IMG/VR virus record: IMGVR_UViG_3300027977_001210
Location: 1-56,596 of that record
DNA length: 56,596 nucleotides
From: a virus
Reading direction: 5' to 3' (one strand)
Shown here: piece after piece, positions 1 to 56,596 of the stretch
Layout: every line of letters begins with the position of its first letter
Position numbering within the stretch: position 1 is the first letter of the stretch
Position numbers and translations under genes: made by a program
The notes under the pieces: generated by a model
What the model saw: only the letters and a program-made list of their open reading frames with translations
Told to the model about the DNA's origin: nothing
Databases searched by the model: none

Positions 1-1723
1 CCCCGTTGACTGCACTACCAGTGGCATTTAATATAATTGTGTTAGCAGGTTGATTTGTATTGCCAGCAGCTGCACCAATTGCTACTGAGTTCGCACCTTG
101 CGAGGTAACACCTACATTAACACCAACGGCCACAGCATTGGCGCCTTGATTTGTTACTCCGGCATTGCCACCGATCGCCACAGCACCACTACCTTGTGAA
201 GTTTGTCCAGCAATGACTCCAATAGCAACTGAATTGGCGCCCTGTGAAGTTTGTCCAGCTAACCTTCCTATAGCTACCGCTTGACTTTGTTGATCCGTTG
301 CTCCAGCATTCTCACCTAGTGCTATTGTAGTTTCTGCTGTTCTCAATGTTGTGGCTTCTATGTTACCATAGACAGTGAATGAGTTGCCATCTATGATCTG
401 TGTGGAATCATCAGCGAACACTGATCCTTTCAAAATGCCAGTGACATTACCAACCACGCTACCAGTAAATGTTCCCGAAACCACTGCTGCTGGAATGATA
501 CCGCTGACAGCATCTACCAACAGTGTGCTGTCATCTGCGAACACTGATCCTCGCAGATCAAACACAGGGTTCACAGTTATAGTAAGAGTATCTGTAGCTG
601 AATTTTTAGCTAATGTAATACCCTGTCCTGACACTATTCTAAACACACCTGCGGTACTGTCAGCTATCAGTCTATCTCCTGAATCACTGTTTACTTCGAT
701 CTGTTGAAAAGCTGGCTGTGCCGGAGCAGTATTGGTGATAGTTACGATACCAGTGGTTATATCAGTTGATACTGCCAAAGAGCCAGATCCCGCCTGCACA
801 TCTATAACACCAGTATTGGTTATTCTTAGATTATCACCGGTACCAGCAGTGATGTTGATACCGGCTCCTGTTGCTCTACCTACAGGCAATCCAGTGACAT
901 TTTGTAGACTGCGTACCCCAGCATTGGTTATTGTGACTACCCCACTAGCTGTGGCAGCAGTGATGCCTAAGCCAGCTGTTACACTCAGTATGCCTGTGTT
1001 TGAGATAGTGATTGAATCTGCACCTGAGCTTACCAGCATGCTAACACCACTGCCACTAATCAAGTTCAAGGTGTCACCGAATGTGGTGGCTTCTACACTA
1101 TTAGCATTATCGACCTGTATGCTTTTGAAAAAAGTTTTTTCTGGATCTATGATCAAACTAGAGCCAACACCAGTTAACGGATTTCCTCCTACTGTGGATC
1201 CAGCCGGTAGATTAACAGTTCCTGCTACTCCTTTGATCTGTGCCGCTCCGGCCCATACACCGTTAAACAGATCAGCATCAGTATATTCTCCAACAAACAC
1301 TCCTTTCCATCTATGAGTGATATCTCCAAGATCCCGTAGATTATCAATTGTGGGTTTTACACTGGTATCTAGACTGGTAAAATCTATCGGAGTTAAAGCA
1401 GATCCTCCACCAACGGTGGCCACTATGATATCAAAATTTTCATTGATCTGGGTAAAGGCATCATTAACATCACTCCATAACAAAGGAGGAGCTCCCGGTG
1501 ATATGTTGTTATTAAATGCAGTAGCAGTGATCAAACTGCTGCCATCTGAAACCACAGTCTGTGATAAATTCACAGTCCATGTGCTGCCCGATCCAGAAAC
1601 GATAAAAGTACCTTGTAATATTCCAGTACCATAGAGTGCGTTCCCTACTGTGATCGTGCCTGACACCACCGAAGTTACAGTAAGAGTAGTTCCTGTGATA
1701 GATCCTAAAAATGTTGCTGCCAT
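1..1723 (-). CDS. Tail-fibre-like virion protein with YadA-type repeats (3' end outside window)
   Basis: The frame is open from an ATG at 1723 to the window edge, so at least 574 residues are present and the C-terminus is missing. The start overlaps the stop of the upstream giant fibre gene by one base (TAATG). The N-terminal part carries a 'DVNDAFTQINENFD' stretch typical of phage fibre N-termini. A long Gly/Thr/Ala/Ser-rich beta-repeat region follows. The visible end holds about six copies of a 16-residue unit around 'SVAIG..AGxTxQGAN', the pattern of YadA/Hep_Hag trimeric adhesin heads. This predicts a trimeric receptor-binding or distal fibre protein of the virion. The fold is inferred from the repeat pattern; the exact virion location is unknown. 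Confidence 0.75.
   Translation of the reverse strand, partial: MAATFLGSITGTTLTVTSVVSGTITVGNALYGTGILQGTFIVSGSGSTWTVNLSQTVVSDGSSLITATAFNNNISPGAPPLLWSDVNDAFTQINENFDIIVATVGGGSALTPIDFTSLDTSVKPTIDNLRDLGDITHRWKGVFVGEYTDADLFNGVWAGAAQIKGVAGTVNLPAGSTVGGNPLTGVGSSLIIDPEKTFFKSIQVDNANSVEATTFGDTLNLISGSGVSMLVSSGADSITISNTGILSVTAGLGITAATASGVVTITNAGVRSLQNVTGLPVGRATGAGINITAGTGDNLRITNTGVIDVQAGSGSLAVSTDITTGIVTITNTAPAQPAFQQIEVNSDSGDRLIADSTAGVFRIVSGQGITLAKNSATDTLTITVNPVFDLRGSVFADDSTLLVDAVSGIIPAAVVSGTFTGSVVGNVTGILKGSVFADDSTQIIDGNSFTVYGNIEATTLRTAETTIALGENAGATDQQSQAVAIGRLAGQTSQGANSVAIGVIAGQTSQGSGAVAIGGNAGVTNQGANAVAVGVNVGVTSQGANSVAIGAAAGNTNQPANTIILNATGSAVNG
41..328 (-). repeat. 48-bp coding repeats, YadA-head-like
   Basis: The translated minus strand shows successive units of about 16 residues, each with a V/A-A-I/V-G core followed by AG-x-T-x-Q-G-A/S-N/G. 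The copies have diverged from each other at the DNA level. They encode the left-handed beta-roll type repeat seen in trimeric adhesin heads. Confidence 0.7.
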
Positions 1724-4700
1724 TATGTTCTCCCTACTGCTATTTCGACCAATCCAATATGATCTGAATCATAGTCTTTGATTGCTTTGCCTACCACGGT
1801 ACCTACTCGGATATCTCCGCTAGCAGCCACAGCCACTCCGGGAATACCTGAAGTTATCAATATGTCACCTTTGCGGATCTTGCCCACTACCTTGCAGGGC
1901 ACACGTCCTTGTAAGGCTATGAGATTTTTCAATCCCGGACAGGCTTCATACATGGTATAAGCCGCAGTGTTTGAAACTACCCCAGCTACTCTTGTATCGC
2001 CTTTTGTGTCTGTGGTGGTGACTTCTTTGTCACCACCAAACACTAACACTGTGCCCACTTCATAGTCTCGATCACCTTCATAGTTTTCTGCCAAGTCTGC
2101 TGCATATGTAGCCTGCATTCTTGATACCCCAGATAACGACCACTGTCCGATAATAGTGCCTGCTGATGTATTACCGCCTGCAGTGAGGGTGGTGGCCGCC
2201 ACGCTGCTGCAAGTGATCGGAGCTAGAGCGCCGCCGCTCTGAGTTTTAAACTCATGAAAATTGTTCCAGTATTGAGTTTTCTTGTCAGCAGATACACTGC
2301 TGTCATTAATAAACATAGCAGCATTAGACGTCCAGCCGTAGTAGCCTACGTATCCGATAAATCCTGCGCCAACACCTTTTACAGCTAATTTGGTATCTCC
2401 AACGGTGCCTGGACCAACATAAAGCTCCCGTATAGATACGTTCCTACCACCGAAATCACCATTTACGTCTCTAGCGATCAGTTCAGAAACTCCTACAGCA
2501 GTAGGTAACCCTGCACTGGAGTTTATAATACTGTAGTCAACGTCTGCTACATTGCTGACACCACTGATACGTTTCAAGAAACCTGCACTGCTATATTGTG
2601 ATTTCTTTATGCCTAATCCTTCATCTATAACAGTACTAAATGCCACGGCACTTGGAGTAGCAGAAACTATTGTTGAATTGCCCACTAGGGTATCTGGAGC
2701 CATTGCTGCCAACTTACTGATTTGGATAGCAGCAGTGGCACTTACATCTGCGTTGACTATGCTGCTAGCTAGATTCAATTTACTATAGGCAATAGCAGCA
2801 GTAGCACTTACATCTGCGTTGACTATACTGCTAGCTAGATTCAATTTACTGTAGCTAACAGCGGCAGCAGCATTTATATCTGCGTCAATGATCGAGCCAG
2901 CTACAATCTGCGCATTGACTGTATTCAATGTAGAATCAACACCAGTAGCAAGATCGAAAGTAATGTCTCCAGTGACTCTTGCGTTTAATATATCGTTGCC
3001 AACTCCCGTGAACAGTAAGACATCTGCCGCCTGAATATTATTCAGCGAAATGCCCTGTATGTTATCTAAAGTCAGACTTTGTAAGTTAACTGCATCACCA
3101 CCTGACACAGGATCGTCTAGATTAATAATTCTGTTGTTGCCTAGATTCATAGCAGCCTTCATGGCTAACACACCATTTAATGCCATGAACCCACCAATAT
3201 TGGCAGGAATAAGTGTTGACAGATCACCAATTCCGGAACCGTCTGCAAGTGTGCCCAGTCTACGTTGAACATGTAGTGCAACAGCATTTTCTGTTGGCAC
3301 TGTGTCAGTTCTCAGTGCAGCCATGCTGGATTCAATCGAGAATTCCGAAACAGTAACTCCTCGTTTGAACCCAATACCGTCTAGATTACTCAGAGCTATC
3401 TGCGCTGCAAAGGTCACGGTACCTGTGCCTTGATCCACCTTGAAGAATGGACCCACTTTGAAATTACCAAATTGATCAGTGGTTACATAAAATACTCTGC
3501 CTACGTCACGTTCTAGTACTTCAGTAGATTCATCAGCAGGGTTTACAGGACCTCCGAAAATCTCGTTAGGGTAATTGGTATCAGCATATGATCCTGTACC
3601 AATTTCCAGCAGGTCGTGCCCAGTAACACGAGTCAGTGCAATACGAATAGTAAGTGTACCCTGTGCTCCGTTAGATCTCGGAGGTACGGCAGATCGTATG
3701 GTGTACATACCTTCGTATGAAATGATACTGGCAACCAATGGTCTGTTTAAGGTTATTCTGCCATAGGGTTGATTGGTTACTGCTTCTGGTTCATACAAGG
3801 TAATTACATATTCCTCACCTAGATATATGAATCTGCTGTTGTTAACTCTGGATGTGTCGCTGGGACCTACTGCCACGACTGCAAAGTTGGAATCGCCCGC
3901 ACGTCCAGATACCAATCCTACTCGAGCATCCACAAATGATCCACCGGTAACTGTTTGTGCAGTTCCGCCTGGAATTTCACTTAGCTGAAAAGCAGTCGCA
4001 GTCAATCCCGGTGCAATAACATGATAATGAATATTTTTACTCAGTCCAGCTGGCAGATCTATTGCAGAAGTTGATGTAGTGAATTTAATCACATTACCAA
4101 CACTAAATCCGTGTGCTGCTGTAGTGTTGATCAATGCAGTTCCTGATGTGTTTATTGAAGAAACTTCAGTGCCAGTCGGCGCTGCGCCGATAAACTCACC
4201 GGGTTGACGTATTGATAAATCTACGTAATCATAATTTTCTCGAAGATCGGTCTTGGTTAATCCTACCATGGCATAACTATGAACGCCACTGCCAGCTGTG
4301 CCCGTGTTAATTACATTGCCGTTTTTAGTTAACGATATTGAAAATTGGGTATCAGTTAGACCAGTACTAACAACATAATAGGTCTCTGGGGTGATAAGAC
4401 CCAGAGGTAATGTGCCTGTGGTAGTAATTGTTATGGTGTAATTTTCTAACAGTTTGTGGGTCTTGATGCCTTTGATAGTTAATGCAGTACCATCAACTAG
4501 AGTAAACACACTGCCACCTAATGTGGCACTTACAGTAAATTGATTATATTCAGGAACACTTATAATAAAGTAAGTGGTACCGCTGATAAAGTTGTTGGCC
4601 GTTGAAGTTGGTATAAACTTATCACCAATTTTTAGTTTATGATTCTGTGATGTTGTACAAACGTTTGTGGCGATATCAGTAACAGTTGCCAAGACCTGCA

Positions 4701-7700
4701 ACACAGCTGGAGAGGCATTACTAATAACAACTTCATATGGACCATTGAGGTCTGTATATGCTATAAATTCCAAAACACGATAGACAGTGTTGGCAGTTTC
4801 ACGTAGTTTCAGACCAGTCGATGGTCTTACAGCTACATCTTCAAGACTACCAGTTAATATAATCTGAGCCTTAGATCTCAGAGTCATCACAGTGTTATCG
4901 GGAACTACAGCTTCAAGGCCACCAGTTTGTGTAGTTACACCTTCCCCAAGATTTAGTCTTACTACTCCGGATGGATAGGTCTCTGATGTAGTGACAGCGG
5001 TGATAGGATATCGAAATACAGTAGGAAGTCCAGCAATTACATGTATAATTTCTAATTCACTAGAGTTTAATGGTATGTAGTCGTAGCCATCTACATAGAT
5101 AAACAATCCGTTCGCGGTATTAGCGAATCCCGCACTAGGAAAAAAGCATCGAACTTTCTGTGCAAGATCTTCAAAAACATCCGTAGGAGTTGGAATTTCT
5201 AAAGGATCAGCACCTTCTGCTACCAAGGCATAGATACCGTGAGCACTAGAGCCTGCGACTGAGCGTATCTGTCCACCGTTGATAGAATAATATGATGTAT
5301 AACAGTAATAAGTGAATATAGACACAGCTTCGATCAAACCACCATTTGTGGTTACTATTCCATAGCCCATATCGTTGATCTGTGTGTAGTCGTTGCCCAG
5401 CATGGATCTATTACCAGGCATTAGCAATTCATAGGTTCTTTGATAGCTGATAGTACCAGATCCGGGTGCAGTCACATTAACCGCAGTGATTGAGCCAAAG
5501 GTGCCTGTGATCTTGAAAGTGTTGTTACTTAATCCATCTGCCAGCACATAGTATTCTATACCAGCTGAGATTCCTGTGGGCAAAGATACTGTGCTGGAAA
5601 ATTGTAGTATAGCACCAGCCTGTAATCTATGATCTACTCTCGTAACCACAGCAGGAGACGCTGTGCTAATGGTACAGGTCTGAGAACCAGCAGTAACCAA
5701 GAAAGGCGAGCCATCGTCGACCACAAAAGTGGCTGAGCTGCCTGTTGTTGAATATACATAGTCTCGAACATAGTTTACTCTGAACACTGTGTCGTTGACC
5801 AAGAAACTGGCGGGCAGTTGAGGTAATCGATCCAGTCCGGTAACATTTAGTCTAGTACCTGTGACAATATCTACACCAGTTGTAGTAGAGGCATGTTTGA
5901 ATTGAAGGTTGCCTACGAATCCATCTACAAACATACCACCGGCAAATGTTTGAGCATTTATGCTCTTTGAGAATGATGCGCATTCTTGAGCATATGGAGA
6001 TTTAGCTAGTATCTGTCCAGCAGGATCAAGGGTTAACATGAACCCGCCGTGACCCTGTGCTGTAATAGCCTGCCAGCGCACCGCATCATTGGCTAGGAAC
6101 ACATCTAGTTGATCATTTTCTTTGGGATAGTTTACGCTACCGCTACCATCCATGACATCTTTTAGTGCTGCAATCAATGCGCTAACCACTGTGATCGATC
6201 CTGGTTCTGGGGAATAGGCAAGATCGATTATCTGCAGATATGCTGTTTGACTGGGAACAACAGCAGCATTAGATAGAACATTACCTATCAAGAAGTCCAA
6301 TCTAGTAATTGCCGCAAGTGTCTGTGACAATTGTGCGCCAATTGCGATCAGTCCGCTGGCACTTTGATAGTATTTCAATCCCGCAGATATAGTTCGATTA
6401 TATTCACTGTATCTAAGATCAAAAGTCAAGGCATCAATTATCAATCCAAGATCACGTTTACACAGTAGAGAATTATAAACGAATGTGCTGGTAAATGGTG
6501 CTATATTAGCTGATATCTGAGTATCAATCCATGCTATAACTTCATTCTGTAAAAACTCTCTGTTAAGATCAATCAACTCCGCGGCTGCACGATATCCGCC
6601 TTTGTTATCAACCTTGGGATATACTGGCTGAGAACTGTTCTGTAGATAGTGATAGCCATAGAGATTACTAGCCACAGTCAACCCATCTATGGTTATGTCT
6701 CTACGGAATTTGTTAAAAGCCCATGGGCTGGAACTGGTGCCTACTCTAGGTCTGATGATACAGCGTCTAAACTCATCTCCGACTATGGAAGTATTCTGAG
6801 GAACTTTTAATGGATAGTTTTCTTCGTAGATTCCGCTTTCTAAATTAATGGTAATGTGTATACGTTTACTAACGTCACCAAAGGAAATATTTTCTCCTAA
6901 TTCAAAATTACCATATTTGATATCAACATCAAATATTTCGTTACCTGAACTATCTAGAGCTCCTGAATGAGCCAATATCTGGGCCAAGGCCCCTGATGTT
7001 TCTCCAAACAAATACAGTCCTTCACGAATGTCTCTACCACGCAACGCCTCAGCAGTGTTGGTTAACACATCTCCGGTCGAATCAGTTCGATATCCATCGG
7101 TTCGAATTAGAAATCTTGGAAGATTTACCAACAGAGAGGGTATCGAAGTAAATCCTGTGCCACCGTCAGTGATAGATATATTAGTAATCACTCCAGCAGT
7201 AACCACCGCGAATCCAAAGGCTCCCACGCCTCCACCACCTGTAGCCCTAACGCTAACCAACCCATAACCTGTACCACCAGAAGTTATTGCGACTGAACTT
7301 ACCTTGTAAGTGATATTAAATGACGCAAGAACTCCAATAGGACCTACACCAACAGGTGCCGCAGAAGTAGTAATAGTTGTGGCCACTGCAGTGGCACCGG
7401 GTAATGTAGCGTACCCACCTGCAGAAATGATTCTAAATGTAGATATACCTCCCGGTGTTGTAATTGTAGTCAACACTTCTATTGTAGCTATGCTAGTTCC
7501 AGCGCCGCCGACTAGGCTTAATATATCTCCTGGATAGTAATTGACTCCGATGCTGTTTAAGGTCAATGTGCTTACAGCCATTCTCAGGGTACCTGCAAAC
7601 CCACTACCAGAACTAGGAGCAGCATTATCCTTATCTATCAAGGTACACTTAGAAACACCGTTATTGTATGTTAGTACTTTTCTGTAAGGACCGATTTCTT

Positions 7701-8484
7701 CACGTGCTTCTAATACCAATTCTTCTGCACGTTTCAGTGCAGCTTCTAGGGTCCTATAGGCATAGGCGAGAGCACGTCCCTGCAGAGCCTTTGAGGTTCC
7801 TGGTCTGTCGTCACTGCCGCTCAACGCCACATATAAATTTGATACACTGCCAAATGCCGAAGAATCTACATATTGTTTAGTTGCTGCGATTAATCCACCA
7901 TATGTAACATCATCATCAGGTTCAGGACTACGCGACAGAACTAATGGTCCACTCATGGTGCCAAATGATCCGTCTACTAGACCTGTTTCGGGGTTGATGG
8001 CTGAGGTGCCTGCACGAGCTATCTTGGAATCTGTATAGGCTTTATTGACTAATTCATGTTTGAAGATCGGAGTTAACGGTGATATTGTTGTTCCAGCATC
8101 TATGATTCTATACTGATTGCCGCCTGATCGCAGAGACAGATTTCCACCAAGCTGTGGAGCAGTGTCGCCTACTATTGCTGAGAAATCCGAACTTAAAATA
8201 ATTTCATTTGGGTTAGAGGCAAAGTCTAGACTAATACCTATTCCTGGAGATAGTTTTTTAAAAGCAAGTCCAGTTTCAGTGCTGTTTACTACTACAAATT
8301 CATTTTCTTGTCCTACATAAGTAGAGGGTGTATCATCTAAACCAATAAAGGTAAGATTTTCACCTAGTCCAAGCGAACTGTAGAGTTCACGAAAGTTGTC
8401 GTTGACCTTGCGGAACGAATCTCTTATGCTATCACCAGTGCCATCATTGCCGATAGCACCAATATCAATTGTCTTTCTTGCCAT
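1723..8484 (-). CDS. Giant phage fibre/structural protein (2253 aa)
   Basis: This is a very long virion protein. Residues 1-40 carry the 'RKTIDIGAIGNDGTGD..R..FRKVNDNFRELY' signature shared by structural proteins of marine T4-like phages. Around residues 550-580 a 'SGIYEENYPLKVPQNTSIVGD' stretch resembles the start of a pectinesterase-like right-handed beta-helix. Most of the rest is Gly/Thr/Ser-rich beta repeat. Two near-identical 22-residue repeats lie near residues 1876-1920. The last ~130 residues, beginning 'AADLAENYEGDRDYEVGT', resemble C-terminal domains of phage appendage proteins, some of which are self-cleaving chaperones; whether this one is cleaved is not visible. The ATG is preceded by an AGGA-type ribosome site. 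A CTAAATA late-promoter element lies 32 bases upstream. Host attachment is the likely role. Confidence 0.8.
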   Translation of the reverse strand: MARKTIDIGAIGNDGTGDSIRDSFRKVNDNFRELYSSLGLGENLTFIGLDDTPSTYVGQENEFVVVNSTETGLAFKKLSPGIGISLDFASNPNEIILSSDFSAIVGDTAPQLGGNLSLRSGGNQYRIIDAGTTISPLTPIFKHELVNKAYTDSKIARAGTSAINPETGLVDGSFGTMSGPLVLSRSPEPDDDVTYGGLIAATKQYVDSSAFGSVSNLYVALSGSDDRPGTSKALQGRALAYAYRTLEAALKRAEELVLEAREEIGPYRKVLTYNNGVSKCTLIDKDNAAPSSGSGFAGTLRMAVSTLTLNSIGVNYYPGDILSLVGGAGTSIATIEVLTTITTPGGISTFRIISAGGYATLPGATAVATTITTSAAPVGVGPIGVLASFNITYKVSSVAITSGGTGYGLVSVRATGGGGVGAFGFAVVTAGVITNISITDGGTGFTSIPSLLVNLPRFLIRTDGYRTDSTGDVLTNTAEALRGRDIREGLYLFGETSGALAQILAHSGALDSSGNEIFDVDIKYGNFELGENISFGDVSKRIHITINLESGIYEENYPLKVPQNTSIVGDEFRRCIIRPRVGTSSSPWAFNKFRRDITIDGLTVASNLYGYHYLQNSSQPVYPKVDNKGGYRAAAELIDLNREFLQNEVIAWIDTQISANIAPFTSTFVYNSLLCKRDLGLIIDALTFDLRYSEYNRTISAGLKYYQSASGLIAIGAQLSQTLAAITRLDFLIGNVLSNAAVVPSQTAYLQIIDLAYSPEPGSITVVSALIAALKDVMDGSGSVNYPKENDQLDVFLANDAVRWQAITAQGHGGFMLTLDPAGQILAKSPYAQECASFSKSINAQTFAGGMFVDGFVGNLQFKHASTTTGVDIVTGTRLNVTGLDRLPQLPASFLVNDTVFRVNYVRDYVYSTTGSSATFVVDDGSPFLVTAGSQTCTISTASPAVVTRVDHRLQAGAILQFSSTVSLPTGISAGIEYYVLADGLSNNTFKITGTFGSITAVNVTAPGSGTISYQRTYELLMPGNRSMLGNDYTQINDMGYGIVTTNGGLIEAVSIFTYYCYTSYYSINGGQIRSVAGSSAHGIYALVAEGADPLEIPTPTDVFEDLAQKVRCFFPSAGFANTANGLFIYVDGYDYIPLNSSELEIIHVIAGLPTVFRYPITAVTTSETYPSGVVRLNLGEGVTTQTGGLEAVVPDNTVMTLRSKAQIILTGSLEDVAVRPSTGLKLRETANTVYRVLEFIAYTDLNGPYEVVISNASPAVLQVLATVTDIATNVCTTSQNHKLKIGDKFIPTSTANNFISGTTYFIISVPEYNQFTVSATLGGSVFTLVDGTALTIKGIKTHKLLENYTITITTTGTLPLGLITPETYYVVSTGLTDTQFSISLTKNGNVINTGTAGSGVHSYAMVGLTKTDLRENYDYVDLSIRQPGEFIGAAPTGTEVSSINTSGTALINTTAAHGFSVGNVIKFTTSTSAIDLPAGLSKNIHYHVIAPGLTATAFQLSEIPGGTAQTVTGGSFVDARVGLVSGRAGDSNFAVVAVGPSDTSRVNNSRFIYLGEEYVITLYEPEAVTNQPYGRITLNRPLVASIISYEGMYTIRSAVPPRSNGAQGTLTIRIALTRVTGHDLLEIGTGSYADTNYPNEIFGGPVNPADESTEVLERDVGRVFYVTTDQFGNFKVGPFFKVDQGTGTVTFAAQIALSNLDGIGFKRGVTVSEFSIESSMAALRTDTVPTENAVALHVQRRLGTLADGSGIGDLSTLIPANIGGFMALNGVLAMKAAMNLGNNRIINLDDPVSGGDAVNLQSLTLDNIQGISLNNIQAADVLLFTGVGNDILNARVTGDITFDLATGVDSTLNTVNAQIVAGSIIDADINAAAAVSYSKLNLASSIVNADVSATAAIAYSKLNLASSIVNADVSATAAIQISKLAAMAPDTLVGNSTIVSATPSAVAFSTVIDEGLGIKKSQYSSAGFLKRISGVSNVADVDYSIINSSAGLPTAVGVSELIARDVNGDFGGRNVSIRELYVGPGTVGDTKLAVKGVGAGFIGYVGYYGWTSNAAMFINDSSVSADKKTQYWNNFHEFKTQSGGALAPITCSSVAATTLTAGGNTSAGTIIGQWSLSGVSRMQATYAADLAENYEGDRDYEVGTVLVFGGDKEVTTTDTKGDTRVAGVVSNTAAYTMYEACPGLKNLIALQGRVPCKVVGKIRKGDILITSGIPGVAVAASGDIRVGTVVGKAIKDYDSDHIGLVEIAVGRT
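2726..2857 (-). repeat. Two adjacent 66-bp tandem repeats
   Basis: Copies at 2726-2791 and 2792-2857 differ at only a few positions. A third, degenerate copy follows to about 2923. Each encodes 22 residues of the type 'SSIVNADVSATAAIAYSKLN'. They lie inside the giant fibre gene and probably arose by slippage or unequal recombination. Confidence 0.85.
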
Positions 8485-8515
8485 AGTTTTTCCTAGGATT
8501 AGCAGTTGCTGAGTG

Positions 8516-8522
8516 TATTTAG
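8516..8522 (-). promoter_or_regulatory. T4-type late promoter element CTAAATA
   Basis: CTAAATA on the minus strand, 32 bases upstream of the giant fibre ATG. It faces away from a matching element at 8545-8551, so the two drive divergent genes. Assignment rests on similarity to the T4 late consensus TATAAATA. Confidence 0.5.
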
Positions 8523-8544
8523 CCCAAAGTTTTATAAGCCTAAT

Positions 8545-8551
8545 GTAAATA
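8545..8551 (+). promoter_or_regulatory. Late-promoter-like element GTAAATA
   Basis: GTAAATA ends only four bases before the ATG at 8556. With T4-type spacing, transcription would start at or just inside the start codon. This would give a leaderless message, unless the motif acts differently. Confidence 0.35.
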
Positions 8552-8555
8552 CACG

Positions 8556-8843
8556 ATGTTCATCAAAACAGAAATCCAACAGAATCATTATATTAGACTC
8601 AGTAAACTAGGACATCGGCATGAATACGTGAGAAACAAAATAGCAGTGATTTTGAGATGTGACAGCTGCGATAGAGAATTTGTTCGAGATCTCAAACACA
8701 TAGATAAGAAGCGTCTCAGCAACAATTATTTTCATTGTTGCAGCGAATGTGACGCTAAAAGATTTGCTCAGAGAATAGGAGTAGAGCAGAAAATGATCTG
8801 GGATATGCCCGCAAGCACTACCTTGCCCGTAGGCAAGTACTAA
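8556..8843 (+). CDS. Small zinc-ribbon protein, unknown function
   Basis: A 95-residue protein with two Cys clusters, 'LRCDSCDREF' (about residues 34-43) and 'HCCSECDAKRF' (about 60-70). They are spaced like the two halves of a zinc ribbon or treble-clef. Basic residues between them suggest nucleic-acid binding, but no catalytic motif is visible. No clear Shine-Dalgarno site precedes the ATG. It is divergent from the structural genes and is followed 23 bases later by another small plus-strand gene. I do not recognise a specific family. It could be a transcriptional regulator or a relic of an HNH-type protein. Confidence 0.6.
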   Translation: MFIKTEIQQNHYIRLSKLGHRHEYVRNKIAVILRCDSCDREFVRDLKHIDKKRLSNNYFHCCSECDAKRFAQRIGVEQKMIWDMPASTTLPVGKY

Positions 8844-8866
8844 ATATTAATCCAAGGAGAATTCAT

Positions 8867-9124
8867 ATGTTAGGATTATTGAAGAAAATGTTTGGGATCA
8901 AACCAGCAGAATCTGCTGCAGAAACTGTTGCAGAAGCACCTTATAAGGTAGAATCGTCGGTGGTTAGTTCGGCAGAAACTGTGCAAACACAGGTTCCTAA
9001 CGAAACTACTGCTACAAAGGCCAAGGTACAATCAGCAACACCTGCAAAGCCAAAAGCAGGCAAACCGGTTGTTGCAAAAGCCCCATCAGCTCCCAAAAAG
9101 CCTCGTGCTACTAAAATAAAATAA
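8867..9124 (+). CDS. Lys/Ala/Pro-rich basic protein
   Basis: An 85-residue protein starting 'MLGLLKKMFGIKP', which forms a short amphipathic N-terminal helix. An acidic/neutral Ala-Glu-Val linker follows. The last ~35 residues are rich in Lys, Ala and Pro ('PAKPKAGKP', 'APKKPRATKIK') and resemble histone-H1-like tails. A strong AAGGAG ribosome site precedes the ATG. It may bind DNA or associate with membrane through its N-terminal helix; neither can be proven here. The stop abuts the stop of the convergent gene at 9125, and a hairpin terminator follows at 9151. Confidence 0.6.
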   Translation: MLGLLKKMFGIKPAESAAETVAEAPYKVESSVVSSAETVQTQVPNETTATKAKVQSATPAKPKAGKPVVAKAPSAPKKPRATKIK

Positions 9125-9394
9125 TTAATCGAATCGTTTCAATTGTTCGAGATACTGGGTGTATTCGCCCAGTATCTTTTCTTTTTTCTTTTCGATAGAT
9201 TCAGAGGTTGGAAGTAATTCCAATTCTTCTAGTTTTTCTCTCTGAGTTTCAATTCTAAATATTAGTTGCTCTCGAGATAGCTTCTGGCTTGATTGTACAG
9301 TTCCATGCTGGCGAGATTTTTTCCCTTGCTCTCGCACATGATGTCGAACTGGTTTAGAAAAGTTATTGCCCATTCGTTTGTTTTTTGATTCCAA
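9125..9394 (-). CDS. Small coiled-coil protein overlapping uvdE end
   Basis: The longest frame has 89 residues from a TTG at 9394, with an ATG at 9373 and a GTG at 9337 as alternatives. Its first half overlaps the 3' end of uvdE in another frame. Its second half, from about 'LSREQLIFRIETQREKLEELEL' onward, is Lys/Glu-rich and predicted helical or coiled coil. A plus-strand terminator is embedded in this part. I cannot name a family. The downstream half reads like protein, but the true start is uncertain and it may be shorter than listed. Confidence 0.4.
   Translation of the reverse strand: MESKNKRMGNNFSKPVRHHVREQGKKSRQHGTVQSSQKLSREQLIFRIETQREKLEELELLPTSESIEKKKEKILGEYTQYLEQLKRFD
9151..9192 (+). 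terminator. Rho-independent terminator for the 8556-9124 unit
   Basis: GATACTGGG (9151-9159) pairs perfectly with CCCAGTATC (9168-9176) around an 8-base loop. A T-rich run extends to 9192. It terminates plus-strand transcription although it lies within the 3' part of a minus-strand reading frame. Confidence 0.8.
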
Positions 9395-10299
9395 TAAAAT
9401 CCACTGTGTGCTCTCAGTTTTTGTTTCTTGTAGCCCTGTGTTAAGAGGGTCGAAAGATCGGGACGGATGTGTCCGGGATGGTCAATAAGGCAGTCTTCCC
9501 GTGAAACACTATAATGTATAACAGGACGAACACCACGCCAGCTATCAATAATCCTTTTAACACGGTCGTCATTTGCTTCAATATATTCTCCTGAGTTAAT
9601 CCAATGATGGTGAATGTCTAGTACTAAGGCACAGTCTTTGGCTAGTTCTAAACTATGATCAATGCCCCAGGTCATTTCGTCGTTTTCAATAGTTAGACAG
9701 TTACGAGCTTCGGGAGTCATCCGTGCCAAAGCACTACGGATACCGCTGGGACCTTGTCGACCTCCAATATGTACATTAATTTTAAAATCTTGGAAAGTTT
9801 TGCCATAGCCCATCCAGCGAGCCATGTCCACATGATATTCAAATTCTTCTATTGATCGATTTACAATATCCGGATTAACGCTAGCCAACACAGTGAACTG
9901 ACCAGGATGAAAACTAAGCCGAACACGATTCTCACGGGCCAGTTGACCCACTCGGCAAAAATTTCTTTCGGCATAGTCCCTAACATCGGGCTGCCGCCAA
10001 AACCACTTCCAACTAGGCTCAGTGTATACAGGCAGTATATCACTTGAGAGTCGTACCATTCTAAGATCTTCATCCAGCGTTCCTACCCTTGCTACCAATT
10101 TGTAGCAGGCTTCTATATTTCGTTTCATCAAATCCCAAAGTCGCTGTTCTGCTTCTTGAGGATGTTCACGCAACCATCTAACTGTGGTAGCGCCTGTATT
10201 TAAGTCACGGTCTTTGGCATTAATCTTCATGCCATTGACTTCTTCAGGATCATTGATCCATTTGCAGGCAAAGCCTAGACGTCCGTGTGTAGTGTTCAT
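9262..10299 (-). CDS. uvdE: UV damage endonuclease (UvdE/UvsE)
   Basis: A 345-residue TIM-barrel DNA repair endonuclease that nicks 5' to UV photoproducts to start excision repair. Metal-binding motifs are visible in order: 'SFHPGQF', 'NVHIGG', 'LTIENDE', 'LDIHHHWIN' and 'IHYSVSRE', matching the UvdE family. Length is normal. It has its own consensus sigma70 promoter just upstream, with the -35 box inside the end of the preceding glycosyltransferase gene. That placement fits early expression to repair phage or host DNA in sunlit water. Marine phages are known to carry this gene. Confidence 0.92.
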   Translation of the reverse strand: MNTTHGRLGFACKWINDPEEVNGMKINAKDRDLNTGATTVRWLREHPQEAEQRLWDLMKRNIEACYKLVARVGTLDEDLRMVRLSSDILPVYTEPSWKWFWRQPDVRDYAERNFCRVGQLARENRVRLSFHPGQFTVLASVNPDIVNRSIEEFEYHVDMARWMGYGKTFQDFKINVHIGGRQGPSGIRSALARMTPEARNCLTIENDEMTWGIDHSLELAKDCALVLDIHHHWINSGEYIEANDDRVKRIIDSWRGVRPVIHYSVSREDCLIDHPGHIRPDLSTLLTQGYKKQKLRAHSGFYWNQKTNEWAITFLNQFDIMCESKGKNLASMELYNQARSYLESN

Positions 10300-10305
10300 A
10301 CTACT

Positions 10306-10334
10306 AGTATAACATCATCACTGCCAGTTGTCAA
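10306..10334 (-). promoter_or_regulatory. Sigma70-type early promoter of uvdE
   Basis: On the minus strand, TTGACA (10329-10334) and TATACT (10306-10311) are separated by exactly 17 bases. The -10 box ends 6 bases before the uvdE ATG at 10299, so the leader is very short. Confidence 0.7.
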
Positions 10335-11118
10335 CTACAAACTTATCTTGGATTACACAGGGATTTGGATCACCGTGAAACACAGCTACTGAACATGCTG
10401 GATCCAAGATAACATCATGGCGCACTGTGGCAAATGTGCGTTTACCATTGTTCATGGTAAGTTCACCACGATTTCGTATTTCCCATTTATAACTCATGAT
10501 CCATTCTTTGGGCCAAAATTTGATAGAACTCTGACACAGTTTCCAAATCCAATCTTGATCTCCCTGCAGTCGCTGGGCGTCTCTGGGATTGAGTTGGAAC
10601 TGAGTCCATATATGACTCTGCGTGCCGTGGTCCCAAGCCATCACAGAGCTATTGAGATATCGCCAAGATGCGTAAAATTTTCTATTGAAATCATGTATGC
10701 CCATAAACTGCCCTGGCATGTAGACTGCGAGTTTGTCTATGTTGGCATGGATAACCACATCCAGATCAAAATATAACACCCGGCCTCTCAGTGGTAGATT
10801 GGGATCAAACATATGAACTTTGTGCCACCAACCTCTGGGATAATTGGCATTGGGTTGCACAATACTGCGAACACCTTCTATAGGATGTTGATCATCTGTA
10901 AGACACACCAGTTCATAAGGCACTGTGATATGCCTTGAGATCATGTTGCGTAATCTTTCTACATATTCACGGCCATACTTGTTGCCAAATCTCACACATA
11001 GAATAGTGATTTTGGTATTGGGATCGAGATTGGCAACTATAGCTGCATATTGATGTGCAGCTTTGGCAGCTTTGGCTTCTCGTTTGATTCTTTTACGTTC
11101 TTCTTTTGACAATTCCAT
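10318..11118 (-). CDS. Glycosyltransferase (GT-A fold, DxD motif)
   Basis: A 266-residue protein. Residues 1-22 form a Lys/Ala/Glu-rich basic helix. The GT-A core begins at 'TKITILCVRFG'. 'RVLYFDLDVVIHANID' around residues 113-128 supplies the DxD (D118-D120) metal/sugar-nucleotide site seen in GT8-like and related transferases. 'GDQDWIW' resembles the downstream acidic motif. It overlaps the end of kdsA by 26 bases, so the two are co-translated. It may glycosylate a surface polysaccharide or a virion protein. Donor and acceptor cannot be read from sequence. Confidence 0.7.
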   Translation of the reverse strand: MELSKEERKRIKREAKAAKAAHQYAAIVANLDPNTKITILCVRFGNKYGREYVERLRNMISRHITVPYELVCLTDDQHPIEGVRSIVQPNANYPRGWWHKVHMFDPNLPLRGRVLYFDLDVVIHANIDKLAVYMPGQFMGIHDFNRKFYASWRYLNSSVMAWDHGTQSHIWTQFQLNPRDAQRLQGDQDWIWKLCQSSIKFWPKEWIMSYKWEIRNRGELTMNNGKRTFATVRHDVILDPACSVAVFHGDPNPCVIQDKFVVDNWQ

Positions 11119-11923
11119 CTATAGCAACCAAGTCTTCTAATAGCTGTTTCAACTGATTCAATGGAATCATATTGGGTCCATCTGACGGAGCTGTATCGGG
11201 ATCTTCGTGTGTTTCTACGAACACTGCTGCGATGCAACCTGTGGCTACAGCAGCTCTCGCCAGGTACGGGACCATGGTCCTATCTCCTCCTGATCGTTGG
11301 CCCAGCCCTCCAGGCTGCTGAACACTATGAGTGGCATCAAAGACCACTGGATAGCCGGTGCCAGCCATAATGGGTAAGCTACGCATATCCACAACAAGAT
11401 TATTATATCCATGAGTATATCCTCTTTCACACAACATGATACGTTCGTTGCCAGTTGATGCTATTTTCTCAGCCACATTTCGCATGTCCTGCGGAGCAAG
11501 AAACTGACCTTTTTTAACATTGATAGCACAACCGGTAGCACCTGCTGCTAATAATAGATCAGTTTGTCTACAGAGAAATGCAGGTATTTGTATGACATCT
11601 ATGCCTGCATCTGCTACTAGCTGTGCCTGATAAGTTTCGTGTATGTCAGTTAATATGGGAATACCAAATTCATGTTTGATGCTGTTGAGGATTTTCAGTC
11701 CCTCGTCAATCCCAATTCCACGCTGTGTACCTAGACTAGATCTATTGGCTTTGTCAAAACTGCTTTTATAGATCAAGTCAATATCTAGATCATCACAGAT
11801 TTCTTTGATGGCACCTGCAGTTTGCTCTGCGTGTGTTTGACTTTCGATCTGGCAAGGGCCAGCGATTAAGAATATTTTGTTTTCGTTGCTGGCAACGATT
11901 CGGTTAATGGCAAATGTATGCAT
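11093..11923 (-). CDS. kdsA: 3-deoxy-8-phosphooctulonate synthase (KDO-8-P synthase)
   Basis: Condenses PEP with arabinose-5-phosphate in the cytoplasm to make KDO-8-phosphate, the precursor of lipopolysaccharide KDO. The family sequence is intact: 'LIAGPCQIES', 'YKSSFDKANRSS', 'ILTDIHE', 'IQIPAFLCRQTDLL', 'NVKKGQFLAP', 'LCERG', 'VFDATHSVQQPGG' and a C-terminal 'VETHEDPDTAPSDGPNM'. Length (276 aa) is normal. The TTG at 11938 is a possible earlier start. I prefer the ATG at 11923, 8 bases after the stop of the upstream small gene. Its neighbours are a glycosyltransferase and queD. It implies a Gram-negative host or phage remodelling of surface sugars. Confidence 0.93.
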   Translation of the reverse strand: MHTFAINRIVASNENKIFLIAGPCQIESQTHAEQTAGAIKEICDDLDIDLIYKSSFDKANRSSLGTQRGIGIDEGLKILNSIKHEFGIPILTDIHETYQAQLVADAGIDVIQIPAFLCRQTDLLLAAGATGCAINVKKGQFLAPQDMRNVAEKIASTGNERIMLCERGYTHGYNNLVVDMRSLPIMAGTGYPVVFDATHSVQQPGGLGQRSGGDRTMVPYLARAAVATGCIAAVFVETHEDPDTAPSDGPNMIPLNQLKQLLEDLVAIDGIVKRRT

Positions 11924-11931
11924 AAAACTAT

Positions 11932-12090
11932 TTACCAATGTTTTATCACCCCAGCTATAATAAATGTATTGGTTATAAAATATCCCACCACTATTAGGGT
12001 GCGGATCAAGGCCACTCGATCAGCTTCCTGATCGGTAGCACCTGATTTTTCACCTAGGGCTTTGGCCCATAACCGCCAAAGTCGTTTCAT
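11932..12090 (-). CDS. Small single-span membrane protein (52 aa)
   Basis: Reading the minus strand from ATG at 12090 gives a 52-residue protein. It has a basic N-terminus ('MKRLWRLWAKALGEKSG'), an acidic linker ('DQEADRVA'), and one hydrophobic segment of about 20 residues ('IVVGYFITNTFIIAGVI') ending 'KHW'. The start overlaps the queD stop by one base (TAATG), and kdsA follows 8 bases after the stop. The layout is that of an inner-membrane peptide with N-in or N-out topology undetermined. From memory, similar Trp/Lys-rich small membrane proteins occur in cyanophages; function unknown. Confidence 0.7.
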   Translation of the reverse strand: MKRLWRLWAKALGEKSGATDQEADRVALIRTLIVVGYFITNTFIIAGVIKHW

Positions 12091-12614
12091 TAGCCTTCAT
12101 AAGTTGCCGAGTTACCAGCATGTTCGAATACTTCTACGGAACGAAGTCGAACACCTAGCCCAACTGGATACCGTGCTTCAAAAATATGCCCACCTGGATG
12201 TGTCCACCCACGTCCTTCCTGATAAGCTTCTAGTATTTCGTTCATTGTGCGATATGCTAGTTCAGCAAATTTTTCACAGCCCACAGCTTCTACAACACGT
12301 AGATCTACTATACCACCGTCGGCCTGTTTGCCCAGCTCAGCCATTTGCTTGAAAAGATTTAAATGGGGATCGTCTGATCCCACACATAGCGTATGGTCAA
12401 ACTGCCATTCACTCCATTCTTTAAATGCTTTGAGTCCGCCAAAGTCCATGACCCAGTTACGGTCATCTAAGGTTTCAGATTCAAAGATCAGTTTGATGCC
12501 AATGGAATAACCATGTAGCAGTGAACAATGACTATGAGTTGATCGCCATTGTCTAAAACAGCATGACAGACCTCTGTCGTTGCCGTAGGTTTTTGTTGAA
12601 AGATATTTCGCCAT
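12090..12614 (-). CDS. queD: 6-carboxytetrahydropterin synthase-like protein (QueD family)
   Basis: A 174-residue member of the PTPS/QueD family. In the 7-deazaguanine pathway it converts dihydroneopterin triphosphate to 6-carboxytetrahydropterin. Visible motifs: H27-S-H-C30, 'LLHGYS' (H34), 'VMDFGGLK' (residues 55-62), 'FDHTLC' (72-77) and 'VEVFEHAG' near the end. The usual second His of 'HGH' is Tyr36, a departure I also remember from phage homologues. The ATG at 12614 is chosen because AGGAGG lies 6 bases upstream; the longer frame from 12632 would bury that site. Phage copies commonly serve DNA base modification or host tRNA queuosine. No QueE or FolE is obvious here. Confidence 0.85.
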   Translation of the reverse strand: MAKYLSTKTYGNDRGLSCCFRQWRSTHSHCSLLHGYSIGIKLIFESETLDDRNWVMDFGGLKAFKEWSEWQFDHTLCVGSDDPHLNLFKQMAELGKQADGGIVDLRVVEAVGCEKFAELAYRTMNEILEAYQEGRGWTHPGGHIFEARYPVGLGVRLRSVEVFEHAGNSATYEG

Positions 12615-12620
12615 CTCTTG

Positions 12621-12626
12621 CCTCCT
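12621..12626 (-). promoter_or_regulatory. Ribosome binding site fixing the queD start
   Basis: AGGAGG on the minus strand, 6 bases before the ATG at 12614. It lies inside the longer reading frame that begins at 12632, so it argues for the shorter protein. Confidence 0.8.
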
Positions 12627-12715
12627 GTGCATAAAGCGAGTAAGTTTGACGACATGCAGAGTTTATAAAGCGGGATGAATGACGTAAAAGTCCGCTGTGC
12701 CTGTGTGTATGATTT

Positions 12716-12744
12716 ATTATACTATCAACGTATTTATAAAGCAA
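12716..12744 (-). promoter_or_regulatory. Overlapping late and early promoter elements upstream of queD
   Basis: A perfect T4-type late element TATAAATA lies at 12731-12738 on the minus strand. Overlapping it, TTGCTT (12739-12744) and TATAAT (12716-12721) are 17 bases apart, a sigma70-like pair with a weak -35. The queD-kdsA-glycosyltransferase unit may therefore be expressed both early and late. Confidence 0.55.
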
Positions 12745-13327
12745 CAAATTCCACATTATTTTTCTGCCATTCTGTAGGCATCTTCCAATCTCTGTGATTT
12801 CTTATTATGAATTTTTGATCGGGATAATACATGAACACATGATTGATTTGATAGATCCAATAACTATAATCTATGGCCTGCGACCCAGCCTGTGCATAAT
12901 TTTTTGTGCCTTTGTAGATATTATTCACAGCAGAGCTAATAGGATATAGATCAAAACCAATAAGTTCTATCTCTGTGAATTCTAACTGGGCCGCCAACAG
13001 CACAGCATATCCTCCACTGCCCCAATGATCGGGATCGTCCTTTTTGTGCTCTCCTTTATAGGGCAGGTCAGGCAAGACTTTTATGTTTTTGTGTTTACGT
13101 ATTTTTCTAAAGTAATGAAACCATGAAGGTCTCACATAGATCAACGTGTTTTTGGTCTGAAAATTTTCTACAGCTTCATCACCCATTCGCCTATCGCAGC
13201 AGACTAAATGATCAACAGTGATATCTCTGTGAATTGCGTTGCAGCCAATCACGGTGTCTGCGATTAATGAGCTTAGGACTATGGCTCTACGGCTTTCGCC
13301 GTTGCCGAGTACCACAGCCCGAGACAT
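12734..13327 (-). CDS. MptE/DUF115-like Rossmann-type protein
   Basis: A 197-residue protein. It starts 'SRAVVLGNGESRR', then 'VIGCNAIHRDITVDHLVCCDRRM'. Later it has a 'GSGGYAVLLAAQL..TEIELIGFDLY' segment. This order (LGNGxS, gcNaihr, D-R, G..A..LA, LIGFD) resembles the DUF115/MptE-like family, which includes pterin diphosphokinases and sialyl- or other transferase-like proteins. No substrate can be assigned. Its start overlaps the preceding structural gene's stop by one base. It sits directly upstream of the queD promoter region, so a pterin link is possible but unproven. Confidence 0.5.
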   Translation of the reverse strand: MSRAVVLGNGESRRAIVLSSLIADTVIGCNAIHRDITVDHLVCCDRRMGDEAVENFQTKNTLIYVRPSWFHYFRKIRKHKNIKVLPDLPYKGEHKKDDPDHWGSGGYAVLLAAQLEFTEIELIGFDLYPISSAVNNIYKGTKNYAQAGSQAIDYSYWIYQINHVFMYYPDQKFIIRNHRDWKMPTEWQKNNVEFVAL

Positions 13328-14160
13328 TACTCAATTCTTCCGAATCCGTTCCAAAGACCAGGACTGCCTTCAACCACGCATACCCAACCTACAAATCTGC
13401 CAGCGGCTGGTTGGTTATTCCAGACAATATCTCCAACAGTATAATGACCAGAAGTTGGAAAATTATTATCGCTGAGATGTATTTTGTTATTAAATTTAAT
13501 TGAACCATTTACATGTAATGCAGCTCGTGGATCGGGATTGTTAACATTGATTCCTAATGTTCCTAGTATTGTTACTTTATTAACAGTGCTGCCTAGGGTA
13601 ATATTACCACCAGCTTCAATAGAAATCCTTGGAGTGTTATCAGTTACGATATCTAGATTATGACTGGCAAATGTACCAATAAATCCCTTTACACCATTCG
13701 TTGTGCCTAGGATTATTTCCACTCCGTCCTCAGCAATACTGAGAGCAGCATTGGGATTTTCGATACCAATACCTAACCTATTGGTATTACTATCATAAAC
13801 TATGTATTGGTCAATTCTCATACTGCCATCTACTATCAATCCTTTGAGGTGACCAACTTCACGTAAATTGCTTTTGGTAACAGTAGCACCCAGTTCTTTT
13901 TCGTCCAGCAGTTTTATATTATTAACTGATATGTGTTTGCCTTTGGCCAAATCAATGTTTTCAGATATAAAGAACCTATCCGGTTTGGAAGCAAATAAGA
14001 ATTGTTTATTATGTCCTTGACCTGACCAAAGGATTCCCTTGCCATCAATATCACCTTTTATGATGATAAATGGCACTTCAGCTACATTGACATCTTGGCC
14101 AGATTCTAACACTTCTTTAAATGAAGCTAAAAGGGTATCTATAGACTGTTGAGTAGGCAT
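13327..14160 (-). CDS. Phage virion structural protein, fibre-like
   Basis: A 277-residue protein. A helical N-terminus ('SIDTLLASFKEVLESGQDV') is followed by beta-rich repeats of the type 'RLGIGIENPNAALSIAEDG', 'KVTILGTLGINVNNPDPRAALHV' and 'GSIKFNNKIHLSDN'. These are common in phage tail-fibre and bacterial surface shaft proteins. The C-terminus ends with a compact 'VGDIVWNNQPAAGRFVGWVCV' domain. An ATAAATA late element lies 55 bases upstream, consistent with virion expression. The exact position in the particle is unknown. Confidence 0.65.
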   Translation of the reverse strand: MPTQQSIDTLLASFKEVLESGQDVNVAEVPFIIIKGDIDGKGILWSGQGHNKQFLFASKPDRFFISENIDLAKGKHISVNNIKLLDEKELGATVTKSNLREVGHLKGLIVDGSMRIDQYIVYDSNTNRLGIGIENPNAALSIAEDGVEIILGTTNGVKGFIGTFASHNLDIVTDNTPRISIEAGGNITLGSTVNKVTILGTLGINVNNPDPRAALHVNGSIKFNNKIHLSDNNFPTSGHYTVGDIVWNNQPAAGRFVGWVCVVEGSPGLWNGFGRIE

Positions 14161-14215
14161 TTACGGGTTTCCATTTTTTCACAATCAAAATACTACAAGA
14201 TTGCATATCGTATTG

Positions 14216-14222
14216 TATTTAT
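14216..14222 (-). promoter_or_regulatory. T4-type late promoter ATAAATA
   Basis: Minus-strand ATAAATA, 55 bases upstream of the structural gene starting at 14160 and immediately downstream of a terminator for the previous unit. Confidence 0.6.
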
Positions 14223-14227
14223 CATTC

Positions 14228-14257
14228 AAAAAAAAAACAGGCCGAAGCCTGCTTTTT
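14228..14257 (-). terminator. Rho-independent terminator with TTCG loop
   Basis: On the minus strand, CAGGC-TTCG-GCCTG is followed by an uninterrupted run of ten T residues. It closes the transcription unit that ends with the gene at 14275. Confidence 0.85.
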
Positions 14258-14274
14258 ACTGAGAATTTACTTTG

Positions 14275-15450
14275 TTATTGTACTCGTAACAACACAATAT
14301 CCTCGTTGAACCTGCCGTTGAGTTTGATATCTACGGCTTTGATATCGTCTAAGAACTTGCGTAGCTGCACTTTGCCTGCAGCCTTGAACTCTTTGAGCTG
14401 TTCTTCCGGCTTGCGCAGAGTTTTCTGCACACTTTTTATTGGATCAAATCCAATAACTGTGGTGCCTTTGACTCCAAGATCGTTGAATTCAGCAGCCACA
14501 TACTTGCCCAATTTACGTGACTTGACATTGTAGATCCACAGTTCCTTGACTCCGATGATATCTTGTGGGTTGATAGACACCAATTTAAGTTTTTCGTCCT
14601 GCTTGAGATACTTCATCTTGGCCACAACTTTGGCCTTGTCGGTGGGCTTCTTGGCACGAGGCTTTTTATTCACCTTGGCTTCTTGTGCCAGCATATCGCA
14701 GGCTGCAAGGATTTCGCTGTAGAACAGCGTGATCTTTTTTAGGTCGGCCTTGCTCAAATGACTGTAGCCCTCTTTCAACTGTTCGTCTTTGGTAGTGGCT
14801 GCTTCTACCAATTCGTCGTAGGTTCGACTGTATAGTGTTTTGATAATGCGAGCGTGAGCAGCCTTGGCCTGACGACCACGTAGTAGATTTAGAAGTTTAA
14901 ACGCTCTCGGATCAAAAGATTCTGGATCTGTTTGAAACGATTCAATGGCATCTTCAATTTCCTCAGTCATTCCGTATGCAACATCACGCAGTCGTTCTTG
15001 AATGCTAGGAGTATACACTGCGGATTTGATTTCTACTGCACCTTCTTCAAGTTCAACCTCGTCGTGTTTGCCCTCGTCAATGATCTTAGCAATACTCTTG
15101 CTTAACCATTCTGCAGTGTTACGGCCTTCATTGAAGTCTGCTCTCACTGCAGGCATGCCTCTAAGTAGATTGGCAGCAATGGCACCTACAGTTGCGCCGC
15201 AACGATTGTCTTTGGTATCTTTGAATGCTTTGATAACATCTTTTGGATAGCCTTGATCGCTCATCCAATTAATAACTTTGGGTTTGAGTTCTTTGGCGCT
15301 GGCTTCCAAACGATAATAACTCATGGCCATCCGGAAGTGTCGACTAAATTGATCAGCAGTAAACGTTTCGTGATCGTCCCATTTTGGACTTAGATCACGT
15401 CCTTTGTTTTGGCGAATAGCGATGCTGGCTTTTTTCAGTTTGGTTACCAT
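14275..15450 (-). CDS. Conserved-looking phage protein, unknown function (391 aa)
   Basis: A 391-residue, Lys/Ala/Glu-rich, mostly helical cytoplasmic protein. Notable segments are an N-terminal 'SPKWDDHETFTADQFSRHFR' block, a basic linker 'VNKKPRAKKPTDKAK' near the middle, and a C-terminal domain beginning 'LVSINPQDIIGVKELWIYN'. I see no catalytic motif and do not recognise a named family. It is transcribed from a perfect sigma70 promoter and ends in a strong terminator, so it is a single-gene early unit, probably acting on host takeover or DNA. Codon use matches the neighbouring phage genes. Confidence 0.7.
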   Translation of the reverse strand: MVTKLKKASIAIRQNKGRDLSPKWDDHETFTADQFSRHFRMAMSYYRLEASAKELKPKVINWMSDQGYPKDVIKAFKDTKDNRCGATVGAIAANLLRGMPAVRADFNEGRNTAEWLSKSIAKIIDEGKHDEVELEEGAVEIKSAVYTPSIQERLRDVAYGMTEEIEDAIESFQTDPESFDPRAFKLLNLLRGRQAKAAHARIIKTLYSRTYDELVEAATTKDEQLKEGYSHLSKADLKKITLFYSEILAACDMLAQEAKVNKKPRAKKPTDKAKVVAKMKYLKQDEKLKLVSINPQDIIGVKELWIYNVKSRKLGKYVAAEFNDLGVKGTTVIGFDPIKSVQKTLRKPEEQLKEFKAAGKVQLRKFLDDIKAVDIKLNGRFNEDIVLLRVQ

Positions 15451-15481
15451 TTAGTCACTCCTGTTGTTAAACAATACATAT

Positions 15482-15510
15482 ATTATAGCACCAAACTGTG
15501 CATTTGTCAA
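15482..15510 (-). promoter_or_regulatory. Perfect-consensus sigma70 promoter
   Basis: Minus-strand TTGACA (15505-15510), a 17-base spacer, and TATAAT (15482-15487). It reads toward the gene starting at 15450; an AGGAG site precedes that ATG. The -35 overlaps the 3' end of the gene at 15507. Confidence 0.85.
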
Positions 15511-15701
15511 CCATGTCCAAACCGCTTGATTTCATGCAGGTCGCCATTTTCATCTTCTTGGTACACAATGGCTTCTATAACGCCCAATCCAAGATTGGCT
15601 TCTGCTATTTCTAACGCTTCTTTCCTACTGCTGGTGGTTTCTACCAATTCTTCGTGACCAGCTTCATCCACTGCCCAAACTTCGTATAGTTCAAAGTTCA
15701 T
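15507..15701 (-). CDS. Small acidic protein, unknown
   Basis: A 64-residue protein, 'MNFELYEVWAVDEAGHEELV...', with beta-alpha-beta character and a central helix 'SRKEALEIAEANLG'. It is acidic overall and shows no catalytic or metal motif. A GGAG ribosome site precedes the ATG. It follows the 15720 gene by 18 bases, in the same direction. It resembles small early phage proteins in size and context, but I cannot assign a function. Confidence 0.65.
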   Translation of the reverse strand: MNFELYEVWAVDEAGHEELVETTSSRKEALEIAEANLGLGVIEAIVYQEDENGDLHEIKRFGHG

Positions 15702-15719
15702 GATACTAACACAATCTCC

Positions 15720-16271
15720 TTAAGTAAATTTTTCCCAATCTCCACCAGGCACTATGGCCCAGCCAAGCTGTTGGAGATCATTCCGGATCTCGTCGGTGAT
15801 GCAACCTTCTGGTACATATCCTTTAACATTATCAGGATCGCCGTTGCCCAATCCTTCGCCAATACCTGAGCAGTACCAATCTATATAGTCACCCTTAGCC
15901 TGCATGTCAGCTACAATACCGCCAGCACTTCTCCATGAGGCATGCCAGAAATCTCTGTCCGGGTCTTGTCTAAGAATAGGAACAACTTCTAATTTGATAA
16001 AGTCATTGTTGCATATGGCTGCATAGAGATTTTGAGCATAACCATCACTGGCCTTGGCCTTGTCACAGATCCATGCGGTACTGCGAAGATCATATTGCAT
16101 GTTGTTCTTTTGCCAAGCAGGATCTACAAGATTAGCTTCATCTTGCTGTTTCCAGGTTTTGTACATTTCAATATATTCTTCAAGAGGTTCTAACCCCTGC
16201 TCTTGTCGGCGCTTGATATATCCTTCCTTTTGAAAGGTGTGCCGTTCAGGACTGCTTGAAATTTTTGACAT
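15720..16271 (-). CDS. Unknown phage protein (183 aa)
   Basis: A 183-residue protein. The N-terminus is charged and helical ('RHTFQKEGYIKRRQEQGLEPLEEYIEMYKTW'). The middle is Trp/Asp-rich ('DPDRDFWHASWRSAGGIVADM'), and 'GDYIDWYCSGIGEGLGNGD' follows. I recognise no family. It overlaps the upstream gene by 26 bases and belongs to an early-type operon of small phage genes. A Cys and several Trp/His residues are present without a recognisable cluster pattern. Confidence 0.65.
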   Translation of the reverse strand: MSKISSSPERHTFQKEGYIKRRQEQGLEPLEEYIEMYKTWKQQDEANLVDPAWQKNNMQYDLRSTAWICDKAKASDGYAQNLYAAICNNDFIKLEVVPILRQDPDRDFWHASWRSAGGIVADMQAKGDYIDWYCSGIGEGLGNGDPDNVKGYVPEGCITDEIRNDLQQLGWAIVPGGDWEKFT

Positions 16272-16611
16272 CTTGTATTGCTTTCTTTAGTATTTCTGCA
16301 TAGTTCAAAGCCTGTTGTTCAGTCATAATGATATTGGCTTCATGCTCGACATAGCCTTTTGTAAGCAGAATCCAAATGGTCTGCCAACGATTTAGACTCC
16401 ACCATTTGGATTTTTGTGTGGTATAGGTAGTGACAGTCACACGATGGTCATCTGCTTCGACCCAAACATTGTGATCGTGATCGGCGTCGTGACATTCACA
16501 GACCACCTGATAGGTGATAGCATTTCCCCAACTGTGGCGTTTAAGTACGCCTTCTGCAGGAGTCTGTGGTTCAGGTCCCGTCGAAGGTTTTGACTTCATT
16601 TCTTCTTTCAT
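16246..16611 (-). CDS. Unknown phage protein (121 aa)
   Basis: A 121-residue protein with an unstructured N-terminus ('KPSTGPEPQTPAEG') and a beta-rich core ('YQVVCECHDADHDHNVWVEADDHRVTVTTYTTQ'). It ends with a helix ('TEQQALNYAEILKKAIQDV'). The His/Asp/Cys-rich 'CECHDADHDH' could bind a metal, but this is only suggestive. An internal ATG at 16599 is an alternative start. It overlaps both neighbours, consistent with translational coupling. No family recognised. Confidence 0.6.
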   Translation of the reverse strand: MKEEMKSKPSTGPEPQTPAEGVLKRHSWGNAITYQVVCECHDADHDHNVWVEADDHRVTVTTYTTQKSKWWSLNRWQTIWILLTKGYVEHEANIIMTEQQALNYAEILKKAIQDVKNFKQS

Positions 16612-16798
16612 ATATGCTTTTTACCATGCGTTGATAATCTTCTTCTGGTAACACAGTTCTATACATGCTGAGGGCCTGTGTGACCATGATACCGGCTATT
16701 TCTATATCTTTATAGTCTTCCAACATCACAGCAGTAAACTGTAGATACTTGGCATATAAATCTTCAATACAGTGTGGGTTGTTATCTGATATGCTCAT
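16571..16798 (-). CDS. Small helical protein, unknown
   Basis: From the ATG at 16798 this is a 75-residue protein, predicted all-helical ('IEDLYAKYLQFTAVMLEDYKD', 'EDYQRMVKSIYERRNEVKTF'). The longer frame begins with a GTG at 16819 inside the upstream gene. The ATG at 16798 is preferred: it follows the upstream stop directly and has a TTGGA-like site. No motif or family recognised. It overlaps the next gene by about 41 bases if that gene uses its first start. Confidence 0.6.
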   Translation of the reverse strand: MSISDNNPHCIEDLYAKYLQFTAVMLEDYKDIEIAGIMVTQALSMYRTVLPEEDYQRMVKSIYERRNEVKTFDGT

Positions 16799-16799
16799 A

Positions 16800-17639
16800 T
16801 CATGTCCAAAGGCTGTCACGAGCTTTGATTAGTCGGATCATCATGGCTTCATCTTCTTTTTCGTAGTCTGCTTCGATTTTTTGTAACAGCTTGTGAGCCT
16901 TGTCGTTGGCCTTTTTAAGCACAGGATCTTTAGGAGAGTTAAAACTCAACTTACCACCACTGGCTTCTCGTTGTGCCTCACAGACCGCGGTCCACCCACT
17001 GGCTTCATATGGGTCAGGACGAGCACGATAGGTCACAGTCCACCATATATAAAGCTCTTTGATTTCTCGGGCACGAAGAGCCTGTCCAGTAGGTTTGCCA
17101 TACTCGGGATGATCAGGTTCGCACCAGTCAGTGTTAGTCAGAGTCATTGCCCAATCTAGATGGTCTAGTCCTGCTTGTGGGCAACGCCATACCCGCCAAC
17201 GCCACCAACCACTAGCCCAGAATGGGGGATTGTATTTGGCACGGTCTTCTTCGCTGCCCCAAGCAATGTGACTCCAAGCTGATTCTATCTCAACAAAATC
17301 AACCAACTCATTGAATAGGCAAGGCAGAAAGCGGTTCCCCACGTCCTGCCACCGGCCAGGCTTAATATCCCGGGCATGAGCGGTAAGGCTATGAGTGCGA
17401 CTAACCCAACGGTTGTTAATGTAGTACTTGATATCATGTAGTTTCCTTACAGGCCAGGTGACAAAATCTTGGATGTGTCCAAGTGCTTCTTCCGCTAGCC
17501 AATATCGGAAGTTGTGTTTCATTTGAGCAGCGGTATTCCATTCATCCCATTGTTCAGCAGTACCCGCACTCAATTTTTTGGTGCCGCGAAGCCAATCTGC
17601 AAAAGGTGTACATGACCAGTAGTTTGTATGATGTGCCAT
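16800..17639 (-). CDS. Trp-rich phage protein, unknown function (279 aa)
   Basis: A 279-residue protein unusually rich in Trp, Arg and His ('YWSCTPFADWLRGTKK', 'WASGWWRWRVWRCPQAG', 'LYIWWTVTYRARPDPYEASGW'). The C-terminal helix is charged ('ADYEKEDEAMMIRLIKARD'). I do not recognise a named family, although similar Trp-rich proteins are, from memory, common in marine T4-like phages. A consensus early promoter and a GGAG ribosome site precede the ATG. It is the first gene of the small-gene operon. Confidence 0.7.
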   Translation of the reverse strand: MAHHTNYWSCTPFADWLRGTKKLSAGTAEQWDEWNTAAQMKHNFRYWLAEEALGHIQDFVTWPVRKLHDIKYYINNRWVSRTHSLTAHARDIKPGRWQDVGNRFLPCLFNELVDFVEIESAWSHIAWGSEEDRAKYNPPFWASGWWRWRVWRCPQAGLDHLDWAMTLTNTDWCEPDHPEYGKPTGQALRAREIKELYIWWTVTYRARPDPYEASGWTAVCEAQREASGGKLSFNSPKDPVLKKANDKAHKLLQKIEADYEKEDEAMMIRLIKARDSLWT

Positions 17640-17669
17640 AATAGTGTATTTTCTCCGTTGAACAACTTA

Positions 17670-17698
17670 ATTATACTATCTTTCTAGAAACCTGTCAA
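17670..17698 (-). promoter_or_regulatory. Perfect-consensus sigma70 promoter
   Basis: Minus-strand TTGACA (17693-17698) and TATAAT (17670-17675) with a 17-base spacer. It lies 31 bases upstream of the ATG at 17639 and would drive the 17639-15507 operon early after infection. Confidence 0.85.
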
Positions 17699-17715
17699 TA
17701 TCTATTCAAAATGAA

Positions 17716-18099
17716 TCAAATCTTTCTTTGATAGCCAGCCAAATTGAGCATGATAGAATACTGCTCGTAGGCTTTTTGAACAGCAGTGTTTGACTGCCGA
17801 TGCCAACTTTCTTCGCGTTCCTTTTCCATAAGCATGGCAAACATGTCAGCATCACTGTATCCATGATTATGACGGCCAAAAAATCTCTGTTCCATTTCTA
17901 CAAGAGCACGAAAGCGGCTTTCTGGTATTTGAACTGTGTAGACTTTTTCTGTTTCATATTCTACAAAATCTTTTCTCACTATATCTGCTCGTAATGGATC
18001 TGTAAAATACTTAGGAGGGTGGTATCTGGCCCTACGTTTTTGATCATCTACGATTTGTATTTCGTAGTTTTTGCAAAACTGATCAATTTTTTCTTTCAT
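17716..18099 (-). CDS. Unknown phage protein (127 aa)
   Basis: A 127-residue charged protein with 'RRARYHPPKYFTDPLRADIV' near the N-terminus. A helical C-terminus rich in Glu, Arg and aromatic residues follows ('FAMLMEKEREESWHRQ'). The start overlaps the thyX stop by 4 bases (ATGA), so it is probably co-translated with thyX. No motif or family recognised. Confidence 0.65.
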   Translation of the reverse strand: MKEKIDQFCKNYEIQIVDDQKRRARYHPPKYFTDPLRADIVRKDFVEYETEKVYTVQIPESRFRALVEMEQRFFGRHNHGYSDADMFAMLMEKEREESWHRQSNTAVQKAYEQYSIMLNLAGYQRKI

Positions 18100-18761
18100 T
18101 GAACTAGACTTTCACTCATTGGGAATATGGCAGCAATGGCTCGAGCGCAGGCCAAGGCAATCAGTTGATGTTCTTTTTGTGTGCCATTGCCACTGCGAAG
18201 TTCGATAAAATGAATCCAGCTACGTAGTGTACCATTCATATACAACCGACTTTCGATAAGCCCTTCCGGCAGCACAGCTCGAGCCTGCTCCTTGGCTATG
18301 CCATTAGCGATAGCCCACTCGTATTCTCGCTGTGCGGCATAGATGACTCGTTGTTGAGCTCTGTACCATTCGTTTTGTAACATTGTATCATCCGTTGTGA
18401 TACTGTTCTGTCTATTCTTGGTGTCTTGAAGTCTGGCTTCTCTTGTAACGAACGCCAAATCTTTAGTTGGGTCAGCATAGCGTTGACTGAACTCTTGGAA
18501 TGAGAAACTTCTGTGTCGCAGGATTTGACGGGCAATGTCTCTGGTTGTGGTGATTTCAATACAGGCGGAGACCATTTCGAGTGGGCTCCAGTGTTGGTGT
18601 CGGACCAAGTACCGGATGAGTTTTTCTGATGTGTCTGTGTTGAGTTGATTGGAGGGATTGCTGACACGGGCGCAATACGCAATGAGTTCCTGCGCATCTG
18701 AGATGCCCATATCTCGAAATTCGTCTGCGGGTTGACTATATGATAAAAGTTTAACATTCAT
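18096..18761 (-). CDS. thyX: FAD-dependent thymidylate synthase
   Basis: A 221-residue flavin-dependent enzyme making dTMP from dUMP with methylenetetrahydrofolate and NADPH. The family signature RHRxxSxxExSxRY is present as 'RHRSFSFQEFSQRY' (residues 82-95). 'RHQHWSPLEM' (54-63) and the 'ARAVLPEGL..' segment also match. Length is normal. Phages use it to supply thymidine for replication. A GTAAATA element sits 3 bases before the ATG, and the downstream gene overlaps by 4 bases. Confidence 0.95.
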   Translation of the reverse strand: MNVKLLSYSQPADEFRDMGISDAQELIAYCARVSNPSNQLNTDTSEKLIRYLVRHQHWSPLEMVSACIEITTTRDIARQILRHRSFSFQEFSQRYADPTKDLAFVTREARLQDTKNRQNSITTDDTMLQNEWYRAQQRVIYAAQREYEWAIANGIAKEQARAVLPEGLIESRLYMNGTLRSWIHFIELRSGNGTQKEHQLIALACARAIAAIFPMSESLVQ

Positions 18762-18764
18762 TTG

Positions 18765-18771
18765 TATTTAC
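18765..18771 (-). promoter_or_regulatory. Late-promoter-like GTAAATA abutting thyX
   Basis: Minus-strand GTAAATA ends 3 bases before the thyX ATG, and its TAA is also the stop codon of the upstream structural gene. The spacing would imply a leaderless transcript. Confidence 0.35.
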
Positions 18772-19304
18772 TGCGTAGGCTCTTCAATTGGTTCATCAAA
18801 ACAAAGACTTTCCATGGTCTTGTAATGTTCGTAGGCTTTTTTAAGTGCTTCAAACTTTTCAAGTTTCTTTGGGTCAGGTACAAGTATGGCCAGCCGTTGT
18901 TCCACCTTCTTCATAAACTCTTTTAGACTTTGACCACCAACCGTAATATCAGTACCTGCTGCCATGTCGATACCGGTGGCACTGATATTAACTGTATTAG
19001 GAGTGATAGTGTTGTTAAGTGTATAACCTGTAGTCCATTGACTATTGTTGGTAATATTACCAATAGTAGTGATACCGCCAACAGTTGCACCAGACCCATT
19101 GTAGGTAAAGGTATTGCTACTACTTGGAAAAGTAATGGTATCTGAACTATACATATTACTAGTATCTATGGTGATGGTATCATTGCTGCCACTGTAACTG
19201 ACGTCACCGTAGTCGGGAGGAACGGCACCGTAACCGAAATCCAAGGTTACGGTATCGGTACTGGTAGTTGAGACAGTGTTAGACTTTGGCTTCTTTGCGG
19301 GCAT
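18768..19304 (-). CDS. Small virion structural-type protein
   Basis: A 178-residue protein. The first ~110 residues are Ser/Thr/Asn/Gly-rich with low-complexity beta repeats ('NDTITIDTSNMYSSDTITF', 'SNTFTYNGSG'). 'GTDITVGGQSLKEFMKKVEQRLAIL' then leads into a helical C-terminal domain ('KKLEKFEALKKAYEHYKTME'). The 'VGGQSLKEFM..VE.RL..L.P' element recurs in small structural proteins of marine T4-like phages as I know them. Its start overlaps the upstream basic protein by 26 bases. Confidence 0.6.
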   Translation of the reverse strand: MPAKKPKSNTVSTTSTDTVTLDFGYGAVPPDYGDVSYSGSNDTITIDTSNMYSSDTITFPSSSNTFTYNGSGATVGGITTIGNITNNSQWTTGYTLNNTITPNTVNISATGIDMAAGTDITVGGQSLKEFMKKVEQRLAILVPDPKKLEKFEALKKAYEHYKTMESLCFDEPIEEPTQ

Positions 19305-19470
19305 TTTTTTCTTCTGTGATTTCGTTGCGGCGAGTTTTAACCGCCTTACCTACTTCTTGAAGAGCTTTGCGAGCACGAGTACCTGCGGCGTTGTTACCAG
19401 CTGCGAATTTTGCATCTTCGGTTAAAAATTCTTCCATTGCTGATTTGAGTTGTTCTACTGTTGTTGACAT
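19279..19470 (-). CDS. Small histone-like basic protein
   Basis: A 63-residue helical protein: 'MSTTVEQLKSAMEEFLTEDAKF' followed by an Ala/Arg/Lys-rich part ('GTRARKALQEVGKAVKTRRNEI..EKNARKEAKV'). The composition resembles small histone-like or nucleoid-associated proteins common in T4-like marine phages. DNA binding is inferred from charge only. It is the first gene of the unit that continues into the structural gene at 18768. Confidence 0.6.
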   Translation of the reverse strand: MSTTVEQLKSAMEEFLTEDAKFAAGNNAAGTRARKALQEVGKAVKTRRNEITEEKNARKEAKV

Positions 19471-19512
19471 AATGTTTTCCTTAAGTTATGTTAATCTACT
19501 TATCGTAGTAAT

Positions 19513-19623
19513 TGGTGTGGTCGGTAGGTTTCGAACCTACAAAGGCTACGAACTACGTCAGCGCCCCGTCCCCATTCTGGACTATGGGTCCAGCGGGAGC
19601 TTTGCCAATTTGCTCACGACCAC
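19513..19623 (-). tRNA. tRNA-like gene with encoded CCA and abnormal core
   Basis: The minus strand gives a perfect 7-bp acceptor (GTGGTCG/CGACCAC), A at the discriminator and an encoded CCA. It also has a perfect T arm (GTAGG-TTCGAAA-CCTAC) and a Leu-like D arm (AGC-AAATTGGCAAA-GCT). The middle is oversized: 111 nt in total, against roughly 90 for long-variable-arm tRNAs. One reading is a 5-bp stem CTGGA/TCCAG with loop CCCATAG (anticodon CAT, but C instead of the near-invariant T33). Another is a TCCCG/CGGGG stem with a loop starting C-T-GGA (a Ser anticodon) carrying about 18 extra bases. A hairpin typical of a long variable arm follows. Identity is therefore unresolved. Confidence 0.6.
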
Positions 19624-19629
19624 AAGTAT

Positions 19630-19658
19630 AGTATATAACCTTATTTTTTTAAATGCAA
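19630..19658 (-). promoter_or_regulatory. Sigma70-like promoter of the tRNA-like gene
   Basis: Minus-strand TTGCAT (19653-19658), a 17-base spacer and TATACT (19630-19635). The predicted start falls at the tRNA 5' end near 19623. Confidence 0.5.
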
Positions 19659-19670
19659 GAGATATCTGTG

Positions 19671-19677
19671 TTAAATA
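19671..19677 (+). promoter_or_regulatory. Late-promoter-like TTAAATA before speD
   Basis: Plus-strand TTAAATA, 32 bases upstream of the speD ATG. A nine-codon open frame (19688-19717) lies between it and the gene and overlaps the speD start. Confidence 0.4.
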
Positions 19678-19709
19678 CTAGCATATTATGAACAAATTGG
19701 AAATTAAAT

Positions 19710-20081
19710 ATGCTTGAGCATCTACATTTATTGGTGCAAGGCACATCAACAAACTTGTTATCTGAATTTGATATCAAAAACTTTATTCTAGATTTAATTC
19801 AAAAGATTGATATGGATATACTAGGTGGCCCACACATCTATCGTTCGGATATCAAAGGAAACGAAGGTTATACTGCAATTACCGCTATAACAACAAGTCA
19901 CGTTGTTATCCACACATGGGATACTGGATTGATACAACTAGATGTTTACAGTTGCAAAAAATTTGATATTTTAGATATTGTGGAGCCGTTAAAGACACTT
20001 TCTATTACGGATATAAAAATCAAATTCCTCGATAGGTCAAACGGTTTTAGAAATATTGAAATTCCGGGGAACGACCAATGA
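19710..20081 (+). CDS. speD: S-adenosylmethionine decarboxylase (SpeD-like)
   Basis: A 123-residue pyruvoyl enzyme precursor of the bacterial class 1 type. The hallmark 'TTSHVVIHTW' is present, with S63-H64 at the expected self-cleavage point. 'LDVYSC' follows, with C82 as the conserved active-site Cys. The residue before the cleavage Ser is Thr62 where Glu is usual, so processing may differ. The product would be decarboxylated AdoMet, the aminopropyl donor for spermidine. Phage speD genes are known from marine phages. It is the first gene of the island and overlaps the next gene by 4 bases. Confidence 0.85.
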   Translation: MLEHLHLLVQGTSTNLLSEFDIKNFILDLIQKIDMDILGGPHIYRSDIKGNEGYTAITAITTSHVVIHTWDTGLIQLDVYSCKKFDILDIVEPLKTLSITDIKIKFLDRSNGFRNIEIPGNDQ

Positions 20082-20608
20082 TTTGGATATTTGGAGACAG
20101 CTTTGCTTCAAGCGGTCAAGATTTGTCATGGACTAGTATTATTGGAGATACTCAAAATTTTGCATCTAACGGCAGCAGCGAATATCGTATTTTAAAAAAT
20201 TATCTTTTACAGAAATCAAATATCAAAGAAACTGATCTAGTATTATTTGTGCATACTTCCCAAAGTAGAATATTTTTAAAAGATGATCGAGAGCTGTCAA
20301 GCAGAATGTTGTCATCGCATGCAGCATGCGATATTATTTTTAACGATGTGTTTGAAAAAAAAGAAAAACAGTATATCGAGATTTTAGAATCAATATGGGA
20401 TGACGAATTCTTTAATGACATCTTTAATCTAATGGTTGACAAGCTACTCAGAGTTCCAAACAGCTATCATTTAACTTTTTTTGAATCACCACGCACTGAA
20501 CTGGTTAATTTAAATCACATATGGTTAAACAATCAAGGAGAAATTAATCATATGAATGCAACCGGTAATCAACTTGTGGCTGATTATGTTAAGCAGTTAA
20601 AGCGTTAA
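20078..20608 (+). CDS. SGNH-hydrolase-like protein
   Basis: A 176-residue protein opening 'MIWIFGDSFASSG', the block I GDS motif with Ser8 as candidate nucleophile. 'NFASNGSSEY' resembles the block II Gly/Asn region, and a C-terminal 'INHMNATGNQ' supplies the block V His (about residue 158). The Asp of the usual DxxH is not obvious. SGNH proteins are esterases or acyl/acetyl transferases acting on glycans and lipids. It is the first of four such genes in the island. Its 3' end overlaps the convergent aminotransferase gene by 20 bases. Confidence 0.6.
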   Translation: MIWIFGDSFASSGQDLSWTSIIGDTQNFASNGSSEYRILKNYLLQKSNIKETDLVLFVHTSQSRIFLKDDRELSSRMLSSHAACDIIFNDVFEKKEKQYIEILESIWDDEFFNDIFNLMVDKLLRVPNSYHLTFFESPRTELVNLNHIWLNNQGEINHMNATGNQLVADYVKQLKR

Positions 20609-21755
20609 GTAATCTAGTTTCAAATTCTCTAAAGTATTCTGCATCAGCAATTGCCGGAGCGCACCCACTTATACTGTATTTGACATCTGGGCCACCAGTC
20701 AATCCATGTTTAACATACGTGTCGGCGGTTATAGGTGTAGTAAGTTTATAAGAAAAGATCAAACCAATAACTACACAATCCCTAACCAATCCCATTGCTG
20801 TTAGTTTTGCACCTAGCATTGTTAGTTTATCTTCGATCTCAAGAATTTTTTTGCTGTCAAATATTTCCCACACTGCTAATGCAGCTCCAACACCCGCCAT
20901 ATTTGGTTGCCAGGTATGACCGTAGTCCCATTTGTCCTTAATTACATCTGATATGCGTTCAACAGCACAGGCACAGCTTAGTGGACTAAATCCGCCAGTT
21001 AATGCTTTACCTAATGCTACTATGTCCGGCTGCACTCCGTAACGTTCTTGACTAAATTTGTAACCCAGCTTTCCCATACCGCCCATTACATCATCAACAA
21101 TTAAGTTAACTCCATATTCTGTACAAATATTGCGAATGTCTTGCCACCATTTTAAACTCCAAGGACGTATACTTGCCGCCCACGGGATTGATTCCATAAT
21201 AATAGCACCAACAGTATTATCAGTTTCCAATACTTGTTTAACACGATTAAATGCTATTTCTTCGTGTGTTTCTCTATCTTCTATCTTCCACCATTCGGGA
21301 GCACCTAGTACCGTAACATTAGGCATGGTTTCCTCACCTCGAAATGCGCGACATAGATATGTTGCTCCGTGGTATCCCGGTGAAAACGATACTATAGTTG
21401 TTCGAGTTGGATCAACTTGACGCCAGTAATGACTATTCATAGCAACTGCACATTCAACCCCGTCGGTACCACTTATTGCATACCCAACTCCTGTAAAATT
21501 ACCTTCTTTGCAGAGCAACGCTACTAGTGTGTCGTTGGCTTGGCACACTTCGTTATGTTTGAAATTGAGATATGCTAATTGACGTTGTTGTTCGTACATG
21601 CGGTTTAAGATAATCTCATTATCATATCCGTAGATAAATGACATATTACCGCAGATGGTATCTAACAGTTTACCGTGATTGGTATGTATCCAATAACCTT
21701 CTGTTTTAAAAACCTCAGTAACCACTTCTTCAGTAGTTTTAAAATTTAACTCCAT
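20589..21755 (-). CDS. Class III PLP-dependent aminotransferase
   Basis: A 388-residue fold-type I enzyme. Motifs: 'ISGTDGVECA' (94-103, phosphate-binding loop), 'PGYHGAT' (126-132), 'LIVDDVMGGMGKLG' (218-231, D221 contacts the pyridine ring) and 'VALGKALTGGFSPLS' (246-260, K250 forms the Schiff base). The usual 'DEVQTGxGR' is changed to DDVMGGMGK, so the substrate is probably not that of GabT, BioA or ornithine aminotransferase. It transfers an amino group to or from an omega-amine or a carbonyl intermediate. It lies one codon after the oxygenase gene and is the last gene of the first long minus-strand operon. Confidence 0.85.
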   Translation of the reverse strand: MELNFKTTEEVVTEVFKTEGYWIHTNHGKLLDTICGNMSFIYGYDNEIILNRMYEQQRQLAYLNFKHNEVCQANDTLVALLCKEGNFTGVGYAISGTDGVECAVAMNSHYWRQVDPTRTTIVSFSPGYHGATYLCRAFRGEETMPNVTVLGAPEWWKIEDRETHEEIAFNRVKQVLETDNTVGAIIMESIPWAASIRPWSLKWWQDIRNICTEYGVNLIVDDVMGGMGKLGYKFSQERYGVQPDIVALGKALTGGFSPLSCACAVERISDVIKDKWDYGHTWQPNMAGVGAALAVWEIFDSKKILEIEDKLTMLGAKLTAMGLVRDCVVIGLIFSYKLTTPITADTYVKHGLTGGPDVKYSISGCAPAIADAEYFREFETRLLNALTA

Positions 21756-22841
21756 TTAAAATCCTAATTTATTTAATACTCTGTCTTTAAATGAAAGTTC
21801 ATCACTTCGCCCCATAGTTGCAAAATAATCACGCATTTGTTTTTTGTAAACATTTTGAAACTCTTTTTGTATATATGGATTGTAGTTGTCTTCTTGAATG
21901 TGATTATAATCATATTGTATACGTTGAGCTAGTCTGCTTTCAACCCCGCCTAATCGCCTGTGCAAGGTAATACTGTTATCAAATAAACATAAATCATTAT
22001 CGTTTTGATACCAATGATCGTATGTGTACTCTGGTACAAACAACTCTTTTGCAATACGTTCAAACACACTGTCTGAATCCTTTTTGCTCATACCTTCGAT
22101 GGATGACATTGTATGTACACTAAAATGCAGTCCTTTGTGGCCGCCCGGGCTACGCATTACCATAGGAACTCTTGAGTCATCGACAGGACACATATTTTTA
22201 TAAATGATCATGTCTTGCTCTTTACGCAATCCTGGATTTATTTTCCCCGGTGCAAATCGATGTAGGACAACCATTTCGTCTAGCTCACTGCGGAAGCTCT
22301 CACTTTGTTTTTCATACCAATCCACAGTGGTCATAAAACCTGTTGAGCTACCAACCATTCCGGTTTCGCCCAACAACGATACACCCGGCGTGAATAATAA
22401 ATTACCAGACTCATTGCTGTGCCATAATAACTCGCCTTCAGCAAATAGACCAACTGGTTCGCCGTACTCATTTTTCTTGCCTGTAACTTTTAACAATGCC
22501 AGTGGTCGGCCTTGTTCATCTGTTTCTAATAAAGGACGCAAGAACTGCAACCACTTACTATCTTCCTCTCCTACTTGTGCATTTGAGTTAAGTGCTTCAA
22601 TTGGAGTAATATGATGTTTCTTTGTAAAATAGTAAGATGCAGTGTCTCTAGGAGTCCCCCATTTACCAATTTGTTCAATGTATCTTTTTTTAGTAAGATT
22701 AGTGTTTCGTATAATTGTAACTAGACTGTTTAGGTGTAGTTTGCCAATTTCCAACCATTCTTCGTCAGTGATGTGATCAAAGTCTACATTGTCTACAAAT
22801 GCTCCAAATCTTCCTAGTCCCGGTATTTTGCTAATTTTCAT
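21756..22841 (-). CDS. TauD/TfdA-type Fe(II)/2OG dioxygenase-like protein
   Basis: From the ATG at 22841 (AAAGGAA site upstream) this is a 361-residue protein of TauD size. The metal region reads 'LLWHSNESG', with H141, N143 and E144. The usual HxD has Asn in place of Asp, with Glu next to it. The distal His is H294 in 'DNSITLHRRL', and Arg residues follow in 'ESRLAQR'. It would hydroxylate an amino-acid-like or organic-acid substrate if still active. Alternatively it may be a halogenase-like or inactive variant, because loss of the carboxylate is a feature of Fe halogenases (where it is Ala/Gly). It follows another oxygenase gene after 2 bases. Confidence 0.75.
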   Translation of the reverse strand: MKISKIPGLGRFGAFVDNVDFDHITDEEWLEIGKLHLNSLVTIIRNTNLTKKRYIEQIGKWGTPRDTASYYFTKKHHITPIEALNSNAQVGEEDSKWLQFLRPLLETDEQGRPLALLKVTGKKNEYGEPVGLFAEGELLWHSNESGNLLFTPGVSLLGETGMVGSSTGFMTTVDWYEKQSESFRSELDEMVVLHRFAPGKINPGLRKEQDMIIYKNMCPVDDSRVPMVMRSPGGHKGLHFSVHTMSSIEGMSKKDSDSVFERIAKELFVPEYTYDHWYQNDNDLCLFDNSITLHRRLGGVESRLAQRIQYDYNHIQEDNYNPYIQKEFQNVYKKQMRDYFATMGRSDELSFKDRVLNKLGF

Positions 22842-22843
22842 AA

Positions 22844-23467
22844 TTATTCCTTTACTTTTAATAGCAGTCCGCAAATTAAACTATAACGTGTAACATTGGA
22901 CTTGTTGTAACCTTCGTGCCATGCTGTATGATCGTTGATATGTAATACACCGTTACCAAATGTGTTGTTTATCCTTAGTGGATCATCAAACTTGTTGCTA
23001 GTATAATATACCGTTGATTGATCTGGATCATCTTCCTCAACAAAATATATCATAGCGGTCGCAATCTGTAATCGTGTATCTATGTGTAACGGTATATGGA
23101 ATCCGGGTTGGTCTCTATTAAACATGCAACCCCAAAACGTATACTGGAGCATCTGTTCCTTACTCCACCCTTCCCATAAACTACTTATATAGTCACCTTG
23201 TGCTTCGTATACAAAGTTGACAAGTTGCTCTTTTACACTATTTGAATTTACAAACTCCATAATATCTTTCAACACCTGGCTTTTTGGATTTAAAAGGCCA
23301 GACCGTTGTGCATACGGATTCCCTGACAATCCCGCATCTTCCTTCCTATCAGCGTGTGCTTGCCAATCTTCTGAATCTAATGCGTTTATAATGGTAGCAT
23401 AGTCGTAATCTAGCGATACCGTTAGCTCATACAGTCCAGGACGTAGTAAATTAATAGTCAAGTTCAT
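22844..23467 (-). CDS. 2OG-Fe(II) oxygenase
   Basis: A 207-residue double-stranded beta-helix protein. 'HIPLHIDTRLQIATAMIYFV' gives H128 and D130. 'HTAWHEG' gives the distal His184, and 'NVTRYSLICG' gives Arg194, which should bind 2-oxoglutarate. Family resemblance is to small phage and prolyl-hydroxylase-like oxygenases. The substrate is unknown. The 3' end is adjacent to the TauD-like gene, and the 5' end overlaps the SDR gene stop by 4 bases. Confidence 0.85.
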   Translation of the reverse strand: MNLTINLLRPGLYELTVSLDYDYATIINALDSEDWQAHADRKEDAGLSGNPYAQRSGLLNPKSQVLKDIMEFVNSNSVKEQLVNFVYEAQGDYISSLWEGWSKEQMLQYTFWGCMFNRDQPGFHIPLHIDTRLQIATAMIYFVEEDDPDQSTVYYTSNKFDDPLRINNTFGNGVLHINDHTAWHEGYNKSNVTRYSLICGLLLKVKE

Positions 23468-23964
23468 TTAAATACCGACATTTCAAATAATAATATATCT
23501 GGCTTTGCTAGTTCTATAGAGTTAACTACATAGTCACAGCAGTTATCCCAAGTGGTATGATCGTTGCCATCTCCAAACTTTATCAAGTACATCTTAGGAT
23601 TAAGAGCATTTTTAGATATTAATTCCCAGTGTTTGTTTTCAAGTAGAATCTTTTGTTTTTTATATTCGGCATCCTTGGCTTCAAACGCTGATAATGTAAC
23701 ACATGTGCTGACATTGATAATTTCTTTGTTGGTTCCAATCCAATGGTTCCATACTTGTTCTAATAATACGATTTGTAAAACTGGCAAATACAAACAATTT
23801 ACAAATATATCACAGGGCAGTATAGCATCCACTATAGAGTTGATATTGTTAAAATCATAACCTAACGAGCGTGAAATATCGATTACCGTATGGCCGCGTT
23901 TAGTATAAGCCTTTGCAATACTCTGCCCGACTGATGAAGTTCCGCCCGTTATTGCTATTTTCAT
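23464..23964 (-). CDS. Short-chain dehydrogenase/reductase (SDR), compact
   Basis: A 166-residue protein with the N-terminal Rossmann loop 'ITGGTSSVGQS' (5-15). 'IFVNCLY' resembles NNAG. A catalytic 'INVST' Ser (about 86) is followed by Y101-x-x-x-K105 ('YKKQK'). All key SDR positions are visible, but it is much shorter than the usual ~250 residues, lacking much of the C-terminal substrate lid. It could oxidise or reduce an alcohol or ketone made by the neighbouring oxygenases. 4-base overlaps on both sides place it in the same operon. Confidence 0.75.
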   Translation of the reverse strand: MKIAITGGTSSVGQSIAKAYTKRGHTVIDISRSLGYDFNNINSIVDAILPCDIFVNCLYLPVLQIVLLEQVWNHWIGTNKEIINVSTCVTLSAFEAKDAEYKKQKILLENKHWELISKNALNPKMYLIKFGDGNDHTTWDNCCDYVVNSIELAKPDILLFEMSVFK

Positions 23965-25121
23965 AAATTTAATAGATCTAACTTTGACTTATCGGGATTG
24001 CGATTAAACAGATATCGTGCTGGAGGAGTATCAGGTAACGGAATGTTCTGATTCTTAAATACATCTCTACGAATAATCTGATGTAGGAAGTTTGTTATGC
24101 CGTCTGGCACAAAATTGCACCAAGGACCGCTACGTAATTCTTCCATGTCTATATTGGTTTCATCGCACCACGCTATTAATCTAACAACTTTATCATCTAT
24201 TTTTACCATTACATGATAGATATTATTGTCTGCTTGTATAATGCGTTCAAAAATCTTGCCATGATCGTTGCACCACTTCTCGACACGTTTATATAGATTG
24301 CTAACAAATGGTTGTTCTGAACTGGCGTTGCGGCCAATCTCTGCTCCGCACCTAATGCGAAAATTCTTTGGGGTCCAAGGGTTACTTGTAATCTCAGTTA
24401 AGATATAATCTAACTCGCTGAAGTCAACCATGGTATAACTTATGTAACCTATCCTGACATTTTCGCGATGCATATTTTCAATAGCACTTATTTGTTTACG
24501 TCTTACTGTTTCGTGGTCAATGTAACTTGGATGATTAAGACCTATGTTAACTCCGGTAAGTCCTGCGGCCACACACTGATGACCAAAATCGCTATCATTG
24601 AACCTTAGCCCGTTAGTCATTACACTTACATTCATTGAAGGGTGAATGTTTCGTATTGCTGTAACCAATTCTGGAAAGTCTTTACGCAAGGTACTTTCGG
24701 CGCCGGCAAGGATAATTCTATGTACTCCATTATCACCCACAGGCATGGCTCGTATTTGATTGAGCAATTCTTCTATAGAAGGGTCACGGGTATCATTCTC
24801 TGGTAAATGGTAACAATGCGGGCACTCTAAGTTACAACGGTCACTACCTTCAATAAGAACTCCGCCATTAAAATTAAACTCTGGATTATCCTGAGTATAA
24901 TACAGGTTAGCGTAAAACTCATAATCAGCTTCAATCATGTGATGGCTGACACCGTGTATAGGACACGCCTTGGCAATAAACACTTGATTGTCTTTGTGGT
25001 AACGCCACGCAGGAACATGCCTATGGCACTGATGGCAAAGACTCACAGTAGGATCTAACTGAATTCCAGTAATACCAGCAAGTATCCTATCTATGTTGGA
25101 AGAATTAAATCCTAGTAGCAT
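23961..25121 (-). CDS. Radical SAM enzyme with Tes/MJ0619-like N-terminus
   Basis: A 386-residue protein. The N-terminal zinc-ribbon-like part has C29-HQ-C32 and 'ACPIHG' (C53). The radical SAM cluster motif 'CNLECPHC' follows (C96, C100, C103). The arrangement 'CxxC...CPxHG' before the cluster is typical of a group that includes archaeal tetraether-lipid synthase-like and pterin-methyltransferase (MJ0619-like) enzymes. 'AGAESTLRKDF' and 'VMTNGLRF' match the SAM-binding GGE and later strands. Chemistry could be C-C coupling or methylation of an unactivated carbon; this is inference. It overlaps both neighbours and is co-translated with the cobalamin-type enzyme upstream. Confidence 0.8.
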   Translation of the reverse strand: MLLGFNSSNIDRILAGITGIQLDPTVSLCHQCHRHVPAWRYHKDNQVFIAKACPIHGVSHHMIEADYEFYANLYYTQDNPEFNFNGGVLIEGSDRCNLECPHCYHLPENDTRDPSIEELLNQIRAMPVGDNGVHRIILAGAESTLRKDFPELVTAIRNIHPSMNVSVMTNGLRFNDSDFGHQCVAAGLTGVNIGLNHPSYIDHETVRRKQISAIENMHRENVRIGYISYTMVDFSELDYILTEITSNPWTPKNFRIRCGAEIGRNASSEQPFVSNLYKRVEKWCNDHGKIFERIIQADNNIYHVMVKIDDKVVRLIAWCDETNIDMEELRSGPWCNFVPDGITNFLHQIIRRDVFKNQNIPLPDTPPARYLFNRNPDKSKLDLLNL

Positions 25122-27031
25122 TACAGTAACATTCCGGTATGCACGTTTGACACAATTGGTAAAATTGGTATCACTGGTTTTCTTAAAGGCCCGGCATCAA
25201 TTATTTCTGTATAAGGATTAGTAACATTTATAATGTCTGTCTTACGTAAAAATTTTTCATACATTTGATCCTGCATATGACTAACAGCATCTCGTCTGTT
25301 AACTGAGTACTCACAATCAGTAACAGTCCACCGATCAATATCAATAGATGAATGTATAGTAAACGGGTATTGTTTATTATTGTCTTTAATAAACGCATGT
25401 TGTAATTCAGCAATACATGGATCAACAGTAACAAAATGATGAGCTGCTTGTATACCTAAGTTAATATAATACTCTTTATTCTCAAGTATAATATTTCCGC
25501 CATAACTTTCGGATAGCGTTAGTGCAACTACATTGCCCCAGCGTTCTTCGTCGGGCACTTCGCCTCGATGCAAATAACTAATTAATATTTCTTCTACATT
25601 TTCTAATATTTTACCCGCAACTGGATCAGCCTTAATAACTTGATACATATGATCATAAAACTTTCTGTAATGTATGCCCTTAATATGGTAAAGGTATTTA
25701 GAAATAATTTGTGTGTATCCGCTATAATGAAACTGTGTCATCATCCAAGCATGTGAAAGACACTCAGCAAGGTCTTGCCTTGTAGCAGTATTAGTTTCAC
25801 ACACCATAGCAATGACTTCGTGACTGTTATCTTCGTCATCCCATTTACGTTCTTCCTTGGTTCGGAATAAATCTCCAGGATACATCACCTGTATACCGTA
25901 TTTGTCACGATACTCTTGAGTGTCCATTTCACTGTTAGGAATAACAGTAGCTAGATATGTTTTGATACTATCGTGTTGCCCTAATTCCAACAAACGCATG
26001 ATTCCATTAATGTAACTATCCTTAGTTTCTAATGGAAGTCCAAGAACAAGTTCTGTATAATTTTTAATATTATGTTTTCTACATAACGCATAGGCACGCT
26101 CTAAATCATTCATTCCCATAATGTTACGTTTAACTACTTCTAGTGTAGGAGGATGCAAACTTTGAATAGCAATTTCTAAACCGTAAGACCATTCACGTAT
26201 GTTTTTTTCGATTTCAAAACATGCTTCGTTTAAGTTCTTAGCATGGTTGAATGTAACACGACGAATCTTACTTCCCGGCTTTTGTATAGCTGCTCGAACT
26301 AGCTTAGATATCTCAATATCTCGATCTTTTAAAATTCCCGAGTTGGCGTCAATAACAAACATCCAATGAATATTATTTGTAGTTGCCCAATCAATTTCTG
26401 CACTAGCACGATCCATGCTAAACAATTTTAATTTGTTAAGATAGTCTGCACCCCAGCCGCAGAACGAACAGTGATAAGGACACCCGCGATTTGTTTCGAC
26501 CATCATGAACCAAGATACATCAGGATTGTCAGCGACAATTTTATCGAAGAATCCAGTTAAGTAAGGACTAGGATAATTTTCCAACGATTGCTGTCTAGCA
26601 TTTTTCCAGTATCTGGGTATCTTTTCTCCTGCTAAGTCCATCTTAAGTAACTTGGCCCAGGCTTCCTCGCCTTCCCCAAACATCAGCACATCGATAAATT
26701 CATGCTGTTGCCAAGTTTCCTCAATACTGGGCCCACCAAATACTATTAAACAATTTGGATACTTTTCTTTGATCTTTTTAGCAAGAGTTAGATTCCAGTT
26801 ATGATTCCACACGTAGGTACTAAAACCAATGATGTCAGGATCGATAATTTTTTCCATAACATCACGTTGTCTATCTCTACGCCAGATAACATCTTTCAAC
26901 TCGTAGTTGTTGTATACTTCTTCAAATTGATTAGCATAAGCCCAAATACAACCCACACTAAACGGCAAGTAGTGTTCGTTGTTAAGATAGCCCGAAGTGA
27001 TTTCGGCTTGTATCAAGTATACATTCTTCAT
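25121..27031 (-). CDS. Cobalamin-binding-domain radical SAM enzyme
   Basis: A 636-residue protein. Residues 1-135 form a Rossmann-like B12-binding domain ('IIGFSTYVWNHNWNLTLAKKI', 'IVFGGPSIEETW', 'VLMFGEGEEA'). No DxHxxG is present, as in many methylating class B enzymes. The radical SAM motif is 'CPYHCSFC' (C184, C188, C191). 'LEIAIQSLHP' and 'TELVLGLPLET' are the barrel strands typical of B12 radical SAM proteins. A ~200-residue C-terminal region is unassigned. Such enzymes methylate sp3 carbons or phosphinates, or rearrange rings. A paralogue lies at 32796. An ATAAATA element 4 bases before the ATG may be its promoter. Confidence 0.88.
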   Translation of the reverse strand: MKNVYLIQAEITSGYLNNEHYLPFSVGCIWAYANQFEEVYNNYELKDVIWRRDRQRDVMEKIIDPDIIGFSTYVWNHNWNLTLAKKIKEKYPNCLIVFGGPSIEETWQQHEFIDVLMFGEGEEAWAKLLKMDLAGEKIPRYWKNARQQSLENYPSPYLTGFFDKIVADNPDVSWFMMVETNRGCPYHCSFCGWGADYLNKLKLFSMDRASAEIDWATTNNIHWMFVIDANSGILKDRDIEISKLVRAAIQKPGSKIRRVTFNHAKNLNEACFEIEKNIREWSYGLEIAIQSLHPPTLEVVKRNIMGMNDLERAYALCRKHNIKNYTELVLGLPLETKDSYINGIMRLLELGQHDSIKTYLATVIPNSEMDTQEYRDKYGIQVMYPGDLFRTKEERKWDDEDNSHEVIAMVCETNTATRQDLAECLSHAWMMTQFHYSGYTQIISKYLYHIKGIHYRKFYDHMYQVIKADPVAGKILENVEEILISYLHRGEVPDEERWGNVVALTLSESYGGNIILENKEYYINLGIQAAHHFVTVDPCIAELQHAFIKDNNKQYPFTIHSSIDIDRWTVTDCEYSVNRRDAVSHMQDQMYEKFLRKTDIINVTNPYTEIIDAGPLRKPVIPILPIVSNVHTGMLL

Positions 27032-27035
27032 TAGA

Positions 27036-27042
27036 TATTTAT
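27036..27042 (-). promoter_or_regulatory. Late-promoter-like ATAAATA before the 27031 operon
   Basis: Minus-strand ATAAATA ends 4 bases before the ATG at 27031, overlapping the stop region of the amidinotransferase gene. Confidence 0.35.
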
Positions 27043-28124
27043 GAAGCTGTAATTATTGATCGTTTATTTCCCCGACGTTTGATGTCTAGTGTAAGACAAT
27101 GTACGCCTGCTTCCCAAAAGAGTCCGTGTCGCATTTTGCATACATGCGCTTTAATACCCATGGTTTCCATAAGTTCAAATACCCTTGGTTGATCGATAGA
27201 AAATATAATATTTTTAGGATCTACTACTAGATTATTACTTTCAAATGCAATTTCCTGGGAATAGCCCTTCCACTCAGACGTCCAACTTTCCAGCCATTCA
27301 ACGGTTAGTCTGCCTTTATTATCTCGCCATTCATTCATGAATTTTTGATAATCAAAAGCTGGCTTAGGAGTTAGTGTATCTAATTCGATTACATTTTTAT
27401 TTCGTAGAACTTCAGGAACCCAACGCTTGTTTAAACAGAATACGGTGTCGTCATCGTTCATGTAGAATCCGTGATCAATGTGTCCCCAGTTGTCTACTAC
27501 TGTGTTATCGTTATTAATGATATGGGCATCTGAGTTTCTACGCATCCATTCTAACCCTAGTTGACTGCCTGGACCGAGGTTATTTGTTATAAGTGCATCG
27601 CCGCACTTAAACATAGTAGCTGTATGCCATAACACACTATCTTTATACTGTTCATGATATATCTGTACGCCTTCTAAAAACCACTTTTTATTTTCGTTAA
27701 GATTTTGTAATATAGGTGGTGGCTGGCTAATCCAGTTATGACCTTCTTTAAACAATCTTGAAAATATCTCGTAGTAATTAACGCTGTCAAGATATCTATC
27801 AGGCATACTTGTATATGTTTGATATACTGTTTCACCATGCACTAGATATTGATCTCTGGGCACAATGGGGAAGGTTGCGTTGCGTATTAGAAAGTCGCCT
27901 TGATTAATGACCTGTTGAAATTCTGTTATCCTTGGTCTAAAAACCTTAACACCTAGACTTTCTAATGTTTTTGCTAAATTGTCTAAGTCTTCTTTTGTTT
28001 CAAAAAGTATTTCGTCAAACAATTCTCTTGCCCTGTTATCAAGGTTCCAGCTAGGATCACTTTGTTGAGGACAATCTCCAACAATAACTTCTTCTAGTGG
28101 ATCCCAATTTGTCCAAATGCTCAT
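27039..28124 (-). CDS. Amidinotransferase (glycine/inosamine amidinotransferase family)
   Basis: A 361-residue member of the guanidino-group-modifying superfamily. 'WDPLEEVIVGD' opens the first blade. 'VLWHTATMFKCGDALITN' and 'DNWGHIDHGFYM' hold the catalytic Asp/His region. C343 in 'GLFWEAGVHCLTLDIKRR' is the expected nucleophile. The family moves an amidino group from arginine to an amine, as in creatine, streptomycin and cyanotoxin pathways. Here it sits between a DUF1415-like gene and a B12 radical SAM gene. A guanidino-containing product is therefore plausible, but the acceptor is unknown. Confidence 0.85.
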   Translation of the reverse strand: MSIWTNWDPLEEVIVGDCPQQSDPSWNLDNRARELFDEILFETKEDLDNLAKTLESLGVKVFRPRITEFQQVINQGDFLIRNATFPIVPRDQYLVHGETVYQTYTSMPDRYLDSVNYYEIFSRLFKEGHNWISQPPPILQNLNENKKWFLEGVQIYHEQYKDSVLWHTATMFKCGDALITNNLGPGSQLGLEWMRRNSDAHIINNDNTVVDNWGHIDHGFYMNDDDTVFCLNKRWVPEVLRNKNVIELDTLTPKPAFDYQKFMNEWRDNKGRLTVEWLESWTSEWKGYSQEIAFESNNLVVDPKNIIFSIDQPRVFELMETMGIKAHVCKMRHGLFWEAGVHCLTLDIKRRGNKRSIITAS

Positions 28125-28534
28125 GTGTTTAAAATCTCTTGTAAATATTCATCGTCCCATACACTATAGTAAGTTGTATTGGATAGTTTTTCCCTTGCCT
28201 TAATTAATTTTTCACGCCGTTGGCACAATATCAAATTATACTTGCCGTTGTTTGTCTGGACACCGTTTATTTCGGTGTAACGACTTTTTGGGTCAGGTAA
28301 GAATATCATACTAGTATACATGTTATTATATTCTTTTGCAAGCTCGATGATCTCATGTTCGGTATAGTTGTCTGGAAACTTATATATAACGAGTTCGAAA
28401 TCCCAGGGCGGGGGATTTACATCACTGCCATCTGTTTCTATAATTTCATATTCAGATCCTTTAGCGAAAGGACATACTGAAAATCCATTTAATGATTCGT
28501 GCTTAACACTGATACGTTCGATCCACTCTTTCAT
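28121..28534 (-). CDS. DUF1415-like protein, unknown
   Basis: A 137-residue protein whose 'LNGFSVCPFAKGSEYEI' near the N-terminus resembles the 'CPFA' motif of the DUF1415 group. A ferredoxin-like alternation of strands and helices follows. It has 4-base overlaps with both the amidinotransferase and the first of three oxygenases. Function is unknown; constant coupling to the amidinotransferase suggests a role in the same step. The family resemblance is weak. Confidence 0.5.
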   Translation of the reverse strand: MKEWIERISVKHESLNGFSVCPFAKGSEYEIIETDGSDVNPPPWDFELVIYKFPDNYTEHEIIELAKEYNNMYTSMIFLPDPKSRYTEINGVQTNNGKYNLILCQRREKLIKAREKLSNTTYYSVWDDEYLQEILNT

Positions 28535-29034
28535 TTACTAGTACTCACTTGTAATACTAGACGAGAAGTAATGCCTACATTAATAGCACCGTGAGGATCA
28601 CGACTGTCGTCGTATTGATAAACATCTCCTGCCTTGTAGTCTGTTATCACAACATCATTGTAGACAAACCAGTGCCCGTTTTGATAGTCTTGTAATGGAA
28701 TCCAGTAGCGTTGGCTGTTTAATTCGTATGAAGTGTGTGGATCGGTATGAATCGGCATGCAGTTTCCTGGCAACATTTTAGTGATCCACCAGTGAAAGTT
28801 CTTACCTTCGCACCAAGGAGGGTTGATTTCAAATGATACATTGTTTTTATCAAACATATAAAAGTATTCAGTCTCGAGATTGTATCCTGCTTTTACTGCT
28901 TTGTCCCATTGTTCTTGCATTATAGGACTGTCGGGCTGTGGTCCTTCTTTGAATCTAGCCATACCCTTTGAAGTTAATAGTTCGTCAATCCACTCTTGTT
29001 TGATCCATTCTTTAAAATTACCTATATATTTCAT
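28531..29034 (-). CDS. 2OG-Fe(II) oxygenase, short phage paralogue family
   Basis: A 167-residue protein of the island's repeated short oxygenase family. N-terminal 'MKYIGNFKEWIKQEWIDELL' is shared with the genes at 34646, 35146 and 36950. The core has 'PIHTDPH' (H96, D98), 'GHWFVY', 'DYKAGDVYQYDD', 'DPHGAINVG' (H148) and 'SRLVLQ' (R158). All iron and 2-oxoglutarate ligands are present. It overlaps the next oxygenase by 4 bases, forming a three-oxygenase run. Confidence 0.85.
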   Translation of the reverse strand: MKYIGNFKEWIKQEWIDELLTSKGMARFKEGPQPDSPIMQEQWDKAVKAGYNLETEYFYMFDKNNVSFEINPPWCEGKNFHWWITKMLPGNCMPIHTDPHTSYELNSQRYWIPLQDYQNGHWFVYNDVVITDYKAGDVYQYDDSRDPHGAINVGITSRLVLQVSTSK

Positions 29035-29570
29035 TTCTTATAAGTCCTAATCTGTAGGTTTATGCGTACATTGTATCCAATGTTACAACCAGTATGCCAA
29101 GCAAACGCATCATCAAATGTATAGGCATCTCCTGCTTTATAATGCGAGATCGTTTCTTTTTCGTAGACAAACAAATGACCAGGTTCCCAATCAGTTAACA
29201 TAATCCAGTGAGTTGTACATCCTTTATCTGCAGGAGTTAAATCTCTATGCCACGGCATGTATTGGCCCGGATGCATTTTGACAACCAACCATTCGCAGTA
29301 GTCACCGTCTAGTAATAAATTTTTACCAAAATCATACGGACAGTTATTTCCGTCAAACCCTTCCATATTAACTTGAGTAGTTTTATAAGACCCTGTAGCG
29401 TACCATTGTAACTCGTCGGCATTTAACGTCCAACCGTCTTCAGTAATGTCATTTTCTTTAACACCTTCGGGTAATTTTAAATCTCTTGGTAGCAAGAATC
29501 CTTGATTATCTTTAATAAATTGTATTGCTTTGGGATCGATCCTATCTATTACATTTTCTCTAAATCTCAT
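29031..29570 (-). CDS. 2OG-Fe(II) oxygenase, short phage paralogue family
   Basis: A 179-residue paralogue. 'PGQYMPWHRDLTP' gives H108 and D110. 'LTDWEPGHLFVYEKE' and 'YKAGDAYTFDD' are the family strands. 'FAWHTGCNIG' gives H159 and 'NVRINLQ' gives R169. Its N-terminus diverges from the 'YIGNF' members, so it probably acts on a different partner or position. It is the middle gene of three consecutive oxygenases. Confidence 0.85.
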   Translation of the reverse strand: MRFRENVIDRIDPKAIQFIKDNQGFLLPRDLKLPEGVKENDITEDGWTLNADELQWYATGSYKTTQVNMEGFDGNNCPYDFGKNLLLDGDYCEWLVVKMHPGQYMPWHRDLTPADKGCTTHWIMLTDWEPGHLFVYEKETISHYKAGDAYTFDDAFAWHTGCNIGYNVRINLQIRTYKK

Positions 29571-30100
29571 TATTCGCTCTCCTGTCTTGGAAAAATAACA
29601 ATAGTAAAAACTAATCGGGTAACACCAGATATGTTGGCTGCACCGTGTAGCACATCTTCTACTGTAAAGTGAAATACATCTCCTGCTTCCCAGTCTTTAA
29701 AGTATTCTCCACCATGTATAACCATATGTCCTTCTACATAGTCTTGCATAGGCATCCACAATCTCTTTTCATTCTTAAATCTAATATCATCACTATGTAA
29801 GGGCATATACCAGCCAGGTTTATATTTTAGAATGCCCCAGCGAATATTTGGCTCGCCTAAGAAACTAAAATCTGGTTCAAAGGGACAGTTAGTAGAATCA
29901 AACCTTTCTACAAAAGTACTAGTAGGATCTATACCCCATTCTGTAAACCATTTTAATCTTTCGCCAACATCGTGTACTGCATGATCTAATTCCCCTGCAT
30001 CGTAATAATCTTTAGGCATACGCTGTCCTGTGTTGTTAAGGCACCAGTCAATCCACTCTTGTTTAACGAAGTTAGGATTTTTTCTGATCAGCTTCATCAT
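29570..30100 (-). CDS. 2OG-Fe(II) oxygenase, short phage paralogue family
   Basis: A 176-residue paralogue. The ATG at 30100 is chosen because GGAG lies about 10 bases upstream; the frame extends 11 codons further into the SGNH gene. 'PLHSDDIRF' gives H102 and D104, 'WEAGDVFHF' is the family strand, 'VLHGAANISG' gives H152 and 'TRLVF' gives R162. The stop overlaps the next oxygenase start by one base. Confidence 0.83.
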   Translation of the reverse strand: MMKLIRKNPNFVKQEWIDWCLNNTGQRMPKDYYDAGELDHAVHDVGERLKWFTEWGIDPTSTFVERFDSTNCPFEPDFSFLGEPNIRWGILKYKPGWYMPLHSDDIRFKNEKRLWMPMQDYVEGHMVIHGGEYFKDWEAGDVFHFTVEDVLHGAANISGVTRLVFTIVIFPRQESE

Positions 30101-30773
30101 TGCTTTTGATCTCCTTGTACAACCACTCTGCAATTATTTTGTTTGTCTCGGGACCTGGATGTTTTTCAACACGACCTTCATCTATTAATTTAAATGTAGT
30201 TACATTCCAATCGTCATCAATTTGTCCATCAAAGCCAAATTCTACCATGTTGTTTTTAGCGATAGCTTGTACGCTTACTCTTGCTTGACTAGAGTACCAG
30301 TCTAATGACTCCATTAATTGCGGCCACGGAGTGCTACAAAACTGTGGATGTGAAGCCCTGTGTGCTTGAACATCTATAGGGTCGGTTGTTGTTGGATCCC
30401 AGTGTAACCAACGACTACTGTCTAAGTAAGATACTAACCACTTCTTAGGTATATGCTTTCTAGCTAACATACTCATTGTTAGTAGAACGTGTTGGTTTGA
30501 TGCCGCAGCAAAACCTAAATTAATTACAGGCTCTCCCAACATTTCTTGTAAGTAGTGACTTATTGTTTCGTTTTCTAAAACACCTTCACCGAATATATTA
30601 GATGCTCCTAATAGCACATAACTATTCTCCCAATTGATCGTGTCAAACTCGGGACAACGATATCCGTAAGAATTAACTCGATAGTTGATAGGGTTTATTC
30701 TTGGATAAACATTTTCCATTTGGGGCGGTAAAAAGTTTTCTTCAAACCACCACCAACTTTTATAATTATTCAT
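30072..30773 (-). CDS. SGNH-like hydrolase, paralogue pair member
   Basis: A 233-residue protein. 'SYVLLGASNIFGEG' (51-64) replaces GDS with GAS, so Ser58 is still in place. 'VINLGFAAASNQH' is the block II/III region. A C-terminal 'EKHPGPETN' provides the block V His with Glu/Lys instead of the usual Asp. It shares most of its sequence pattern with the gene at 31470, including 'FLPPQ', 'YGYRCPEFDT' and 'LHWYSSQAR'-like stretches. Probably an acyl or acetyl ester hydrolase or transferase. Only a methyltransferase gene separates the pair. Confidence 0.65.
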   Translation of the reverse strand: MNNYKSWWWFEENFLPPQMENVYPRINPINYRVNSYGYRCPEFDTINWENSYVLLGASNIFGEGVLENETISHYLQEMLGEPVINLGFAAASNQHVLLTMSMLARKHIPKKWLVSYLDSSRWLHWDPTTTDPIDVQAHRASHPQFCSTPWPQLMESLDWYSSQARVSVQAIAKNNMVEFGFDGQIDDDWNVTTFKLIDEGRVEKHPGPETNKIIAEWLYKEIKSNDEADQKKS

Positions 30774-30777
30774 GTCT

Positions 30778-31473
30778 TTACTCTTTTGTTAAGTTGTATA
30801 TGGTTAATCCACCGTTCTTGTAATTTAATAAATTACGCATATCAACAAAGTGATTGCTGATACTTGGGTAAATTACGTTTACAGTAAACTCCGGAAAATA
30901 ATTTAGAAATTCGTCATTGGTGAAACTAACTTCATATGGAACATCTTCCTGATCTGTTCTTAATAATTCTGATCGATACTTTACAGGTACTAGTTTCTTA
31001 ACGGTTTTACCGTAGCTGTTGTACACTCCTAGTATAAGTTTACCATTGGGTTTAATCATATTCTTAATTTTTTCTATGGCAATTTTATAATCTGGCATAT
31101 GATGTATTACACCGTTACAAACAATACAGTCATACTTTTGTTCTGAATAAAAATTAAAGAAATCTTCTTTGAAATAATTTACATTTTTTATTTTGTTTTT
31201 AACACCGAATCTTCGAGCGTAGTCTATGCTATCGCTGAAATCCACAGCATCAAATTTTATTTTAGAATTCTTGATTGCTAATAGATTAGTAATAAATCCT
31301 GTTCCACAGCCGACGTCTAATACTTGACTACATCCCTGTACTCCATCGTTATAAACAGATAAGAAATTATTGTGTATACTATCTCGATAAAAATTTAAAT
31401 CATCAAGACTATACAATCCTGGAAATTTAATTTCACTATAAAAATTTTGAACTTGACTTGCTGCACTTGTCAT
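30778..31473 (-). CDS. Class I SAM-dependent methyltransferase
   Basis: A 231-residue Rossmann methyltransferase. 'QVLDVGCGTGFITNLLA' (50-66) is motif I. 'FDAVDFSDSIDYARR' carries the acidic residue binding the ribose, and 'YDCIVCNGVIHHMPD' is motif IV/post-II of the ubiquinone/UbiE-like group. 'GKLILGVYNSYGK' completes the sheet. The substrate is unknown; the flanking SGNH paralogues suggest a shared small-molecule or glycan substrate. It overlaps the following SGNH gene's end by 4 bases. Confidence 0.85.
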   Translation of the reverse strand: MTSAASQVQNFYSEIKFPGLYSLDDLNFYRDSIHNNFLSVYNDGVQGCSQVLDVGCGTGFITNLLAIKNSKIKFDAVDFSDSIDYARRFGVKNKIKNVNYFKEDFFNFYSEQKYDCIVCNGVIHHMPDYKIAIEKIKNMIKPNGKLILGVYNSYGKTVKKLVPVKYRSELLRTDQEDVPYEVSFTNDEFLNYFPEFTVNVIYPSISNHFVDMRNLLNYKNGGLTIYNLTKE

Positions 31474-32147
31474 AGTCTTAGTTTCTTAATTTTATTGTAT
31501 AATATTTCAGCAGCCTTACGCTGTGTTTCGATACCAATGTGTTGATCGTCTACACATGTGTCCAAGTATGGCACAGGAGTAACTCCCCATTCTCTTAAAA
31601 TTGGAAAAGGATCTCCGCCGATTTCAACTAGCCTATTACCTGCTATTGCCTGTGCAGTTACTCGTGCTTGACTTGAATACCAATGCAAAGAATCTAGTAT
31701 TTGAGGATAGGGATTGCCACAATATTGTTCGTGGGGTCCTCGGTGAGCTTGTACATCTACAGGATTTTCAGACTTTGCGTCCCAATGTAGCCATCTGCCT
31801 TCATCGCTCCAACCAACCAACCATGCCTTGGGTATATGATGTTTTGCCAACATACTCATAGTTAAAACAATATGCTGATTCGAAGCGGCAGGCACTGATA
31901 AATTAATTACAGGCTCTCCCAACATTTCTTGTAGAAAGTGGCTCATCACTTCGTTGTCTTTTAAACCTTCTCCAAAGACATCCGATCCGCCTAGTAACAC
32001 ATAACTGTTTTTCCAGTCAATCGTATCAAACTCGGGACATCTGTAGTTGTGCGAATTCACACCATAGTTGGGATGATTTTTTCTAGGGTACGGATTATAA
32101 TCTTGCGGAGGCAAGAAGTTGTTATCAAACCATGGCCAACTTTTCAT
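31470..32147 (-). CDS. SGNH-like hydrolase, paralogue pair member
   Basis: A 225-residue paralogue of the gene at 30072. 'SYVLLGGSDVFGEG' holds the candidate nucleophile Ser (GGS in place of GDS). 'VINLSVPAASNQHIV' is the block II region, and a C-terminal 'CVDDQHIGIETQ' gives a proper DxxH dyad. The conserved Asp-His makes this copy the better candidate for activity. 4-base overlaps couple it to the methyltransferase and to the oxygenase upstream. Confidence 0.68.
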   Translation of the reverse strand: MKSWPWFDNNFLPPQDYNPYPRKNHPNYGVNSHNYRCPEFDTIDWKNSYVLLGGSDVFGEGLKDNEVMSHFLQEMLGEPVINLSVPAASNQHIVLTMSMLAKHHIPKAWLVGWSDEGRWLHWDAKSENPVDVQAHRGPHEQYCGNPYPQILDSLHWYSSQARVTAQAIAGNRLVEIGGDPFPILREWGVTPVPYLDTCVDDQHIGIETQRKAAEILYNKIKKLRL

Positions 32148-32770
32148 AACTTTATAATTCCAGTTATCTTTTTAATTTCTTCTAAATATTTGTCTTCAAA
32201 CGCAAATACTAGATGAACCCTGTCTTGCTTACCGTCATTAAATGCGGCATGCATTTTTCTAGTGTCGCACAGATAAGGAGTTCCTAAATCTTTAAAATAA
32301 AAATACTTGTCGTCAGATAACCATCGGTTTTTGTCATTAGTGATTATAGGTATATGCACTCTTAACAAAAAGTCTTGATCAGTGTGTGGGATGGTTGCTC
32401 CGGTAGACGGAAACACTGAAATTATTACATGGTGAGCATACGGAATAACTTCAAGTAGTTTTTCTACTATCCCAAATGCTAATAGAGTCTTACGTTCTTC
32501 TTTTAAATTTTTCTCGGCATAACTAAACTCATTAAGAACTTCAGGCCATGGAGGATTTGACTTGCTAGTTTCGTCTAGTATCTCTGTAGTAATTGCCCAT
32601 CCGTAGTTTGGTAAACTGTCAGCAACACGAGTTGCTGTGTATTCGTCTTTTTTTGCAAATTCTTTAACACTCCATCGATACTCGGGGTAATTGAGTGTTA
32701 GTGTCTGATAGTAATCTTGCAATTGAGTTACGTCGACAGAGAAGTTTAATTTTTCTACAGGGTTTTTCAT
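32144..32770 (-). CDS. Aspartyl/asparaginyl beta-hydroxylase-like 2OG oxygenase
   Basis: From the ATG at 32770 this is a 208-residue protein. That start aligns with the paralogue at 51725 ('K-L-N-F' at residues 7-10); the longer frame begins at 32818 inside the radical SAM gene. 'ATIPHTDQDFLLRVHIPI' gives H129 and D131, and 'KMHAAFNDGKQDRVHLVF' gives H174 and R184. This matches the Asp_Arg_Hydrox family. An ATAAATA element ends 4 bases before the ATG. The substrate could be a peptide or a free amino-acid derivative. Confidence 0.82.
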   Translation of the reverse strand: MKNPVEKLNFSVDVTQLQDYYQTLTLNYPEYRWSVKEFAKKDEYTATRVADSLPNYGWAITTEILDETSKSNPPWPEVLNEFSYAEKNLKEERKTLLAFGIVEKLLEVIPYAHHVIISVFPSTGATIPHTDQDFLLRVHIPIITNDKNRWLSDDKYFYFKDLGTPYLCDTRKMHAAFNDGKQDRVHLVFAFEDKYLEEIKKITGIIKL

Positions 32771-32774
32771 ATAG

Positions 32775-32781
32775 TATTTAT
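32775..32781 (-). promoter_or_regulatory. Late-promoter-like ATAAATACTAT before the 32770 gene
   Basis: Minus-strand ATAAATA followed by CTAT and then the ATG at 32770. The 11-base string closely matches the T4 late consensus TATAAATACTATT. Confidence 0.4.
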
Positions 32782-32795
32782 CGGCCCCATATGCG

Positions 32796-34649
32796 TTAAA
32801 ATAGGGTTCTTGATGCAATCAAAATATTGCCGTAGTAGTATTGGTATGTACCGTTTAAGTCATACAGTAGATCGCCAATATCTTTAAAGTTGTTGTATTT
32901 TATTTTAGAAAACAGTGATCTGCTTACGGTATTCATCCTATCTTCAGAGTGTATTAGTTTACTGTCCTGTTTACACAGTTTTTTATCAGCACCAACAGAC
33001 AGCAACCATTCGTTAACTATTGGATCTAAGTCTTCAAAATTCTTAAAATATTCTAAAATTAAATAAGCCCAGACCAAAATAGTATAGTTAGTATTGTTGT
33101 TCCATTGAATGCTAAGTTGTGTAGTGTTAGTTTCATCTTTTACAAATGCTGTTAGGTGATCGTCTAAATGCTGTAAGCTCTTACTTTGCAGTAATAACTT
33201 AGGGTAGCATTCATTGTAGAATTGCTTTAAGAATTCACCAAATGGTATACCTAGATCTTTAATAGTCTTTCTGTAGACTCCGCTTTGCTCAAAGAAAAAG
33301 TAAATGGCATAAATTGTCATCATATCTTTATAGTCGTTTCGAGAGTATGTTTTACTTTCTACAACGATCTCTGCGGGAATAGACCATGCATCATCACTAT
33401 AAGATTTCTTTGCAGTTTGTAATCCAAACTTATTTCTATACATATCGTCGTACGACTCTGCTTCTGGTAATAAATGCCATTCATATGCTCTAACAAGGAC
33501 ACCCTCAGAGTACGGCTTGTTAAACTCAGTGTACCAAATTTCAGTGGTCATACCAGGTAGCCCTAGTATAAGTTCTACAACAGCTTCATAGTGATAAGTT
33601 TGTCGTAAGTAGTTTGCAAGTTCCCAGTGTTCGTTATCTCTTAAATCTGTGCGTTTAATGTTGTCTAGTATTTGTGTGTTAAATGATTGCTGGCTAATTT
33701 TATAAACATACGATAAATTATTCTCAGCCTCAATTGTAAAAATACTTCGCAGGTATTCAAAATGTCTGTTAGTTTTTGCAAATCCACCGTATTGTATATT
33801 TGGAAATTCTTTACCAACATATGTTTTCTTCTTATCTGCAATGTATTGAATGATTTCTACATCGCGGTCGCCGTTAATGCCAAAGTTTGCATCGCATATA
33901 TAGATACTGGATACTGCCTGTGCCATTAATACATCCAAGTCTGTTCTAACACACTCGATGTCTTTCTTGATAACTTTAGTGCCAACACCACCTCCCCAGT
34001 CACAGAATGTACATTGATAAGGACACCCTCTTGTAGTTTCTAATTTACAATGAAGTGTAGCAGTTGAGTGAGCTTTGAATTTTTCTACATATTCTTTGAC
34101 AAACTCTGCTTGTTCTTTAAACGCACTGAAGTCCCATTTAAAGTCTAATTGATATGTTGCCTTAGGGCTCTGTAATTGTAGTGTACGTTTCTTATTAGGA
34201 TATACAATCTTTTCAACCTTGTTCCAGTCTATGCCAGACTCGGATAAGTTGTTAAGCATATCTGTAATAACAACCTCACCGTAGACTTCACTAGGTACAC
34301 TGGCATCAATAAATGTGTGTTTTTGAAACCAATCCTTACTATGTTTAAAATATTGGTGAGGGCCACCTGTTATAACAATACAGTTGGGCCATGTTTCTTT
34401 GACCCATTGGCATATACGCAAACTTTTTTCAAAGTTCCACACATATAAACTTACACCAAAGATATCGGGAGGATTGTTTGATATTTCTATTTTAGCCAAG
34501 TCTTCATCTAAGAACTCAGCAATGGGTAACACCCAATTATATTTCTCAGGATGCTGTCCGTACTTCTCGTAATATGTTTTTGCACTTGCCCATAATACTG
34601 GAATAAATGTGTCGCTGTCACTGAACGACAGTATATGTATATTTTTCAT
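32796..34649 (-). CDS. Cobalamin-binding-domain radical SAM enzyme
   Basis: A 617-residue paralogue of the gene at 25121. The N-terminal B12-binding-like part has 'PPDIFGVSLYVWNFEKSLRI' and 'CIVITGGPHQYF'. The radical SAM motif is 'CPYQCTFC' (C209, C213, C216), followed by 'DWGGGVGTK'. 'VYKISQQSFN' and 'VVELILGLPGMT' match the barrel strands. The C-terminal ~200 residues are unassigned. Having two such enzymes suggests at least two methylation or rearrangement steps in the pathway. Cobalamin would have to come from the host. Confidence 0.87.
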   Translation of the reverse strand: MKNIHILSFSDSDTFIPVLWASAKTYYEKYGQHPEKYNWVLPIAEFLDEDLAKIEISNNPPDIFGVSLYVWNFEKSLRICQWVKETWPNCIVITGGPHQYFKHSKDWFQKHTFIDASVPSEVYGEVVITDMLNNLSESGIDWNKVEKIVYPNKKRTLQLQSPKATYQLDFKWDFSAFKEQAEFVKEYVEKFKAHSTATLHCKLETTRGCPYQCTFCDWGGGVGTKVIKKDIECVRTDLDVLMAQAVSSIYICDANFGINGDRDVEIIQYIADKKKTYVGKEFPNIQYGGFAKTNRHFEYLRSIFTIEAENNLSYVYKISQQSFNTQILDNIKRTDLRDNEHWELANYLRQTYHYEAVVELILGLPGMTTEIWYTEFNKPYSEGVLVRAYEWHLLPEAESYDDMYRNKFGLQTAKKSYSDDAWSIPAEIVVESKTYSRNDYKDMMTIYAIYFFFEQSGVYRKTIKDLGIPFGEFLKQFYNECYPKLLLQSKSLQHLDDHLTAFVKDETNTTQLSIQWNNNTNYTILVWAYLILEYFKNFEDLDPIVNEWLLSVGADKKLCKQDSKLIHSEDRMNTVSRSLFSKIKYNNFKDIGDLLYDLNGTYQYYYGNILIASRTLF

Positions 34650-35146
34650 TCCTCATATTCTCTAACCTGTAAGATTATTCTAGGAGTTAGACTAATGTTT
34701 ACAGCACAGTGAACAATAGAGGCATCATATTCAAATACGTCACCTTTTTTGTAATTAGTCACAGTGTTGTCTCGATACATGAACACATGACCTACATTCC
34801 AGTCTTGAAAAGGCATCCAATAACTTTTTGCATTTTTTCTAGTTGCCATAGAAAGATCTCCGTGGATTGGAATAAATTGTCCAGGCATCATCTTAACAAT
34901 CCACCAATCCCAACTTTGAGGACTCCATGGGGCTTCTATGTTGAACGAACAATGTTCTTTATAAAATGCAGAAAAGAAATGATCGTTTCTGCTATATCCA
35001 GAGTTGAACCATTTTTTTTCGTCCTCATTAAGAATCACAGAAGGATCATTTGATAAATCTTTAGGAAGACTCCACCCAGAATTATTTAATATTTCTTGAA
35101 TCCACGAATCTTGTATCCAAGATGAAAAATTGCCTATATAGTTCAT
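34646..35146 (-). CDS. 2OG-Fe(II) oxygenase, short phage paralogue family
   Basis: A 166-residue paralogue starting at the ATG at 35146, which overlaps the upstream stop (TGATG). N-terminal 'MNYIGNFSSWIQDSWIQEIL'; core 'PIHGDLS' (H95, D97), 'DWNVGHVFMY', 'YKKGDVFEYDA', 'HCAVNIS' (H146) and 'PRIILQ' (R156). All ligands are present. It sits between a B12 radical SAM gene and another oxygenase, repeating the order seen near 28-30 kb. Confidence 0.85.
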   Translation of the reverse strand: MNYIGNFSSWIQDSWIQEILNNSGWSLPKDLSNDPSVILNEDEKKWFNSGYSRNDHFFSAFYKEHCSFNIEAPWSPQSWDWWIVKMMPGQFIPIHGDLSMATRKNAKSYWMPFQDWNVGHVFMYRDNTVTNYKKGDVFEYDASIVHCAVNISLTPRIILQVREYEE

Positions 35147-35733
35147 CAACCAATACCTCGATTAGGTCTCCAGGTAGTAATTTGTAGTGCTACTCTAGTT
35201 TGCATACCGGCGTTAGCAGCACCATGCAGTATGAACGGGTCAGTAAACTTATAAACATCTCCGGCTTTATATTTGATAATTGCGTCCTCTTCAGTCATCA
35301 AAACTTGTCCTGGTTCCCAGTCAGTCCATGCCATCCAATATTTGTATGTAGGGCACCCGACTGAATACGAATCTCTGTGCATAGGTGTAAATTTACCCGG
35401 TTGTAATTTAGTAATCCACCAAGCAAACGGCCCGTCGAATTCTAAGAATGGCGGACGATTTTCTGGTTTCATTATATTAAAAGATAGATCCGGAACATCA
35501 AACATTTCAAAGAAAAAGTTTCCGTCATAGTCATACGCTTCGTTCATTTGCTGCCAATCTTTTTGTTCTTCATCAAAACTAACTTTGTCAAACTTGCCCC
35601 GCAAAGATTTTTGCACCATTTCTTCATGCACTCTATAATCTTGTGGTATCATAGGTCCAATATTTGTTAGAACTTCTTCAAGCCATTCGGGCTTGATCCA
35701 TTCTGCATAATTACCCATATATGTTAAACTCAT
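35146..35733 (-). CDS. 2OG-Fe(II) oxygenase, short phage paralogue family
   Basis: A 195-residue member with an extra ~30-residue insertion before the core. 'YMGNYAEWIKPEWLEEVL' is the shared N-terminus. 'TPMHRDSYS' gives H119 and D121, 'DWEPGQVLM' and 'YKAGDVYKFTD' are the family strands, 'LHGAANAG' gives H170 and 'TRVALQ' gives R180. It overlaps its neighbours by 1 and 4 bases. Confidence 0.85.
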   Translation of the reverse strand: MSLTYMGNYAEWIKPEWLEEVLTNIGPMIPQDYRVHEEMVQKSLRGKFDKVSFDEEQKDWQQMNEAYDYDGNFFFEMFDVPDLSFNIMKPENRPPFLEFDGPFAWWITKLQPGKFTPMHRDSYSVGCPTYKYWMAWTDWEPGQVLMTEEDAIIKYKAGDVYKFTDPFILHGAANAGMQTRVALQITTWRPNRGIG

Positions 35734-36194
35734 ATTTTACCCTTTAAAATATTGTGAATTCTATTATAATTTTCTATTCTGTCAGTTATATCTTCTAATT
35801 CAGGATTAATACGATTTGATAAGTTTTTAAAATCGTAGTTGTCTGCTACAATGTTAAGATAATTAGTATTCCACAACCAACCTGCTGAATCAAGAGCACC
35901 TTCTAGTGTTAGACAATAGGCATTTATATCTTTCATTGGCATTTTAATAAATGCTGCAAATCGTCTTAACATAATATCATTCACCGGCGCTAATTTTTCA
36001 AGTTCTTTAAATCCGTTAGTTTTATATTCAAACTGATCAATAAATCCAGCTAGGCGTTGTTCCGACGACACCCTATACTTAGGAACAACATTATTAACAG
36101 CATCAAATAATACATCTACATCCCCGTCGTATAAACTAAGGCTGTTTGATAACTTGTCCTTTGTAAAATCAAATTCAAAATCAAACTTAAACAC
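35730..36194 (-). CDS. Degenerate GH19 lysozyme/chitinase-like protein
   Basis: A 154-residue protein from a GTG start. The N-terminus 'MFKFDFEFDFTKDKL' and 'RVSSEQRLAGFIDQ' resemble phage GH19 endolysins as I remember them. The C-terminal 'DSAGWLWNTNYLNIVADNYDFKNLSNRIN' matches the GH19 'WfWnt..LN..AD..df...t.rINGG' end. The catalytic 'HES' after the 'FIAQ'-type helix reads 'YKT' here (Y57-K58-T59), and RINGG is RINPE. The middle, where the substrate cleft would be, appears deleted relative to a normal domain. It probably cannot cut peptidoglycan and may be a repurposed binding protein. It is coupled by overlaps to an SGNH gene and an oxygenase. Confidence 0.6.
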   Translation of the reverse strand: MFKFDFEFDFTKDKLSNSLSLYDGDVDVLFDAVNNVVPKYRVSSEQRLAGFIDQFEYKTNGFKELEKLAPVNDIMLRRFAAFIKMPMKDINAYCLTLEGALDSAGWLWNTNYLNIVADNYDFKNLSNRINPELEDITDRIENYNRIHNILKGKI

Positions 36195-36963
36195 TTGTCA
36201 ACTCCTTGAACAGATAGTTGGCATATTGTTCGTGTGTTTGTAATGTAGGGTGTCCCCATAGTAAACTGTCACTGCCTTTAAAGTCATCTATTGTCTTGCT
36301 TCCTAAAAACAACTGGTTTTGCAATACTTTAAGTGTATCATTAAACATGTTGTTATATTCTTTCAGTTTGTATTCACTTGCTCGCATAGCAGGAACGACA
36401 CATAGGTTATACGCAGTTTTAAAATACCCAATGGACATTAGCACCATTAGGTCGTCCCATATAATTCTATCATCAGTAAACCATTTTAACATGGCTTTGT
36501 CTGTGTTGCAATCTATCACCGTAGATGCATTACCATTCTTTCCTACGCCAATCAGTCCCAGCATCGATGCTATTTGAAATGATGCAGGCTTGTCGTTAAA
36601 GAACACATTACGGTCGGGTTTGGTTTGACTAAAAATAACTAAATCTGTTTGAGTTAATTGTTCTTTATAATTAAGAAACTGCCATAACATCTTTTGCATT
36701 GAGTTTCCGCTTTCTGCAAAGTTAACACACTCTGCATTCATTAACATTGCCAGCTTTGCCGGCCAAGCAAGCGCATATTGTCTTTCGATTACACTAGTAT
36801 ATTGTTCCTGATAGATAACATTGTTTTCAATGGCGTTAAAGAAGTCTCTTGGGTCTGTATTGTTGCGAGTAGCAAGTAACTCAACAGCCAGTTCGTCATA
36901 TAGTAATTCTTCACCGGTCGCATAACTACATCCAAACACAACAATTCTTTTAATGCTGTTCAT
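36187..36963 (-). CDS. SGNH-like hydrolase
   Basis: A 258-residue protein from the ATG at 36963. 'RIVVFGCSYATGEEL' carries Ser13 in a GCS variant of GDS. 'CVNFAESGNSMQKML' resembles the block II Gly/Asn region, and a C-terminal 'WGHPTLQTHEQYA' gives the block V His pair. It is more distant from the 30072/31470 pair and nearer in style to the gene at 20078. Likely an esterase or acyltransferase; the substrate is unknown. It overlaps the GH19-like gene by 8 bases and the oxygenase upstream by 14. Confidence 0.6.
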   Translation of the reverse strand: MNSIKRIVVFGCSYATGEELLYDELAVELLATRNNTDPRDFFNAIENNVIYQEQYTSVIERQYALAWPAKLAMLMNAECVNFAESGNSMQKMLWQFLNYKEQLTQTDLVIFSQTKPDRNVFFNDKPASFQIASMLGLIGVGKNGNASTVIDCNTDKAMLKWFTDDRIIWDDLMVLMSIGYFKTAYNLCVVPAMRASEYKLKEYNNMFNDTLKVLQNQLFLGSKTIDDFKGSDSLLWGHPTLQTHEQYANYLFKELTSV

Positions 36964-37504
36964 CAAAAATAGTTACCTGGAAGGTTATACGAGTAGTAAG
37001 ACCAATGTTGGCCGCGCCATGAGTTCCAAAAGGATCTGTAAACTTGTAAGCATCTGCAGCCTTATAGGGAGCAATCATCTGATCTCCGTAAATTAAAACA
37101 TGACCATCTTGCCAATCTAGCCAACTCATCCAATAACGCTCGCAGTTGTTTTCCCACTTAGTTGCCTTGTCGCTGTGTACCGGCAATAGATTACCTGGAT
37201 GATATTTAAAAAGATTCCAATAGTATCCTTGTCCTTCCTTTAAATTTACAAATGGTGGCAATGGTATTTCAAAAGGAAAATTATCCTGATCGAATACATA
37301 ATATAACAATGAATTGTGTTTGTAGCCAGCTGCTTCGTATTTCTGTTGAAACTCACAGAACTCTGCACGTTCTCCTCGTTCAATCGCTCCCATCAGATCG
37401 TTTTGTTCAAATTCGTATTTAGGTTGGGGATTGCCGTCATTGGCCAAGACGTACTCTACCCATTCTGGTTTTAACCAATCTTTAAAATTTCCTATATATT
37501 TCAT
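36950..37504 (-). CDS. 2OG-Fe(II) oxygenase, short phage paralogue family
   Basis: A 184-residue paralogue and the first gene of the long minus-strand operon reading down to 32.8 kb. 'MKYIGNFKDWLKPEWVEYVL' nearly repeats the N-terminus of the gene at 28531. 'PVHSDKATKW' gives H110 and D112, 'DWQDGHVLIYGD' is a family strand, 'THGAANIG' gives H162 and 'TRITFQ' gives R172. An ATAAATA late element lies 34 bases upstream. Confidence 0.85.
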   Translation of the reverse strand: MKYIGNFKDWLKPEWVEYVLANDGNPQPKYEFEQNDLMGAIERGERAEFCEFQQKYEAAGYKHNSLLYYVFDQDNFPFEIPLPPFVNLKEGQGYYWNLFKYHPGNLLPVHSDKATKWENNCERYWMSWLDWQDGHVLIYGDQMIAPYKAADAYKFTDPFGTHGAANIGLTTRITFQVTIFDEQH

Positions 37505-37521
37505 CTCTGGTTTTCTCTATG

Positions 37522-37545
37522 TTAAATAACTGACTACATATTTAT
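37522..37545. promoter_or_regulatory. Pair of opposed late-promoter elements between divergent operons
   Basis: Plus-strand TTAAATA at 37522-37528 and minus-strand ATAAATA at 37539-37545 lie in the 56-base gap between the divergent genes at 37504 and 37561. Each is placed about 32-34 bases from the ATG it would serve, so the two transcripts would overlap at their 5' ends. Confidence 0.55.
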
Positions 37546-37560
37546 TTTAATACCTACCCA

Positions 37561-38535
37561 ATGCAATTATTTCAAGATATTCCTTTCACTGATATAGTAA
37601 GATTTGGACAACGAACAATGTTGTCCAGACCTCTATTTTCAACGAGTTGGATACTTGGTAGATTTTGTAACTATAATTGTAGTTACTGTTGGCCATACGC
37701 TCGATCAGATAAAGTGGATCATCAAACATTAGAAGTTTATAAAAACACTGTCGATGAAATAAAACGTCAAGCTCGTGAAAATAATTTTACAGAATTTCAT
37801 TGGAGCTTCAGCGGTGGAGAGCCTACTGCTTATAAACAGTTAAATGATCTTGTTAAACATTTAGACGAATTAGAATCTAAGTATCAAAGCATACACATGA
37901 CCACTAATTTGAGTCCTGGTAGCAAGTGGTGGAACACTTGGTGTAAGAACACTGAGATGTTACAACGTAGAAGTATCACAGCCAGCTTTCATGATGAATT
38001 TGCCAAAGAGCAAGAGTTTGGTGACAAGTGTTTACAGTTACAGTATGAGCTAGTACATGTCACTATTAATCAAGTAATGGTACCTGAAAAATTTTATGAG
38101 CTGTACGAGCGTATGGAACGATTCCACAAACGTGGAATCAATGTAACACTTAAACCCCAAAGCGATCCTACAGCTAGTTCGATTGTTGGTGGATACACTG
38201 AAGATATGATTAACAAAATGCAAACGGGATTTCCACAACGTGCCAATGGCGAAGAACTATACCAAATAGCGTTATACGAGGCAGATGGTACCGAACATCT
38301 GTTTGATCAAGCAGAACGCTTTAACGCTTTTGGATTTAACAAATTTAAAGATTGGACTTGCAATGCAGGATACCAAAGTGTTATAATAAGAGGTAATGAG
38401 ATTAAAAGAAGTTATAGCTGTCACGATGTGCCGCTAGGCACCTTGGATAAGTTTGAATTATTTACAGCGCCTATAAGATGTGTTACTTCGAGTTGTGTTA
38501 GTTCGGCAGATAGCAAAATACCCAAATGCAAATAG
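37561..38535 (+). CDS. Radical SAM enzyme, SPASM-like C-terminus (type A)
   Basis: A 324-residue protein. The cluster motif is 'CNYNCSYC' (C36, C40, C43), then 'WSFSGGEPT' (the GGE SAM-binding strand). The C-terminal region is Cys-rich with 'DWTCNAGYQSVIIRGNEI', a 'YSC' and a closing 'CVTSSC...C'. It should hold auxiliary Fe-S clusters as in SPASM proteins. Two paralogues (42783, 43671) share this C-terminal pattern. SPASM-type enzymes modify peptides, alcohols or sugars. It is the first gene of a plus-strand run of six. Confidence 0.85.
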   Translation: MQLFQDIPFTDIVRFGQRTMLSRPLFSTSWILGRFCNYNCSYCWPYARSDKVDHQTLEVYKNTVDEIKRQARENNFTEFHWSFSGGEPTAYKQLNDLVKHLDELESKYQSIHMTTNLSPGSKWWNTWCKNTEMLQRRSITASFHDEFAKEQEFGDKCLQLQYELVHVTINQVMVPEKFYELYERMERFHKRGINVTLKPQSDPTASSIVGGYTEDMINKMQTGFPQRANGEELYQIALYEADGTEHLFDQAERFNAFGFNKFKDWTCNAGYQSVIIRGNEIKRSYSCHDVPLGTLDKFELFTAPIRCVTSSCVSSADSKIPKCK

Positions 38536-39125
38536 ACACTGAACATCTGCATCACTGGATGCAGGCCATTCGGCAAAGTCCAGATCCTATACGGACTATG
38601 GATGCCTTTTGGAGTGGCCAACTTAAAAGCAAGGAATGGTTGATTACAAATCTACGCAAGAATATTAATAAGTTTGTCAGTATAGACATTCACGGAGGGT
38701 GGGTTGGAGTATTAGCTAGTATGCTATTTCAAACTGATATGCCTATCAAGAATATTCGTAGCGTCGATGTCGATCCTAGTTGCGAGTTTATTGCGACTAA
38801 CATGAATAAAATAGAAGAAATGGTTGGAAGGTTTCGTGCTGTCACAGCAGACATGTGTGAAATACGCAGTGATGCAGATGTCATTATCAATACTAGTTGT
38901 GAACATATCACCCAGGATCAATATGATCTATGGTTAAGCGGAATGCCTCACAACAGTATGTTGGTATTACAAAGCAACGATTATGATATTCCCGAACATG
39001 TTCGCACAGCAAGAACGTTAGACGAATTTAAAAAACAATGTGGTTTAGATCATGTATTGTTTGCCGGCGAACTAGAACTGCCTTTATACAAAAGGTTTAT
39101 GATTATTGGATCAGTCAATGGATAA
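38526..39125 (+). CDS. Methyltransferase-like Rossmann protein
   Basis: A 199-residue protein. 'FVSIDIHGGWVGVLASMLF' (45-63) resembles a divergent motif I. 'IRSVDVDPSCEFIATNMN' is motif II with an acidic residue, and 'DADVIINTSCEHI' is motif IV. Motif I lacks the usual GxGxG, so SAM binding is likely but not certain. It overlaps the preceding radical SAM gene by 10 bases and the next by 8. Confidence 0.6.
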   Translation: MQIDTEHLHHWMQAIRQSPDPIRTMDAFWSGQLKSKEWLITNLRKNINKFVSIDIHGGWVGVLASMLFQTDMPIKNIRSVDVDPSCEFIATNMNKIEEMVGRFRAVTADMCEIRSDADVIINTSCEHITQDQYDLWLSGMPHNSMLVLQSNDYDIPEHVRTARTLDEFKKQCGLDHVLFAGELELPLYKRFMIIGSVNG

Positions 39126-40413
39126 CATTTCTAAATATAAAACATTTTGCATAGTGCCATTTAACATGATGTATAGTCTTAACAACGGCGATTACCGGGC
39201 TTGTTGTTTTACTGAACCAGGTGTCCCTAGCGACGACAATGTTACTGAGCCAGTCAATGCGTTTAAAACTCCAATCGAAAAAGTTTGGAATAACAAATAT
39301 TACAAACAGTTAAGGTATGATCTATCCACAGGCACAAAAAATAAAACCTGTGCAACCTGTTGGAAAAAAGAAGAAAACAACGAGTTTTCCCATAGACAAA
39401 AATATAACAGCGATGCAGGAATAACTGATGCACAGATCGAAACTCTATCTGCTGTTGCAATTTCAAACAACGGACATTATTCTATCTTACCTAAAGTGAT
39501 TCAAATAAAAACAGGGAATCTTTGTAATTTAAAATGTATAATGTGCAACCAAGCGTCAAGCAGTTTGATAGAGGAAGAAGTCATACAATGGAAAGAACAG
39601 AAAATTCAGTTGCCCCAATACATTGAGTTTATAGATCAATATGAAGAAAAGTGGAGGGGATCTATTACTGACCAAGACGCAGAACACCTTTATCTTAATT
39701 ATGAAAAAGCAATAATAGATTGTGATGAACTACAGTTAGTCGGTGGTGAACCATTAGTAAGCCCTGTTACACACTATATTATCAATCAGCTAATCAGTAA
39801 AAACATAGCTCAAGATAAGCGTCTCTATTTTATTACTAATTTAACGTCGTTGAATAAAAAATTAATTGAGAAATTAGAAAAATTTAAATTCACTACAATA
39901 TCAGTGAGTTGGGATCATGTTGATAAGAAAAAATTTAATTTTATTCGATACCCTGCCAACTATCAGCATTTTAGAAAAAATTTCGATAAGCTCAGTAATT
40001 CTTTTAACATACATTTAAAACTAAGTCCCACATTTAGTATATTCAATATATTTGATATAGAACAAATATTCGACACCTTTAAAGAAATTTCATATACACA
40101 AAAAGATTTTACCATAAATCCTAACTGGGTGGAACAACCTAAACATTTTTGTATACGATATTTAGAACCCGAACAGAAACATCAAATAGCAGACTACATA
40201 GAAGCGTATATTGAAAAAAATAAAAATGAAAAAATGTTTTTAGAAAATCCTCCTTTCTTTGAAATGTTTAAGTCGATTAGAAACATGTTGTTTAAAGAAG
40301 TTTTTGATTTTGAAGAAGTTACGAAAGAAAGAACTCGTGTGCTTAAATTATATGACGACACACGAAACACTGATTATAAATCTCTTTTTCCTTACATCAA
40401 GGATTACAAGTGA
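39118..40413 (+). CDS. Twitch-domain radical SAM protein (type B)
   Basis: A 431-residue protein from the ATG at 39118. It begins with a SPASM/twitch-like Cys set: C11 in 'TFCIVPF', C29-C30 in 'DYRACC', and C78/C81 in 'TCATCW'. The radical SAM motif 'CNLKCIMC' (C136, C140, C143) follows, then 'QLVGGEPLVS'. This reversed order, auxiliary cysteines first, is characteristic of twitch-domain radical SAM proteins found in marine phages. Substrate unknown. It is the first of three type B paralogues; each is adjacent to another radical SAM gene. Confidence 0.83.
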   Translation: MDNISKYKTFCIVPFNMMYSLNNGDYRACCFTEPGVPSDDNVTEPVNAFKTPIEKVWNNKYYKQLRYDLSTGTKNKTCATCWKKEENNEFSHRQKYNSDAGITDAQIETLSAVAISNNGHYSILPKVIQIKTGNLCNLKCIMCNQASSSLIEEEVIQWKEQKIQLPQYIEFIDQYEEKWRGSITDQDAEHLYLNYEKAIIDCDELQLVGGEPLVSPVTHYIINQLISKNIAQDKRLYFITNLTSLNKKLIEKLEKFKFTTISVSWDHVDKKKFNFIRYPANYQHFRKNFDKLSNSFNIHLKLSPTFSIFNIFDIEQIFDTFKEISYTQKDFTINPNWVEQPKHFCIRYLEPEQKHQIADYIEAYIEKNKNEKMFLENPPFFEMFKSIRNMLFKEVFDFEEVTKERTRVLKLYDDTRNTDYKSLFPYIKDYK

Positions 40414-41495
40414 TGTTTACATTTGATCAGTTGACCCAGATTCATTTAGAAATATCTAATAATTGTCAAGCCAGTTGCCCCATGTGCTCGCGTAACATTA
40501 ATGGCGGAGGCATTAACCCTTTAATCGTTAATCGTGATTGGACTTTAGAACAGTTTAAAATAATCATGAATCCAGAGGTGTTAACACAAATCGATGGATT
40601 TTATCTGTGCGGAACATTCGGCGATCCTATGATGAATAATGACCTGCTTGATATGTGTAGGTATGCCAAAGAGATTAAAACAGATATTCGAATCCATATG
40701 CATACTAATGGGGGTGCTCGTAAAGCAGAGTGGTGGGCTGAATTAGCAAAAGTGCTGCCAGCAGGTCACATGGTAACATTTGGGTTAGACGGTCTTGCCG
40801 ACACAAATCATTTATACCGAGTTGGCACTAATTTTGATACTATTATTCGTAACGCTAAATCATTTATTGCAGCAGGCGGTCAAGCAGAGTGGGCGTTTAT
40901 TAAATTTAAACACAATGAACATCAAGTAGAAGAAGCACAACAACTAGCTAAAGATCTTGGATTTGTGAGATTCAATTTAAAGGCGAGTTCGAGATTTATA
41001 ATAGAACCACGTGTAAAAGTAGTTAATCGCCAAGGAGAGATCACGCATTATATCGAGCCATCCACTGATACTACCATGAAGTTTATCGATAAAAAAGCTA
41101 TTGATAATTATAAACAGATTGTTAAAGATGCTGTGATAGAATGTCAGGTGTTAAAAACCAAAGAAGTTTACATAGATGCATATGGAGATCTATATGCTTG
41201 TTGTTGGTTAGCTAATACTCCATACACTCATATTTCAGAAGATGCATCTTTTGAAGTAAGAAAAAAAATTAAAGAGCAACACGAAAACATGGTGGCGCAG
41301 TTAGGCGAAGTAAACATATTAAAACGTAGCATAAAAGACATTATTGACAGTCCTGAATATCAAAATATCTGGACCGACATGTGGTCAGGAAAAAATAAAA
41401 ATATCATATGTGCAAGAAGTTGTGGTAAACATCCGGAAACAGAAATAAGCAAGTGTTCAGATCAATTTTTAGAGACTATCAGTTTAGATGAATAA
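40413..41495 (+). CDS. Radical SAM enzyme with SPASM-like C-terminus (type C)
   Basis: A 360-residue protein from the ATG of a TGATG junction. The motif 'CQASCPMC' (C18, C22, C25) lies very near the N-terminus. 'FYLCGTFGDPMM' replaces the GGE strand, and 'MHTNGGARKAEWW' follows. The C-terminus has 'YIDAYGDLYACCWLAN' and 'CARSCGKHPETEISKC', a SPASM-like Cys set. The missing GGE Glu is common in some SPASM enzymes acting on tRNA or small molecules. It lies between two type B genes. Confidence 0.82.
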   Translation: MFTFDQLTQIHLEISNNCQASCPMCSRNINGGGINPLIVNRDWTLEQFKIIMNPEVLTQIDGFYLCGTFGDPMMNNDLLDMCRYAKEIKTDIRIHMHTNGGARKAEWWAELAKVLPAGHMVTFGLDGLADTNHLYRVGTNFDTIIRNAKSFIAAGGQAEWAFIKFKHNEHQVEEAQQLAKDLGFVRFNLKASSRFIIEPRVKVVNRQGEITHYIEPSTDTTMKFIDKKAIDNYKQIVKDAVIECQVLKTKEVYIDAYGDLYACCWLANTPYTHISEDASFEVRKKIKEQHENMVAQLGEVNILKRSIKDIIDSPEYQNIWTDMWSGKNKNIICARSCGKHPETEISKCSDQFLETISLDE

Positions 41496-42786
41496 GTTTT
41501 GTCCTTTGCCCTGGATACATTTAGCAACTAGACCCAACGGCGATGTTAGGGTATGTTGCACAGCCAATGCATCTGGTGCCGGCGTTGTAGATTCTAAAGA
41601 ATCTGGGCTTGTCACACAAGATGGGCATATCATGAATCTACGAGATTATTCTATAGAAGAAATATGGAATTCCTCTCAGATGAAGGCAACTCGTTTACAA
41701 ATGATGAACGACGAGACTCCTGCGAGTTGCACTAAATGTTTTGAAGAAGAATCTAAAGGTATTACCAGTAAGAGACAGTGGGAAACTGTAGTCTGGAAGG
41801 AACGGTTGGATATCAACGCCATTGTTGCTACTACTGAACAGGACGGATCCTTGCCAGTTAGTATTCCATATTTTGATTTACGATTAGGGAATTTATGTCA
41901 ACTTAAATGTATTATGTGTAGTCCTCACGATAGCAGTTCTTGGATTAAAGAATGGAAGTTACAATATCCTAAATATAAAACTCTAGAGTTGATAAAAGAT
42001 CAAATATGGGACGACAGAAATAGAGATTATACTTGGTATCAAAACAACAAATTTCTCAATGAAATGAAGCAACAAGCAACGTTCATTAAAGAATTATATT
42101 TTGCAGGCGGCGAACCGTTGTTGATCCCAGAGCACTATAAAATATTAGAATTCATGGTTGAAACAGGTAATGCAAAAAATTGTGTACTACGATACAACAG
42201 CAATGGATTAGAATTGCCTGAAAGACTTTTTGAATTATGGTCACACTTTAAGCAAGTCAAATTCAATTTCAGTATAGATGCATTAGAAGAACGTAACGAT
42301 TATATTCGTTATCCTAGTAAATGGGCCAACGTAGTTTCAAATCTAGAACGATTGGACGATACTCCCGATAATATTGTTGTTAATATTGCCTGTGCCGTAC
42401 AACTAATGAATGTGTTGACTATTCCAGACTTGGTGAATTGGAAAACTAGTATGAATTTTAAAAAGATAAACTTGCCACCATACGGCGCCGGTTTAATCGG
42501 AACACATCTAGTGTATTTGCCAAGCTATTTAAATGTAAGAGTATTACCTAAACATCTAAAGGATCAAGTGAAAACTCGCATTGATCGTTTCTGTGACAGC
42601 AATATGACCAGCATCGAATTTATGAATAATCCTTATGGTTTAACAAGATGGAAGGGATTGATAAATTATATGGAATCTGAGGATTGGTCTAATAAGATTC
42701 CAACCTTGGTTGATTATCTAACCACCACCGACAGTGTTCGTGGCACATGCTATACTGATGTATTCCCAGAACTACAAAATTTATGA
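41488..42786 (+). CDS. Twitch-domain radical SAM protein (type B)
   Basis: A 432-residue paralogue of the gene at 39118. N-terminal cysteines are C5 ('KFCPLPWIHL'), C23-C24 ('VRVCC') and C81/C84 ('SCTKCF'). The radical SAM motif is 'CQLKCIMC' (C137, C141, C144), then 'FAGGEPLLIPEHYKIL'. 'FNFSIDALEERNDYIRYP' matches the corresponding segment of the other two type B proteins. It overlaps both neighbours by 4-8 bases, pairing it with the type A gene downstream. Confidence 0.84.
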   Translation: MNKFCPLPWIHLATRPNGDVRVCCTANASGAGVVDSKESGLVTQDGHIMNLRDYSIEEIWNSSQMKATRLQMMNDETPASCTKCFEEESKGITSKRQWETVVWKERLDINAIVATTEQDGSLPVSIPYFDLRLGNLCQLKCIMCSPHDSSSWIKEWKLQYPKYKTLELIKDQIWDDRNRDYTWYQNNKFLNEMKQQATFIKELYFAGGEPLLIPEHYKILEFMVETGNAKNCVLRYNSNGLELPERLFELWSHFKQVKFNFSIDALEERNDYIRYPSKWANVVSNLERLDDTPDNIVVNIACAVQLMNVLTIPDLVNWKTSMNFKKINLPPYGAGLIGTHLVYLPSYLNVRVLPKHLKDQVKTRIDRFCDSNMTSIEFMNNPYGLTRWKGLINYMESEDWSNKIPTLVDYLTTTDSVRGTCYTDVFPELQNL

Positions 42787-43709
42787 TTCCGATTAAGATT
42801 ATATCAACTCAAGACGAGAATCTATTACAGATTCGATTCTTTCCTACCGACATATGTAATTTTAATTGTTCTTATTGCTGGCCAGGCACACACGAGGGGA
42901 AATTTAGATACCCTAGAGATCTAGACTCCATACTAGAAAATTTTAGAAATGTGTTTGATCAATACAAACAGGCAGGAAAAACAAAATTCCATTTAACTAT
43001 ATCCGGTGGTGGAGAACCCACATTATGGCCGAAATTAGAAAACTTCTGTAAACAATTAAAAGAAACGCACGATGTTTTTATCACACTGGTCTCTAACGGG
43101 TCTAGAACGTTGGAATGGTGGAAAAACAATTATCTGTATTTTGACGACGTCACATTAAGTTTTCATAATGAATATGCTGACCTCGAACATCACTGTGCTG
43201 TAGCTGATTTTCTATATGAGAAAGAACTCAAAGTCACAACGCTTGTTTTAATGGATTTTAAAAATTGGGATAGGTGCGTTGATGCCGTGAATGTTATGTT
43301 GACCAGTAAGTATCCTTGGATAATACAAACTAAAGAAATTGTTGATGCTCCGGGTTGTGGAGTTGATTGCTATAACTCAGAACAGATAGCCTACCTAGAA
43401 AGCAGTATAAAACGTATTCCGTCCAGTGATAGATTGTTGAAACACATTGATGATTTTAAATTACATCAGAGCGTTATATTATTTGACGACAATACAGCTA
43501 AGGTTGCAAAACCCCATACAATCATACTTAACAATTGGAATAAGTTTAAAGGATGGAATTGTATGCTAGGAGTTGAATCTATAGTGATAAATTGGGACGG
43601 TACTGTTAAAGGATCGTGTGGAGTTGACCTTAATGGGATGAATCCTGTGATATGCCCGAAGAATGATTGTTCATGTCAGCCCGACACCCACATCTCTAAA
43701 TTTTGTTAA
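42783..43709 (+). CDS. Radical SAM enzyme, SPASM-like C-terminus (type A)
   Basis: A 308-residue paralogue of the genes at 37561 and 43671. The motif is 'CNFNCSYC' (C25, C29, C32), followed by 'TISGGGEPTLW' and 'LVSNGSRTLEWW'. The C-terminus has 'GWNCMLGVESIVINWDGTV' and ends 'CPKNDCSCQPDTHISKFC', a candidate auxiliary-cluster set. It overlaps the convergent paralogue by 39 bases at the 3' end, so the two C-termini are encoded on opposite strands of the same DNA. Confidence 0.85.
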   Translation: MIPIKIISTQDENLLQIRFFPTDICNFNCSYCWPGTHEGKFRYPRDLDSILENFRNVFDQYKQAGKTKFHLTISGGGEPTLWPKLENFCKQLKETHDVFITLVSNGSRTLEWWKNNYLYFDDVTLSFHNEYADLEHHCAVADFLYEKELKVTTLVLMDFKNWDRCVDAVNVMLTSKYPWIIQTKEIVDAPGCGVDCYNSEQIAYLESSIKRIPSSDRLLKHIDDFKLHQSVILFDDNTAKVAKPHTIILNNWNKFKGWNCMLGVESIVINWDGTVKGSCGVDLNGMNPVICPKNDCSCQPDTHISKFC

Positions 43710-44582
43710 AGGAATATCCGCGGCACAGGTACAGTTATCTCTTGTACAGACTATCGGACCTTTCGGCATTAAAAATGTTCCGTTATAGATATTTCCTAAA
43801 CTACCACCGACACGACAAGTAGCACGATGTACTTCGCCGTCCCAGTTAATCATTAGACTCTCAATACCAGCATTGCACGACCACCCCTTAAATTGATTCA
43901 TGTGTGTTTTAATTACATCATTGGCATGAATAATTTGAGAATCGTCTATTCTACAGTTAGGTTTAACAGTAGCATCACGTGCAATGATCCATTCTAAGTC
44001 TTTACCATCATAGCGCATGTCGTCGAACACATTATGATCTCCCTCAGTCCATCGGATTCGACGAATGGCATATTTGATTCCAATCTCATCGAACTTTTTA
44101 ACAACAACTTTTACATTATGTATATACTTGTGGTGGGCCATAACATTAACAAAGAAGTCTTGTTCTGTGCTGTCATAGTATTTTAAAATAGTATCAAATA
44201 TCCTAGTCCAGTCTTGTTCAAAATGTAAACTAAACACAAGATGATTGAAATACATTTCGTTATCTAAATACCAACGATATCCTCGAGTACCGTTGGTAGT
44301 TAAATTAATCCAAAATATATCTTTACGTTTAAAGTAATCAAGCAGATCTTGTATATCGGGATGAACACAAGGTTCGCCACCCGTTAAACTTATACGCAAT
44401 GGTTTTCCTAGTTCACAAAGTTTGTCCACGGTTGATTCTAATATATTAATATCTGTGTGAGGACTATAGTTGTCGTGGATCACTGCTGGACAATAACTAC
44501 AATCGTAGTTGCATCTCTTTCCTAGATTCCATTCAACCTTGAGTTGATCTTGATGAGGCCAAGCAGAAGTTATCTTATACAT
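43671..44582 (-). CDS. Radical SAM enzyme, SPASM-like C-terminus (type A)
   Basis: A 303-residue protein. The ATG at 44582 is preferred over the TTG at 44591 because it gives the 8-base overlap used throughout the island. The motif is 'CNYDCSYC' (C24, C28, C31). 'ISLTGGEPCVHPD' and 'LTTNGTRGYRWY' follow. The C-terminus has 'GWSCNAGIESLMINWDGEV' and 'CTRDNCTCAADIPLTKF'. The close family match to the convergent gene at 42783 indicates duplication. It is translated after the type B gene at 44575. Confidence 0.85.
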   Translation of the reverse strand: MYKITSAWPHQDQLKVEWNLGKRCNYDCSYCPAVIHDNYSPHTDINILESTVDKLCELGKPLRISLTGGEPCVHPDIQDLLDYFKRKDIFWINLTTNGTRGYRWYLDNEMYFNHLVFSLHFEQDWTRIFDTILKYYDSTEQDFFVNVMAHHKYIHNVKVVVKKFDEIGIKYAIRRIRWTEGDHNVFDDMRYDGKDLEWIIARDATVKPNCRIDDSQIIHANDVIKTHMNQFKGWSCNAGIESLMINWDGEVHRATCRVGGSLGNIYNGTFLMPKGPIVCTRDNCTCAADIPLTKFRDVGVGLT

Positions 44583-45837
44583 AAGGCACAAACTCTGGAG
44601 TTATTTTTTCAAAACATTGATTACGAGTAGCATCTAGTTTGTGATTAAATTCTATGCACTCTTGCCATTTATCACTTTGATCATTAGAATTAAGATAGTT
44701 TATGACTCCGGTAATTTGACCTCTGGTCAAATCAAGCAACATGGGATGTTTTTCCACTAATTTAAAATTAGCTAATTTATCTTGTACATTTAGTAAACGT
44801 GTAATTGCAACATTTTTTAAAGGGCCTGGCAATACCTGTGCTGATAAAACATTAGGATAGTTAACCATGTTGGTGTAAAACACAATGCCAAGATCGTTTA
44901 AGAACAATTCTATCATTTTGTCAAGTATAAGAACATTGCTAACTTGCACAGCAACAGCACCTACAATTCTGCTCACATTGGGGATGGTTTGTATCTGGTT
45001 AATATTATTAACAAGTTCTGACCAACTGGCGTTTCCCCGGACGTACTCGTAGCTATCACCTATGCCATCAATACTTACATTGACTGCTACTGATTTAAAC
45101 TTAGGCCAATATTCCCATATGGTGCGATTGCTCTTGCCTAACATAGTCAAGTTAGTGGCATACTTAATTTCAATTTGATCTCCATAAGGAGCAAGCATAT
45201 CTAAAATTTTATAATGTGTTGGATCCATTAACGGTTCACCACCAGCAAACTCCACACGTCTGAAGTACGGCAGTAGTTTTTCAAAGCTAGTCCACCAATT
45301 GTCGGTATCTACGAAACTGTCAAGAAACGGCTTGTTCTTGAGATTTAAGTCTATGACCTTTTGTACTAGGAAGTTATCTTCTTTTTTATAATGTTCTTCT
45401 ACTTCTTGCCAATCATTCCATGACGTACTATCCATAGGATTACACATTCGGCATTTGAGATTACATAAGTTATTCATCTTAATTTCTATAGTAGGAATCT
45501 CAAAAGGCATTGTATAGTCTTTACGCAGTGTTGATACAGCATTGGGATACAAATTAATACGTGCCTCTGGAATCACACCTGCAATATGTCGCTGCCGCAG
45601 ACTTTCTACACCTTGATCTTCTAGATTAAAGCAAGGAGCACATTCTGCAGGACGTTCATTGTTTAATACCTGTTTACGTATCTGTTGCATGACATTGTTA
45701 TTCCAAATCTCTTCTAATGTTTGATCTTGAATAAATCCAACAGGATGGCTTCGACAGCAGACTTTAACAGCACCGTCTTCTCTAGTTGCTAGTCCGGTGA
45801 ACGGATGCATACAAAATGTTTTACTTTGATTGTTCAA
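44575..45837 (-). CDS. Twitch-domain radical SAM protein (type B)
   Basis: Third type B paralogue. The frame extends to an ATG at 45888 inside the QueC-like gene. A TTG at 45837, preceded by AAAGAGAG, gives a start that matches the lengths of its paralogues (420 residues); the choice is tentative. Cysteines: C9 ('KTFCMHPFTGL'), C27-C28 ('VKVCC'), C66/C69 ('ECAPCF'), then 'CNLKCRMC' (C125, C129, C132) and 'EFAGGEPLMDPTHYKIL'. 'AVNVSIDGIGDSYEYVRG' matches the family. Confidence 0.82.
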   Translation of the reverse strand: MNNQSKTFCMHPFTGLATREDGAVKVCCRSHPVGFIQDQTLEEIWNNNVMQQIRKQVLNNERPAECAPCFNLEDQGVESLRQRHIAGVIPEARINLYPNAVSTLRKDYTMPFEIPTIEIKMNNLCNLKCRMCNPMDSTSWNDWQEVEEHYKKEDNFLVQKVIDLNLKNKPFLDSFVDTDNWWTSFEKLLPYFRRVEFAGGEPLMDPTHYKILDMLAPYGDQIEIKYATNLTMLGKSNRTIWEYWPKFKSVAVNVSIDGIGDSYEYVRGNASWSELVNNINQIQTIPNVSRIVGAVAVQVSNVLILDKMIELFLNDLGIVFYTNMVNYPNVLSAQVLPGPLKNVAITRLLNVQDKLANFKLVEKHPMLLDLTRGQITGVINYLNSNDQSDKWQECIEFNHKLDATRNQCFEKITPEFVPYV

Positions 45838-46555
45838 TTGCCCACTCTCTTTCTTTGCACCAAAAACATTTGCCGCATGTTGGAACATGCTGTCCAGGTT
45901 TATATGTTGTATAATCTATCCCGTCAAACTCGCCTTCACAACTGCGAGTTATTTCAAACAACTCTTGTATATTTAAACGCTGATATTGTTTAACTATCCA
46001 TTTCTTTTCTACGAATCTAAAAGGGTGACTCACTAAAACACCCATGTGTGTCATTAGTTCTAAATGTTTGTTTTTGTCTGTAGGTTCGAGATCTCTTTCA
46101 ACCATGCCCGTAAATGCATCAGTTCTTGGATTCCTAGTTACTGCATTGTAATATGCTTTTACTTCATGTGTGTGGCAGACAAATTCTGCGTAGGCACGCT
46201 GTTGTGCGTTATCCCCACTGACTTTTTTTCCGTATTCATCTGTTATACTAGGCCCCATATTTCCGTATTCAACATCTGGTGCTATAAAATTTGTGTGTCT
46301 AACCAGTTTAAGATTAGGAAATTTCATAGTCAACCAATCGAATACTCTCATACTATCATGACTTTGCCATGGTCGAGTTTTCCACATTCTAGTATGACTA
46401 ATTATGTGAACTGCCATTTTGGAATGTGCATGACTGCAAAGCAAATATGCCAGCAAGGCACTGTCTGCTCCACCGCTTAGACCAATAGCAATGCTGTTCC
46501 ACGTTTTATCAAACGGTAAGATAACCCCATCGATGTTGTGTAAATTATAACTCAT
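45821..46555 (-). CDS. QueC/ExsB-like PP-loop ATPase
   Basis: A 244-residue N-type ATP pyrophosphatase. The PP-loop 'IGLSGGADSALLAYLL' (24-39) binds ATP. Near the C-terminus, 'SCEGEFDG' and 'TCGKCFWCKERE' provide four Cys resembling the zinc site of QueC. QueC converts 7-carboxy-deazaguanine to preQ0. This copy lacks some usual QueC stretches, so an amide- or nitrile-forming role on another substrate is equally possible. The ATG at 46555 overlaps the upstream stop (ATGA). Its neighbours are radical SAM genes; queD is 33 kb away. Confidence 0.72.
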   Translation of the reverse strand: MSYNLHNIDGVILPFDKTWNSIAIGLSGGADSALLAYLLCSHAHSKMAVHIISHTRMWKTRPWQSHDSMRVFDWLTMKFPNLKLVRHTNFIAPDVEYGNMGPSITDEYGKKVSGDNAQQRAYAEFVCHTHEVKAYYNAVTRNPRTDAFTGMVERDLEPTDKNKHLELMTHMGVLVSHPFRFVEKKWIVKQYQRLNIQELFEITRSCEGEFDGIDYTTYKPGQHVPTCGKCFWCKEREWAIEQSK

Positions 46556-47760
46556 AGCCAATCTCTAGAATGCCATGTTGGTTTTTGTAATGTATTAATC
46601 TCTACAGAAGTTATATCATTATACAAGGACATGTTTGCAAATCCAGTGCAGGCCCGCAATGAAAAATTTATCACTGCGTTTGAAAATTTATTCTTGATAT
46701 TTTTAATCATTTCATTTTCTTTATATAATCGATGATCTAAACTATAGAAAAAACTAGTTCCTTCGTAGGCATATATATTGGACAAATTTATCAAAGTTGG
46801 CAAGGTTAAATTTAAATTATCAAAATAGTATTCGTCAGTTAGCAGGTCTATTTTAATAAAATCGTAAGTGACGTTGTCAAGCAAAGGAGCATGCGATCTC
46901 CAGTAGTCTAATGCTTGTTGATTGTAGTCGTACATTATTACTTTAACTGGTTTAGTTTTGCTTATTACATTAACCCACCAATCACCGCTAGCCGGCACAA
47001 CACACTGTTCAAATTCTCCTTGATCAAAATTCATCTTTTCTGTATTGGCTGTATGAATGAATTCGTTGGAACAAAAATGAAATCTTTTATATGCCCACTG
47101 AATGTGATTTAAAAATTCTCTTTGATTTTCTGGATAGTAATGTTTTTTATTTTCTCGAACAGTATCATCAAAAATAATCACAGGTAATTGATTGTCAAAC
47201 GATTCTTTTAATAAGTTCCAACCGTGACATTTATGATTATAAGTTACAAGATTTGTCCCACCATTAACCCATATAGGAGTATAATGGTCATGTATATTTT
47301 CTTTACTACGATGAGGAGCATATTGTTGATGGCCGGCTCCTAATTCTTGTTTGCCTACTACTGGATAATTTAATTTTTTAAATATATTTAAATTTACAAA
47401 ATAACATTGGTGGTGGAGTTCATAATATGCATCTCCTCTATCTAAGATATGCCCTGCTAAAAATGTATCAGTTTTTGATAGCTCTTCTACAGCATTATAA
47501 AATGCCTGTCCGTTTATAAATTCTGTTCCGGTTGAAAATACCACGGCTGATTTATACCCGTAATCTACAGCTGCTCGTAATAATATATCCTCATCCTGAC
47601 CTTGGATAATGTCGTAGCCCTTAGAAAATGTATTTGATATTGTAAAATCGGAAATATTTTTGACAAGTTCACTAGCCCATGAACTAGGATAGGTATGTGT
47701 GTTGTCTACAAAACAGAAAACAATTGGGTTTTTAAATTGTTGAAATTTTACCACGTTCAT
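46552..47760 (-). CDS. Two-part protein, unknown (402 aa)
   Basis: A 402-residue protein. Residues ~1-230 contain 'GQDEDILLRAAVDYGYKSAVVFSTG' and 'LAGHILDRGDAYYELHHQCYFVNLNIF', which look like a nucleotide-sugar or GT-A-type fold. Residues ~250-402 contain 'CVVPASGDWWVNVISKTKPVKVIMYDYNQQAL', which resembles a Rossmann methyltransferase-like half. No decisive catalytic motif is present. It could be a fused glycosyltransferase/methyltransferase-like protein, but this is speculative. It overlaps the oxygenase upstream by 29 bases. Confidence 0.55.
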   Translation of the reverse strand: MNVVKFQQFKNPIVFCFVDNTHTYPSSWASELVKNISDFTISNTFSKGYDIIQGQDEDILLRAAVDYGYKSAVVFSTGTEFINGQAFYNAVEELSKTDTFLAGHILDRGDAYYELHHQCYFVNLNIFKKLNYPVVGKQELGAGHQQYAPHRSKENIHDHYTPIWVNGGTNLVTYNHKCHGWNLLKESFDNQLPVIIFDDTVRENKKHYYPENQREFLNHIQWAYKRFHFCSNEFIHTANTEKMNFDQGEFEQCVVPASGDWWVNVISKTKPVKVIMYDYNQQALDYWRSHAPLLDNVTYDFIKIDLLTDEYYFDNLNLTLPTLINLSNIYAYEGTSFFYSLDHRLYKENEMIKNIKNKFSNAVINFSLRACTGFANMSLYNDITSVEINTLQKPTWHSRDWL

Positions 47761-48394
47761 ATTGTTTATTATAACTTCTTACTACTAATTCTGCAAACTC
47801 TTTCTTTTTATTGCCGATGACACAATGAGCAATCATATGCATGCGAGGACTTGGACTATTATTAACAACTGAATGTGTACTGGTTATATTAACTATGAAT
47901 GCCTTGCCTTCGGAGAACGGAACTGTGCCATGCCCGTCTAATGTCATGTAACAGTTGTCAGGATGTACGATAGCAACATTGATTGGAATCATATGATCCA
48001 TCATGTCAAAATCAGTGTTTCTAACACCGTTTGGAGAATCATTGTGAGGAGCAATGTGGCCGCCAGATGCCAGTTCCATAAATCTCAATCGAGCAAATCT
48101 CTCAGTTGGTATAGATTTCCAAAAGTTAGTAATCGTAGGAGTTAGCATTGATAGTTCTGTCCAGTTATAGGATTCTAATGGTACATTTAAATCAGTTCCA
48201 GTATGCTCAACGCTTTGGCCGTGGATACAACAGCTCCGCCAGCCGTTATGCCCGCCGCCCTCTCTGTGGGGAACTAAAAAAGATTCTGCTAGTTTAGCTT
48301 CTTGTTTCCACTTTGATAAATCGAATGTTAGATCCAATTCTATCCAACCGATAGGCTTTCTAAGTATCTCAGTTGCTTGGTCTATGATATCCAT
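47732..48394 (-). CDS. Aspartyl/asparaginyl beta-hydroxylase-like 2OG oxygenase
   Basis: A 220-residue protein. 'GGHIAPHNDSPNG' gives H117 and D119. 'INVAIVHPDNCYMTLDG' is the strand pattern of the Asp_Arg_Hydrox family. 'TSTHSVVNNS' gives H174 and 'PRMHMIAH' gives R184. An ATAAATA element lies 4 bases before the ATG. It leads the minus-strand operon that continues with the unknown 402-residue protein, the QueC-like enzyme and two radical SAM genes. Confidence 0.83.
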   Translation of the reverse strand: MDIIDQATEILRKPIGWIELDLTFDLSKWKQEAKLAESFLVPHREGGGHNGWRSCCIHGQSVEHTGTDLNVPLESYNWTELSMLTPTITNFWKSIPTERFARLRFMELASGGHIAPHNDSPNGVRNTDFDMMDHMIPINVAIVHPDNCYMTLDGHGTVPFSEGKAFIVNITSTHSVVNNSPSPRMHMIAHCVIGNKKKEFAELVVRSYNKQYERGKISTI

Positions 48395-48398
48395 GAAA

Positions 48399-48428
48399 TA
48401 TTTATATGCACGGTTTATAGGGTAAATA
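48399..48428. promoter_or_regulatory. Divergent late-promoter-like elements
   Basis: Minus-strand ATAAATA (48399-48405) and plus-strand GTAAATA (48422-48428) point away from each other. Each is followed by TTTC and then the ATG of its gene (48394 and 48433). The identical 4-base spacer in both directions is striking. Confidence 0.45.
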
Positions 48429-48432
48429 TTTC

Positions 48433-49098
48433 ATGCTATCCAAGACAAATTACACAGTTGATACATCGTTATTTCGAGAGGCTTGTGACCAGTTACCAAG
48501 TCAAGATATGAAGACCACTATAAACTGCCCAACCGGAAACTTCTTTTATGATACATGGGAATTGAAAGAAGAATTCAAAGGCACCGTTTGGGAAACTTTA
48601 TATAATTCACTGCCTATAACTAAAGGAGAAGCAAGAATCATTATTTTAGATCCAGCCCATTGTTATCAAACTCATGCAGATATCGATGATCGATACCATC
48701 TTAACATACTAGGTGAAGCATGCTATCTTATGGACTTAGTCAAAGAGCAAATGTGTCTTTTAGAACAAGACGGTGTTTGGTATGATATGGATGCAGGACT
48801 ACTGCACACTGCTGCTAATTTTGGCAGACGTACTAGAGTACAATTAGTAGTTAGACATTTACTAAAAAAGAATGAACTACTAGATCCGGTAGAGATAACA
48901 TTGTCTTCAACTGTAGCTAACACCGACGATACTAGGTTTATATTTGATAATACGTTGAGCTCGTGGCTTAACAAAGCAAATAAGTTAGGCTATATAAGCA
49001 ATTTTTCATATTCTCCAATGGTAGTAAATTTTAATATAGAAAAAAATAAACTAGATATGTTTAAAAGTATTTTGCCAGTCGAATTTAAACTAATATGA
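48433..49098 (+). CDS. 2OG-Fe(II) oxygenase
   Basis: A 221-residue protein. 'CYQTHADIDDRYHLNI' gives H81 and D83, 'AGLLHTAANFG' gives H125 and 'RRTRVQLVV' gives R135. A ~75-residue C-terminal extension ('DTRFIFDNTLSSWLNKANKLG' onward) is not part of the core and is unassigned. The start is directly after a late-like element, and the stop overlaps the next oxygenase by 4 bases. Confidence 0.8.
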   Translation: MLSKTNYTVDTSLFREACDQLPSQDMKTTINCPTGNFFYDTWELKEEFKGTVWETLYNSLPITKGEARIIILDPAHCYQTHADIDDRYHLNILGEACYLMDLVKEQMCLLEQDGVWYDMDAGLLHTAANFGRRTRVQLVVRHLLKKNELLDPVEITLSSTVANTDDTRFIFDNTLSSWLNKANKLGYISNFSYSPMVVNFNIEKNKLDMFKSILPVEFKLI

Positions 49099-49640
49099 AA
49101 ATTCATATATCTACACTCGGTAAAGAACTGTGTGAAAGTTTAATTAACGAACTTAGTACTCATACGGTTGACCCCAGCCACGGGCACATGGAACTGTCTA
49201 AAAACAATCCATACTATAACGAATATCTTAATCAGACCGAGATGTTAAAATCTGCAGGATATGATGAGCACACAGTCGAATATCGCCACTACCAATCGGG
49301 AGTTCACTTTCATAAAAATTACGAACGTGTTATTAGTGCGGTAGTTAATGCTAAACCGCTAATGTGCTGGGTCAGTGAAATCCGTCCAGGCAAATGCACA
49401 CCGTGGCATTGGGATATTAATCCTTGGGAAAAAGAACACGAACAACTAGGCACGCTTGTGAGATATTTTTGTTTTCTAAGTAGACCATCAGCAGGACATG
49501 TATTTGTCACTGCCGACGATGCATACTACATGGAACAGCAAGGTAGCATATATCAATACGCTGATTTACATGCTTGGCATGCAGGTTCTAATGTAGGATT
49601 AGCACCTAAGTTTTTATTAACTTTTACTGGCTATAAGTAA
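49095..49640 (+). CDS. 2OG-Fe(II) oxygenase-like, Arg-to-Lys variant
   Basis: A 181-residue relative of the short oxygenase family. 'TPWHWDINPWEKEH' gives H105 and D107, 'SAGHVFVTAD' and 'YQYADLHAWHAGSNVG' give the family strands and H162. The position normally holding the 2OG-binding Arg reads Lys172 in 'LAPKFLLTF', so cosubstrate binding may be altered. It ends in a 24-base convergent overlap with the next minus-strand gene. Confidence 0.78.
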   Translation: MKIHISTLGKELCESLINELSTHTVDPSHGHMELSKNNPYYNEYLNQTEMLKSAGYDEHTVEYRHYQSGVHFHKNYERVISAVVNAKPLMCWVSEIRPGKCTPWHWDINPWEKEHEQLGTLVRYFCFLSRPSAGHVFVTADDAYYMEQQGSIYQYADLHAWHAGSNVGLAPKFLLTFTGYK

Positions 49641-50411
49641 TTTAAATTCTTCTGTAAACTTACCATCGATACGCAATCCGTAGCTTTGTTCCATAGTAGC
49701 ATTACCACCGTGCCAGTCTTGATCATTCCACCACGCAGCACGACTATTGATGTATGTGTGATTGCGCTTTTCAGGATCCCACAAATAAAACGGTTTCTTT
49801 GTATTAGGTCGGATGTGTATAAACTCGTTTACGTTATCGGTGTAGTCTTCCTGTAATCCTTTTTCGCCATCTAGATCTCTATGCTCAAAAGGAATACCTC
49901 CCGCTTCACAATGGAAGAATATTACTCGTCCGATATTTTCAAATATTCCTGTAGTAATTAAGTTTTCTACCCATGCAACTGTTCCTGGAAAGTGTGCGGC
50001 TTCGGGCGTGAGTTTTCTAGTAGCACTTCGATCATCCCACGAACCCTGTTCCCATAGAAAATAATAAATGTAAGGATCGTATGCTCCCATAGCCATTTTA
50101 ATATATCGAGTAAATCTATTGCGTACCGTGAAATCTTGAAAGTCTCTATACAAATCAATGCCGCCTTGTTTAATAGGATCGTTATCGGGTAAAGCTAAAA
50201 ATTCTTCTATTGCTTTGTAGATAGGTTTCCAATTTGGAATGTAACTCATGTCTTCTATTTTAAAAGCGGGCTTCATCCATGTGCCTTCTTTAGCAAATTC
50301 TCGTGCATCTGCAAAGCCTCGAAGTATTTCAGGCTGTAGTTGATCGAACTGATCCATATCAATATACGGAGACATATCGATGTATGGCTGATTGTTAATT
50401 CCTTTAATCAT
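49617..50411 (-). CDS. 2OG-Fe(II) oxygenase-like protein (264 aa)
   Basis: Starts at the ATG at 50411 (the TTG at 50432 is less likely), overlapping the upstream stop by 8 bases. 'IPFEHRDLDGEKG' gives H177 and D179, 'EFIHIRPNTKKPFYLWD' is a family-like strand pair, 'QDWHGGNATM' gives H234 and 'YGLRIDG' gives R247. The N-terminal 170 residues are helical and unassigned. It shares the last-position layout of an operon with the pseudokinase-like gene. Confidence 0.75.
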   Translation of the reverse strand: MIKGINNQPYIDMSPYIDMDQFDQLQPEILRGFADAREFAKEGTWMKPAFKIEDMSYIPNWKPIYKAIEEFLALPDNDPIKQGGIDLYRDFQDFTVRNRFTRYIKMAMGAYDPYIYYFLWEQGSWDDRSATRKLTPEAAHFPGTVAWVENLITTGIFENIGRVIFFHCEAGGIPFEHRDLDGEKGLQEDYTDNVNEFIHIRPNTKKPFYLWDPEKRNHTYINSRAAWWNDQDWHGGNATMEQSYGLRIDGKFTEEFKLLIASKS

Positions 50412-51093
50412 AAATTGCTTTTGCCTTCTCAATAAAGTCTACTGGGTAGTTACTTCTAAAACTTTCAAAACACAGTATCTGCAATGTCTTTAATGATTCT
50501 GGTTTATCCCAACTTAGTTCCATTGCTTCTATTTGTTTACGCATGATATCTTGTCTAGTACTGTATATATGACTGGCATGATCTGCAATACTAATAGGCC
50601 CTTCATTTTCTCTATATGTAAAAAAGTAGTTTATACTCTTTAGTTTGCCATCAACTACAAAATAGCTGCTAGGATGCATACTGTATTTGTACCATCCTAA
50701 GTCTTTATATGTTTGTATAATATTAAGCATTTGCTCTTGCCAGTCCGGTATAACTTTATCATAGTTTGCAACATCACATTCTGCTCGATTCCAAAAGTCT
50801 ACACCATCCACTTCTAGGTAAAGTTTTCTAGCAGCCAAATCAATATTGATAATTTTGGGAACTAGGTCTGGGTATTTGTTACGCATTTGTGTAAGGTAGT
50901 TTACTTCGCGTAGCCACTTTTCTTCCATCTTGCTAGGATCTACTACTTCGTTCTGTCCTTTATGATATTCAGTATCATTATAATACCATTGTACAAATGT
51001 TTTTTTGTCCTCTGACATTAGACTTGTATAGATTAAATTATTCCGTTGTTCGCCTTGACCTGGAACTTGATTATAATAATAATTAAATTTCAT
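50404..51093 (-). CDS. Kinase-fold protein lacking catalytic residues
   Basis: A 229-residue protein resembling small APH/choline-kinase-like domains. 'LREVNYLTQMRNKYPDLVPKIINID' looks like the helix C and hinge region. 'WYKYSMHPSSYFVVDGKLKSINYFF' (134-158) aligns with 'HGDLHPGNIL..g.l.lIDF'. In that alignment the catalytic Asp and Asn are lost and the metal-binding Asp of IDF is Asn155. It would be a pseudokinase, perhaps a scaffold or binding protein. It lies between two oxygenase genes with 4-8 base overlaps. Confidence 0.5.
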   Translation of the reverse strand: MKFNYYYNQVPGQGEQRNNLIYTSLMSEDKKTFVQWYYNDTEYHKGQNEVVDPSKMEEKWLREVNYLTQMRNKYPDLVPKIINIDLAARKLYLEVDGVDFWNRAECDVANYDKVIPDWQEQMLNIIQTYKDLGWYKYSMHPSSYFVVDGKLKSINYFFTYRENEGPISIADHASHIYSTRQDIMRKQIEAMELSWDKPESLKTLQILCFESFRSNYPVDFIEKAKAIYD

Positions 51094-51728
51094 ATTCTAA
51101 TAACCTTGTCTGCAAATTTTTCTATGCTACGTTTTAGCAATGCTTCGTGCTTTTCTTTATTCATTATGCCAACTGTGCTTAACAATATTTTAGTTCTATT
51201 AGTAGGATCAGCAGCGTGTTCTACATCGGTGTTGTTAAATGCGAAACATCGATATTTAGGATCTATTTGTGGCCAAATCTTTTCACCTTTATGCACAAAG
51301 TGAAAAGTATTGTATGCAGGATCAGTTGCATAAATGATATAACGTCTAGGTTCAGTCATATCATATTCAGCATCATTATGCGGAGGAATTGTTCCTATTT
51401 GCATAATGAAACCGCTAGTGCCAATTTGATCAAAGGGCAACTCACGCACACACTTCGCTAATCCAGGAAACGCTTCTTCAAATCCTGGATGAAATACTAA
51501 TCCAGCATCGTCTATAGGCTTGCGTTCTTTAGACCAGTCTAGCCATGCATCGTATGTGTGCCAATTGCCGGGATCCTTGCGTAAGGCAACATAACACCAT
51601 TCATGTCTACCCTCTTCGTATTCCCAGTAGTCTGTGTCAGTAATCTTGTTAGCATGAAACCAATCAATAACTGTTTGCTCATCAGGCATATCAAATTCAA
51701 TGTCTACGGGTGTATAAATTACAGTCAT
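51090..51728 (-). CDS. Aspartyl/asparaginyl beta-hydroxylase-like 2OG oxygenase
   Basis: A 212-residue protein. 'GTIPPHNDAEYDMTEPRRYIIY' gives H117 and D119. 'AFNNTDVEHAADPTNRTKILL' gives H171 and R178. This fits the Asp_Arg_Hydrox family. It is coupled to the next such gene upstream by a 4-base overlap, forming a tandem pair of different family members rather than a simple copy. Confidence 0.82.
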   Translation of the reverse strand: MTVIYTPVDIEFDMPDEQTVIDWFHANKITDTDYWEYEEGRHEWCYVALRKDPGNWHTYDAWLDWSKERKPIDDAGLVFHPGFEEAFPGLAKCVRELPFDQIGTSGFIMQIGTIPPHNDAEYDMTEPRRYIIYATDPAYNTFHFVHKGEKIWPQIDPKYRCFAFNNTDVEHAADPTNRTKILLSTVGIMNKEKHEALLKRSIEKFADKVIRI

Positions 51729-52357
51729 TCAATCTCGCCTGTGAGTTCCAACAATTTTGGTAAGTCATCTCTCTTGAAACGAAATACTAATCCTATACGA
51801 TCTGTATTGCTATAGTTTTCAGTTTCGTGTTCTATTATAGTATCAACCAAATATACTGTTCCGTCTGCAATCATTCCAACCTCTTTGCGATTGCCGGCAT
51901 GATCCCAAAACTTAAAAATAGCACCGGGTGTATCGTAAATTGGAATATGTGCTGTATACTCGTCTCCTTGATCGACATGCCTTGACACTTTACCTGTAGG
52001 GGGTTGGACAACCAAACTCCAACGATATGCATAAGGGATAAGATTTTGTAATTTAGTAACTAGACCAAATGCCAATTCTGTGTTACGATATTCGCATCTT
52101 TCGTGTGTGCTGATATTATATGGAGGACACGGGATCGTTAAATCTACTAGGTTACTTTGTATTGCCCACCCATAGGGCAATATGCATCCGGGGCCGTTAC
52201 TGATAATTCTGTTATACCATTCGTCGGTGATCTCATGTCCGTATCTATCCCACTTCCAACACAGATGATCGTAATCAGTCGACAGTGTTCGATAATACTC
52301 TTTTAAGCTGTCTAATTTTATAGTAAAATTAAGTTTTGTAACTGCGGTGTCTAACAT
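51725..52357 (-). CDS. Aspartyl/asparaginyl beta-hydroxylase-like 2OG oxygenase
   Basis: A 210-residue paralogue of the gene at 32144. Shared features: 'TKLNFTIKLDSLKEYYRTL' at the N-terminus, 'PYGWAI', and 'AFGLVTKLQNLIPYAYRWSLVV'. The core has 'SRHVDQGDEYTAHIPI' (H127, D129), 'TIIEHETENYSNTDRIGLVF' (H177, R187). It starts the minus-strand operon reading to 49617, with a TTAAATA element 18 bases upstream. Confidence 0.83.
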   Translation of the reverse strand: MLDTAVTKLNFTIKLDSLKEYYRTLSTDYDHLCWKWDRYGHEITDEWYNRIISNGPGCILPYGWAIQSNLVDLTIPCPPYNISTHERCEYRNTELAFGLVTKLQNLIPYAYRWSLVVQPPTGKVSRHVDQGDEYTAHIPIYDTPGAIFKFWDHAGNRKEVGMIADGTVYLVDTIIEHETENYSNTDRIGLVFRFKRDDLPKLLELTGEIE

Positions 52358-52375
52358 TATTTTTCTTCTCTTGAC

Positions 52376-52389
52376 TATTTAAGTAAATA
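52376..52389. promoter_or_regulatory. Back-to-back divergent late-promoter elements
   Basis: Minus-strand TTAAATA (52376-52382) abuts plus-strand GTAAATA (52383-52389). They serve the divergent genes at 52357 and 52397. Confidence 0.5.
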
Positions 52390-52396
52390 TGATTCT

Positions 52397-53011
52397 ATGC
52401 AAAATAGATATGATTTAACCAATACACACATAGAAATTTATTATAACTCAACTCCTGAGTTTGAGCATGTTCGCGATATTTGTTTACAAGAAGATAATTG
52501 GTTACGTTATAACTACACCAAAGAAAATCTAGTAGTAGAGCAACATACAGGCTACGGAGTGGTCTATCAGAAGTCTACAGGCAAACCCATGGTTATGGGA
52601 GGTGTGTTCAATGACAGCCGTTATCCAAAAAATGTAGCCAAACAGATCAATCGTTTATACACGTTTCCAGAGTTTCGTATGAAGCACACTGACATGACAG
52701 ATGGCTTTAGGGTGACCTGTAGTTTAATTGATGCATTAGAAGCAGTTAACGACTATGATATATATTTGATTACCATGCAGAATAGACCACGTGGTGGAAA
52801 GCGTTGGTGGGACACTTGGGTCAAGCATATGGATATTGCGTCTAATAGCAAGTGGACCTTGGGGCAAGGATATGCACAAACATGTCCGTGGTCTGTGCAA
52901 AAATGTTGGCAGAACTTTGTATACTACGAAACGGTTCCTGGAAAATTTACAGAATGGGATCCTAAAATTATTAATCACGAGGAGTGGACAATATTGCCAG
53001 AAGGAACATGA
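52397..53011 (+). CDS. Unknown phage protein, possibly acyltransferase-like (204 aa)
   Basis: A 204-residue protein. 'GYGVVYQKSTGKPMVMGGVFNDSRYPKNVAKQINRLY' could be the central strands of a GNAT-like fold, but no acetyl-CoA loop is clear. 'TMQNRPRGGKRWWDTW' is a notable basic/aromatic motif. I cannot assign a function with confidence. It is the first gene of a three-gene plus-strand unit with a lipid desaturase and a sulfotransferase, and overlaps the desaturase start by 4 bases. Confidence 0.55.
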   Translation: MQNRYDLTNTHIEIYYNSTPEFEHVRDICLQEDNWLRYNYTKENLVVEQHTGYGVVYQKSTGKPMVMGGVFNDSRYPKNVAKQINRLYTFPEFRMKHTDMTDGFRVTCSLIDALEAVNDYDIYLITMQNRPRGGKRWWDTWVKHMDIASNSKWTLGQGYAQTCPWSVQKCWQNFVYYETVPGKFTEWDPKIINHEEWTILPEGT

Positions 53012-53778
53012 ACTATAATCTTAAAGTAAGACTATTACAGTTATTCAATTTCATTGCTAGTATTGTTGCTGTCAGTTATGTATTTTACACTAATGAATTT
53101 TACTGGCTGTGGATCGCATTGGCATCTTGGTTTGTGATTGGACATGTTAGTTCTATTATAACATTGCATAGAATGTTAACACACAAAAGTTTTAAAACCT
53201 GGCCGTGGTTAGAAAATATACTTGTTTGGTTAACTGTATATTCAACTATCGGTCCCACTATTGCTTGGGTAGGACTACATAGAATGCACCATGTTAACTC
53301 AGACAAAGCTGGCGATCCCCACTCGCCGAATGTAGACGGCAAGTTTAATTATTGGGCCGCATTCAAAGTCTGGGTTGGGTATGACTGGCATGTGGAATCT
53401 ATCTCGTTAAAATATGTAAAAGATCTTATTCGTAGCCCGTTACATAAGTTTATCTTTAATCATTATTTTAAAATTATTATCATAACTGGTTTGGTGTTAA
53501 TAGCAATTAACCCTTTACTGTTTTTATTTGTATATGCGTTACCTGCTACACTAACGGTTCAAGTCATTGGACTGGTCAACGTGTTAGGACACAATCATGG
53601 ATATAGAAATTTTGAAACCACAGATCGTAGCACCAATAGTTGGATTGCCGCAATCATTGCACTAGGTGAAGGGTGGCATAACAATCATCACGCAAATCCA
53701 GGCAGATGGTATGCAGGAGAAAAATGGTGGGAATTAGATCCGATGGGCTGGATTATCAAATTAATTAAAGTGAAGTGA
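53008..53778 (+). CDS. Membrane fatty-acid desaturase (delta-9/DesC-like)
   Basis: A 256-residue membrane di-iron enzyme. The ATG at 53008 has a GAAGGA site and a 4-base overlap; the longer frame from 52984 is unlikely. Three His boxes are intact: 'HRMLTH' (54-59), 'HRMHH' (91-95) and 'HNNHH' (224-228). Hydrophobic segments lie near 10-28, 31-50, 70-88, 148-175 and 178-195. It introduces a double bond into acyl chains of membrane lipid or acyl-CoA/ACP. It is somewhat shorter than bacterial DesC. Phage desaturases are known in marine phages. It adds another iron enzyme to the island. Confidence 0.9.
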   Translation: MNYNLKVRLLQLFNFIASIVAVSYVFYTNEFYWLWIALASWFVIGHVSSIITLHRMLTHKSFKTWPWLENILVWLTVYSTIGPTIAWVGLHRMHHVNSDKAGDPHSPNVDGKFNYWAAFKVWVGYDWHVESISLKYVKDLIRSPLHKFIFNHYFKIIIITGLVLIAINPLLFLFVYALPATLTVQVIGLVNVLGHNHGYRNFETTDRSTNSWIAAIIALGEGWHNNHHANPGRWYAGEKWWELDPMGWIIKLIKVK

Positions 53779-54383
53779 TGGGTACGTTTTATATCAGTCG
53801 TCCTAGGCTAGCATACATACATGTTCCTCGGACAGGTATGGCAATGAAGAAAATTATTAGTGATTGGATCAAACCAAATTTCGATGTTATTGATACAGAT
53901 TTATGGATGATTGATCACCCTCATTTAGGTATAGTAAAGGATCACTATCCTGATGCAAAGACCATGAGCGTTGTTCGTAACCCGTGGCAACGTGTATACA
54001 GTTTGTATCGTAAAGTAAGCACAGAGGGCTATTGGTTAGATTGGAACAATCAAACTTTGTTAGATCTAAAACCTATTAATGAATGGGTCAAAGATTATTG
54101 TAATCCAGAAATTGAATTTAATTTCCCCAGATGGTTTACACGATTTACTAATCAAATTGACTTTGTTCATATAAATGACGAGTGGGTTGATTATGTATGC
54201 CGAGCAGAATCACTTGAAAACGATTTTAAAAAAGTAAAGGAATATCTAAATTGCAATATTCCTTTGCCCTGTATCAGCGGATATGATCATTGGGAATTTA
54301 AAAAATATTTTAATGATCAAAGTATTCAACTCATAAAAAAAGTCCACGAACGTGATGTGGACTTTTTCAAATATTCTATTTGA
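53778..54383 (+). CDS. Sulfotransferase family protein
   Basis: A 201-residue protein starting at the ATG of a TGATG junction. 'YIHVPRTGMAMKK' (13-25) is the 5'-phosphosulfate loop of PAPS-dependent sulfotransferases. 'VVRNPWQRVYSLYRKV' (65-80) is the 3'-phosphate motif with R67 and S75. It should transfer sulfate to a hydroxyl of a glycan, lipid or small molecule. It is the last gene of the island. A bidirectional terminator is embedded in its final codons. Confidence 0.85.
   Translation: MGTFYISRPRLAYIHVPRTGMAMKKIISDWIKPNFDVIDTDLWMIDHPHLGIVKDHYPDAKTMSVVRNPWQRVYSLYRKVSTEGYWLDWNNQTLLDLKPINEWVKDYCNPEIEFNFPRWFTRFTNQIDFVHINDEWVDYVCRAESLENDFKKVKEYLNCNIPLPCISGYDHWEFKKYFNDQSIQLIKKVHERDVDFFKYSI
54335..54367. 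terminator. Bidirectional terminator inside the sulfotransferase 3' end
   Basis: An A-rich run, then AGTCCAC (54341-54347), a 9-base loop, GTGGACT (54357-54363) and a T run. It sits between the convergent sulfotransferase and fibre genes and is translated as the end of the sulfotransferase. Confidence 0.75.
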
Positions 54384-56036
54384 TTAGAACAAATCTTGCC
54401 AACCGGCACCGTTATAAGCCTGTAGCTTGTTTGTACTGGTCAGGTAAGTAATCATGCCTGCCTGTGGTGAAGCAATCGCCGCAGTTCTAGCAGTTGCATC
54501 GGCAAACGGAGTTGCTCTAAAACATGGTGATTCTACAACTTTGTCATGTCGAATCAACAAGGCCTGATCCGGTTGATTGGTGCCATCGCTGGTAGCAAAA
54601 GTAATGTTGGTTTTGATATATGGGTCGCCGGTAGTATCAGTTCCTGCTACCACAGATGCTAGGATAATTGCACCGTTTACGTATGCAGTTCCATTATGTC
54701 CATTAAACGAGAATGCACCTAACGTTCCTTCCGAAACAATCTTGGCAGGAACTGAATAAGTTCCACTTTGTCCATTGAATGATATTGGGGATCCGCCATC
54801 TAGCAGGCCGTCTGTTCTTGAAAATATACCGATACTTTCATCCTCGTCACTTATGATACGCAAAGATGCTGGAGTAGTAGTAGTTCCAAGAATTAAGACA
54901 TTACCTTGGCCTGCAAATTCAGCAATATCGGAAACAAACCCGGTTGCAATAACTCGATTGCTTACAGAGTCAATCATTAACGATGAGTTATCAGAAAACA
55001 CCGATCCAGTAATATCGCCCTCTACATTTGCGAATACGGTATTGGCACTGAAGTCGCCAATGCTGTTACGAGCGACAATTGCATCTGGAATATTGTTGCT
55101 GGAAGCTGTGGTTGCAGAGTTAGAAACTTTGCCAGCTGTGCTAATTGTAGACAACTTTGTGTCTGCAATGCTGCCCGCCAGCATGGTATTAGTAACTGTG
55201 CTGGTGTCTGTAGTGTAAACCCCGTTTGTTACACTTCCTGCACTGCCAGTCACATTGCCAGTTACATTGCCAGTGACATTTCCAACTAATGAAGATCCAG
55301 CAGAGCCAGTTACAACACCAGTCACATTGCCAGTGACATTTCCTGTGACGTTTCCTGTGACGTTCCCAGTCAGATTGCCTATGAATCCACCCTGTGCAGT
55401 TACAACTTCTGTGGTGGTATTCACAATAACTGTGCTGTCGTTAGCTACAATATTAACATTTAAATCGCCGCCGGGCATTCCGATCGCTGATCCGCCAATG
55501 GTAGATCCTGCTGGTAGATTTACTGCTGTACCGGTAGCTGTGATTGTGGCAGCACCTAATTTTATACTTGATCCGCTGAGATATAAATCTCTAAATCTAT
55601 ATGTAGCACTGCCTAGATCGTAGGCCACATCTGCATCTGGAACGATATTTCCTTTGACTGTGCCATCCAAGAATATTCTGCCATCTACAGCATCAACTAA
55701 TGCGGTTGAATCGTCTGCAACCAGTGTTCCTTTGAATGAACTGGCACTAATCGTTCCGTTATAATTGGATAGATCAACGGTAGCATTGATTATGTTACTG
55801 GCATCATTATATACAAAGTTAATACCGGAATGAGAGCCTCCGGTGAACATAGGTGCAACTGCATCTTGCGCATTTTCATCAGTATACCCGGTTACAGCAA
55901 TGCCTCCCAAAGTAGTGCCATCGCCTACGTAAATTCTATTGGTTGGGGACGTAACAAAAAGCAGCTCGCCTACTGCTAATGGCTGTGTCATAGAGGTTCT
56001 TTGTAATTCAGTCCCTCTTCGAATCTGTAATGGCAT
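54384..56036 (-). CDS. Fibre-like virion structural protein with GNVT repeats
   Basis: A 550-residue protein. N-terminal 'MPLQIRRGTELQRT' followed by 'GELLFVTSPTNRIYVGDGTTLGGI' is a common start of marine phage fibre proteins. The middle contains 'NVTGNVTGNVTG' four-residue repeats and 'DDSTALVDAVDGRI'-type units shared in style with the fibre gene at the window start. The C-terminus ends 'YLTSTNKLQAYNGAGWQDLF', typical of phage tail-protein ends. It has an AGGAG ribosome site and an ATAAATA late element 31 bases upstream. Confidence 0.75.
   Translation of the reverse strand: MPLQIRRGTELQRTSMTQPLAVGELLFVTSPTNRIYVGDGTTLGGIAVTGYTDENAQDAVAPMFTGGSHSGINFVYNDASNIINATVDLSNYNGTISASSFKGTLVADDSTALVDAVDGRIFLDGTVKGNIVPDADVAYDLGSATYRFRDLYLSGSSIKLGAATITATGTAVNLPAGSTIGGSAIGMPGGDLNVNIVANDSTVIVNTTTEVVTAQGGFIGNLTGNVTGNVTGNVTGNVTGVVTGSAGSSLVGNVTGNVTGNVTGSAGSVTNGVYTTDTSTVTNTMLAGSIADTKLSTISTAGKVSNSATTASSNNIPDAIVARNSIGDFSANTVFANVEGDITGSVFSDNSSLMIDSVSNRVIATGFVSDIAEFAGQGNVLILGTTTTPASLRIISDEDESIGIFSRTDGLLDGGSPISFNGQSGTYSVPAKIVSEGTLGAFSFNGHNGTAYVNGAIILASVVAGTDTTGDPYIKTNITFATSDGTNQPDQALLIRHDKVVESPCFRATPFADATARTAAIASPQAGMITYLTSTNKLQAYNGAGWQDLF
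55246..55385 (-). repeat. 12-bp coding repeats (GNVT)
   Basis: Repeated units of about 12 bp encode Gly-Asn-Val-Thr in two blocks separated by a 'GVVTGSAGSSLV' spacer. Such repeats form regular beta-turn shafts and are prone to copy-number change. Confidence 0.8.
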
Positions 56037-56067
56037 ATCTCAACTCCTGGAATTGTTCCTACTAGTA

Positions 56068-56074
56068 TATTTAT
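56068..56074 (-). promoter_or_regulatory. T4-type late promoter ATAAATA
   Basis: Minus-strand ATAAATA, 31 bases upstream of the structural gene ATG at 56036, downstream of the hairpin at 56103-56128. Confidence 0.6.
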
Positions 56075-56102
56075 GTCACGGAGTCGAGAACGTATAGTCA
56101 AA

Positions 56103-56160
56103 AAAATAGCACCCTAAGGTGCTATTTTACCCTTTTTGTAAGCGCCTTAGGGCTGGCGCT
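56103..56160. terminator. Terminator hairpin plus second stem-loop
   Basis: AAAATAGCACC (56103-56113) and GGTGCTATTTT (56118-56128) pair perfectly around CTAA, giving a terminator in both directions. A second stem AGCGCC/GGCGCT follows at 56141-56160. Together they end the phosphoesterase transcript. Confidence 0.8.
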
Positions 56161-56176
56161 AAAATAGGACTATGTC

Positions 56177-56596
56177 CTAATCCACTGTAGGCCCATTGCC
56201 GTTACGAAATCCTACTTCACCACCTTCTGCTTCAATGTTACGAATAACATCTTCGAACAAGATAGGGGCAAAATCCGGTGTTTGTTCCACGCATACGCAG
56301 TGGTAACGCACATCAGGTTCATCGCTGTATAAAACAGCACCTGTTCTAGCATCCACTCCACGGGCTTTACGCACACGATTTGAATGTAAATGGCCGTGTA
56401 TGTTAACACCAAATCGACCCAAGCTGGCTTCGTGTACAGGAATATGGCTCAATATCATACCGTTCATCACATGATATGCACGTAATTCACGGAAGTGTTC
56501 ACGATAGTCCGTGTCCTTAAAGATATCGTGATTTCCACGGATCAACACCTTGTCACCATTTAAACGATGCAAAATACTCAACGCCTTGCGGTTCAT
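56177..56596 (-). CDS. Metallophosphoesterase, C-terminal part (5' end outside window)
   Basis: 139 codons are visible; the frame continues beyond the window edge and the first Met seen is probably internal. 'RGNHD' (20-24), 'LSHIPVH' and 'NIHGHLH' are metal- and phosphate-binding motifs of calcineurin-like phosphoesterases. The missing N-terminus should hold 'DxH'. Small phage members act as nucleases or phosphodiesterases. It ends before a strong terminator. Confidence 0.85.
   Translation of the reverse strand: MNRKALSILHRLNGDKVLIRGNHDIFKDTDYREHFRELRAYHVMNGMILSHIPVHEASLGRFGVNIHGHLHSNRVRKARGVDARTGAVLYSDEPDVRYHCVCVEQTPDFAPILFEDVIRNIEAEGGEVGFRNGNGPTVD

Follow-up and report, generated by a model that had tools for sequence, protein, structure and literature searches.

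The window studied here is a stretch of 56,596 nt of viral DNA (IMG/VR record IMGVR_UViG_3300027977_001210), which contains the arrangement B2>A2>|<A3<B3 of radical SAM (rSAM) genes, with all open reading frames intact and whole radical SAM motifs. The B-A|A-B symmetry of the original prediction was confirmed: B2 (41488–42786) and A2 (42783–43709) are located on the plus strand, A3 (43671–44591) and B3 (44575–45888) on the minus strand, and A2 and A3 share, tail to tail, exactly the 39 nt that had been proposed (43671–43709). The true start of B3 is probably nearer to 45825 than to 45888. The usual 5' neighbour of B3, PP (45821–46561, minus strand), encodes a QueC/PP-loop-like ATPase (PF06508, 6e-5). 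On the plus strand ahead of B2 are found A1 (37561–38535; PF04055, 5e-13), M (38526–39125), B1 (39106–40413) and, between B1 and B2, a fourth rSAM gene, C (40410–41495; PF04055 and PF13186), whose product has a C-terminal SPASM domain. The third pair of A and B genes which had been noted does exist, but its order is A1-M-B1, with M intervening and the sequence of A and B reversed compared to the other pairs. Tandem pairs in the window overlap by 4–17 nt each. No terminator was found at the A2|A3 junction, matches in the region were below expectation, and the T4 late promoter motif TATAAATA was rarer than chance.

All six A and B proteins contain the CX3CX2C motif and exceed the cut-off for PF04055, and are therefore members of the radical SAM superfamily. 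B1, B2 and B3 matched NF033640 (N_Twi_rSAM), a family without assigned reaction, over its full length (model positions 1/2–397) with 259, 408 and 329 bits, respectively, the curated cut-off being 170 bits; they share its N-terminal twitch domain, whereas A1, A2 and A3 are not members, with 17–34 bits from the rSAM core only. The earlier labels, SPASM-like for type A and twitch for type B, need a caveat: Pfam places SPASM at the N-terminus of the B proteins and scored none in A, but the A proteins possess a C-terminal twitch-like motif of four cysteines missed by Pfam (C239, C259, C282 and C287, invariant in 15 sequences). Judging from this motif and the modelled fold following the core, the A-type proteins appear to be SPASM/twitch rSAM enzymes, and binding of an Fe-S cluster is predicted. 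The AF2 model of A3 (pLDDT 86.6) has a SPASM/twitch rSAM fold, with CteB (E 5e-9), anSME, SuiB and PqqE, all peptide-acting SPASM/twitch enzymes, as best matches; the top fold match of B2 was SkfB. Like CteB, anSME, SuiB, PqqE, SkfB, SpeY, BtrN and MoaA, the proteins described here combine an rSAM core with a Cys-rich auxiliary domain, although identities are 14–17% and the auxiliary domain of the B proteins is N-terminal. No substrate-specific SPASM/twitch family scored above cut-off. Comparison of the C-terminal twitch domain of A with the N-terminal one of B by HHalign (probability 5%, E 0.008) is only suggestive of a common origin. For M no family match was obtained in Pfam and PDB searches; a motif makes a Rossmann/methyltransferase-like protein possible.

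About 240 metagenomic viral loci were gathered with A1, A2, A3, B1 and B2 as queries, and the frequencies given here are biased because of this sampling. Close relatives among sequenced phages were not found. The gp23 capsid protein (PF07068) was present in 6 of 12 large relatives, all with 6–21 matches to the N_Twi model, which indicates a T4-type capsid in at least half of the large relatives tested, the window itself being a 56-kb fragment; the neck protein PF11649, used as a test for gp14, was detected in none of the 12 records, but in none of the controls either. The most conserved gene is A1 (more than 598 viral matches, 80 of them at 82% or higher), which is followed by M in 71 of 74 viral loci; B2 yielded 201 viral matches, and A3 matched more than 80 viral contigs at 59–92%. 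C is the 5' neighbour of B2 in 80/135 cases, and the forward operon A1-M-C-B2 was complete in 53 of the 74 testable loci. The genes conserved together with A1 are C and B2, B1 not being among them. A second recurrent module is the convergent PP-B3-A3, in which PP is the 5' neighbour of B3 in 40/78 and B3 that of A3 in 62/86 cases (72%). B2 and A3 point towards each other in 81 of the 88 independent loci, with none to several variable genes between them (the slot being empty in 12 loci), and this B2>..|A3<B3< convergence recurs beyond chance. Both groups of genes are old, each is conserved on its own, and they meet here.

Other genes come and go within this framework. A2 has only four close viral relatives and belongs to a very diverse clade; an A2-like gene is the 3' neighbour of B2 in 57/120 cases (48%), other loci have different genes in its slot, and A2-like genes elsewhere adjoin A1, C or M. 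B1 was found by direct scan in only one viral locus. Differences between relatives are precise to the gene: one close relative (L009), with 82–87% identity on each side, lacks B1 with a cut exactly at the start/stop overlap (window positions 39109|40414); in a second locus (L010), an A-like gene sits at the point where A1 and M overlap, and a third (L011) carries an SGNH-like gene inserted exactly at the seam between A2 and A3. In a fourth (L008), 1.2 kb separates A3 from B3. Cargo cassettes gained or lost at gene boundaries include A2, B1, oxygenases, SGNH hydrolases, an amidinotransferase and further rSAM genes. The constant pairing of A with B that was originally assumed does not agree with these data, since other genes may stand between A3 and B3 or fill the slot of A2, A2-like genes occur beside A1, C and M, and B1 is nearly absent elsewhere; adjacency of A and B is common, not constant.

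Chromosomal counterparts were present in bacteria. Among 144 genomes of the class Bdellovibrionia, 15 contained A1 homologues (48–57%), 13 an orthologue of B2, in each case together with A1, and 15 an orthologue of C, 14 of these with A1 (co-occurrence of A1, C and B2, p ~1e-16, phylogeny ignored). Of 12 chromosomal loci, 10 had the three genes in one cluster, and the bacterial clusters contained homologues of M (33–39%). Glycosyltransferase-like genes adjoin the bacterial B2, the match being weak (E 0.003).

We consider it likely that two convergent modules, each conserved independently, meet at this locus, inside a hypervariable rSAM island carried by large tailed phages, with cargo swapped between framework genes. 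The left arm, A1-M-C-B2, reads towards the junction and the right arm, PP-B3-A3, reads back, and single-gene cassettes are exchanged at gene boundaries within the framework; the B-A|A-B mirror is therefore only apparent, the layout being B2-[A2 cargo]|A3-B3. The system is most likely a multi-rSAM tailoring pathway. Its framework enzymes may act as a set, performing sequential radical steps on one common substrate, each with its own auxiliary Fe-S domain, while the cargo enzymes would modify the product in ways that vary from phage to phage. The earlier suggestion of joint action would thus hold for the conserved set A1-C-B2(-M), not for A-B pairs. A bolder version, which we regard as speculative, is that A1-C-B2(-M) represents an undescribed three-rSAM pathway, native to bacteria of the class Bdellovibrionia, which large phages captured and turned into the unchanging backbone of an island for combinatorial tailoring; cassettes of one gene each would be traded at start/stop overlaps, so that each phage would make its own variant of one product.

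The substrate could perhaps be a cell-surface glycan or a molecule resembling a secondary metabolite, by which the infected cell is altered. That the island makes or modifies a sugar, an aminocyclitol or a surface glycan, with superinfection exclusion as a consequence of the changed cell surface, is conceivable, if somewhat short of an even chance: KdsA (410 bits), a glycosyltransferase (phrog_1962), SGNH-like genes and an amidinotransferase related to StrB/HsvA/SxtG are present, fibre genes flank the island on both sides, and a surface change was proposed for the same kind of region (PMC7029224). However, KdsA and the glycosyltransferase are located outside the rSAM block, and the evidence, including the glycosyltransferase-like neighbours of bacterial B2, is indirect. 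Slightly less plausible appears a role of the framework enzymes in maturation of a peptide or protein, e.g., a phage fibre or host protein, by proteusin-like logic together with neighbours resembling Asp/Asn hydroxylases (Asp_Arg_Hydrox) and B12-rSAM enzymes (KedN5/RiPP methylase-like). The fold matches of A3 and B2 to peptide-acting enzymes would fit, but this likeness is at superfamily level (TM about 0.5), and MoaA, viperin, BlsE and DesII, which have nucleotide or sugar substrates, matched comparably. In addition, no precursor peptide gene was seen in the layout of these tightly packed operons; the genes overlap by a few nt, which leaves no room for one inside.

The mirror symmetry had been explained originally by an inverted duplication; a recent one is contradicted by identities of 27% (A2/A3) and 31% (B2/B3), compared to 86–93% with other contigs. 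In trees, every copy falls into its own clade spanning many viral contigs, and at the DNA level no duplication was found, only short matches of 71–85% beginning at conserved motifs. An ancient event, in which a B-A cassette was inverted and copied in an early ancestor, giving rise to B2-A2-like and A3-B3, is unlikely. Parallel duplication was not rejected by the trees, since monophyly of A2-like genes with A3 (AU p 0.72; constrained tree 10.6 lnL above the free tree) and of B2 with B3 (AU p 0.25) was acceptable, and within the window no pairs are more alike than B2-B3 and A2-A3. However, free trees did not recover it, a grouping of B1 with B2 was allowed equally (p 0.25), A1 was nearer to A3 than to A2 in the free tree, many further deep lineages of A and B exist, and bacterial B2 accompanies A1 and C, not A2-like genes. 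Obligate heterodimers of A and B, with one substrate per pair, are improbable: frequent adjacency with start/stop overlaps would suit cognate subunits, but distances of adjacent genes showed no co-divergence (B2-A2, r 0.06, p 0.16; B3-A3, r 0.15), A2-like genes are inserted elsewhere without any B, B2 stands directly beside A3 without A2 in 12 loci, and A3 and B3 are often parted. Several non-adjacent pairs correlated better; no conclusion is drawn from the value for A2-B3 (r 0.37), which was one of eight pairs tested, with shared phage ancestry left in. The adjacency of A3-B3 and of B2-A2-like genes could still stem from a physical interaction of low specificity.

Regions rich in rSAM genes have been described in other phages. 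The virulent Campylobacter phages CP220 and CPt10 possess 11–12 rSAM genes and a swappable central cluster of 10–12 CDSs, five of them rSAM genes and another a putative gene for glycine amidinotransferase (PMC2853527); the framework A1-M-C-B2|A3-B3-PP was not described there, and the sole Campylobacter phage match of A3 by tblastn was weak (29%, partial). In pelagimyophages and cyanomyophages, the host recognition cluster is a hypervariable island among T4-like tail-fibre genes, with rSAM gene cassettes varying between close genomes (PMC7029224). Its diagnostic flanks, VrlC and gp14, were not identified in our window, and here, in contrast, a conserved framework, fixed orientation and orthologous bacterial clusters were resolved.

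Hypervariable phage regions with many rSAM genes have been on record since 2010, but offered no way into their function. The separation of framework from cargo, together with the bacterial trio, reduces 6–21 rSAM matches per phage to a defined unit of three or four genes, which can be expressed and assayed, and the gene-precise exchange of cassettes is a natural record of interchangeable tailoring enzymes. Bacterial relatives of the A-type proteins were found circularly permuted and split, the split form occurring in Bdellovibrionia with the twitch part as a separate protein; such enzymes provide a natural test of whether a covalent link between the auxiliary Fe-S domain and the radical SAM core is required.

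The genes named in the original prediction were all present in this 56.6-kb fragment of an IMG/VR virus. Intact frames were found on the plus strand for the radical SAM (rSAM) gene A1 (37561-38535), M (38526-39125; conserved, without family match), B1 (39106-40413), C (40410-41495; a further rSAM with C-terminal SPASM), B2 (41488-42786) and A2 (42783-43709), and on the minus strand for A3 (43671-44591), B3 (44575-45888; probable start about 45825) and PP, a QueC/PP-loop-like ATPase gene (45821-46561). A2 and A3 overlap by 39 nt, as predicted. All six A and B proteins contained the CX3CX2C motif and PF04055, and B1, B2 and B3 scored above the curated threshold set for NF033640, the NCBIfam family named "twitch domain-containing radical SAM protein". 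The auxiliary domain precedes the rSAM core in B and follows it in A. The designation "SPASM-like" for A is fair, since its C-terminal motif contains four invariant cysteines (W-C..G...C...C....C), although Pfam places SPASM at the N-terminus of B.

Gene order across about 240 viral loci, which were metagenomic, sampled by A and B queries and classified by best BLAST hit with identity thresholds, gives a fixed framework: A1-M-C-B2 converging on PP-B3-A3. Among 74 distinct loci with ≥5.5 kb downstream of A1, M followed in 71, C in 62, B2 in 59, all three in 53, and B1 in one. B2 and A3 were convergent in 81/88 loci holding both, with nothing (12), about one gene (41) or more (28) between them; the 5' neighbour of A3 was B3 in 62/86 and that of B3 was PP in 40/78. 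The variable cargo between framework genes comprised A-type rSAMs, A2-like ones among them, together with amidinotransferase genes, oxygenase-like and SGNH-like genes and genes of unknown type.

Comparison with close relatives shows gene-precise cassette differences; the seams coincide with start/stop overlaps a few bases long. Locus L009 aligns with the window to 39109 and again from 40414, so that exactly B1 is missing between M and C. In L010 an A-like gene is inserted at the A1/M overlap; in L011 an SGNH-like gene is inserted at the tail-to-tail seam of A2 and A3, where 588 nt separate window positions 43701 and 43696; in L008 A3 and B3 are 1.2 kb apart. The window itself holds about 18 kb of additional cargo (19710-37504), which separates A1 from the structural-side gene 18768-19304; A1 directly adjoins a gene of that type in 30/83 other loci. 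GC content is 0.35-0.38 in the island 20000-54400 and 0.41-0.45 in most flanking fibre/structural-side DNA.

A scan of genomes, largely MAGs, revealed a bacterial counterpart on a 936-kb chromosome contig of Bdellovibrionia, where relatives of A1 (51%), C and B2 (46%) are part of an rSAM cluster beside SerS- and MurA-like genes. Within that class A1 was present in 15/144 genomes. An orthologue of B2 (≥61% to the bacterial query) was accompanied by A1 in all 13 genomes that had one, and an orthologue of C (≥48%) in 14/15 (Fisher p about 1e-16, shared ancestry not corrected for). A1, C and B2 lay inside 20 kb in 10/12 chromosomal loci; these bacterial loci cover GC 0.30-0.52, some including M. 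In trees, the A1 of phages formed a single clade among that of bacteria, and the B2 of bacteria a single clade next to phage B2b. A1 is thus partnered by C and B2 rather than by B1. A recurring uncharacterised glycosyltransferase-like protein (L316:6935-7624, L317:3796-5438, L302:13211-13918, L307:1301-2002, L252:7031-7954) adjoins rSAM clusters in bacteria and in one phage-like contig.

The proposed inverted B-A|A-B duplication, if meant as a recent event, is contradicted by the identities of A2-A3 (27%) and B2-B3 (31%; remaining within-type pairs 24-26%), and DNA comparison within the window found no repeat of any greater length joining the two halves of the array. Matches to A1 occurred on at least about 600 viral contigs, to B2 on about 200 and to A3 on >80 (59-92%); close viral relatives were few for A2 (four) and B1 (one). 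In trees of 58 B and 103 A representatives, B1, B2, B3, A1 and A3 formed separate supported clades, each across many contigs, and A2 fell inside a large, highly diverse A2-like clade. Deep sister relations of A2-like with A3 (AU p 0.72) and B2 with B3 (AU p 0.25) were not rejected; an ancient cassette duplication is therefore possible, yet it is not what the present-day window displays.

Of the constant A-B pairing and joint action also proposed, adjacency is indeed common across loci. Tight cognate pairs appear disfavoured, since in 33 loci with B2, A2-like, A3 and B3 the distance correlations were low for adjacent B2/A2-like (r 0.06, p 0.16) and A3-B3 (r 0.15), compared with non-adjacent B2-B3 (r 0.28) and A2-B3 (r 0.37). 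In L019, L171 and L184, A2 at 50-55% was combined with B2 at only 42-44%, or A2 at 53% occurred without any B2.

Domain order in A-type enzymes was variable in Bdellovibrionia-class genomes, the source of all permuted and split cases. L305:17561-18595 is a circular permutation with twitch before core: its N-terminus (30-105) resembles A3 225-300 (45%, 3e-21) and its remainder (145-342) A3 19-203 (26%, 9e-15). Six further bacterial ORFs (L331, L332, L333, L334, L335, L336) have the permuted order; in L334 and L335 a normally ordered A is the direct neighbour, which is what permutation through tandem duplication would predict. In L337:795-1897 and L338:575-1617 core and twitch are encoded separately, by two overlapping ORFs. 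Viral A ORFs with both motifs had the core first in 313/313. A limited literature search found no report of such A-type permutation.

With TM scores of about 0.5, the A3 model (pLDDT 86.6) matched CteB, BlsE, anSME, SuiB, PqqE and viperin-like enzymes; the B2 model (pLDDT 79.6, cluster loop low) gave weak matches to SkfB, viperin and MoaA. Neighbouring genes code for an aminotransferase, oxygenases of the TauD and Asp/Asn-hydroxylase types, B12-rSAM proteins, a fatty-acid desaturase (52984-53778) and an amidinotransferase with HsvA, StrB and SxtG as relatives; together they represent a repertoire of tailoring enzymes. The favoured reading is a putative shared multi-step pathway with variable decoration, acting on what may be a glycan, a small molecule or a peptide.

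Similar rSAM-rich exchangeable regions were published for Campylobacter phages (PMC2853527), for pelagimyophages (PMC7029224) and for a T4-like TARA genome, which has 12 rSAM genes (PMC5332604); this kind of region is thus already on record. What appears new within the searchable literature is its anatomy of framework and cargo, together with the A1-C-B2 cluster in bacteria. Twelve large relatives (117-364 kb) each gave 6-21 N_Twi model matches, some confined to the shared rSAM core, and six contained a T4-type gp23 capsid.

Several other genes of the window deserve mention. The amidinotransferase 27039-28124, with HsvA, StrB and SxtG as nearest solved relatives, is accompanied by the 28121-28534 gene in other loci; Campylobacter phage rSAM clusters are likewise accompanied by amidinotransferases. 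Two SGNH-like proteins (30072-30773, 31470-32147; 60% identical, a methyltransferase gene between them) reflect a real, more recent duplication, in direct orientation. Seven small oxygenase-like paralogues (28531-30133, 34646-35733, 36950-37504, 49095-49640; mostly 23-41% identity) conserve H-x-D-like motifs; the two members checked, 28531 and 49095, had no Pfam match. QueD-like (12090-12632) and SAM-decarboxylase-like (19710-20081) genes were present, as was an rSAM protein (23961-25121) with an HMPTM-type zinc ribbon (PF23545), elsewhere known from a pterin methyltransferase-like family. The product of 11093-11938 is a phage KdsA (3-deoxy-8-phosphooctulonate synthase; 410 bits, above the NCBIfam cut-off), belonging to the LPS Kdo pathway.
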